This document shows, one piece after another, positions 1-36,695 of a stretch of 36,695 nucleotides of DNA. Position 1 is the stretch's first letter; the number at the start of each line of letters is the position of its first letter. This DNA comes from a virus: positions 1-36,695 of IMG/VR virus record IMGVR_UViG_3300020172_002120. One strand, written 5' to 3'. Below the pieces are notes generated by a model. It was not told the origin of the DNA. It saw only the letters and a list, made by a program, of their open reading frames with translations, and did no database searches. The translations under genes were made by a program, and so were the position numbers.

Positions 1-1
1 C

Positions 2-142
2 CGTGGGATGGGCGCCGTGATGGTGGCAGACCTCTCCGCCGCCATCGCATCCGCCAAGGCACAGCATCGCGCCGATCGGATCGCTGCCGCCCGTGATCGG
101 CAGGGCGCCTCTGATTACTCCCACCTCTCCTGCCGCTTCTGA
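2..142 (+). CDS. 3' end of an unrecognised GC-rich gene (partial)
   Basis: An open frame enters from the left edge and ends at TGA 140–142, giving about 46 residues that finish in HLSCRF. An internal ATG at 8 could also start a 44-aa ORF. Third codon positions are about 76% G/C (34 of 45 codons from the ATG), unlike every other gene here, which supports real coding in a GC-rich genome. The product is Ala/Arg-rich and I do not recognise it. A terminator-like hairpin follows at 195–228. It could be a host-derived gene carried by the phage, or host DNA joined by assembly. No function can be assigned. Confidence 0.5.
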   Translation, partial: RGMGAVMVADLSAAIASAKAQHRADRIAAARDRQGASDYSHLSCRF

Positions 143-194
143 GGCAGGGGGGCGCCCCGTTCGTGCGTTCGCAGACCGCAGTGCCCCGCCCGTG

Positions 195-228
195 CGGGGT
201 GGCGGGCGCCCGCGCCGTGCCCCGTTTT
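195..228 (+). terminator. GC-rich hairpin followed by TTTT, probable intrinsic terminator
   Basis: CGGGG (195–199) pairs with CCCCG (220–224). Inside it, GGC and GGGC segments can pair with GCCC and GCC segments with small bulges, and TTTT (225–228) follows directly. An alternative hairpin pairs CCCCG 184–188 with CGGGG 195–199. It lies about 50 bp after the stop of the GC-rich partial gene and marks the last GC-rich bases before the AT-rich phage-like DNA. The stretch 143–377 holds no gene I can support. Confidence 0.6.
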
Positions 229-318
229 AAAAACCCAACACTACCCTAACCTACAAAGTGTTACGGAAGCGAGAGAAATATAACACTCAAAATAAAAAAA
301 TCGCCCGTTATAAAAATC

Positions 319-348
319 TTCTCAAAAGTCTCATAAGTCATATATAAT
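319..348 (+). promoter_or_regulatory. sigma70-like promoter for the 59-aa ORF
   Basis: A perfect -10 hexamer TATAAT (343–348) is preceded, after 18 bp, by TTCTCA (319–324), which matches 4 of 6 positions of TTGACA. It lies 29 bp upstream of the ATG at 378. The weak -35 keeps this tentative. Confidence 0.4.
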
Positions 349-377
349 ACCGAAAAAGAAAAAAGTATATCACTGAA

Positions 378-557
378 ATGAGAAAAAAATCGCCAGAAAA
401 TTTTGAAACTCTACAGGTCGATCCTATTTCAGGAGACTACTATCTCGTAATACCTGAATGGGTTGCGAACGAACTCTCTTGGTATGAAGATACTGAGATT
501 TCATTTGACATTGAGGGTAATGAAGTAGTTTTATCCGAACACACTGAAGACTTTTGA
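378..557 (+). CDS. small AbrB/MazE-like conserved phage protein (59 aa)
   Basis: The ATG at 378 opens a 59-codon frame ending at TGA 555–557. The product is acidic. It contains a pattern typical of swapped-hairpin AbrB-type proteins: a 'YYLVIPEWVANEL' strand/loop, then 'WYEDTEISFDIEGNEVVLSE', like the 'IP..l...l.w..Gt.v......g..i.L' signature of SpoVT/AbrB folds. AbrB-fold proteins bind DNA as dimers or act as antitoxins, and here only the fold resemblance is inferred. It stands alone between two sigma70-like promoters, which suggests expression independent of the late genes. No toxin partner is visible next to it. Similar short proteins are common in cyanophage genomes, to my knowledge without a known role. 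Confidence 0.7.
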   Translation: MRKKSPENFETLQVDPISGDYYLVIPEWVANELSWYEDTEISFDIEGNEVVLSEHTEDF

Positions 558-561
558 GTCA

Positions 562-590
562 TTGACAACCTCTATATAATATGTTATGAT
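562..590 (+). promoter_or_regulatory. near-consensus sigma70 promoter
   Basis: TTGACA (562–567) is separated by exactly 17 bp from TATGAT (585–590). A second -10-like TATAAT lies within the spacer at 575–580. The ATG of the glycosyltransferase-like gene follows 23 bp after the -10. This is the best host-type promoter in the window and suggests early or middle expression by host RNA polymerase. Confidence 0.75.
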
Positions 591-613
591 CTTTGATGTA
601 ATTACATTCAATT

Positions 614-1384
614 ATGGCTAAAGGATTTACTGTTAAAGCAAAAACTCCCGTAGTTGCCAAGGGTTCCACTGGTTCTGGAGAAGAGTGGGACTACAATAAA
701 GCTAGGGAAATAATCCGTGGAAAATCAATCGTGTTCTGTCTTCCAGGGCGCGGTGTTTCTTACACGTATCTAAAGAATTTCGTACAACTCTGTTTTGATC
801 TCGTTCAATCTGGTGCGAGTATTCAAATTTCACAAGACTATTCGTCAATGGTGAACTTTGCACGTTGCAAATGCCTAGGTGCAAATGTTCTTCGCGGTCC
901 CGATCAAATTCCCTGGGACGGTAAACTACCATATGATTATCAACTCTGGATTGATAGTGATATTGTATTTAATACTGAAAAATTCTATCAACTCGTTTTG
1001 ATGGATAAAGATATTGCCGCTGGTTGGTATTGTACCGAAGATGGTGTCACAACATCAGTCGCTCACTGGTTGGAAGAAGACGACTTCCGCAATAATGGTG
1101 GTGTAATGAATCACGAAACTCTTGAGAGTATCTCAAAGCGTCGTAAGCCATTCACCGTTGATTATACGGGATTTGGTTGGCTTCTGATTAAGCACGGTGT
1201 ATTTGAAGATGAGGGCATTAAGTATCCTTGGTTTGCTCCAAAGATGCAAGTCTTCGAATCTGGAGAGGTTCAGGACATGTGTGGAGAAGATGTTTCATTC
1301 TGTCTCGATGCCATTGCCGCTGGGTTTGAAATCTGGTGTGATCCTCGCGTAAGAGTCGGTCATGAAAAAACTCGCATCATCTGA
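614..1384 (+). CDS. GT-A-type glycosyltransferase-like protein (256 aa)
   Basis: The 256-residue protein looks like a nucleotide-sugar-dependent glycosyltransferase of the GT-A fold. 'IVFCLPGRGVSY' (about 38–50) fits the first beta strand. 'WIDSDIVF' (112–119) supplies a DxD-type metal-binding motif (D114, D116). 'GEDVSFCLDA' (E225, D226) followed by a Gly-rich turn and 'VRVGH' (H250) resembles the late acidic and His motifs of GT2-like enzymes. I see no transmembrane segment or signal peptide, so a cytoplasmic enzyme is likely. It lies directly behind a near-consensus sigma70 promoter. Its substrate is unknown: phage virion proteins, phage DNA or host surface glycans are all possible. The family-level call is fairly secure, the acceptor is not. 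Confidence 0.7.
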   Translation: MAKGFTVKAKTPVVAKGSTGSGEEWDYNKAREIIRGKSIVFCLPGRGVSYTYLKNFVQLCFDLVQSGASIQISQDYSSMVNFARCKCLGANVLRGPDQIPWDGKLPYDYQLWIDSDIVFNTEKFYQLVLMDKDIAAGWYCTEDGVTTSVAHWLEEDDFRNNGGVMNHETLESISKRRKPFTVDYTGFGWLLIKHGVFEDEGIKYPWFAPKMQVFESGEVQDMCGEDVSFCLDAIAAGFEIWCDPRVRVGHEKTRII

Positions 1385-1400
1385 TCTGAGTAATCCGAAC

Positions 1401-1574
1401 ATGGTACATAAGTATAACATTCTCTGTAGAGGTCGTAAGATTTACAGAAATCTCTCAGAGGATGAATACTTCAATATTATGGAGGATCTGTCAATCGAAT
1501 ATTATGAGACAGGTTCTCCAAATCCAAATGAACTTGAAACTGAAATTATTTCTGATTATAAGGAGAATAGTTAA
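1401..1574 (+). CDS. conserved small phage protein (57 aa)
   Basis: The frame ends at TAA 1572–1574. I chose ATG 1401, giving a protein starting MVHKYNILCRGRK, because that beginning looks like the natural N-terminus of a small acidic family I associate with cyanophages. An in-frame ATG at 1362 would add 13 residues and overlap the upstream gene by 23 bp. Neither start has a strong ribosome binding site. The protein has a basic strand, an acidic helix ('LSEDEYFNIMEDLSIEYYE') and a Ser/Pro/Asn turn ('GSPNPNELE'). No function is known to me. The next gene starts on the base after its stop, so translation is probably coupled. Confidence 0.75.
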   Translation: MVHKYNILCRGRKIYRNLSEDEYFNIMEDLSIEYYETGSPNPNELETEIISDYKENS

Positions 1575-1727
1575 ATGGCAGCAAAATCTACAGGTGGTTT
1601 AAATAAGAGAACTTCTTATAGTCCTGGGCCTCCTAAAAAGTCTCGTCAGGGACAAGGTGCAGGAACTAAACTTTCCGCTACGTCTCGCAATGTGGCGGGT
1701 AAAAGGTATAGAGGACAAGGAAAATAG
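1575..1727 (+). CDS. small basic protein, Lys/Arg/Gly-rich (50 aa)
   Basis: ATG 1575 follows the preceding TAA without a gap, and the frame runs 50 codons to TAG 1725–1727. The product is strongly basic and rich in Gly, Ser, Lys and Arg ('RTSYSPGPPKKSRQG', C-terminal 'KRYRGQGK'), so it is probably disordered and could bind nucleic acid or a structural partner. It is compact and in phase with its neighbours. Proteins of this look occur in related cyanophages, which supports a real gene. No role can be assigned. Confidence 0.7.
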   Translation: MAAKSTGGLNKRTSYSPGPPKKSRQGQGAGTKLSATSRNVAGKRYRGQGK

Positions 1728-1731
1728 ATAA

Positions 1732-2331
1732 ATGTATTTCTTAGATGGGCGTGATGAATGGAAGAATATCCACACTAACGACCTCTGGATTTACAATAAA
1801 TTATTTCTAGGTCGGGTTTTAGGTTATAACTGTGGTCCAATTGGGACTCCAGTTCCTAAACCCGACCTTTATATTGTGCGCCCGTCCTTTAATTTATTGG
1901 GAATGGGGCGTTTTTCTCGTATCGAATGGATTGAGAACTATACGGATCACTTTCATCCTGCCGAATTTTGGTGTGAGATCTTTGAAGGAGAGCACCTAAG
2001 TGTTGATTTTCACAATCAAAAAGCAGAATTAGTTGTTTTAGGTGAAAGAGATACTAGTGATCCTCTTTATAAATGGAAAAAATGGACTAAAATTGATAAA
2101 AAAGTTGAATTTCCATCAATTTTAAATGACTTGGTGGGGAATTATGAATGGATTAACTGTGAATTTATCAATGGAAACCTAATTGAGGTTCATTTTCGCC
2201 GTAATCCTGACTTTAGATATGAAAATAGCATTGCAATTCCCATATGGGACGATACCTCTGAAGAAGATTATGAGGACTACCGCTTCATACAGGACTCAGA
2301 ATTCAATCGAAGGGGATTTTACATAAAATAA
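1732..2331 (+). CDS. conserved hypothetical phage protein (199 aa)
   Basis: ATG 1732 opens a 199-codon frame four bases after the previous stop. The protein is rich in aromatic and acidic residues, with no signal peptide or membrane segment. 'PDLYIVRPSFNLLGMGR' (about 44–60) and 'AEFWCEIFEGEHLSVDF' (about 77–93) are the most distinctive stretches. Their order, a basic residue before a Gly-containing loop and then an E-x-x-x-G-E-H-L strand, faintly recalls the nucleotide-binding half of ATP-grasp-like enzymes, but the evidence is too thin to call that. It sits between small accessory genes and speD. Function unknown. Confidence 0.75.
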   Translation: MYFLDGRDEWKNIHTNDLWIYNKLFLGRVLGYNCGPIGTPVPKPDLYIVRPSFNLLGMGRFSRIEWIENYTDHFHPAEFWCEIFEGEHLSVDFHNQKAELVVLGERDTSDPLYKWKKWTKIDKKVEFPSILNDLVGNYEWINCEFINGNLIEVHFRRNPDFRYENSIAIPIWDDTSEEDYEDYRFIQDSEFNRRGFYIK

Positions 2332-2334
2332 ATA
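2327..2334 (+). promoter_or_regulatory. T4-type late promoter motif (AATAAATA)
   Basis: AATAAATA fits the NATAAATA late motif of T4-like cyanophages. It overlaps the stop of the preceding gene and lies 38 bp upstream of the speD ATG. Low-complexity AT-rich DNA makes chance matches possible. Confidence 0.45.
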
Positions 2335-2372
2335 GATTTTTTACGTTTCTTGGGCGATTGGAAAAGTTTTCT

Positions 2373-2699
2373 ATGGGGAATCATCTCCTCTTAGAGGTAT
2401 ATGATGTTGATTATCACCTCTTAAATGATGGCATCAGTATTCAAGAAACAATGGAGCGCGGAATAAAACGTGCAGGAATGACAATTCTTAACATATTTCA
2501 ACATTGTTTCTATCCACAAGGCATTACAATCGTAATTGCACTTTCAGAAAGTCATGTTTCTTGCCATACATGGCCTGAAAAGGGTGCAATTGCCATTGAT
2601 GTTTATACTTGTGGTGAAGGAAATCCAAAACTAATCGCTCTAGAACTACTAAAATACTTTAATTCTGAAAATTATAGTCTTAGATACCTCTATCGTTAA
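2373..2699 (+). CDS. speD: S-adenosylmethionine decarboxylase, SpeD type
   Basis: This enzyme decarboxylates S-adenosylmethionine to supply the aminopropyl donor for spermidine synthesis. Prokaryotic SpeD is a pyruvoyl enzyme that cleaves itself between Glu and Ser. From ATG 2373 (108 aa) the motif 'LSESHVSCHTWPE' places the predicted cleavage at E59/S60, with the processing His at 65 and the catalytic Cys at 80 in 'YTCGEG'. The spacing matches the Thermotoga-type enzyme (S63, H68, C83). I prefer ATG 2373, preceded by GGAAAAG six bases upstream, to an in-frame TTG at 2358. It is somewhat shorter than the roughly 120–130 aa typical of the family because the C-terminus ends early. speD is a known cyanophage auxiliary gene. 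Polyamines may aid DNA packaging or host metabolism. Confidence 0.93.
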   Translation: MGNHLLLEVYDVDYHLLNDGISIQETMERGIKRAGMTILNIFQHCFYPQGITIVIALSESHVSCHTWPEKGAIAIDVYTCGEGNPKLIALELLKYFNSENYSLRYLYR

Positions 2700-2723
2700 C
2701 ATTTTTTCTATATAAGTTAGAAT
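2696..2723 (+). promoter_or_regulatory. possible sigma70-like promoter for the 81-aa ORF
   Basis: TTAACA (2696–2701) and TAGAAT (2718–2723) are separated by 16 bp, each one base from consensus. It lies about 60 bp upstream of the ATG at 2783, which would give a leader containing the hairpin described next. Confidence 0.4.
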
Positions 2724-2730
2724 CAACTAC

Positions 2731-2748
2731 GAGGGATGGCAACCCCTC
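2731..2748 (+). other. small hairpin in the leader of the 81-aa ORF
   Basis: GAGGG (2731–2735) pairs with CCCTC (2744–2748) around an 8-base loop. A second, weaker 5-bp stem pairs AAGTT (2752–2756) with AACTT (2765–2769). The Shine–Dalgarno GGAG (2771–2774) follows. No T-run follows, so it is not a normal intrinsic terminator. It could stabilise the mRNA or influence translation. Confidence 0.4.
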
Positions 2749-2782
2749 TAAAAGTTCCATTACTAACTTCGGAGAAAGTCTA

Positions 2783-3028
2783 ATGGCAACAAGCAACGTT
2801 GATAGAAATAGTGACTACATGCACCAAATGTGGGGTACAGATCATCTTGCAACTGATTACGTTCAAAATCAAGAACCAAAAAAAATTATTCAAGAGATCA
2901 TGCATGATGAAATTGCAAAGAATAAATTTAAATTGACCGAACAATTACACTCCAAAATTCGTAATGATGCGGATTATGACGATTGGGAGTATGGAACTGA
3001 ACCAAATTATGGGGGATCCTGGAAGTAG
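2783..3028 (+). CDS. hypothetical phage protein (81 aa)
   Basis: ATG 2783 has a good ribosome binding site (GGAGAAAG, GGAG ending 8 bases upstream) and the frame runs 81 codons to TAG 3026–3028. The protein is acidic and hydrophilic. It has a predicted helical middle ('KKIIQEIMHDEIAKNKFKLTE') and an aromatic/acidic tail ending 'GGSWK'. There is no signal peptide and no domain I recognise. It has its own putative promoter and hairpin leader, and ends just before the late promoter of gp25. It could be an assembly factor or a small regulator, but this is only a guess from position. Confidence 0.75.
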   Translation: MATSNVDRNSDYMHQMWGTDHLATDYVQNQEPKKIIQEIMHDEIAKNKFKLTEQLHSKIRNDADYDDWEYGTEPNYGGSWK

Positions 3029-3029
3029 A

Positions 3030-3037
3030 CATAAATA
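3030..3037 (+). promoter_or_regulatory. late promoter upstream of the baseplate genes (CATAAATA)
   Basis: CATAAATA matches the cyanophage late motif. It lies between genes, 24 bp before the gp25 start, at the head of a tight block gp25–gp6–gp7-like. Confidence 0.7.
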
Positions 3038-3061
3038 AAATCAGAAATTTCTGACCAATAA

Positions 3062-3463
3062 ATGGCCGTTCAGAGGATATCAAGAGCATTTAAGGATATT
3101 AGTCTTTCTTTTGATCCACATCCCGTTACTAAAGATTTACCTGTCCTCAAAAATGAAGCTGCTATTCGAAGAGCGGTTCGCAATTTAGTAGAAACAATCC
3201 CAACAGAGCGTTTTTTTAATTCTTTGTTGGGATCTGATATAGAATCGAGTTTATTTGAGTTTGTAGACTATGCATCTGCATCTGTAATTAAAAATCAAAT
3301 TCTAAATACAATCAAAAATTTTGAACCAAGAGTGAGTAGCGTTCAGGTTGAGGTAAATCCAAAACCAGATTTAAATTCATTTGACGTAACTATCGCTTTT
3401 GAAATCGTCGGTCAAGATGTTCCAGCACAAACGTTTACATTCATATTAGAGGCAACAAGATAA
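3062..3463 (+). CDS. 25: baseplate wedge subunit gp25
   Basis: A 133-aa protein of the GPW/gp25 family. It forms part of the baseplate wedge next to gp6 and gp53, around the tail hub, in contractile tails. The length matches T4 gp25 (132 aa). The family pattern is visible: an N-terminal strand with 'LSFDPHPVTKDLPVLKNEAAIRRAVRNLVET' (about 15–45, here only named as a region) in which Asn and Glu precede an Arg-rich helix, then 'IPTERFFNSLLGSDI', and a C-terminal beta strand ending 'FTFILEATR'. It is the first gene after a late promoter and is one base from gp6, as expected for co-translated wedge proteins. Confidence 0.93.
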   Translation: MAVQRISRAFKDISLSFDPHPVTKDLPVLKNEAAIRRAVRNLVETIPTERFFNSLLGSDIESSLFEFVDYASASVIKNQILNTIKNFEPRVSSVQVEVNPKPDLNSFDVTIAFEIVGQDVPAQTFTFILEATR

Positions 3464-3464
3464 A

Positions 3465-5363
3465 ATGCCTTTTACAAAATTTACAAGTTTAGATTTCGAT
3501 CAGATAAAGACATCCATTAAGGATTATCTTCGTGCAAATTCCACTTTTACGGACTTTGACTTCGAAGGTTCTAATTTCTCTGTCTTGATCGATACGTTAG
3601 CGTATAACACATATATTACTGCATTTAATACCAATATGGTTGTTAACGAATCCTTTCTGGATTCGGCAACTCTTCGTGAAAATGTTGTTTCTCTGGCAAG
3701 AAACGTTGGTTATGTACCACGCTCCAGAACCGCCTCTAAGGCAGCAGTTTCATTTAGCGTACCAACTGCAGCAACTAGTCCTACAATCACTCTACAGGCG
3801 GGCCTAGTGTGTGTAGGTGCAGTAAATGATACCTCGTACATTTTTTCCATTCCAGAAAGTATCACAACAACTATATCTGGTGGGACTGCAACTTTTGGAT
3901 CAACTACAGACCCCATCTACATTTATCAGGGAACTTTTCTTAAGAAGCAATTTACCGTTGATGGATCTTTAGATCAGAGATTTATTTTAGATAACTCGTT
4001 TATTGATAGTGCAACGATTATAGTTAAAGTCAAGGGTCCTTCAGATTCGGGAGAAGGTAGAGAATATAAGCAAGTTGATAATATTTTAAATGTTAATGGT
4101 TCATCCGAAATCTATCTAATTCAAGAAGTACAGGATGAGAAGTACGAACTTCTTTTTGGTGACGGAATAATTGGTAAAAAATTAGAAGATGGTAGTATTA
4201 TTACTGCAACGTATATCCTTACTGATGGTAAAGATGGTAATGGACCATCACAGTTTTCATTTTCTGGAACTTTTAGAGATTCTTTAGATAAACAAATTAT
4301 TCCATCTGGATCCATTTCGATCAATACTATTTCTGCAGCATCAAATGGTGGTGATATTGAATCTATAAATTCCGTCAAATATTTTGCACCTCGATTATAT
4401 TCGGCACAATATAGAGCAGTTACTGCTAGGGATTATGAAACGATTATCCAATCAGTATATCAAAATACAGAATCTGTTTCCGTTGTTGGTGGTGAAGAAT
4501 TAGTCCCACCACAGTTTGGTAAAGTTTTAATTAGCATTAAACCCAAGAATGGGGATTATGTTTCTGACTTTGATAAACAAACAATTCTTTCCAAATTGAA
4601 GCAATATTCTTTGGTTGGAATCAAACAAGAAATCATTGATCTTAAGATTCTATATGTTGAACTTGATAGTTATGTTTATTACAATGCTTCTCAAGTTTCA
4701 AACGTTAATGACCTAAAAACGAAGGTTATTAATGCACTTACAACTTATTCCAATTCTGTTGATGTTAATAAATTTGGTGGCAGATTTAAGTATAGTAAGA
4801 TTCTTCAACTAATTGATAATACTGATGTTTCAATTACATCCAACATTACTAAGGTTATTATAAGAAGAAATCTTGTTGCTTCTCTAAATCAGTTTGCACA
4901 GTATGAATTATGTTTTGGAAACGCATTCCACGTTGATCCAAAAGGATATAATATCAAGAGTACTGGATTCACTATTTTTGGAGAGACAAGTACTGTATAT
5001 CTAACAGATATACCAAATGTAGATCGTTCTTCTGGAATAATTTCTATTGTTACTCAGGATGTTGGAAGTAGTGCAATTAGGGTTGTCAATAAATCGGTAG
5101 GAACTATAAATTACAAAACTGGGGAAATCCAAATATCTACTGTAAACATAACTTCAACAGCATTAGAAAATCATGTTATTCAGGTTCAGGCATATCCAGA
5201 ATCTAATGATATTATTGGATTGAAGGATCTTTATCTCAGTTTTAACGTTTCAAGTAGCAAGATAAATATGATTAAAGATACTATTTCTTCTGGAGAGCAG
5301 ATATCTGGCGTCGGATTTAAGTCAATTTCAAGTTATTCAAACGGAGATCTAAAGAGGCAGTAA
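3465..5363 (+). CDS. 6: baseplate wedge subunit gp6
   Basis: The 632-aa protein corresponds to T4 gp6 (660 aa), the core wedge protein that dimerises and links neighbouring wedges into the hexagonal baseplate (gpJ-like family). The N-terminus 'FTSLDFDQIKTSIKDYL' and the following 'VLIDTLAYNTYITAFNTNMVVNES' region (about residues 40–65) are the family's best-conserved block. A middle 'YRAVTARDYETII' (about 317–330) is the usual gp6/gpJ motif before the C-terminal domain. It starts two bases after the gp25 stop and is followed two bases later by the giant gp7-like gene, with AGAGG just upstream of the next ATG. Confidence 0.92.
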   Translation: MPFTKFTSLDFDQIKTSIKDYLRANSTFTDFDFEGSNFSVLIDTLAYNTYITAFNTNMVVNESFLDSATLRENVVSLARNVGYVPRSRTASKAAVSFSVPTAATSPTITLQAGLVCVGAVNDTSYIFSIPESITTTISGGTATFGSTTDPIYIYQGTFLKKQFTVDGSLDQRFILDNSFIDSATIIVKVKGPSDSGEGREYKQVDNILNVNGSSEIYLIQEVQDEKYELLFGDGIIGKKLEDGSIITATYILTDGKDGNGPSQFSFSGTFRDSLDKQIIPSGSISINTISAASNGGDIESINSVKYFAPRLYSAQYRAVTARDYETIIQSVYQNTESVSVVGGEELVPPQFGKVLISIKPKNGDYVSDFDKQTILSKLKQYSLVGIKQEIIDLKILYVELDSYVYYNASQVSNVNDLKTKVINALTTYSNSVDVNKFGGRFKYSKILQLIDNTDVSITSNITKVIIRRNLVASLNQFAQYELCFGNAFHVDPKGYNIKSTGFTIFGETSTVYLTDIPNVDRSSGIISIVTQDVGSSAIRVVNKSVGTINYKTGEIQISTVNITSTALENHVIQVQAYPESNDIIGLKDLYLSFNVSSSKINMIKDTISSGEQISGVGFKSISSYSNGDLKRQ

Positions 5364-5364
5364 T

Positions 5365-8300
5365 ATGATATCAACTGGTTTTGATGCAAGAGTAAAAGTA
5401 AATCAAATAATTGAAAGTCAACTCCCAGAATTTTTACTCTCAGAAAGTCCAAAAGCTGTCGATTTCTTTAAGCAGTACTATATTTCTCAAGAATTTACTG
5501 GCGGTTCTTCTGACATTTCAGAGAATTTAGATCAGTATTTAAAGCTTGACAATTTGACCCCAGAAGTTATTACTGGGTCTACAAAACTGTCGTATGAAAT
5601 TTCTTCAACATCTGGTGTAGTCACAGTTACATCAACTAAGGGGTTTCCACCTGAATATGGATTGCTAAAAATTGGTGATGAGATTGTTACATATACTGGC
5701 ATAACTACGAATACTTTTACAGGATGTATTCGTGGTTTCTCTGGTATTAGTAGCTATCATTCGGATTCAAATCCAGAAGAATTAGTCTTTTCTTCAACTA
5801 GTGCTGCTAATCATGCTTCTAATGCAGTAGTTGAAAATTTAAGCGTAGCATTTTTAAAAGAATTTTATAAAAAATTAAAATTTTCATTAACTCCTGGTCT
5901 AGAGGACCAAGATTTCGTTTCTGACTTGAATGTTGGAAACTTTATTCGCCAAGCTAGAGGGTTTTACCAGGCAAAGGGTACAGAAGAATCTTTTAGAATT
6001 TTATTCAATATTCTTTATGGGGTTACACCCAAAATTATTAATCTCGATAGTTTACTTTTAAAACCATCTTCAGCTTCTTTTATTAGAAGAGAAGTTGTAA
6101 TTGCAGAAAGAATTAGTGGCGACCCAAATAAACTTGTAGGACAAACAATATTCAAATCAACAGATTCTGGAACTAAAGCATCAATTTCCAATGTTGAGAT
6201 CTTAACTAGAGGCAAAAAAACCTATTATAGAATAGATTTGTTTGTTGGATTTAGTGATGCTGATGTTGTAGAAGGTAATTTTACAATTTCTCCGAAAACA
6301 AGAGTACTTGATACTGTTCCAATTGGTTCTTCTGTTATTACAGTTGACTCCACGATTGGATTCAATCAGTCAGGAACTGCTATATGTGGTGATAATACTA
6401 TCACATATTCGGATAAAACTATAAATCAATTTTTAGATTGTAGTGGTGTTACATCAATAATTACTCCATCAACCGATATTAGATCTGATGAAGTTTATTA
6501 TGGGTATGAAAATGGCGACACTAACTCAAAATCAGAAATAAGAATTACGGGAGTTTTGTCTGATTTTAAGGAATTAAACAAAATTGAAGAAGTAATTGTT
6601 GGTGAAAATATCTTAGTTAAAAATCTAGGGGAGTCAATCACAAATCCAGATTCAACTAATAAATCTTATAAACAATTATTTGCAAATTCTTGGATCTACA
6701 ATACAAGTTCTAGATTTAATGTTCTTAATATTTCGGGAACAACATTTACTTTAGGAACAGAAATTGACGAATCCAGTTTAAAAATTGGAGATATTGTTGA
6801 TATCTTAGTTACAAATACTCAAAATATTATTTTTTCGGGTGCTGTAGTTGCGAATATTAATAAAAATAACAAACAAATAACTCTCGATAATATTATTGGA
6901 TTTGTTCCTTTAACATCAATTGACTATGATGTACGAAGAAAGGTCAATAAGTCTTCAGCAGTAAATGTAGATATTCAGTATGGTAATAATGAAATTACAT
7001 CTGATGTTCAGAATGTTTATAATGAATCCGATCAATATTTTTATGTGGCATCAAATTCATTACCATCGTATTCGATTGAAAAAGAATTTGTTGAAGCAAC
7101 CATCACTAATGCTTTAGGTAATAATAGTTTACAAAATGTTGATATAGAGACTCAAAAGTATTCGATAATTTCTTTTGCAAGTCCTGTCCCATTTATCACT
7201 GGTGATAAGATTGTTTATAGTTCAACTAATGGGGATATTCCTGGTTTAGTTTCTGGGTCCAATTATTACGTTAAAGTATTAACTTTAACTAATCAAATTA
7301 AACTTTATGCATCAAGATCTTTTATTGAGATTGATGATTATCTTCAATTTTTTGAATTGAAGACTTCGGGATCTCATACTTTTACATTAGCATCACAAAA
7401 AAGTAGAAAAATTTTCCCACAAAAATTACTTAAAAAATTTCCACTTTCTCAAAATATTAAAAACGGTAGAAATCAAAAGACCAGTACTGGTTCTGTAGGT
7501 TTACTTGTAAATGGTGTTGAACTAGTTAATTATAAATCTGATGAGAAAGTTTATTATGGTCCAATTGATAGCATCACAGTTTTTAATAGTGGTGAAAATT
7601 ATGATGTTATCAACCCACCAAATATTGAAGTTGCTCCAAGTACTGGAGTTCAGGCTCTTATTACTCCAGTTGTTAGTGGTATAGTAACATCCGTTTTAGT
7701 TGACCCACAGGATTTTGATATTTCTGATGTTATTTCAGCAACAATAACTGGTGGAAATGGTAGTGGATGCCAACTTCAACCAATTTTAGAGGAAAGATAT
7801 AGAACTGTTTCCTTTGATGCTAGAGTCACCTCACAATCTGGTGGCGTAGATGTCAATCAAGAGACTATTAGTTTCTTGATTAACCATAATTTTAAAGATG
7901 GACAGGCAATTGTTTATAATAACAATGGCAATTCAAATCTAGGAGTTGCAACATATTTTGGCGGAAATTTTGATCAGGGAAACTATCTAGTAAATGGTAG
8001 TACATATTATGCAAAAATTTATAATAACAAAACAATTCGTTTACACCCAAAATTTACCGATTATCTTTCGGGTATTAATACTGTTGGTTTTAGTACTATC
8101 AATGCAGTAGGAGTTCATAAATTTAGAACATTTGATTCTAAGAAAACTTTAAAATCGATTAAAGTATTAAATCCTGGGAGTGGATATGAAAATAGAAAAC
8201 TATATGTAAAACCAGAAGCAATTTCTACAACTCAGGATTGGATAACTTTCAGCAATCACAATTTTAAAAATGGTGATATTGTTACATATTCAAATACTGG

Positions 8301-11300
8301 ATCTGTAGTTTCTGGTCTTTCAACTTCGAACCAATACTATATCATTAAAAATGACAATGATACTTTCCGTTTATCTAATGCTGGAATTGGTGGAACTATA
8401 ACCTCAAATTATATTAGAGAAAGTTTTGTCAAATTAAATTCTCAAGGATCGGGATATCATATTTTTGCATATCCAGAAATTTCATTAAATATAAACGTTT
8501 CTTATGCAACTAGTTCCGTTGGAGTCATAACTGCAACTCCTATTGTTAGGGGGGAAATAATTGATGCGTATCTTTATGAAAGTGGTAGTAAGTATGGATC
8601 AACCACAATAAATTTAAACAAAAAACCACAAGTTAGCATCAAAACTGGAAACGGGGCAGAATTAAAGGCATTTGTTGTTAATGGATCAATTGTCAGCGTT
8701 CAGGTCCTTGCCGCAGGAAGTAATTATAATGCATCTCCAGATTTGACTGTTGTTGGAGAGGGGAGTGGTGCGATTTTAAGAGCAAAAGTTTCTGGTGGTG
8801 CTTTAACAGATATTGTCATAATTAATGGCGGATCAAACTATCTTCAAGAAACTACATCAGTAAAAATTAATCCCCCAGGAAAAAATGCATTTATTGATGT
8901 ATCAATTAGATCTTTAACTATTAATTATTTTAATCGTTTTGGTAATGAAGTTCTTTTACCAAGTAAAAATGATATTGGATATGGATGGATCGGGTATTCT
9001 ACAAGTATTGCATTAGAACAATTTAATGATAATGGATCAACTCATTCTCCAATTATTGGATGGGCGTATGATGGAAATCCAATTTATGGACCATATGGAT
9101 ATTCAGATTCGGAAGATGTTGAATCTCCAATTAAATTATTGAACTCGGGATATATTCTAAATTCTTCATTAATTTCGGATCGTCCATCTGGATTTTCACC
9201 AGGATTTTTTGTTGAGGATTATGTATATAATGATTCTGGAGATTTGGATTATCATAATGGAAGATATGCAAAAACACCCGAATTTCCAAATGGTGTCTAC
9301 GCATATTTTGTTGGGATTGGAACTGATCAGGCAACAAATACATTGGTTCCAAAATTCCCATATTTTATTGGAGATACATACAGATCTACAGTAATTGAAG
9401 ACAATTTTCTCAATTTAGATCAAACTTTTGATTTTAATAATTCCAATTTAATCAGAAATACTTATCCATATAAAGTAAATCAAGAATATGCCGATAATGA
9501 TTTTATTGTAGAATCTAATGAGATTACCAATCAATCTCTAATTGTTGAATCTACAACAAAAGGTTCTATCAATTCGTATGAAATTTTAGAAGCAGGTGAT
9601 GGATATTCTATCGGAGAATCTGCCGTTTTTGATAATTTAGAAACAAATGGGGGAGGTCTTAGTGCCGAAGTTTCTTCCCTAACTGGTAAAGAAATTGGAA
9701 ATATTCAAACACAAACACAAACTTATACCGATGCAATCTTTACTTGGAAAGATAATAGTAATGTAGAGGCAACTGTTTACCCATATCATAATCTTCTTGA
9801 TCAAGAAAATATTACTATTTCTGGTCTATCAACCTATGTTCCAAAATTAACAGGTTCTCATAAAATCGGTGTTTCTACAGAAACAATAGTTGTATTTAAA
9901 GAAATTCCAACAAACTCAAGTTCTGGTATAGTAACTGACATATATGTTTCTACTATTTCAAATACCATCTCCATTGGTAGTACGATTGGTATAGGAACAG
10001 AATTTATGTCTGTTCTCAATGTTTTTAAAGATAGGAATATTCTTAGAGTTAAAAGGGGAGTAACAGGTGTTGCACATACAATTAGAACAAGAATTGATAT
10101 TTTAGCGAATAAATTTACTATTCCTATTAATATTGATTATTTTGATTCGAAAGTAAATGATAATGTATTTTTTAATCCAAAGTATTCTGTTGGTATTGGA
10201 TCAACATCTGGATCTACTTCTTTAGTTTCAGTTTCTATTGGGGAAACCGCACAAAATATTTCTATTCAAAATGGAACGATTTATATTCCAAATCATCCAT
10301 TTAAAGATAATCAAGCAGTTAGACTTGTAATGCCATCTAGTGGCATTGGATACACTTCATTATCTGTTATTGGTGGAGGATCTACTATAGGTCCAGCAGA
10401 TTATATTCCAAAAAATGATTCACAAATAGTATACATTATTAATAATGGAAAAGATTTTATTGGAATTAAAACTCAAGTTGGTCTATCAACTGGAGTTTAC
10501 TTCTTAAGTAATGGAAGTGATAATTTTGAGTATTATTTAAAAGCACAATATCCATCTACTACAGGAAAGGTTGAAAAGAATAAAACTGTGGTTTCCGTTT
10601 CCACAGATCATGGGTTATTGAATGGGGATATTATTTCATTAAAAGTCAAACCAGATCTAACAATTGGAATTGGAACTTCCACATTTGTCAAAATAAAAGT
10701 CAATAGTGGTGAGGATAAGATTCTTATCAATCCAATTGGATTTGGATCAGATTCAATCAATACATTTTCAGGTACAATTAATATTCCATCTCATGGATAT
10801 TCGACGGGAGATAAAGTTTTTTATACTGCAACTGATTTAATCGCATCAGGATTAACAACTTCATCTTATTATGTTTATCGTATTGATGACAATAACATTA
10901 AACTTTCAGAAACGTATAAGGATCTTCAATTAAATCCACCAATAAATGTAAGTATTGCTTCTAGTGGTGGAAAAAATCAAGAGTTAAATCTAATTAATCC
11001 ACCAATCAATACTATAAAAGGAAATAATTTAAAATTTGACCTATCGGATTCTTCTTTGGTTGGATATAAACTGAAAATTTACTATGATATTAATTTAGAA
11101 AATGAATTTATTTCTGTTGGTGCAACTAATTTTGCACTAGTAAATACTGGAACTATTGGTATAACTACCGATGCTACATTGGTTATTAGTTATGCTGATA
11201 ATATTCCATCAAAACTATTTTATGCATTAGAAAAAACTGGTTATATTAGCACATCTGATAAAGAGGTGGTTAATTATTCGCAAATATCTTTTGTAGATAG

Positions 11301-14300
11301 TCTTTATGATGGCACATATAAAATTGCTGGAGTTGGAGCAACAACTTTTGAGTTATCACTCGCACAAAAACCAGAAAGATCTTCATACACAATCAATGAG
11401 TGTAAGGAATTAACATATTCAACAACATCATTGACCGCAAAGGGTGGTGTTAATAAAATGAAGATTGTTTTTGGTGGATTTGGATATAAGAGATTGCCAC
11501 TATTCAAGTCTATTAATTCGGAAACTGGTATAAATGTAAATATTAATATACTTTCAAATAATATTGGCAATATTAAAGACATTAGAATCTTAGATCAAGG
11601 TTTCGAATATGCTTCGGACAAGACTCTAAGACCTGAGGCATTAATTTCTCCACTATTAACTTTAGTTGATAATACTGAAATAAGTAATGTTGAAATTCTT
11701 TTTGCTGGTAAAAAATATACATCTGCTCCAGAAATTGTTATTTTTAACCCATCTTCAAAAGAAATTATTAACAGTGGATCTATAAAAGCAAATGTTTATT
11801 CCAATTCACTAAGCGATGTTGAAATTGTTGAGAAACCTAAAGGATTAAATTCGGTTAATCATGAACTTTATACTGTTAATAACAGTAATGGTGTAGGTAT
11901 TAGTACTTTAATATCTGGAATTGGAATTGTAACTTGTTTCTTATCGACACCAGCTCTTGGATTTCAAATACCTCCATTTGAAATTGGAGATAAAATTTTT
12001 GTTGAAGGAATTCAAAAAAATAACGATAAAGGAGATGGATTTAATTCTATAGATCATAGTTTTACATTTTTTACTGTCGATAATTTTATTAATGTTATTC
12101 CAGCAAGATTGGAGTTTGATATTTCTAGAGCAACTAATAATCCAGGATTGGCAAAAACAGATCAATTATCTTTTGCTTCAATTATTAATAAATCAGATTA
12201 TCCCACTTTTAGAGTTACTCAAACTCAATCTAGTTTCCAAATTGGTGAAAAAGTAGCGGTAAAATCCTCTAGCGGTGCATTTGTATTACAAGATTTAAAA
12301 GTTACCGATTTTAGATCTAACAAAATTAAGATATTAGGTCAATATGAATTGGTTGTTGGTGATGTAATTAAGGGACAATTGTCGGGTTCCATATCACAAA
12401 TTCAATATTTTTCCCCAAATAGAGGTAGATTTGAAACTGATTATTCATTGAGAAAAGATTTTGGTTGGAATAATGATATTGGGAAGTTAAACGAGGATTA
12501 TCAGGTAATACCAAATAATGATTACTATCAAAACCTCTCATATACAATTAAGAGCCCTATAGAATATGAAACCTTAATCAATCCAGTAAATAGACTTCTC
12601 CACACAAGTGGAATGAAAAATTTTGCGGATACTCAAGTATCAAGCTCTTCTACATTACCTATTACTTCAGTAGATGTTTCAAGTATTACATTAATTGATC
12701 TTATTAGTGAAGAAAGAGTTGATGAAGTTAAGAATCTGGATTTAGTTATTGATGTTGATGTTGTTACATCTGGAACACAAACAAAATCAAAATATATTAA
12801 ATTTAAAAATAAAAAACTTTCAGATTACATTGAATGTAGGACAAATAGAGTTCTTTTAATAGATGATATCTCAACTCAGTTTTCTAATAATAATTTAAAC
12901 GAATCTGGATATTCTGATTTGTATAATTACAATGAAACATATGGTAGATTCTTAGTTCAGATTAAAGATACAAATGAACGTTTTACTCAATTAACTGAAT
13001 TGGTTGTTCTTTATACTGATAGTCAGGTTTTAGTTGAAGGTATTAAAGACGCCCAAACATTTACCTTAGAAAAAGGAACTTTGAGTAGTAAGGGAACATC
13101 TCTAGGAAATTTGGATGGAAATATAGATCAGTTTGACAATTTAACTTTGAGATTCATTCCAGTATCCAAGTTTGTTGATGATTATGACATCAAGATTTTA
13201 GTTAATAAGTTTAATACTGTAGTTGGTGGTGGAAGCAGTATTAATGATTTTGGATCTGTGAAGTTATATTCTGGATCTAAGAGTGTTGGTGCAGGAACAT
13301 CAGAGACCATAATCCAATTTAATTCCTCCGTAACAAATGGGTTCCACGGAACTATTCATGTTCTCGATCTGGATAATAATGAAATGAATTATTATGAGGT
13401 TTATTCATATACAGATGGATCTGATGTGTATATGTCAGAATTCTATTTTGATAACCAAAAAGCAACGACCAATAATTCAACAAATACTCTGGGAACATTT
13501 ACTTCATACCTTTCTGGGGGAGTTCTTAAACTAGATTTCAATAATACTCTAAAATCAACAAACAAACTAGTAAGATCTAGGATAGTTGGATTTGGTTCAA
13601 CATCTCTTGGAATTGGAACATATAGATTTGCTTTACCAGGTCAATCGCAAGAAAGAAGTGTTAGGTATGATTCTAGTGTCGTACATTCCGTTGGATCAGC
13701 ATCAACAACAGTAGTTGGTGTTGCTAGTGATGTAATTTCTGCAATCAAATCTTATGTACAAGTATCCATAGGAAATACATCTGCTATTCATCAAGTAATG
13801 ATGATGCATGATACTAGAGACATTTATGTCCTACAATATCCATTTTTATCGATTGGTTCTACATCTGGTATTGGGACCTTTGGTGGAGAATATGTTAGTG
13901 ATTTGGTTAGGCTCAATTTCTATCCAGATTCAAATATTTCTGGAATTGTAACTATCACCTCATTTAATGAGAAAATATATTCATATACTGATAGGGCAAA
14001 CAAGGCACCCGATTTTGTCTATGGACCAGAAACTGATTCTGTAGTTCTTTCAGAGTACAATGGGACTCAAGGTGATAGAATTAATAGACTGGATTTTAAT
14101 ATTGCATACCAAGGATATCCAATTTTCAGCAAGACTTTTGATCCTGGAGATTCTAATCAACTAAGTCTCTCAACAGGTATTTTTACAATTAAAAATCATT
14201 TCTTCCAAACAAATGAAAAATTAAACTATAAGGAAGGATCAACTTTTGTTGGATTATCTGCAATTTCAGTTGGAATTGGATCAACCCTTACTGGTGGTAC

Positions 14301-17300
14301 TATAGTTACTGGAGACTTTTTATCTGGATTTTCAACAATCACTGGTATCAGTACCTCAACTGGGTTGACAGTGGGTCAAACAGTTATTGGACCTGGAGTA
14401 CAGAATAATTCAGTAATTGTAAGTATCGGACAAACATTTGGGTGGTTCCGTGGAAATGTTTCTTCGGGATCTACAGTTATTACTGGAGTTGCTAATACTA
14501 CAATTATGGTTGTTGGATCTGGAATTTTTTCTGGAAATGGATCTTCTCTTGGAACATTAATTTCTATCGGCATTAATTCAATTACTGCAAGTGCTACTTT
14601 ACCAGTTGGAACTGCTGTAACTTATTATATTGATGCTCTTGGTGTGGGGGTATCACTATCTAACGTTTCTACAGGAACAACATTTAGGCAAAATTATACC
14701 ACTGGTATTTTAACTAGCACATGTCCTTCTACAGTTTATGCAATTAAATTAGATAATGATAGATTTAAACTAACTGGCACGTTTGGATCTGGAATTGGAT
14801 TTACATTCACTTCTTCTGGTAGTGGTAACGCACACAAACTAACAATGGATAAGAGATTGGAAAAATCTCTGATTTCTATCGACAATGTCAACCAATATCC
14901 ACTTTCATACACACCATTAAATTACCAATTATCCAATAATGGGGGACAGATTGGTGCTGCAAATACAATATTTGGTATTAGTGGAATCAGTTCTATTCGT
15001 GTAAATGATGTTCTCAAAATTGATAATGAATTTATGAAGATCATTTCCTTTGGATATGGATCTAGTACTATTGGACCTATTAGTGGAATTGGAACTTATC
15101 TATTAATGGGAGTTCAAAGAGGTTTTTCTGGAACAATAGCAACTTCTCATTTAGATAATGCATCTACCAGAGTCTTTAGAGGAGCATATAACATTGAAGA
15201 CAGCACACTCTATTTTACTGCTGCTCCTTTGGGTTCTGGAGTAAATGTCTTAGATAGCAGTAATTTGAAGAGACCAGTTTCTAAATTTGATGGTAGGGTT
15301 TACCTCAGAAAAAATTATACTACAAATAAAATTTATGATGATATTTCCGACCAATTCACAGGAATAGGTCAAACATTTAAGTTACAAAGCCAAGGAAATT
15401 CAACAACTGGTGTTGAGGCTGGAAATGGAATTCTATATGTAAATGAAATTTTCCAAACACCAACTACTGGCAATAATGCTGGAAATAACTATGCATTGCA
15501 AGAAACATCTGGAAATACTAATGTTATTTTTACTGGAATTACTTCCAGTGATGGTTCTGTTGTAAAATCTTTGGTTGACGTTAACCAAAATCAATTGCCA
15601 AGAGGGGGAATTATTGTTTCCCTCGGATCAACTCCTGGTTTAGGATATGCTGGACTTAAAGGAGCTCAGGTTGGGGTTATAACTGGGGCAGGTGGACAAA
15701 TTACTGGAATCATTGGGATTGGTACTACAGGAGCATATAATTCCTTAACTGGATTTGATTATAATAAAACTACAGGAATTTCTACTGTTTCTACAACATC
15801 TCCTCACGGATTATTATATAATGATAGTATTTCCTTTAGAAATATTAAATTTGAATGTCCTGATGGATATGCTGGATTCTCTACAGTTGGAATTAGTAGC
15901 CTATTTTACAGTAATGTAAGTGGATTTATGACAGTGACGACAAGTTCGCCACATAAATTAGCAACTGGAATGAATATTAGATTGAGAAATCTCGAATTCT
16001 CCTGCTCTGGAACATATGGAATTACTACATCAATATTCCCAGATGGAACTCAGGGATATATCTTTACCGTTGCTTCTATAGTTGGACTAAACACATTTGG
16101 AGTTAATGTTGGAACAAGTACAATAGGACATAATTATGTTAAGGGGGGAACAATAGAATCGGGTATTACTACCAATATATTCCCAGATTCTAGAGGAATA
16201 CCATTCAGCATAAGTAATTTCCAATATGACAAAACCAGTGGTGTTTCAACCATAACATTTAACAATAACCACAACTTTAAATTGTCCGACACAATTAAAG
16301 TTGTTAATGCTAAATTTGATTGCCCCATTTCTGCTGGAACAACAATTGGAATTACATCTTCCCAGTATAGCAAAACAACTGGAATTCTTACAGTAACTAC
16401 TGCTACACCTCATGGACTTGGAGTTGGTGGAACAACGAGAATATTTGACATGAATTTTTCTTGCCCATCTGGAAGCTCTGGGATTACAACAACCGTTTTC
16501 CCTGACGGATCGAGAGGATATTTCTTCCCTGTAAATCTTGTAGGATTCCCAACACAATTTACAACAAATGTTGGTACATCCACAATTACACATGACTATG
16601 TAAATGGTGGGTATATACAGATTGGAGTCACTACGGATCGTTTCCCAGATAGAGGTAAGAATTTAACTATCGTAAGTATTCCAAGTGCAAATCAAATTAT
16701 TACTAATGTTGGAGTCTCAACAATTACTCATGATTATGTTAGTGATGGTTATGCATATGCAGTTAAGAGGACTGGTCCATACAGAGTCACTAGAGTACTA
16801 AATTCAACTCAATTTGAAACCAATGTTTATACGGTTGGATTCGCTCATACTTATATTAGTGGTGGTGAAGTTTCCAAATATTACAATTATCAAACAGGAT
16901 CTGGATATAGGGGGGAAATTGGAATTGCAATTACTTCACCAACTGGTAATGGAGCTAATATTACTGCTTTTGCAGGAATTGGTGGTACATTAGGATTTAA
17001 GATTAATTCTTCTGGTTCTGGATATGGATTTGAAAATACTTTAGTTTCCGTTCCAGAACCATCCTATGAAAATCTCCAGATTAAGGGCGTATCCAGAGTT
17101 GGTGTTGGTAGTACAACTGATACTGGAATTGGTTTACTTCTAAGTTTAGATGTTGGAGCAGCAGCAACAACTGGAATTGGATCGGATACTTTTGAGGTTA
17201 AGAACTTTAAAATTACAAGACCTGGATATGCATTCCAATTAGGTGATGTATTCACTGCTGTTGGACTTGTAACCGCAAAAGGACTATCAAATCCAATTAA

Positions 17301-18861
17301 TCAGTTCGAATTAACAGTTATTGATCTTTATTCAGATTCATTTGCTGCATGGCAATTTGGTGAACTCGATTTCATCGATACAATCAAACCACTACAAGAT
17401 GGTATTAGAACTAGATTCCCACTACTTTATAACGGTCAATTATTGAGTTTTGAAATTAATAGAAATGATCCAGATTCATCACAAATTGATCTCAATGCTG
17501 TTTTATTAGTTTATATCAATGGCGTACCACAAACTCCAGGAGTTGCATATCAGTTTACTGGAGGAACATCATTTGTATTTACATCACCTCCAGCAGATGA
17601 TGCAGACGTTGCAATTTTCTTCTATAGGGGAACAAGAAATAGTGATAGTGTATTTGTAAACGTAAATGAAACTATTAAATCTGGAGATACTGTAACCATA
17701 TCTAAAAATAATGATATTAGAACAACGGTCGATCAGTATTCAAGAGTTGTATATGATATTTCTTCTGCTGACAAAATTCAAACTAATCTTTATTCAGATG
17801 CTGGTATCGATCAAACTAATTACAAACCAATAAATTGGAAAAAACAAAAATCTGATAGAATTATTGGTGGTGATTATGTTTATAAGACGAGAGATTCTTT
17901 AGAATCGGCAATTTATCCTACTGCCAAAATCATTAAGAATGTTTCATCAACAGATACTGAATTATTTGTTGATGATGCTAGATTCTTTAATTATGAAGAA
18001 AATGAATCGGCAATTCAAATTGGAGTTTTCAATGCATTACTTACAAATACCCCAATAGATCCAATCGCAGCTAAATTAACAGCAACAGTATCTGCTGCTG
18101 GAACAATTAGTTCTTTAAATATTGTTAGTGGTGGTAGTGGATATGATTCTGGTACGGCAATTATTAAAATCGCAGCCCCTAGGGCAATTGGTGTAGGTGT
18201 TGGCACAACAGCTGTTGCTTTAGCAACGGTTCTTAATGGATCTATTACAAATGCATCTATATCTAATGGGGGATTTGGATACTTACAAGCAGTACCTCCA
18301 GCAGTTCTTGCATCAGTTGATAAGGCATCTTATGAAGATATTGGAAATATTTCTGGCGTTTTAGGATTCTCTGGCATTATAACAGGAATTACAACAACAT
18401 CTGGAATAGGTGGACATCCTCTAGCATTAAAATTATTCTTGAAAGCAGATTCATTCAATTCATTATTGGTAAATTATCCAATTTACGTTTTTGACACCAC
18501 TGTTGGAAAAGGAATAACTTCTGTCGATGGTGGTAATTCTTCTGTTGTTGGTGTTGGAACTACGTATGCTGATAATGTTTATTATATCCACTCAATAACA
18601 CCTTTTGGATCTAATGCTGAGGTCATCACAAACATTAATAGTAATACCTCAGTTGTTGGACTAGCAACTACTGGATCTATTACCAATCCCGTTGGTAAAT
18701 TCTCCTGGGGTAGATTTAGTGGATTTACCAGAGGTTCTACAGCACTTTCAATTGGTGTAACGGGTCTCTCTGTTAGTTCTGGTCTTTCATCTTTCCCAAC
18801 AATTCAGAGGAGAGGATTTGGATTAAGAGATCATGGTGGATTGAGAAAGATACTTGTTTAA
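5365..18861 (+). CDS. giant (4,498 aa) gp7-like baseplate wedge protein with repeat-rich extension
   Basis: One uninterrupted 13.5-kb frame lies between gp6 and gp8, the position of T4 gene 7. Residues about 160–320 resemble the later part of T4 gp7: 'RQARGFYQAKGTEESFRILF' (about 195–214), then 'KLVGQTIF' and a 'YYRIDL' strand, the segment shared by gp7 and P2 gpI-type wedge proteins. T4 gp7 is about 1,030 aa, so most of this protein is extra. The extension has His-x-Phe/Leu-x-x-Gly-Asp modules (around 603–652, 841–897, 965–1005, 1643, 1749, 1810–1853), Gly-x-Gly-Tyr repeats, a YHYH-like domain (1232–1317), a 'GxxVxGpGV' module (about 2970–3090), a 155-residue tandem duplication (3465–3774) and a C-terminal 'INGVPQTPGVAYQF...GTSFVF' module. 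It ends 'TIQRRGFGLRDHGG', which I associate with other cyanophage structural proteins. It probably forms the wedge core plus long peripheral decorations. Confidence 0.88.
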   Translation: MISTGFDARVKVNQIIESQLPEFLLSESPKAVDFFKQYYISQEFTGGSSDISENLDQYLKLDNLTPEVITGSTKLSYEISSTSGVVTVTSTKGFPPEYGLLKIGDEIVTYTGITTNTFTGCIRGFSGISSYHSDSNPEELVFSSTSAANHASNAVVENLSVAFLKEFYKKLKFSLTPGLEDQDFVSDLNVGNFIRQARGFYQAKGTEESFRILFNILYGVTPKIINLDSLLLKPSSASFIRREVVIAERISGDPNKLVGQTIFKSTDSGTKASISNVEILTRGKKTYYRIDLFVGFSDADVVEGNFTISPKTRVLDTVPIGSSVITVDSTIGFNQSGTAICGDNTITYSDKTINQFLDCSGVTSIITPSTDIRSDEVYYGYENGDTNSKSEIRITGVLSDFKELNKIEEVIVGENILVKNLGESITNPDSTNKSYKQLFANSWIYNTSSRFNVLNISGTTFTLGTEIDESSLKIGDIVDILVTNTQNIIFSGAVVANINKNNKQITLDNIIGFVPLTSIDYDVRRKVNKSSAVNVDIQYGNNEITSDVQNVYNESDQYFYVASNSLPSYSIEKEFVEATITNALGNNSLQNVDIETQKYSIISFASPVPFITGDKIVYSSTNGDIPGLVSGSNYYVKVLTLTNQIKLYASRSFIEIDDYLQFFELKTSGSHTFTLASQKSRKIFPQKLLKKFPLSQNIKNGRNQKTSTGSVGLLVNGVELVNYKSDEKVYYGPIDSITVFNSGENYDVINPPNIEVAPSTGVQALITPVVSGIVTSVLVDPQDFDISDVISATITGGNGSGCQLQPILEERYRTVSFDARVTSQSGGVDVNQETISFLINHNFKDGQAIVYNNNGNSNLGVATYFGGNFDQGNYLVNGSTYYAKIYNNKTIRLHPKFTDYLSGINTVGFSTINAVGVHKFRTFDSKKTLKSIKVLNPGSGYENRKLYVKPEAISTTQDWITFSNHNFKNGDIVTYSNTGSVVSGLSTSNQYYIIKNDNDTFRLSNAGIGGTITSNYIRESFVKLNSQGSGYHIFAYPEISLNINVSYATSSVGVITATPIVRGEIIDAYLYESGSKYGSTTINLNKKPQVSIKTGNGAELKAFVVNGSIVSVQVLAAGSNYNASPDLTVVGEGSGAILRAKVSGGALTDIVIINGGSNYLQETTSVKINPPGKNAFIDVSIRSLTINYFNRFGNEVLLPSKNDIGYGWIGYSTSIALEQFNDNGSTHSPIIGWAYDGNPIYGPYGYSDSEDVESPIKLLNSGYILNSSLISDRPSGFSPGFFVEDYVYNDSGDLDYHNGRYAKTPEFPNGVYAYFVGIGTDQATNTLVPKFPYFIGDTYRSTVIEDNFLNLDQTFDFNNSNLIRNTYPYKVNQEYADNDFIVESNEITNQSLIVESTTKGSINSYEILEAGDGYSIGESAVFDNLETNGGGLSAEVSSLTGKEIGNIQTQTQTYTDAIFTWKDNSNVEATVYPYHNLLDQENITISGLSTYVPKLTGSHKIGVSTETIVVFKEIPTNSSSGIVTDIYVSTISNTISIGSTIGIGTEFMSVLNVFKDRNILRVKRGVTGVAHTIRTRIDILANKFTIPINIDYFDSKVNDNVFFNPKYSVGIGSTSGSTSLVSVSIGETAQNISIQNGTIYIPNHPFKDNQAVRLVMPSSGIGYTSLSVIGGGSTIGPADYIPKNDSQIVYIINNGKDFIGIKTQVGLSTGVYFLSNGSDNFEYYLKAQYPSTTGKVEKNKTVVSVSTDHGLLNGDIISLKVKPDLTIGIGTSTFVKIKVNSGEDKILINPIGFGSDSINTFSGTINIPSHGYSTGDKVFYTATDLIASGLTTSSYYVYRIDDNNIKLSETYKDLQLNPPINVSIASSGGKNQELNLINPPINTIKGNNLKFDLSDSSLVGYKLKIYYDINLENEFISVGATNFALVNTGTIGITTDATLVISYADNIPSKLFYALEKTGYISTSDKEVVNYSQISFVDSLYDGTYKIAGVGATTFELSLAQKPERSSYTINECKELTYSTTSLTAKGGVNKMKIVFGGFGYKRLPLFKSINSETGINVNINILSNNIGNIKDIRILDQGFEYASDKTLRPEALISPLLTLVDNTEISNVEILFAGKKYTSAPEIVIFNPSSKEIINSGSIKANVYSNSLSDVEIVEKPKGLNSVNHELYTVNNSNGVGISTLISGIGIVTCFLSTPALGFQIPPFEIGDKIFVEGIQKNNDKGDGFNSIDHSFTFFTVDNFINVIPARLEFDISRATNNPGLAKTDQLSFASIINKSDYPTFRVTQTQSSFQIGEKVAVKSSSGAFVLQDLKVTDFRSNKIKILGQYELVVGDVIKGQLSGSISQIQYFSPNRGRFETDYSLRKDFGWNNDIGKLNEDYQVIPNNDYYQNLSYTIKSPIEYETLINPVNRLLHTSGMKNFADTQVSSSSTLPITSVDVSSITLIDLISEERVDEVKNLDLVIDVDVVTSGTQTKSKYIKFKNKKLSDYIECRTNRVLLIDDISTQFSNNNLNESGYSDLYNYNETYGRFLVQIKDTNERFTQLTELVVLYTDSQVLVEGIKDAQTFTLEKGTLSSKGTSLGNLDGNIDQFDNLTLRFIPVSKFVDDYDIKILVNKFNTVVGGGSSINDFGSVKLYSGSKSVGAGTSETIIQFNSSVTNGFHGTIHVLDLDNNEMNYYEVYSYTDGSDVYMSEFYFDNQKATTNNSTNTLGTFTSYLSGGVLKLDFNNTLKSTNKLVRSRIVGFGSTSLGIGTYRFALPGQSQERSVRYDSSVVHSVGSASTTVVGVASDVISAIKSYVQVSIGNTSAIHQVMMMHDTRDIYVLQYPFLSIGSTSGIGTFGGEYVSDLVRLNFYPDSNISGIVTITSFNEKIYSYTDRANKAPDFVYGPETDSVVLSEYNGTQGDRINRLDFNIAYQGYPIFSKTFDPGDSNQLSLSTGIFTIKNHFFQTNEKLNYKEGSTFVGLSAISVGIGSTLTGGTIVTGDFLSGFSTITGISTSTGLTVGQTVIGPGVQNNSVIVSIGQTFGWFRGNVSSGSTVITGVANTTIMVVGSGIFSGNGSSLGTLISIGINSITASATLPVGTAVTYYIDALGVGVSLSNVSTGTTFRQNYTTGILTSTCPSTVYAIKLDNDRFKLTGTFGSGIGFTFTSSGSGNAHKLTMDKRLEKSLISIDNVNQYPLSYTPLNYQLSNNGGQIGAANTIFGISGISSIRVNDVLKIDNEFMKIISFGYGSSTIGPISGIGTYLLMGVQRGFSGTIATSHLDNASTRVFRGAYNIEDSTLYFTAAPLGSGVNVLDSSNLKRPVSKFDGRVYLRKNYTTNKIYDDISDQFTGIGQTFKLQSQGNSTTGVEAGNGILYVNEIFQTPTTGNNAGNNYALQETSGNTNVIFTGITSSDGSVVKSLVDVNQNQLPRGGIIVSLGSTPGLGYAGLKGAQVGVITGAGGQITGIIGIGTTGAYNSLTGFDYNKTTGISTVSTTSPHGLLYNDSISFRNIKFECPDGYAGFSTVGISSLFYSNVSGFMTVTTSSPHKLATGMNIRLRNLEFSCSGTYGITTSIFPDGTQGYIFTVASIVGLNTFGVNVGTSTIGHNYVKGGTIESGITTNIFPDSRGIPFSISNFQYDKTSGVSTITFNNNHNFKLSDTIKVVNAKFDCPISAGTTIGITSSQYSKTTGILTVTTATPHGLGVGGTTRIFDMNFSCPSGSSGITTTVFPDGSRGYFFPVNLVGFPTQFTTNVGTSTITHDYVNGGYIQIGVTTDRFPDRGKNLTIVSIPSANQIITNVGVSTITHDYVSDGYAYAVKRTGPYRVTRVLNSTQFETNVYTVGFAHTYISGGEVSKYYNYQTGSGYRGEIGIAITSPTGNGANITAFAGIGGTLGFKINSSGSGYGFENTLVSVPEPSYENLQIKGVSRVGVGSTTDTGIGLLLSLDVGAAATTGIGSDTFEVKNFKITRPGYAFQLGDVFTAVGLVTAKGLSNPINQFELTVIDLYSDSFAAWQFGELDFIDTIKPLQDGIRTRFPLLYNGQLLSFEINRNDPDSSQIDLNAVLLVYINGVPQTPGVAYQFTGGTSFVFTSPPADDADVAIFFYRGTRNSDSVFVNVNETIKSGDTVTISKNNDIRTTVDQYSRVVYDISSADKIQTNLYSDAGIDQTNYKPINWKKQKSDRIIGGDYVYKTRDSLESAIYPTAKIIKNVSSTDTELFVDDARFFNYEENESAIQIGVFNALLTNTPIDPIAAKLTATVSAAGTISSLNIVSGGSGYDSGTAIIKIAAPRAIGVGVGTTAVALATVLNGSITNASISNGGFGYLQAVPPAVLASVDKASYEDIGNISGVLGFSGIITGITTTSGIGGHPLALKLFLKADSFNSLLVNYPIYVFDTTVGKGITSVDGGNSSVVGVGTTYADNVYYIHSITPFGSNAEVITNINSNTSVVGLATTGSITNPVGKFSWGRFSGFTRGSTALSIGVTGLSVSSGLSSFPTIQRRGFGLRDHGGLRKILV
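9058..9315 (+). other. degenerate YHYH-like domain inside the giant protein
   Basis: Residues 1232–1317 contain 'GWAYDGNPIYGPYGY', 'DLDYHNGRY' (1293–1301) and 'TPEFPNGVYAYFVG'. This follows the order of the YHYH domain family (GxAxDGxPIYGP, DLDxxNGxx, and a final YHYH). The eponymous motif reads YAYF (1312–1315), so both His are lost. The domain's function is unknown even in bacteria. Confidence 0.75.
15757..16686 (+). repeat. intragenic tandem duplication, about 155 residues (465 bp) x 2
   Basis: Residues from D3465 and from about 3620 begin matching blocks (FDYNKTTGIS / FQYDKTSGVS). Each block holds two 'SPHGL...F.C' subunits, then 'FPDG..GY.F', then 'VGTSTI.H.YV.GG', then 'G.TT..FPD'. The period between matching Tyr residues (3466 and 3621) is 155 aa. 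The copies have diverged at the DNA level, so the duplication is not recent. Confidence 0.8.
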
Positions 18862-18868
18862 GAATACG

Positions 18869-18876
18869 CATAAATA
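18869..18876 (+). promoter_or_regulatory. late promoter upstream of gp8 (CATAAATA)
   Basis: CATAAATA sits in the 33-bp gap between the giant gene and gp8, 18 bp before the gp8 ATG. It is identical to the motif ahead of gp25. Confidence 0.7.
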
Positions 18877-18894
18877 TAGAAAAAAGACATTAAT

Positions 18895-20448
18895 ATGGCC
18901 GCAATTGTAACCGATCAGTTCAGAATACTAAACGCTAGTAATTTTATTGATTCAGTTGCTGATCAAAATAATTCTTATTATGTTTTTGTTGGGCTACCAA
19001 ATCCCACTCAAGTTGGGTTTGGTAGAACTTCAGATTGGAACACCAATGTTTTGGATCCTGTAGACAACTTTAATTATGCAAATCATGCAACTGATACAAT
19101 GCTCTTTGGGAAGAAAGTAACACTTTCCAATGTGAAGAGAATTGTAAGAAGAGTTGATTGGACTCAGGGAACAAGATATGAAATGTATCGCCATGATTAC
19201 AGTATTAACTCACCTTCACCAGTTACACAATCATCTCGTCTATATGATGCTAATTATTATGTATTAAACGCAGACTATAGAGTCTATATTTGTATAGACA
19301 ATGGATCTTCTGGAATTAATACTTCAGGAAATGCTTCTCAAGACCAACCAGTATTTACTGATCTGGAACCATCCAAGGCTGGAGAAAGTGGGGATGGTTA
19401 TATTTGGAAATACTTATTTACGGTTTCTCCTAGCGACATTATTAAATTCGATTCAACAGATTATATTTGTGTTCCAAATGATTGGTCGAATTCTACTGAT
19501 GCTCAAATTCAAGCAATTAGAGATAATGGAGATTCTTCAGTAAATGAAAATCAAATAAAAAAAGTTTATATTGAAAGGCAGGGTGAAAATTATTCTAGTG
19601 GATTGGGTCAGGAAGTAAATATTGTTGGTGATGGAACTGGTGCAAAAGTTGTTATTGATGTCGTAAGTGGAAAAATTACAAATGCTGTAGTTTCTTCTGG
19701 TGGGAAAGGGTATACTTATGGAATGGTTGATCTTGGAACACTTAACTCCAATGTAATTCCAGCAAAATCCGCAAATTTAATTCCAATTATACCACCTTCA
19801 AAGGGACATGGATATGATCTTTATAAAGAATTGGGAACTGATAGGATTTTAGTTTATGCAAGATTTGATGATTCGACTAAAGACTTCCCAATTGATACGA
19901 AATTTGCTGAGATTGGATTGTTAAAAAATCCAACTTCAATTGGAGCAACAAATGCTTACATTGAAAACCAATTCTCATCTCTTTACGCACTCAAATTTGG
20001 AACAACAAGTGGATCTTTAAGTGTTGGTGACGTAATTAGTCAACCAGTATCTGGGGGAGTGGCAATTGGATATGTTGCATCATATGATACTGAAACTAAA
20101 GTTGTTAAATATATTAGAGATAGATCTTTATTTTTCAACTCAACCTCTTTAGATCAAACAGATTATGTTGGAGTAACAACTAGTGCCAAGGTTTTTAACT
20201 TTGAATCTTCTTCAACAAGTGTAACTTCAAATAGTGGTTTTTCTGCATCTGTTGATTTGAATTTTACTGGTATCACCACAAATCCAACTGGCAATAAAGT
20301 TATTAATCTTGGATCATATTTTACAAGTGGGGTTGCACAACCAGAAATAAATAAAACATCTGGTGACATAATTTATTTGGACAATCGTCCCTTGATCTCA
20401 AGAAACTCTAGACAAAAAGAAGACGTTAAAATTATCCTGGAATTTTAA
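18895..20448 (+). CDS. 8: baseplate wedge subunit gp8 with an inserted repeat module
   Basis: The 517-aa protein matches T4 gp8 (334 aa) at both ends. The N-terminus 'IVTDQFRILNASNFIDS' leads to a 'VKRIVRRVDWTQGTRY' region (about 82–97). Then come 'GDGYIWKYLFTVSPSD' (about 166–181) and a C-terminus 'SGDIIYLDNRP' ending 'IILEF', parallel to the T4 'SGEMIYMENRP...ILFTF' ending. gp8 is a dimeric wedge protein between gp7 and gp10. About 180 extra residues lie between these blocks. They include two Gly-x-x-Tyr repeats (about 220–287: 'IERQGENYSSG', 'SSGGKGYTYG') and a 'VGDVISQPVSGGVAIGYV' module. Both types recur in other virion proteins here. Gene order 7-like–8 agrees with T4. Confidence 0.9.
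   Translation: MAAIVTDQFRILNASNFIDSVADQNNSYYVFVGLPNPTQVGFGRTSDWNTNVLDPVDNFNYANHATDTMLFGKKVTLSNVKRIVRRVDWTQGTRYEMYRHDYSINSPSPVTQSSRLYDANYYVLNADYRVYICIDNGSSGINTSGNASQDQPVFTDLEPSKAGESGDGYIWKYLFTVSPSDIIKFDSTDYICVPNDWSNSTDAQIQAIRDNGDSSVNENQIKKVYIERQGENYSSGLGQEVNIVGDGTGAKVVIDVVSGKITNAVVSSGGKGYTYGMVDLGTLNSNVIPAKSANLIPIIPPSKGHGYDLYKELGTDRILVYARFDDSTKDFPIDTKFAEIGLLKNPTSIGATNAYIENQFSSLYALKFGTTSGSLSVGDVISQPVSGGVAIGYVASYDTETKVVKYIRDRSLFFNSTSLDQTDYVGVTTSAKVFNFESSSTSVTSNSGFSASVDLNFTGITTNPTGNKVINLGSYFTSGVAQPEINKTSGDIIYLDNRPLISRNSRQKEDVKIILEF
20346..20353 (+). promoter_or_regulatory. possible late promoter within the end of gp8 (AATAAATA)
   Basis: AATAAATA lies about 100 bp upstream of the DUF4815-type gene, inside gp8 coding sequence (residues Asn-Lys). 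Position is plausible for a late promoter serving the 7.1-kb gene, but AT-rich Asn/Lys codons can produce it by chance. Confidence 0.25.
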
Positions 20449-20451
20449 AAA

Positions 20452-23400
20452 ATGCCACAGAAAACGAATCTCAATATTAATCCCTATTATGATGACTTTG
20501 ATAAGTATAATAATTTCTATAGGGTATTATTTAAACCAGGATATCCTGTTCAGGCTAGAGAACTAACAACATTACAATCTATTCTTCAGAATCAGGTTGA
20601 ATCGTTTGGTAGTCATATTTTTAAAGAAGGGTCAATGGTAATTCCTGGAGGAATTACTTATGATTTAAATTATTATGCTATCAAAATTAATCCAGATCAT
20701 TTAGGTATTGATGTTTCACTTTATATTGATAAATTAGTTGGAGTAACTCTCGAAGGTCAGTCATCTGGGGTGACTGCAACTGTCTTGGGATACTTACTCC
20801 CACCAGATCTTGGAGTAGAAACTCCAACTTTATATGTAAAATACCGTAATTCAAATAATGACGCAGTATTTGATACCTTTAACGATAAAGAGGTATTAAT
20901 TGCCCAATCAACTATAACTTATGGTAATACCTCAATTAATTCTGGCGATACTTTAGCTACGGTATTCCCCCTAAACGCTTCAGCAATTGGTTCTAGAGTT
21001 AATTTAGCGGCGGGAGTCTATTTTATTAGGGGAACATTCGTTGATGTTGAAAGTTCCTCAGTAATTCTTGATCCATATGAAAATACACCATCGTATAGAG
21101 TTGGATTAACTATCCTAGAGGAAATTGTAAGCGCATCAGATGATAACTCATTATATGACAATGCTAAAGGATTTTCAAACTATGCTGCTCCAGGAGCTGA
21201 TAGATTAAAAATTAGTGCTATTTTATCTAAAAAATCATTGACAGATTTTGATGATAAAAGTTTTGTTGAGTTAATTAGATTAGATAATGGTGAAGTTAAG
21301 AAATTACAAGATAAAACACAATATTCATTAATCAAAGATTATTTTGCCAAAAGAACTTTTGAAGAATCTGGTGATTATTCAATTGATAATTTCAAAGTTG
21401 AAGTAACCAATTCATTAAATGATAGAATTTCCAGTAGTGGAATTTATTTAGAAAATCAAAAAACTGATTCTGGAAATGCACCATCAGATAGTTTGATGTG
21501 TGTTAAAGTTTCTCCTGGAAAAGCTTATGTTCGTGGATTTGACATTGAAACTGTCAGCACAACTATTCTAGATGTCGATAAACCAAGAGATACAAAAACA
21601 GTTTCTTCAGCTTTAGTGCCATTTGAACTTGGAAGTTTAGTAAGAGTTAATAATGTTTATGGAGCACCTTTTGTAGGAATAAACAATAATAATAGTATCG
21701 TTTATTTACAAAATAGAAGAAAAGAAACAAATACTGTAGGTAGTGGAACAACTATAGGTCAAGCAAGAGTTTATACTTATAATTTAACGGAATCGCCATA
21801 TACACAACCATCTACTCAATGGGATTTGTACCTTTTTGATATTCAAACTTATACTGTTATCACACTCAATACTTCACTTACCCCCCAACAATGCCCCCAA
21901 TCTTCTTTTATTAGGGGTGCAAGTAGCGGTGCTTCAGGATATGTTGCAGATTCAAATACTGCTTCAACCATTACTCTACTTCAAACATCGGGAGCATTTA
22001 TTGCAGGGGAACAAATTTTAATAAATGAATCTACGGAATTTAGTAGATCAATTCAAAGTGTTAAGGCATATAATGCCGATGACATAAAATCAGTATATCA
22101 AAATAGTACTGGAATAACTTCTAAATTAAAAACTACCTTCACTGCAGATCTTGTCTTACAAAAATCAGTTCCTGCAGGTTTTAATGTAACTGATTCTATT
22201 TTTATTGATAATACTGGTATTGCAACTTGTGCTGGGAAGTCTTTCCTAGGAATCAGAAGTGATGCAATCATTCGTTATCAACGTCCAGGAATTGGAACGG
22301 AAACATACAGTAGAGTTCAGTATGTTTCATCCGATGGGTTTACAATGAAACTAGTTGGTATCAGCAGTGTTGCCAATGTATGTAATGGTGATATCCCCGT
22401 TGGAGTAACAAGCACATTTAATGGTGCATTTAGAATAGGTGTCCCCAAAATAAAACAAAATGATGAGGCATCTCTTTATGCAAGACTTACAAGTAAAGAT
22501 ATTGCAACCGTAAATTTAGGTAGTTCAAATATACTAATTAATAATCAACTTACAGAACAATCAACATCAGCATCGGGATCTCTTGTTGTCAATGTAAATG
22601 CAACTGGAATTAGTAGTGCATTTTTTGAAGCTTTTGATTATGATAGATATTCGGTTATCTATAATGATGGTGTAATAGAATCTTTAAGATCAGATCAATT
22701 TATTTTAGATGTCGGTGGAACACAACTTACAATTAATGGTCTAAGAGTAAGCCAAACAAATAATGTTACACTCAATACAACTGTAAGAAAAATTTCAGTT
22801 ACAAATAAAGTAAAACAATTCTTAAGAAGTCAAAAGTTAGATATAGTCAGAACTGTTTCGGCAGCATCAACTGCTCTAACTGGTTTATCTACTAATCCTT
22901 ATTATGGAGTAAGAGTTGAAGATAAAGAAATTTCTTTAAATATACCTGATGTTGCAAATGTCATTGCGGTTTATGAATCATTAGACCAAAATGCACCCAT
23001 TTTAGATAAATTAACTTTTGTTTCTGGTTTAAATTTAGATACAGCAACAATTTTGGGTGAAAAAATTGTTGGAAGTACCAGTGGCGCAATCGCCCAATTG
23101 GCAACTAGAGTTTCTGGTGTAAGCGGCACACAGGTTGAATTTGTTTATCTCAACAATTCTAAATTCCAAGTTGGCGAATTAGCAACCTTTAAAGAATCGA
23201 ATATTACTGCAAACATTCAGGGAATTATACCAGGAACATATTTAAATATTACAGATAGATATACATTAGATAAAGGTCAGAAGGAGCAATATTACGATTA
23301 TTCAAAAATAGTAAGAAAAACTGGTTCAGCAGATCCAAAGAGAAGACTTCTTGCAATTTATAATAGGTATGATGTCCCAACAAATGACACTGGGGATGTA

Positions 23401-26400
23401 TTCACTGTAAATTCTTATCCTTCAGAAAGATATACAAGTGATATTCCTCTCCTATTAAATGAAACTGTGAGGGCATCCGATACTCTCGATTTTAGACCAA
23501 GAGTATCGGATTTCAATACTTATAGTTCTTCACCATTTGCATTTACTTCAAGAACATTTGGAAATGCTGCGTCAAACACTACACCAGTGTTAACTCCAAA
23601 TGAAAGTACTTTAATTGGATATTCTTATTATTTACCAAGAATTGATAAAATTGTTTTAAACCGAAGTGGAGAATTTACTTATCTAAAAGGAAATTCGGCA
23701 TTAAATCCAAAAGCCCCTTTAAATGCTGAAGAGGCAATGGAAATTGCAACTATTACATTGCCAGCATACTTATATTATCCAAAAGATGCTTCAATATCTT
23801 TGGTTGATAATAGAAGATATACAATGAGAGATATTGGAAAACTTGAGGATAGAATTGAAAATCTAGAAAAAGTAACTTCACTATCCCTACTTGAAGTAGA
23901 CACCAAAACTTTACAAATTCAAGACGCAGATGGACTAAGCAGATTTAAGTCTGGATTTTTTGTTGATGACTTTAAAGATAATAATTTGATTGATAAATCT
24001 TCAAAGACAGATATTAACTTAACAACCACAGAATTGGTTGTTCCAACAGATCTGTATTCATTAAAGGCGGAAATTGCTTTAAATTCAAGTTTAAATCAAT
24101 CAACATCCGATTTTAGTACTGATCTCGCTCTCCTTGATCCAAATGTTAGAAAAACAGGAGATCTGATTACTCTTAATTATCAAGAAAAAGGATGGATTGA
24201 ACAACCACTAGCATCTAGAGTTGAAAATGTCAATCCATTTAATATGATTGAATTTGTTGGTACAGTTGTTCTTAGACCATCTTCTGATAGTTGGGTAAGA
24301 AATGTATATGTTCCTGGAAATACAAGACAGATAACTGGTGGGTCAGACTATGAATATATTGAAAATATTAAAATTTCTACCGAACCAGAACAATGGATGA
24401 GATCGAGAAACGTTGAGTTTCTCTCTGGAGGTTTAAAACCATTAACAACATATTATACATTTTTAGATGGTGCTAGCAATATTGATGTTATTCCTAAAAT
24501 TTTAGAAATTCAAATGAATTCTGGAGTTTTCCAAATTGGTGAAGATGTTGAAGGTTTCATTGGTGCTACAAAAATTATTACATTTAGAGTTGCAAAACCA
24601 AATCATAAGGTAGGACAATATGATGACCCATCAAGATCATATCAAATTAATCCTTATGGTGGCGGAACTGCAAGTACACAACAAACTTTACCAGATACAT
24701 ATTCGGCATCATCCACAGTATTAACCGTTGATACTGCATCATTAGCATCAGAAGCTCAGGGTAAATATTCTGGTTATGTAATTCAAAATGCTGTTCTTGT
24801 TGGAAAAACTAGTAAAGCACAAGCAAAAATTGCAAATGTTCGTTTGAAATCGGACAATTTGGGGGATCTTCTCGGATGTTTCTTCTTGAGAGATCCACTA
24901 ACAAATCCACCACCAACTATTAGAATAGGAACAGGAATTAAAACCTTCAAAATTACATCAAGTTTAACTAATGAAACTCCACTTCCTGGAAGCCTCTTAA
25001 TTAGTAGTGGTGAAACAACGTATACTTCAACTGGAATTGTTGATACTTATAGGCAGGATACTGTTGTTGTTAGAAGACCACCCCCACCACCACCAAGAGG
25101 TAAGGGTAAAGATCCTCTAGCACAGACATTTACAGTTGATGAAACAGGAGCATTTTTAACATCGGTAGATCTTTTCTTTGCAAGTAAAGATCCAATTGAA
25201 AAGTGTTATGTTCAAGTTAGAACTGTTGAACTAGGTACTCCAACAAATCAAACAGTTCAAAACTTTGCTGGTCAAGTATTGGAACCAAGTCAGGTTGCAA
25301 TTTCGACAAATGCTTCGGTAGCAACTAGAGTTACTTTCCCATCTCCAATTTATTTGGAACCAAGACAAGAATATGCAATTGTAGTTCTTGCCCCATCAAC
25401 AAATAATTATGAACTATGGATTGCTAGAATGGGAGAAAAAACAATTAACTCCCAATTCTTACCAGATGCGGAAAGTGTAATCGTTACCAAACAATATACT
25501 GGGGGAAGTCTATTCCGTTCACAAAATGGAACTATCTGGACTGCAAACCAATTTGAAGATATGAAGTTTAAATTATACAAGGCAAACTTTACTTCATCGG
25601 ATGGTACTGCATATTTTTACAATCCAGAATTAGGATCTGATGACAATAATGTTCCTATTTTACTTCCAAACCCAATTAAAACTTTACCAAGAAAACTGAA
25701 GGTAGGAATTACTACAACAGTTGGTAATATCCTTAGCAATGTTTTAGTTCCTGGAGTTAAAGTTAGCTCTGGAACTCAACCAGGACCTGTTGGATATATT
25801 GAAAAAATTGGTGGAAATGTTTTTGGAAATCCATCAATTACCAATGCTGGTATTGGATATAGTTCTTCTGGAACATTCAATAATGTCCCACTCTATAGTA
25901 TTACAGGATCTGGAAATGGGGCAACTGCAAATATTGTATTTGCTTCAAATAAAGTAAGTTCCGTTGCAATTGCAAGTACTGGTACTGGATATGTTGTTGG
26001 TGATGTTCTGGGCGTAACTACCAGTTCAGTAGTCAAAGGATCTGGAGCTAGATTATCAGTTTCTACAATCCAAGGTATTGACACCCTTTATCTAACAAAT
26101 GTTCAAGGAGAAACATTTACGACTGGAGATCCATTAGTTTACTATTCTGGATCTACTTCAACATCATTGGGAAGTACTGTAATTAGAGGAACAACTTCAT
26201 TAATTAATGAATTAAATGATGGAAAGACTTTTGAAATTACCCAATTTGGGCACTCAATGCATTCTCCAAATAATATTGTAGAAATACAAGGAGTAGAACC
26301 AAATACAGTTCCTACAACATTATCCTCCGCAATCTCTTCCACTGAGACTACTATTTCTATTGCAAGTACGATAGGTCTTAATAACTTTGAAGGAATTAGT

Positions 26401-27558
26401 ACAAGTCAAGGATATGTTAAAATTAATAATGAAATTTTATACTACACCTCAATTACTGCTGGCGGCGCTGGCGCAGGTTCTTTAGGAATTAGTAGTAGAG
26501 GAATTGATGGATCTGCAATTAGATCTCATGATATTAATGATCTCGTTTATAAGTACGAACTTAATGGAGTTTCATTAACTAAAATTAATAAAATTCACAA
26601 TTTACCAACTGATGCTGCTCCAAAATCTGCAAATGATATGGATAAGTATTATCTACAAATTGATAGATCAGTTCGTTCTACTGGAAACACACAATTAAGT
26701 TTCTCTCAAGAGTCACAAATTGGTGGAAATAATGCTAAAGTCTCTAGAAATTTCCAATATGATGGGATTTCTCCACAATTTAATGTTATTGCCCCAGGGC
26801 AAGCAACATCAATTTCGGCACAAATGAGAACGGTTTCTGGAACAAGTGCTGGTGGATCTGAAGTTTCTTTCCAAGATCAAGGATTTGAACCAGTACAACT
26901 TAATCAGGTTAATTTCTTACCAACAACTAGAATTGTATGTTCGAAAGTTAATGAGACTACTAGATTAACAAATATTCCAAGGAATAAATCTTTGACATTT
27001 GGAATTAGAATGCAAACAACTGATCCAAATCTTTCTCCAGTAATTGATACACAAAATAGTGTATTCACTTTACGCAGAAGTAGACTTAATAGACCAATTT
27101 CAGATTACGTTCTAGATGGTAGAGTAAATTCTATAGATCAGGACCCACATTCTGCGGTATATATTTCAAATAAGGTCGATCTTGCACAACCAGCAACTTC
27201 GTTGAAAGTGATTGTTTCTGCATATAGAAATGCATCTGCAGATTTTAGGGTTCTTTATAGACTATTCCAATCAGATTCAAGTGGAGTTGAACCTTCTTAT
27301 GAGTTATTCCCAGGATATGATAATCTAATTGATACTAATGGTGACGGATATGGGGATTCAATTATCGATAATAATTTAAATAATGGAAAACCTGACGCAT
27401 TTGTCAAATCAAGCAAAGATAATCAATTCTTCGATTATCAATTTACAATAGATCAATTATCGCCATTTATTGGATATCAAATTAAAATTGTAATGAACGG
27501 AACAAATGAAGCTCTCCCACCAAGATTTAAAGATCTAAGGACGATTGCATTAGCTTGA
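20452..27558 (+). CDS. large DUF4815-type virion structural protein (2,368 aa), gp9/gp10 position
   Basis: The N-terminus has the DUF4815 signature: 'INPYYDDFDKYNNFYRVLF' then 'QARELTTLQSILQNQVESFG', found at the start of large tail/baseplate proteins of many marine myoviruses. The middle is beta-rich with 'GASSGASGYV'-type modules. A six-proline run (1543–1548, followed by RGKGKDP) appears to hinge the N-terminal part to a 'DPLAQTF' domain (about 1554–1662). Gly-x-Gly-Tyr repeats follow (about 1794–1876), then a 'INNEILYYTSI...RSHDIND' module (about 1977–2040). Near the C-terminus 'DTNGDGYGD' (2294–2302) fits a Ca-binding DxNxDGxxD loop. Gene order places it where T4 has gp9 and gp10, so a peripheral baseplate or fibre-attachment role is inferred. 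Sequence homology to gp10 itself is not evident. Confidence 0.82.
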   Translation: MPQKTNLNINPYYDDFDKYNNFYRVLFKPGYPVQARELTTLQSILQNQVESFGSHIFKEGSMVIPGGITYDLNYYAIKINPDHLGIDVSLYIDKLVGVTLEGQSSGVTATVLGYLLPPDLGVETPTLYVKYRNSNNDAVFDTFNDKEVLIAQSTITYGNTSINSGDTLATVFPLNASAIGSRVNLAAGVYFIRGTFVDVESSSVILDPYENTPSYRVGLTILEEIVSASDDNSLYDNAKGFSNYAAPGADRLKISAILSKKSLTDFDDKSFVELIRLDNGEVKKLQDKTQYSLIKDYFAKRTFEESGDYSIDNFKVEVTNSLNDRISSSGIYLENQKTDSGNAPSDSLMCVKVSPGKAYVRGFDIETVSTTILDVDKPRDTKTVSSALVPFELGSLVRVNNVYGAPFVGINNNNSIVYLQNRRKETNTVGSGTTIGQARVYTYNLTESPYTQPSTQWDLYLFDIQTYTVITLNTSLTPQQCPQSSFIRGASSGASGYVADSNTASTITLLQTSGAFIAGEQILINESTEFSRSIQSVKAYNADDIKSVYQNSTGITSKLKTTFTADLVLQKSVPAGFNVTDSIFIDNTGIATCAGKSFLGIRSDAIIRYQRPGIGTETYSRVQYVSSDGFTMKLVGISSVANVCNGDIPVGVTSTFNGAFRIGVPKIKQNDEASLYARLTSKDIATVNLGSSNILINNQLTEQSTSASGSLVVNVNATGISSAFFEAFDYDRYSVIYNDGVIESLRSDQFILDVGGTQLTINGLRVSQTNNVTLNTTVRKISVTNKVKQFLRSQKLDIVRTVSAASTALTGLSTNPYYGVRVEDKEISLNIPDVANVIAVYESLDQNAPILDKLTFVSGLNLDTATILGEKIVGSTSGAIAQLATRVSGVSGTQVEFVYLNNSKFQVGELATFKESNITANIQGIIPGTYLNITDRYTLDKGQKEQYYDYSKIVRKTGSADPKRRLLAIYNRYDVPTNDTGDVFTVNSYPSERYTSDIPLLLNETVRASDTLDFRPRVSDFNTYSSSPFAFTSRTFGNAASNTTPVLTPNESTLIGYSYYLPRIDKIVLNRSGEFTYLKGNSALNPKAPLNAEEAMEIATITLPAYLYYPKDASISLVDNRRYTMRDIGKLEDRIENLEKVTSLSLLEVDTKTLQIQDADGLSRFKSGFFVDDFKDNNLIDKSSKTDINLTTTELVVPTDLYSLKAEIALNSSLNQSTSDFSTDLALLDPNVRKTGDLITLNYQEKGWIEQPLASRVENVNPFNMIEFVGTVVLRPSSDSWVRNVYVPGNTRQITGGSDYEYIENIKISTEPEQWMRSRNVEFLSGGLKPLTTYYTFLDGASNIDVIPKILEIQMNSGVFQIGEDVEGFIGATKIITFRVAKPNHKVGQYDDPSRSYQINPYGGGTASTQQTLPDTYSASSTVLTVDTASLASEAQGKYSGYVIQNAVLVGKTSKAQAKIANVRLKSDNLGDLLGCFFLRDPLTNPPPTIRIGTGIKTFKITSSLTNETPLPGSLLISSGETTYTSTGIVDTYRQDTVVVRRPPPPPPRGKGKDPLAQTFTVDETGAFLTSVDLFFASKDPIEKCYVQVRTVELGTPTNQTVQNFAGQVLEPSQVAISTNASVATRVTFPSPIYLEPRQEYAIVVLAPSTNNYELWIARMGEKTINSQFLPDAESVIVTKQYTGGSLFRSQNGTIWTANQFEDMKFKLYKANFTSSDGTAYFYNPELGSDDNNVPILLPNPIKTLPRKLKVGITTTVGNILSNVLVPGVKVSSGTQPGPVGYIEKIGGNVFGNPSITNAGIGYSSSGTFNNVPLYSITGSGNGATANIVFASNKVSSVAIASTGTGYVVGDVLGVTTSSVVKGSGARLSVSTIQGIDTLYLTNVQGETFTTGDPLVYYSGSTSTSLGSTVIRGTTSLINELNDGKTFEITQFGHSMHSPNNIVEIQGVEPNTVPTTLSSAISSTETTISIASTIGLNNFEGISTSQGYVKINNEILYYTSITAGGAGAGSLGISSRGIDGSAIRSHDINDLVYKYELNGVSLTKINKIHNLPTDAAPKSANDMDKYYLQIDRSVRSTGNTQLSFSQESQIGGNNAKVSRNFQYDGISPQFNVIAPGQATSISAQMRTVSGTSAGGSEVSFQDQGFEPVQLNQVNFLPTTRIVCSKVNETTRLTNIPRNKSLTFGIRMQTTDPNLSPVIDTQNSVFTLRRSRLNRPISDYVLDGRVNSIDQDPHSAVYISNKVDLAQPATSLKVIVSAYRNASADFRVLYRLFQSDSSGVEPSYELFPGYDNLIDTNGDGYGDSIIDNNLNNGKPDAFVKSSKDNQFFDYQFTIDQLSPFIGYQIKIVMNGTNEALPPRFKDLRTIALA

Positions 27559-27559
27559 T

Positions 27560-27766
27560 ATGAGTGATATGATTAGGGTTGAAGGTCACAAAAATCTTTA
27601 CCGAGATGAGGAATCTGGCGCTATTTTAAATACGGATAGCGTCGGATATTCCGAATATATTAAACAAAGGGAGATTAGGAAAAGGGAAAGAGGGGAGATT
27701 AAAAATTTAAAAAATGAAATTTCTGAGATAAAATCCCTGTTAAGAGAATTATTAGATAGACAGTAG
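27560..27766 (+). CDS. small coiled-coil phage protein (68 aa)
   Basis: ATG 27560 follows the upstream stop by one base. The N-terminal half reads 'VEGHKNLYRDEESGAILNTD', a pattern I associate with short conserved proteins lying among structural genes of T4-like cyanophages. The C-terminal half (about 38–66) is charged and heptad-like ('LKNEISEIKSLLRELL'), so an oligomerising coiled coil is likely. It ends just before the TATAAATA late promoter. The role is unknown, but linkage to the DUF4815-type gene suggests a virion or assembly function. Confidence 0.8.
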   Translation: MSDMIRVEGHKNLYRDEESGAILNTDSVGYSEYIKQREIRKRERGEIKNLKNEISEIKSLLRELLDRQ

Positions 27767-27770
27767 TAAA

Positions 27771-27778
27771 TATAAATA
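27771..27778 (+). promoter_or_regulatory. perfect T4-type late promoter (TATAAATA)
   Basis: TATAAATA is identical to the T4 late consensus. It is intergenic, 23 bp before the ATG at 27802, and heads the run from the small Ig-like protein through gp16 in which I see no other clean late motif between genes. Confidence 0.75.
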
Positions 27779-27801
27779 AATATAGACTTTGACTGTTATA
27801 G

Positions 27802-28146
27802 ATGGCAGCTGTATACGTCAGCAATATTGTAATTAATGCTGGAACTGATTTTAGTCAAATTTTTTCACTTGAAGATAATAGTTCAAATTCTTATTTGAAT
27901 TTGACAACTTATTCAATGAGTGCTCAGATGAGGAAATGGTCTGGAAGTAGTTCTTCCGTTGTGTTTTCTACATCTATTTTTGACCCTGCTGCAGGAAATG
28001 TGAAAATATCCTTAGGTTCGACAATTACAACTTCATTAAAACCTGGAAGATATGTATATGATGTAATTATTACTAATGCTTCAACTGGAATAAAAACTCG
28101 TGTTATAGAAGGTATGGCCCTTGTTAGAGAAGGAGTTACCCGATAA
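27802..28146 (+). CDS. small Ig-like virion protein (114 aa)
   Basis: The 114-aa all-beta protein has a layout seen in N-terminal domains of phage baseplate or fibre adaptor proteins (BppU-like). 'GTDFSQIFSLED' opens it, then 'NLTTYSMSAQMRKW', 'KPGRYVYDVIITN' and a C-terminal 'RVIEGMALVREGVTR'. The 'LkpGrYvYDv' strand near the end is the most characteristic part. It starts the late transcription unit behind TATAAATA, and its stop overlaps the next start by one base, which ties it to the fibre-like gene two positions on. A fibre-associated or connector role is inferred from fold resemblance and context. Confidence 0.72.
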   Translation: MAAVYVSNIVINAGTDFSQIFSLEDNSSNSYLNLTTYSMSAQMRKWSGSSSSVVFSTSIFDPAAGNVKISLGSTITTSLKPGRYVYDVIITNASTGIKTRVIEGMALVREGVTR

Positions 28147-28406
28147 TGGAAGACGTTAGAGTTAAAGTTACTCAACAAAATGCCATTAAGATTGCTGTTG
28201 GACAACAAAATGCAATTAAAGTTGTTTCGTCTATTGCTGGAGCTATTTCAGGGGGAACTCTCTCTGCATTGAGTGATGTAAATGCTTCAACCCTTTCCAA
28301 TGGAATGGTACTTGTTTATAATGAAACGACTCAAAAATGGGACGCTACTTTAGAATTAACGCCAGGAATTACGCAGAATTTAGACATTAACGGAGGTAGC
28401 TTCTGA
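28146..28406 (+). CDS. small fibre-associated protein (86 aa)
   Basis: ATG 28146 overlaps the previous TAA by one base (TAATG), and its own TGA overlaps the next ATG (TGATG). The N-terminus holds a short internal repeat ('QQNAIKIAVG' / 'QQNAIKVVSS'). The second half reads 'LSALSDVNASTLSNGMVLVYNETTQKWDA', a pattern common in fibre proteins of marine phages ('LsDvd...dG.vLvyd..t.kW'). It ends 'NLDINGGSF', nearly the same ending as the next protein ('LDGGTF'), so the two may share an interface. A role as a fibre connector or chaperone is inferred. Confidence 0.75.
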   Translation: MEDVRVKVTQQNAIKIAVGQQNAIKVVSSIAGAISGGTLSALSDVNASTLSNGMVLVYNETTQKWDATLELTPGITQNLDINGGSF

Positions 28407-30064
28407 TGGCAAGCATCATTAGGGTCAAAAGATCTACAGGTACTAATATACCAGGAACATTACAATGGGGTGAATTAGCCTATGTAACTGGCATTGGTAG
28501 TTATGGTGGTTTAAACCAATATAAGGATAGAGTTTTTATTGGAGATGACGGATCCAATGTTCTAGCCATAGGTGGACGTTATTATACATCTATGATGGAG
28601 CATTCTCCAGGTAATTTGACTGGAGTTACAAATACAAGAAATAGTGATGGTGGTATTGTTGCTGTTCTTGATAGCAACAGAAAAATTGATGAATGGAATG
28701 TAGATAATCTCAAACTTGATACAAATATTTTATCCAGCACCAATGTTAATGGTGACATCATTATTGATCCAAATGGAACTGGCAATTTCATTTTTACTGG
28801 TGGAAGCTCACAGAGATTTAAAATAAATGATGGAACGATTGATCGTTTTGTCGTTGATACAATTACTGGATCTGCAATTTATAACCAAGGGACACTAACG
28901 GGGAATGCCCCAACAGTTAATTCTTGGGCCACCTGGAACAATGCTGGTATTGCATTTACTGGTATAGTTTTCAATGCAACAAACACGGCATCTGCAAACG
29001 GGTCTAGCCTACTTAGATTGATTGCTAACGGAGAAGATGTGTTCTCTGTTGGTGTAAACGGAATCACCACAACTACAGGTATTGGTACTGTTGTTTCGGG
29101 AAATGGTGGTCCTGGCAACTTCTTCGTTCAAAATCTATTAAGTGCTCAGACTACAACAACTCAAAATTTAAACGTTTTAAGTTCATTCAATCTTATTGGT
29201 ATTACATCATTTACTGGTAGAATTAATCAAACTGGTTTATTCTACAATCAGGGTGGCGCTGTTATTGATAACGTTGCGATTTCTTCAAACGTAATTTCAA
29301 CAAAATCAGGCGCTGGCAACCAACTTTTTATCGACCCATTCCCCGATGGGTTGAGTAATGAAGGAACTGTTATTATTAAAGGTGATTTGCAAGTTGATGG
29401 TACTACAATTACTGTTAACTCAACTAATGCTACAGTTAACGAACCAATTCTAAAACTTGGTGATGTTACAACTGAGAGAGTTGTAATGTCCCCAGCTCTT
29501 GCTGGCGTCAATACAATTAGACTTGATTCCGTTGTTGGATTAAATACAAATGACGTTGTAAGTGGATCAATTGCATTATCCGCACAAGGTTTATCCACTA
29601 TTACTTCAGTTGATTCTACTAATAAAATTATTACGATTGAAAATAATTTATCAGTTGGTGGAATCTCAACAACAACTAAATTGATAATTACCACTGGATA
29701 TGATACAAACACTGATCGTGGTATTTCATATAGTTACAATACGGGTATTGGAACAGCATCGAATAAACTTGGATTCTTTGGTTATGATGATAGCAGTGGA
29801 TATTGGACTTATATTCCAGATGCCACAAATACTAATAGTGTTATTGGTGGCGTTAAGGGAACCCTTGATGTTGGTGCAATCTATCTCGACTGGGCTGTTT
29901 CTGGTATACATACAAGAGGTGCTCTGTATTTTAACTCTGCTGGTAAAATTATCAGTACAAATGAACCAGAGGTTGGTTATGCAACAACTTCAAACTATGT
30001 TCTAACTACAGATGCATCAAACGTACCTGTTTGGACTAATACATTAGATGGAGGAACTTTCTAG
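28406..30064 (+). CDS. tail-fibre-like structural protein (552 aa)
   Basis: The N-terminus 'IIRVKRSTGTNIPGTLQWGELAY' corresponds to the particle-binding start seen in many cyanophage fibre-like proteins. 'DRVFIGDDGSNVLAIGG' follows. The middle has Thr/Asn/Gly-rich beta repeats ('IIIDPNGTGNFIF', 'GDLQVDGTTITVNSTNATV') typical of fibres with beta-helical shafts. Residues about 355–430 contain an 'IRLDSVVGLNTNDVVSG...ITSVDSTNKIITI' module related to those in the giant protein. It ends 'NVPVWTNTLDGGTF'. In gene order it occupies the T4 11/12/wac interval before gp13. Host-recognition or whisker function is possible, and no receptor-binding tip can be identified by eye. Confidence 0.8.
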   Translation: MASIIRVKRSTGTNIPGTLQWGELAYVTGIGSYGGLNQYKDRVFIGDDGSNVLAIGGRYYTSMMEHSPGNLTGVTNTRNSDGGIVAVLDSNRKIDEWNVDNLKLDTNILSSTNVNGDIIIDPNGTGNFIFTGGSSQRFKINDGTIDRFVVDTITGSAIYNQGTLTGNAPTVNSWATWNNAGIAFTGIVFNATNTASANGSSLLRLIANGEDVFSVGVNGITTTTGIGTVVSGNGGPGNFFVQNLLSAQTTTTQNLNVLSSFNLIGITSFTGRINQTGLFYNQGGAVIDNVAISSNVISTKSGAGNQLFIDPFPDGLSNEGTVIIKGDLQVDGTTITVNSTNATVNEPILKLGDVTTERVVMSPALAGVNTIRLDSVVGLNTNDVVSGSIALSAQGLSTITSVDSTNKIITIENNLSVGGISTTTKLIITTGYDTNTDRGISYSYNTGIGTASNKLGFFGYDDSSGYWTYIPDATNTNSVIGGVKGTLDVGAIYLDWAVSGIHTRGALYFNSAGKIISTNEPEVGYATTSNYVLTTDASNVPVWTNTLDGGTF

Positions 30065-30065
30065 G

Positions 30066-30308
30066 ATGGATAGTGAAATTGATGTGAATTTTTTGGTAGG
30101 CATTTATAATCAAAGATTAAATGCAATGACTAGTCAAAATATTCTTTTAGAAGCAAAAATCCAATCAATGCTTAAGCAATTTGAGGAAGATAAGAATAAA
30201 CTTCTAATGGCAAATTTGGAATTACAAAGAAAAGTTGATATTTTAACCCCTGAAAAACCAACAGCAACAAATAAAGTTAAAAGAAGCGATTATACTGAGG
30301 AGGGATAA
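30066..30308 (+). CDS. small coiled-coil protein (80 aa)
   Basis: I chose ATG 30066, one base after the TAG of the fibre-like gene, because GGAGG lies about ten bases upstream. An in-frame ATG at 30048 would overlap the fibre gene. The protein is mostly one long amphipathic helix ('EAKIQSMLKQFEEDKNKLLM', 'LELQRKVDIL'), with a short basic/acidic tail. It probably oligomerises. Small coiled-coil genes just before gp13 occur in related phages, and a link to fibres or the neck is inferred from position only. Its stop overlaps the gp13 start by one base. Confidence 0.78.
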   Translation: MDSEIDVNFLVGIYNQRLNAMTSQNILLEAKIQSMLKQFEEDKNKLLMANLELQRKVDILTPEKPTATNKVKRSDYTEEG

Positions 30309-31150
30309 TGGCAAAACCAAGTACCAGGCAAGAACTTATTGATTATTGTTTAAGGAAACTTGGTGCGCCAGTCCTTGAAATCAATGTTGATGATGATCAA
30401 ATTGATGACTTAGTTGATGATGCCTTACAATATTTTAATGAAAGGCATTTTGATGGTGTCGAAAGAATGTATCTCAAATATAAAATCACTCAGGCAGATA
30501 TTGATAGATGTAGAGCAAAAAATACCGATGGAGTGGGAGTTGTAACGACAACTGCTTCAGCAACTATTGCAGGGTATGGAACGACTAATTTTACTTGGTA
30601 TGAAAATTCTAACTTTATTCAAGTTCCAGATTCTGTAATTGGTATTGAAAAGATTTTTAAATTTGATACTAGTTCAATTTCTGGTGGAATGTTTAGTATC
30701 AAATATCAATTATTTTTGAATGATCTCTATTATTTCAATTCGGTTGAATTATTGCAATATGCAATGGTAAAGAGTTATTTGGAAGATATTGATTTTCTAC
30801 TTTCCCCTGATAAACAAGTTAGATTCAATAAAAGACAAAATAGATTATATATTGATATTGATTGGGGATCTCAAGCAGCTGGCAATTTTTTAGTTCTAGA
30901 ATGTTATAGAGCTTTAGATCCAAATGATTTTTCCAAAGTTTGGAATGATTCGTTTGTAAAGAAATACTTAACAGCATTAATTAAAAAACAATGGGGACAG
31001 AATCTAATTAAATTTAGAGGAGTTAAATTACCAGGTGGTATTGAACTGAATGGTAGAGAAATTTATGAAGATGCTCTAAAAGAATTGGATGACATTAAGT
31101 CTGTAATGGCGAATGAATACGAACTTCCACCATACGATTTTATTGGATAA
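30308..31150 (+). CDS. 13: neck protein gp13
   Basis: The 280-aa protein corresponds to T4 gp13 (309 aa), which with gp14 forms the neck that closes the filled head and accepts the tail. The N-terminal block 'STRQELIDYCLRKLGAPVLE' followed by 'DQIDDLVDDALQYFNERHFDG' (about residues 35–55) is the conserved connector signature, in which a helix pair packs on the portal. 'RLYIDIDWG' and 'LECYRALDP' (about 178–202) lie in the conserved central region, and 'LKELDDIK' near the end in the C-terminal helix. It starts by a one-base overlap with the preceding gene and ends by a one-base overlap with gp14. Confidence 0.92.
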   Translation: MAKPSTRQELIDYCLRKLGAPVLEINVDDDQIDDLVDDALQYFNERHFDGVERMYLKYKITQADIDRCRAKNTDGVGVVTTTASATIAGYGTTNFTWYENSNFIQVPDSVIGIEKIFKFDTSSISGGMFSIKYQLFLNDLYYFNSVELLQYAMVKSYLEDIDFLLSPDKQVRFNKRQNRLYIDIDWGSQAAGNFLVLECYRALDPNDFSKVWNDSFVKKYLTALIKKQWGQNLIKFRGVKLPGGIELNGREIYEDALKELDDIKSVMANEYELPPYDFIG

Positions 31151-32808
31151 TGGCACTTAATCCCTTCTTTCTTCAAGGATCTCCAGGAGAGCAAAGATTA
31201 GTTCAAGAGTTGATTAATGAACAACTCAAGATCTATGGTGTTGATGTAACATATATACCAAGAAAAATTCTCGGTACTGATCCATTATTGGGATATAATG
31301 ATTTAAGAGAGGTTAATTTTTCAAAATTTGATGATAATTATAGTATAGAAGCATATGTTCAGAACTATGAAGGATATGGTGGTTCTGGTGATATCTTAAC
31401 TAAGTTTGGAATGTCCTTAAGAGATGAAGTAACGTTGGTTATTTCTAGAGAAAGATATGAGGATTTTATAGCTCAATTTATCAGTGGATTACCAACGGAT
31501 GAGATTATAGTATCATCAAGACCTAGAGAAGGTGATTTAATTTATTTCCCATTGGGGCAAAGATTATTTGAAGTTAAATTTGTTGAGCATGAGAATCCAT
31601 TTTACCAATTGGGTAAGAACTATGTTTATGAACTTAAGTGTGAACTTTATGAATATGAAGATGAGATAATTGATACTAGTATTGAAGAGATTGATACTCT
31701 TATTAAGGATCAGGGATATATTACAACTCTTATTGTTGCTGGTCTTGGAGTAACTGCCACAGCATCAGCATCTCTTAATAGTGCAAATGGATATGTTAGA
31801 AAAATTTATTTAAATGATGATGGGACGGGATATACATCTACTCCAACTGTTAGCATTACTCCTTCAACATCGGGTTCAAATGCAACTGCTGTTGCAATAA
31901 CGACTAGTAAAGGTGGAGTTCTTTCAGTATCAGAAATTTTAATAGTAAATGCTGGATCTGGATATACTAAAGAACCAACTATAACAATATCTGGAGGTGG
32001 CGGAGCAGGAGCTGCTGCAACTTGTAGTATTGAACGCAATTTTAATGGGGTACAATCAATCACATTAACAGATGCTGGATCAGGATACCCAATAGTTCCA
32101 CTAATAACAATTTCAGCACCAGTTTCTATTGGAGCAGCAGCAACGGTTGGTATGGGGACAACAGGTGCTGTTGTAAGTTATACTTTAACTGCACCAGGAC
32201 AAAATTACAACCCAAATAAGAACCCAGTACTAACCTTTAGCTCCGCACCACCTGGTGGATCGACATCTTCTGGATATGCTGTTGTAGGCGCTTCTGGAAC
32301 CGTTACAGCGTTGATTATTACAAGTGCTGGTTATGGTTATACAGTTACCCCCACAGTAAGTATTGCAAATACATTTGCAGATAAGATTGGACTGAATACT
32401 GCCGTTGCTGTCGCATATGTAAATTCTGCTACTGGAGTTTCTGGAGTAAGAATAGTTGATCCTGGAAATGGATATACATCTACACCTACAGTCGTAATTG
32501 CTAATCCTCCAAGAATTAGGGGAATTGGTAACTATCAATTTAATGAACTCATAGTCGGACAAAATTCAAAAACTACAGGAAGAGTCAAATCTTGGGATGC
32601 AGATACCAGAATTCTCAAAGTTGGCATAAATAGTGGAACCTTTTATGCAGGAGAAGATGTTGTTGGTGCAGCATCTTCCGCAATTTATGTCGTTTCTTCA
32701 TACGATCAATCTGATATCTACGATCCATATGCAGAAAATGATGAGATAGAAAATATTGCAGATCAAATTGTAGATTTTTCAGAATCAAATCCATTTGGAG
32801 TATATTAA
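31150..32808 (+). CDS. 14: neck protein gp14 with six inserted Gly-x-Gly-Tyr repeats
   Basis: Residues 1–200 match T4 gp14 (256 aa): 'QRLVQELINEQLKIYGVDV', 'TYIPRKILGTDPLLGYNDLR' and 'GDLIYFPLGQRLFEVKFVE' are characteristic. At about 214–454 six beta repeats are inserted, with cores GTGYTSTP, GSGYTKEP, GSGYPIVP, GQNYNPNKNP, GYGYTVTP and GNGYTSTP. A 'GEDVVGAASSAIYVV' module and an acidic C-terminal tail resembling the end of gp14 ('IADQIVDFSESNPFG') follow. The total is 552 aa, more than twice T4. gp14 binds gp13 in the neck, so the insert should project from the neck surface. It is joined by one-base overlaps to both neighbours. Confidence 0.92.
   Translation: MALNPFFLQGSPGEQRLVQELINEQLKIYGVDVTYIPRKILGTDPLLGYNDLREVNFSKFDDNYSIEAYVQNYEGYGGSGDILTKFGMSLRDEVTLVISRERYEDFIAQFISGLPTDEIIVSSRPREGDLIYFPLGQRLFEVKFVEHENPFYQLGKNYVYELKCELYEYEDEIIDTSIEEIDTLIKDQGYITTLIVAGLGVTATASASLNSANGYVRKIYLNDDGTGYTSTPTVSITPSTSGSNATAVAITTSKGGVLSVSEILIVNAGSGYTKEPTITISGGGGAGAAATCSIERNFNGVQSITLTDAGSGYPIVPLITISAPVSIGAAATVGMGTTGAVVSYTLTAPGQNYNPNKNPVLTFSSAPPGGSTSSGYAVVGASGTVTALIITSAGYGYTVTPTVSIANTFADKIGLNTAVAVAYVNSATGVSGVRIVDPGNGYTSTPTVVIANPPRIRGIGNYQFNELIVGQNSKTTGRVKSWDADTRILKVGINSGTFYAGEDVVGAASSAIYVVSSYDQSDIYDPYAENDEIENIADQIVDFSESNPFGVY
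31789..32511 (+). repeat. six tandem Gly-x-Gly-Tyr protein repeats within gp14
   Basis: Each unit of about 35–45 residues has the form 'I.i...G.GYt..P.v.i......A.a.a.v', alternating strands with a Gly-Tyr-Thr-x-x-Pro turn. Units are similar in protein but not closely in DNA. The same unit recurs in gp8, the DUF4815-type protein and the giant gp7-like protein. Confidence 0.85.
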
Positions 32809-33851
32809 TGTTAGGAACATATTTTTATCATCAAATAATTAGAAAAACAATTGTTTCTTTTGGAACTGTATTTAATCAAATTCATATTCATCATTATGAT
32901 GATTCTGGAAATAAAACAAGTGATATGCGTGTTCCTCTTGCATATGGTCCAAGGCAGAAATTTCTTGCTAGATTGGAGCAGCAACCAGAATTAAATAAAC
33001 CAATTCAAATTACATTACCTAGAATGTCATTTGAAATGAATTCCTTACAATATGATGCTTCTAGAAAAACTGGAGTAACTCAGGCATTTAAGGCATCAGA
33101 TGGGGCAAATATAAAAAAAGTTTTTATGCCAGTTCCATATAATATTGGAATAGAATTGAATATTTTATGCAAATTGAATGATGATGCCCTTCAAATTGTG
33201 GAGCAGATATTACCATTTTTTCAACCAGCATTCACAATTACAGTTGATCTCGTGAGTTCTATCGGAGAAAAAAGAGATATTCCAATTGTTTTAGAATCAA
33301 TCAATTTTCAAGATGATTATGAGGGAGATTTTTCTACAAGAAGGGCATTAATTTATACTTTACAATTTACTGCAAAAACATATCTGTTTGGTCCAATTGC
33401 AGATACTTCGGATGGTCTCATTCGCAAAGTTCAGGTCGATCAATTTAGTTCTACTAATAGATCTACAGCTAAACGTGAAATGAGATATACTGTTACACCT
33501 AAGGCTCTTAAAGATTATAACGAAGACAATACTACTTTTGTTACTGATCCAATTAGTGACTTTACAGATACTATTCCAGTTAATGATTCATCTTTACTCC
33601 AAATTGGTAATAGAATTATTATAGATTCTGAAATAATGTTGATTAAAAATATTGCTGGAAGTAATATTGTTGTTCAGAGAGCATATGATTCAACCATATC
33701 AGCAACACATCTTGATAACTCAACTATCAATGTTATCAATGCTGCTGATGACTCACTAATCATACCAGATGATGATTTTGGATTTAATGAAAACTCTAAT
33801 TATTTTTCAGATTCAAGAATTTATAGTCCAACACGTAATATAGATATTTAA
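32808..33851 (+). CDS. 15: tail sheath stabiliser / tail completion protein gp15
   Basis: The 347-aa protein matches T4 gp15 (272 aa), the hexameric cap on the tail tube and sheath that joins the neck. The N-terminus 'LGTYFYHQIIRKTIVSFGTVF' leads to 'VPLAYGPRQKFLARL' (about 43–57). The central 'QIVEQILPFFQPAFTITVD' (about 128–146) is nearly the T4 sequence and diagnostic. 'EGDFSTRRALIYTLQFTAK' follows. The C-terminal 75 or so residues (from about 250) are extra. They hold the 'IDSEIMLIK...VQRAY...THLDNSTINV' module also present in the giant protein. The start overlaps the gp14 stop by one base. Confidence 0.93.
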   Translation: MLGTYFYHQIIRKTIVSFGTVFNQIHIHHYDDSGNKTSDMRVPLAYGPRQKFLARLEQQPELNKPIQITLPRMSFEMNSLQYDASRKTGVTQAFKASDGANIKKVFMPVPYNIGIELNILCKLNDDALQIVEQILPFFQPAFTITVDLVSSIGEKRDIPIVLESINFQDDYEGDFSTRRALIYTLQFTAKTYLFGPIADTSDGLIRKVQVDQFSSTNRSTAKREMRYTVTPKALKDYNEDNTTFVTDPISDFTDTIPVNDSSLLQIGNRIIIDSEIMLIKNIAGSNIVVQRAYDSTISATHLDNSTINVINAADDSLIIPDDDFGFNENSNYFSDSRIYSPTRNIDI

Positions 33852-33863
33852 GTGATATAAATT

Positions 33864-34292
33864 ATGTCAAATATGTTTGATAATCTTGATAAGACATTTT
33901 CAACCGAAAGTGATATAGTTCCTGTCGAACATATAATACCAAAAGATATTGAGATTATTAAAAAAGATCCATCGGAAGAAATAAAAAAAGATTATGACTA
34001 TACGAGAGCAAATTTATATTCATTAATTGAAAAGGGACAAGAAGCAATTAATGGAATATTAGAACTTGCTGGAGAAGGTGGAAGTCCTAGAGCATATGAA
34101 GTTGCAGGTCAACTAATCAAAAGTGTTGCAGATACTACTGATAAATTGATGGATCTTCAAAAGAAATTGAAAGATATTGAGGAAGACTCACCAAAAACTA
34201 CTAGCAATGTTACCAATAATGCACTATTTGTTGGATCAACATCTGAACTTTCAAAATTACTCAAACAAGGTTTTCTAAATAATAAAGAATAA
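33864..34292 (+). CDS. 16: terminase small subunit gp16
   Basis: The 142-aa protein corresponds to T4 gp16 (164 aa), the oligomeric regulator that recognises concatemeric DNA and stimulates the gp17 packaging motor. Family features are the central helix 'DYTRANLYSLIEKGQEAING', then 'LAGEGGSPRAYEVAGQLIKS' (about 70–90) and a coiled-coil 'DTTDKLMDLQKKLKDIEED'. A C-terminal 'NALFVGSTSELSKLL' (about 119–133) resembles the end of other gp16 proteins. It sits right after gp15, as in T4. gp17 would normally be next, but here at least three other genes intervene. Confidence 0.92.
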   Translation: MSNMFDNLDKTFSTESDIVPVEHIIPKDIEIIKKDPSEEIKKDYDYTRANLYSLIEKGQEAINGILELAGEGGSPRAYEVAGQLIKSVADTTDKLMDLQKKLKDIEEDSPKTTSNVTNNALFVGSTSELSKLLKQGFLNNKE

Positions 34293-34305
34293 AGTTTTTT
34301 GTTAC

Positions 34306-35967
34306 GTGCTTAGTATAAAATCCCATAAATCAGTTAAGCAGATTGCGAAGAAACATCGTATGAATGTCTCTGATATTCAGAAGCAACTTGAAATGGGTAT
34401 TCCCATTGAGCACGAACATACAAAAGATAAGGTTTTAGCAACTGATATTGCTTTACAGCATTTAGATGAAATTCCAGATTATTACACTCGTTTGATTAAG
34501 ATGGAAAGAGATGCTAAAAAGGAGCATAAAAAGTTTAAAGATGTGAAAGAAGGAAATCTTCATAAGTGGTTCGGAGGTTCAAAATCAGTTGATGGAAAAC
34601 CTGGGTGGGTTGAAGTAATTTCAGGAGAACCATGTGCTCGTGAAGAGGGGGAAAAAGGAACCCCAAAATGCGTTTCTTCAGATAAAAGATCGAGCATGTC
34701 AAAGTTTGAAAGGATATCCGCACAGAGAAGAAAAAGTTCTGCTGATCCAAATCAACCAGAGAAATCTGGCGCATCAAAACCAACTTATGTTTCTACCGAT
34801 AAACCAGAAAAGAAAATGAATGAAGAAAAGGATGTACCACAAAAAGGTAGTGGTAAAAAAGATGCTTGCTATAATAAGGTAAAATCAAGATATGATGTTT
34901 GGCCTAGTGCATATGCATCTGGAGCATTAGTCAAATGTCGTAAAGTTGGTGCTGCAAATTGGGGAACAAAATCCGAAAGTACAAATTCACTTGGATATGA
35001 TTGGGATACTCCAATTCGTGAAAGAGCAGATAGATATTGCCCAAGATGCGAAAAACTTGAAAGAAGAACCGAATGTAAATATGGTCCAAGATATTGGGAT
35101 ACATTTTCTTTACCAGCAGAGTTGATTGGTTCAAAAAAAGAATACAATACAATAATGCCACATCCAGCAAATGAGGAGAAGGACCACGAGTATTCCATGG
35201 CTCGTTCCGAAATCTCTACAATTATTGGTGCTGCTAAAAGATTGAAGAAAAAAATGAAAGGGGAAGGTAATATTGCGGCATGGGTTCAATCAAAGATTAC
35301 AAAAGCAGCAGATTATCTTGATACTGCGGCAGATTATGTTGATAGTGGCGAAATGAAAAAAGAAAGCGTATCTATTGAAGATTCCAATGGAAATCATTAT
35401 GCAGAATTTATTGATATTATAAAACCTCAACCACTAAAACCAAGTAAGGGTATTGGTAGTAGATTAGTTGGGGAAGGTGCTTTGCCCTCCCCAATAGATC
35501 CATCCGCACACAAACAGGCCCAAAGAACACAAAAACTTTACAACAAAGGAACAGGTACAGATAACTCCAACGAAAAGGAAATTTTTCTAAAAAGAACTGG
35601 ACCACAACTACCACTTGCAAAGAAAGAAGATAAGAAAGAACTTCAGACAGCTCACTACGATATGAAAACCTTTGGGGACTTTATGTCTGAAGCATCCGCT
35701 GCTTGGCAAAGAAAAGAGGGAAAGAATCCTGAGGGTGGTCTAAACAAAAAGGGGATTGCTTCTTACCGCAAAGAGAATCCTGGATCACGCCTCTCACTTG
35801 CGGTTACAACAGAACCATCAAAGTTAAAACCAGGTTCTAAAAAAGCAAATAGAAGAAAGTCTTTTTGCTCTCGTATGAAAGGGATGAAAGCAAAATTAAC
35901 TAGTGCAAAAACTGCACGTGATCCAGATTCAAGAATAAATAAGTCATTAAGAAAGTGGAATTGTTAG
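34306..35967 (+). CDS. composite DUF5661/DUF6321-like phage protein (553 aa)
   Basis: The frame opens with GTG 34306 and has no clear ribosome binding site. The first ATG would cut into the first domain (residue 19), so GTG is preferred. Residues about 5–75 match DUF5661: 'VKQIAKKHRMNVSDIQKQL', then 'EHTKDKVLATDIALQHLDE' and 'PDYYTRLIKMERDAK'. A middle segment has 'ACYNKVKSRYDVWPSAYASG' (C188), 'VKCRKVG' (C211) and a possible zinc site, C245-x-x-C248 with C257. The last 88 residues (466–553) look like DUF6321: 'AWQRKEGKNPEGGLNKKGI', 'RRKSFCSRMKG' and 'SLRKWNC'. The domains are joined by Lys/Ser-rich linkers. Short proteins with these domains are common in phages, while a single chain with all three lying after gp16 is unusual. 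It may bind DNA or be packaged; its role is unknown. Confidence 0.82.
   Translation: MLSIKSHKSVKQIAKKHRMNVSDIQKQLEMGIPIEHEHTKDKVLATDIALQHLDEIPDYYTRLIKMERDAKKEHKKFKDVKEGNLHKWFGGSKSVDGKPGWVEVISGEPCAREEGEKGTPKCVSSDKRSSMSKFERISAQRRKSSADPNQPEKSGASKPTYVSTDKPEKKMNEEKDVPQKGSGKKDACYNKVKSRYDVWPSAYASGALVKCRKVGAANWGTKSESTNSLGYDWDTPIRERADRYCPRCEKLERRTECKYGPRYWDTFSLPAELIGSKKEYNTIMPHPANEEKDHEYSMARSEISTIIGAAKRLKKKMKGEGNIAAWVQSKITKAADYLDTAADYVDSGEMKKESVSIEDSNGNHYAEFIDIIKPQPLKPSKGIGSRLVGEGALPSPIDPSAHKQAQRTQKLYNKGTGTDNSNEKEIFLKRTGPQLPLAKKEDKKELQTAHYDMKTFGDFMSEASAAWQRKEGKNPEGGLNKKGIASYRKENPGSRLSLAVTTEPSKLKPGSKKANRRKSFCSRMKGMKAKLTSAKTARDPDSRINKSLRKWNC
35934..35941 (+). promoter_or_regulatory. possible late promoter (AATAAATA)
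   Basis: AATAAATA lies near the 3' end of the 553-aa gene, 27 bp before the ATG at 35969. Spacing resembles the intergenic late promoters here, but it overlaps coding sequence and could be chance. Confidence 0.4.
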
Positions 35968-35968
35968 T

Positions 35969-36142
35969 ATGGACCCAAATGGTATAGAACTAAAAGATCT
36001 TACAAAAATATTCGAATATGAAAGAATTTCGAGAGAAATAGATTCTTGTGAAGATATAAAAGAATTGAGAAATATTTGCAAATGTTATGTAAAACTTTAT
36101 TTCAGTCATCAAGAGACAGTGGCATCTTTAGCAGGTATGTGA
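35969..36142 (+). CDS. hypothetical small helical protein (57 aa)
   Basis: ATG 35969 starts one base after the preceding TAG, and the frame runs 57 codons to TGA 36140–36142. The product is mostly helical, with two Cys in 'LRNICKCYVKLYF' and an earlier Cys in 'DSCEDIKE'. It has no membrane segment or signal peptide. Gene packing is tight on both sides: the next ATG is three bases after its stop. A coding frame is supported by this spacing and by codon use like its neighbours. I do not recognise it. Confidence 0.7.
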   Translation: MDPNGIELKDLTKIFEYERISREIDSCEDIKELRNICKCYVKLYFSHQETVASLAGM

Positions 36143-36145
36143 TAA

Positions 36146-36695
36146 ATGACTTCAGAACTAAATGATTTCTTTAAATTATTAGCAGAAGATAAGAAAAAGA
36201 AAAAAGACGAATTTGATTCTGTAGTCGGAGACTTGGGATTAGATTCTCTTTTTGGAGAATTTGCTGCACTTAAGAAGAAAGAAAAGGAAAAGAAAGTAGA
36301 AGAGCAAAAAGAACAAGAATCTATTATAGGTGAAATTACTTTAGATTCTGTTTTTGAGGAAGTTGCTAATTTAAAAAAAGAAACGAAGAAAAAGAAGGTA
36401 CAGGAACAAAAAACAGTTCAGGCATTTGAGAAATGGTTGTACTCAGAGACAACCAAAGAACAAGAACAAATTATTGAGGATGTAATTGAAGAATCTTTGG
36501 ATGAAGTTCTTGAGGTATTGGAAGACCATAAGGAAGAACTGGAAGAACCAAAAGAAGAACTGATTGAAAAGTCATTAGGACTTCTTACCGAACCAAGTGA
36601 TGTTAAAGTTCAACAAGACCCAATTACTCCATTAGACCAAAAGTTCGCAACACTTGATGACTTACAAAAACATTACAGCACTTTCCTTTCCCGTA
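36146..36695 (+). CDS. charged coiled-coil protein with internal repeat, probable virion protein (partial)
   Basis: The frame from ATG 36146 stays open for 183 codons to the window edge. It begins 'MTSELNDFFKLLAEDKKKKK', then has two copies of a 34-residue unit ('LDSLFGEFAALKKKEKEKK' / 'LDSVFEEVANLKKETKKKK'). A long Glu-rich helical region ('VIEESLDEVLEVLEDHKEEL') follows, and then 'DDLQKHYSTFLSR'. I associate that last motif with cyanophage structural proteins that carry fibre-like sequence after it, so the missing C-terminus may be virion-related. It lies where gp17 would be in T4, but nothing here resembles a terminase. Partial, function inferred only from motif and position. Confidence 0.72.
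   Translation, partial: MTSELNDFFKLLAEDKKKKKDEFDSVVGDLGLDSLFGEFAALKKKEKEKKVEEQKEQESIIGEITLDSVFEEVANLKKETKKKKVQEQKTVQAFEKWLYSETTKEQEQIIEDVIEESLDEVLEVLEDHKEELEEPKEELIEKSLGLLTEPSDVKVQQDPITPLDQKFATLDDLQKHYSTFLSR
36239..36442 (+). repeat. two-copy 34-residue protein repeat in the last gene
   Basis: Leu-Asp-Ser at 36239 and again at 36341 start matching units 102 bp apart. Both read L-D-S-[LV]-F-x-E-[FV]-A-x-L-K-K, followed by a Lys/Glu-rich helix. Confidence 0.65.

Follow-up and report, generated by a model that had tools for sequence, protein, structure and literature searches.

Gene content and gene order at the locus

The window, i.e. the whole stretch of 36,695 nucleotides that was analysed, is a 36.7-kb metagenomic viral fragment (record IMGVR_UViG_3300020172_002120). 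The giant frame was found to start with ATG and to run for 4,498 codons with no interruption, and the chance of a stop-free run of that length, calculated from the base composition of the window, was about 10^-158. The giant gene was found to start one base past gp6 and to end 33 bases ahead of gp8, with gp25 located upstream, and the gene order gp25-gp6-giant-gp8-VrlC matched that of the named phages (Table 1). The third-position GC was uniform across the whole giant gene. The first-pass annotation of this DNA had reported an uninterrupted frame of 13.5 kb placed between gp6 and gp8; both were upheld, the latter by the flanking genes.

A small S-adenosylmethionine decarboxylase gene (PF02675) was found directly upstream of gp25 at positions 2358-2699, and the same was found in Synechococcus phage S-SRM01. 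A 553-aa protein at positions 34306-35967 was found to contain DUF5661 and DUF6321 regions and matched many PHROGs of unknown function.

Table 1. Features assigned in the window; residues are those of the giant protein and positions are nucleotides of the window.
Feature	Residues	Position	Strand	Evidence
gp25 wedge protein		3062..3463	+	PF04965 1.6e-11
gp6 wedge protein, gp7 partner		3465..5363	+	PF21379 7e-18; tblastn to T4-like gp6 E~1e-28
Giant gp7/BW3 baseplate wedge protein (assigned), 4,498 aa, 485 kDa		5365..18861	+	ORF; PHROG 2885 'baseplate wedge subunit' E=0; synteny
gp7 core part 1: N-terminal helices, inserted beta barrel, helix hairpin, second beta domain	~10-308	5392..6288	+	A1 profile vs PDB; hhalign to T4 gp7; compact-gp7 core1 profile iE 7e-11
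Small beta barrel between core helices, module C; second copy 312-382	~63-161	5551..5847	+	AF2 model, VIA-align; module profile
gp7 signature helices FYQAKGTEESFRILFNILYG, equivalent to T4 gp7 727-758	193-224	5941..6036	+	hhalign; A1 profile
Core insertion, putative fixed-length arm of beta modules	~309-2379	6289..12501	+	boundaries from core profiles; length classes, variation <2%, 199 distinct ORFs
Module A (HxF..GD.V..YYV)	599-678	7159..7398	+	module profile
Module A	832-925	7858..8139	+	module profile
Module A	956-1039	8230..8481	+	module profile
Three module B (GxGY) copies	1063-1191	8551..8937	+	module profile
Degenerate YHYH-like domain; IGWAYDGNPIYG...DLDxxNGR half kept, histidine-rich YHYH segment lost	1221-1317	9025..9315	+	PF14240; alignment to bacterial YHYH proteins
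Module A	1801-1879	10765..11001	+	module profile
gp7 core part 2, NNDYYQNLSYTIKS...LLHTSGMKNF	2380-2427	12502..12645	+	profile of five compact non-cyanophage gp7 proteins iE 2.1e-9; widened profile iE 3.6e-9
C-terminal tail, length differs between relatives	2428-4498	12646..18858	+	
Tandem repeat, ~153-aa unit	~3447-3796	15703..16752	+	resembles tail-fibre PHROGs 17885 and 3442
Conserved distal tail region	~3870-4240	16972..18084	+	identity across relatives
gp8 wedge protein		18895..20448	+	PF09215 3e-13
VrlC-type protein without gp7 core		20452..27558	+	phrog_358, DUF4815; core scan

Family and size of the giant protein

The full profile of PHROG 2885 matched the giant protein with E=0 and 3,742 bits. 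The family is already catalogued under this PHROG as 'baseplate wedge subunit', and several GenBank records were found to carry the name 'baseplate wedge initiator'. The nearest isolate was S-SRM01 of the Kyanoviridae (59.7% over the first 400 residues), and the N-terminal region was present in some 460 cyanophage records. The proteins in the same slot were of 3,895 aa in S-SRM01, 4,446 aa in P-HM1, 4,225 aa in ACG-2014f, 6,395 aa in S-RIM8 and 6,619 aa in S-SZBM1, and since the named relatives range from 3,007 to 6,619 aa, a length of 4,498 aa is ordinary for the Kyanoviridae. The gene for the 6,619-aa relative was confirmed by inspection of the S-SZBM1 locus, and purified S-SZBM1 virions contain its product, found as 71 peptides by mass spectrometry (PMC9146016).

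Identity of the N-terminal region

The A1 profile, built from 85 relatives of residues 1-340, was searched against 177,635 distinct PDB sequences and was found to match only T4-type gp7 (E 6.8e-6 and 1.4e-5), at T4 residues 727-758. The alignment to T4 gp7 by hhalign gave an E of 2.5e-5, and its three top segments were the three expected. The second-best match in the alignment of the T4 family paired T4 residues 866-922 with residues 2395-2453 of the window protein and the third paired T4 645-671 with 12-38, both of them weak and collinear. No match was found by phmmer of the whole giant protein against the PDB, and the N-terminal 400 residues searched against it as a single sequence gave only chance-level matches, the profile alone being successful.

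The AF2 model of residues 1-340 was weak (pLDDT 66). Its top Foldseek match was chain BJ of 5iv5 (E 4.6e-3, with poor superposition), a 1,004-residue chain of the T4 baseplate that was read as gp7 from its length, and the named gp7 chain 5hx2_A was found at rank 20. Only the inserted barrel of this model was matched by VIA-align.

The assignment of the giant protein as the gp7 (BW3) wedge protein of a Kyanoviridae-type T4-like cyanophage was found to be well supported at the level of sequence. An expanded wedge protein of gp7 type had been proposed in the first-pass annotation and is supported by the N-terminal profile match and by hhalign; the confident gp7 profile match at the N-terminus, named there as a check, was obtained with the A1 profile, and of the local match to T4 gp7 that it had placed at residues of about 195–290, the segment at 193-224 proved statistically sound.

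Second part of the gp7 core

A profile for the second part of the core was built from five compact gp7 proteins of non-cyanophages (Ochrobactrum, Sinorhizobium, Rhizobium, Agrobacterium and Dickeya phages). It was found to match residues 2379-2424 of the window protein (iE 2.1e-9, 27.7 bits), whereas the best of 399 decoys, for which all targets were reversed and shuffled, reached 3.9 bits. This was the only significant match across the six frames of the window, and one interior match was found in every named cyanophage giant. By tblastn, residues 3-273 of the Ochrobactrum phage OC protein (631 aa) matched T4-like gp7 (E ~1e-4 to 3e-5), and the same protein matched the cyanophage giants in two separate places, through its residues 61-218 (E 5e-12) and 219-286 (8e-9). 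The link to T4 at part 2 rests mainly on these bridging compact proteins, because the direct T4 match was weak (hhalign E 0.23; iE 0.37 for T4 itself and down to 8e-4 for other T4-like gp7).

The residues between the part-1 and part-2 profile matches numbered 2,134 in the window protein, 105-106 in T4-like gp7 and 8-91 in compact gp7. Since part 2 lies 2,134 residues past part 1, about half of the extra mass is a core insertion and about half is a C-terminal tail. A gp7 core split between residues ~10-308 and 2380-2427, with ~2,100 residues inserted and ~2,070 residues present as a tail, was found to be well supported by these profile comparisons. The statement of the first-pass annotation that everything after the N-terminal match is extra therefore fails at residues 2380-2427, where part 2 is located; its observation that the extra mass precedes the core in T4 and follows part 1 here stands, but the confinement of the core to the N-terminus does not.

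The order of core parts 1 and 2 and the place of the gene between gp6 and gp8 are common to the window protein and T4 gp7, whereas T4 gp7 contains ~640 residues ahead of the core and ~106 separating its two parts, and the window protein contains almost none and 2,134, respectively. The compact gp7/BW3 proteins of Ochrobactrum phage OC, Dickeya phage phiDP23.1, Sinorhizobium phage phiM19 and Rhizobium phage P10VF were found to contain both parts with strong profile scores, and in phiM19 and P10VF insertions at the insertion point of the window protein, but they are of 284-1,007 aa with gaps of 8-791 residues. The cyanophage gp7 proteins of S-SRM01, ACG-2014f, P-HM1 and S-SZBM1 were alike in slot and core order, and S-SRM01 and ACG-2014f also in the class of insertion, whereas the identity in this family was 55% (S-SRM01) or less over the first ~580 residues and the length and content of the tail differed.

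Length of the insertion and of the tail

Among metagenomic ORFs, 199 distinct ones were found to contain both core parts, each part once and always in the same order. The gaps between them fell into classes with means of 1,554, 2,171 and 2,721 residues and a variation of 0.9, 1.9 and 0.7%, respectively. In the class of the window, the only one that the tail comparison covers, 35 ORFs had a known end, and their tails were of 478-2,777 residues (variation 24%) whereas their insertions varied by 1.7%. Since the loci of this census are related to one another, these length figures characterise the family and do not count as independent observations; the useful control is to set the insertion against the tail within single ORFs.

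The core-to-core gaps at one insertion point were found to be of 8, 83, 85, 91, 165, 296, 404, 433 and 791 residues, followed by those of 1,549-2,784. The same point was occupied in the proteins with gaps of 165 (L426), 296 (L429), 404-433 (P10VF, OLIVR6 and L431) and 791 residues (phiM19), and the smaller phage gp7 proteins of this graded series were of 284 to 1,007 aa. The series may reflect stepwise growth, and its graded natural intermediates may illustrate how growth at a single internal site could enlarge a structural protein. The gp7 of a Rhizobium phage (L182:4206-6833) and of an Agrobacterium phage (L183:4176-6821) was found to contain both a T4-like N-terminal addition and a cyanophage-like core insertion of ~400 residues.

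The protein family is known; a split-core layout with a fixed insertion length was found to be undescribed in the searchable open-access literature, as far as it was searched.

Alternative readings of the giant frame

An assembly fusion of separate genes, which the first-pass annotation had itself raised against its reading, would fit the origin of the window in a metagenomic viral record and the annotation of metaG-MbCM1 with the two core parts in separate frames. The frame is nevertheless not such a fusion, because a single long frame occupies this slot in each of the independent complete isolate genomes; one frame was likewise found in the 199 metagenomic ORFs, and with the uniform third-position GC the probability left to a fusion is negligible. 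The absence of gp7 from cyano- and pelagimyophages, with VrlC in its stead, was stated in a 2020 paper (PMC7029224), and the giant protein would by that account be an unrelated structural protein. Across the six frames of the window, however, the gp7 core profiles matched the giant frame only (9.7e-10 and 4.8e-8, the next best being 0.45 or worse), and phiM19 was found to contain VrlC plus a gp7 with both core parts. VrlC as a replacement of gp7 is contradicted by core-profile matches to the giant frame and none to VrlC, and this account was considered very improbable.

The match at residues 2380-2427 might instead be a separate duplicated domain, the N-terminal gp7 being complete and carrying a long extension in line with the first-pass annotation. 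The weak direct T4 match at part 2 is in favour of this, and no structure has both parts together; but the two parts are adjacent and single in compact gp7, exactly one of each in constant order was found in 199 of 199 distinct giant ORFs, and short, medium and long insertions enter at one point, so that a duplicated domain appears rather unlikely. Cleavage sometimes occurs in very long structural proteins of viruses, and proteolytic processing in assembly could turn the arm and the tail into separate chains. The published mass-spectrometric coverage of the S-SZBM1 protein is 13.5%, without peptide positions, and the protein is listed as a single 724-kDa species (PMC9146016); this listing and the near-constant insertion length, which suggests one folded unit, speak, though not decisively, against processing, which was considered quite unlikely. 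Taken as a whole, a single gp7 wedge core in two parts, with an inserted arm of ~2,100 residues and a host-facing tail of ~2,070 residues, is the probable explanation.

In metaG-MbCM1 (L007:16165-29553), core parts 1 and 2 were located in two adjacent annotated frames, and the intervening stretch was open in one frame except for a stop. Its relative S-RIM8 contained a single frame of 6,395 aa, and the stop in metaG-MbCM1 is either a sequence error or a real split.

Modules and repeats of the insertion and the tail

The insertion was found to be filled with beta-rich modules, rich in Ser, Thr, Gly and Asn; about seven copies of module A, 10 copies of module B and two clear copies of module C, a small barrel, were counted in the protein. 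The module C barrel of the AF2 model matched phage structural proteins in VIA-align with Z up to 8.9 (2.2 A over 77 residues). The GxGY module was found to be common to the gp7 insertion and the gp14-like, gp8 and VrlC proteins of the window. The gp14-like neck protein at positions 31150-32808 contained five GxGY modules past its conserved domain.

BLASTP of the protein against itself gave no repeats, which were probably masked by the self-hit; they were found by fragment and profile searches instead. The 'repeat extension' of the first-pass annotation holds for the modules and for one strong tandem repeat (residues 3447-3796), but the repeats are otherwise weak at the sequence level. The tail contained stretches absent from most relatives, and residues 3901-4200 showed a mean identity of 58-63% (24-29 loci) with poorly conserved stretches on either side. 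The extension yielded no carbohydrate-binding fold.

The YHYH-like region

The Pfam profile PF14240 matched the YHYH-like region with 86.9 bits against a curated cut-off of 25 and covered profile positions 87-181 of 193 only. The region was the best conserved part of the insertion and occurred in 463 records, a number similar to that for the N-terminus. As in bacterial YHYH proteins, residues 1221-1317 contained conserved IGWAxDGxPIYG and SGDLDxxNGR, whereas the histidine-rich YHYH segment, which in those proteins lies in a predicted zinc site (PMC7824862), was missing. The YHYH motif and the histidine cluster were found in 0 of 69 aligned phage rows and not in the window protein, and both bacterial proteins contained them. 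YHYH domains are predicted to be metal-dependent hydrolases (PMC7824862); the prediction is probably inapplicable here because the motif and the histidine cluster are lost, and an active metal hydrolase was disfavoured on the loss of the cluster. Databases label residues 1221-1317 a YHYH domain, though the histidine-rich half is gone. For residues 1050-1500, the AF2 model had no match in the PDB that exceeded Z 4; the best of the weak rows, located at its end, were to ubiquitin-activating enzyme E1 (Z 3.3-3.8 over ~49 residues) and were given no weight.

Proposed architecture and role

Two gp6 subunits and one gp7/BW3 make up a heterotrimer (PMC6300606), and BW3/gp7 forms the periphery of the baseplate, where receptor-binding proteins are usually attached (PMC10811340). 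Following the precedent of T4 and T6SS, core residues ~10-308 and 2380-2427 would pair with two gp6 subunits per wedge and keep the usual job of gp7, whereas the ~2,100-residue chain of beta modules, including the degenerate YHYH domain, would loop out of the core and return to it, followed by the exit of the ~2,070-residue tail past part 2. The insertion, anchored at both ends, may be a rigid arm or an outer wedge layer of set reach that replaces the mass added before the core in T4, and the free tail may project toward the host and serve as a fast-evolving adhesin or fibre adaptor that is built into the protein. We infer a structural arm and a more host-facing tail, a division which the constant insertion and variable tail lengths support and do not prove. 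Heterotrimer formation and six copies per virion, which would amount to 2.9 MDa, are carried over from T4.

As a more tentative and rather doubtful extension, the inserted ~2,100 residues, as a fixed-length arm held in the wedge core at both ends, could build a second baseplate layer and assume the roles of gp9-gp12, which are separate peripheral proteins in T4, with the free tail as the fast-evolving host contact; the peripheral baseplate would then have been taken up into a core wedge gene that grew at a single internal site. The search of the window for the T4 gp9/gp10 N-terminal family gave no match, and as the control was also without a match, this negative carries no information.

The Kyanoviridae cyanophages are among the commonest marine viruses. 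The present analysis places a gp7 in phages said to be without it, with its core split around an insertion of near-constant length, and exact boundaries are now available for the core, the arm and the tail. The length-constrained arm can be told apart from the variable tail, and the tail is the better candidate for host range. Gp119 of Bacillus phage Vp4 is alike by description, being a wedge-3 protein enlarged with carbohydrate-binding modules that binds host cells, as its module-free relative does not (PMC11406892); it is unlike the window protein in its size of 831 aa and in its carbohydrate-binding folds.
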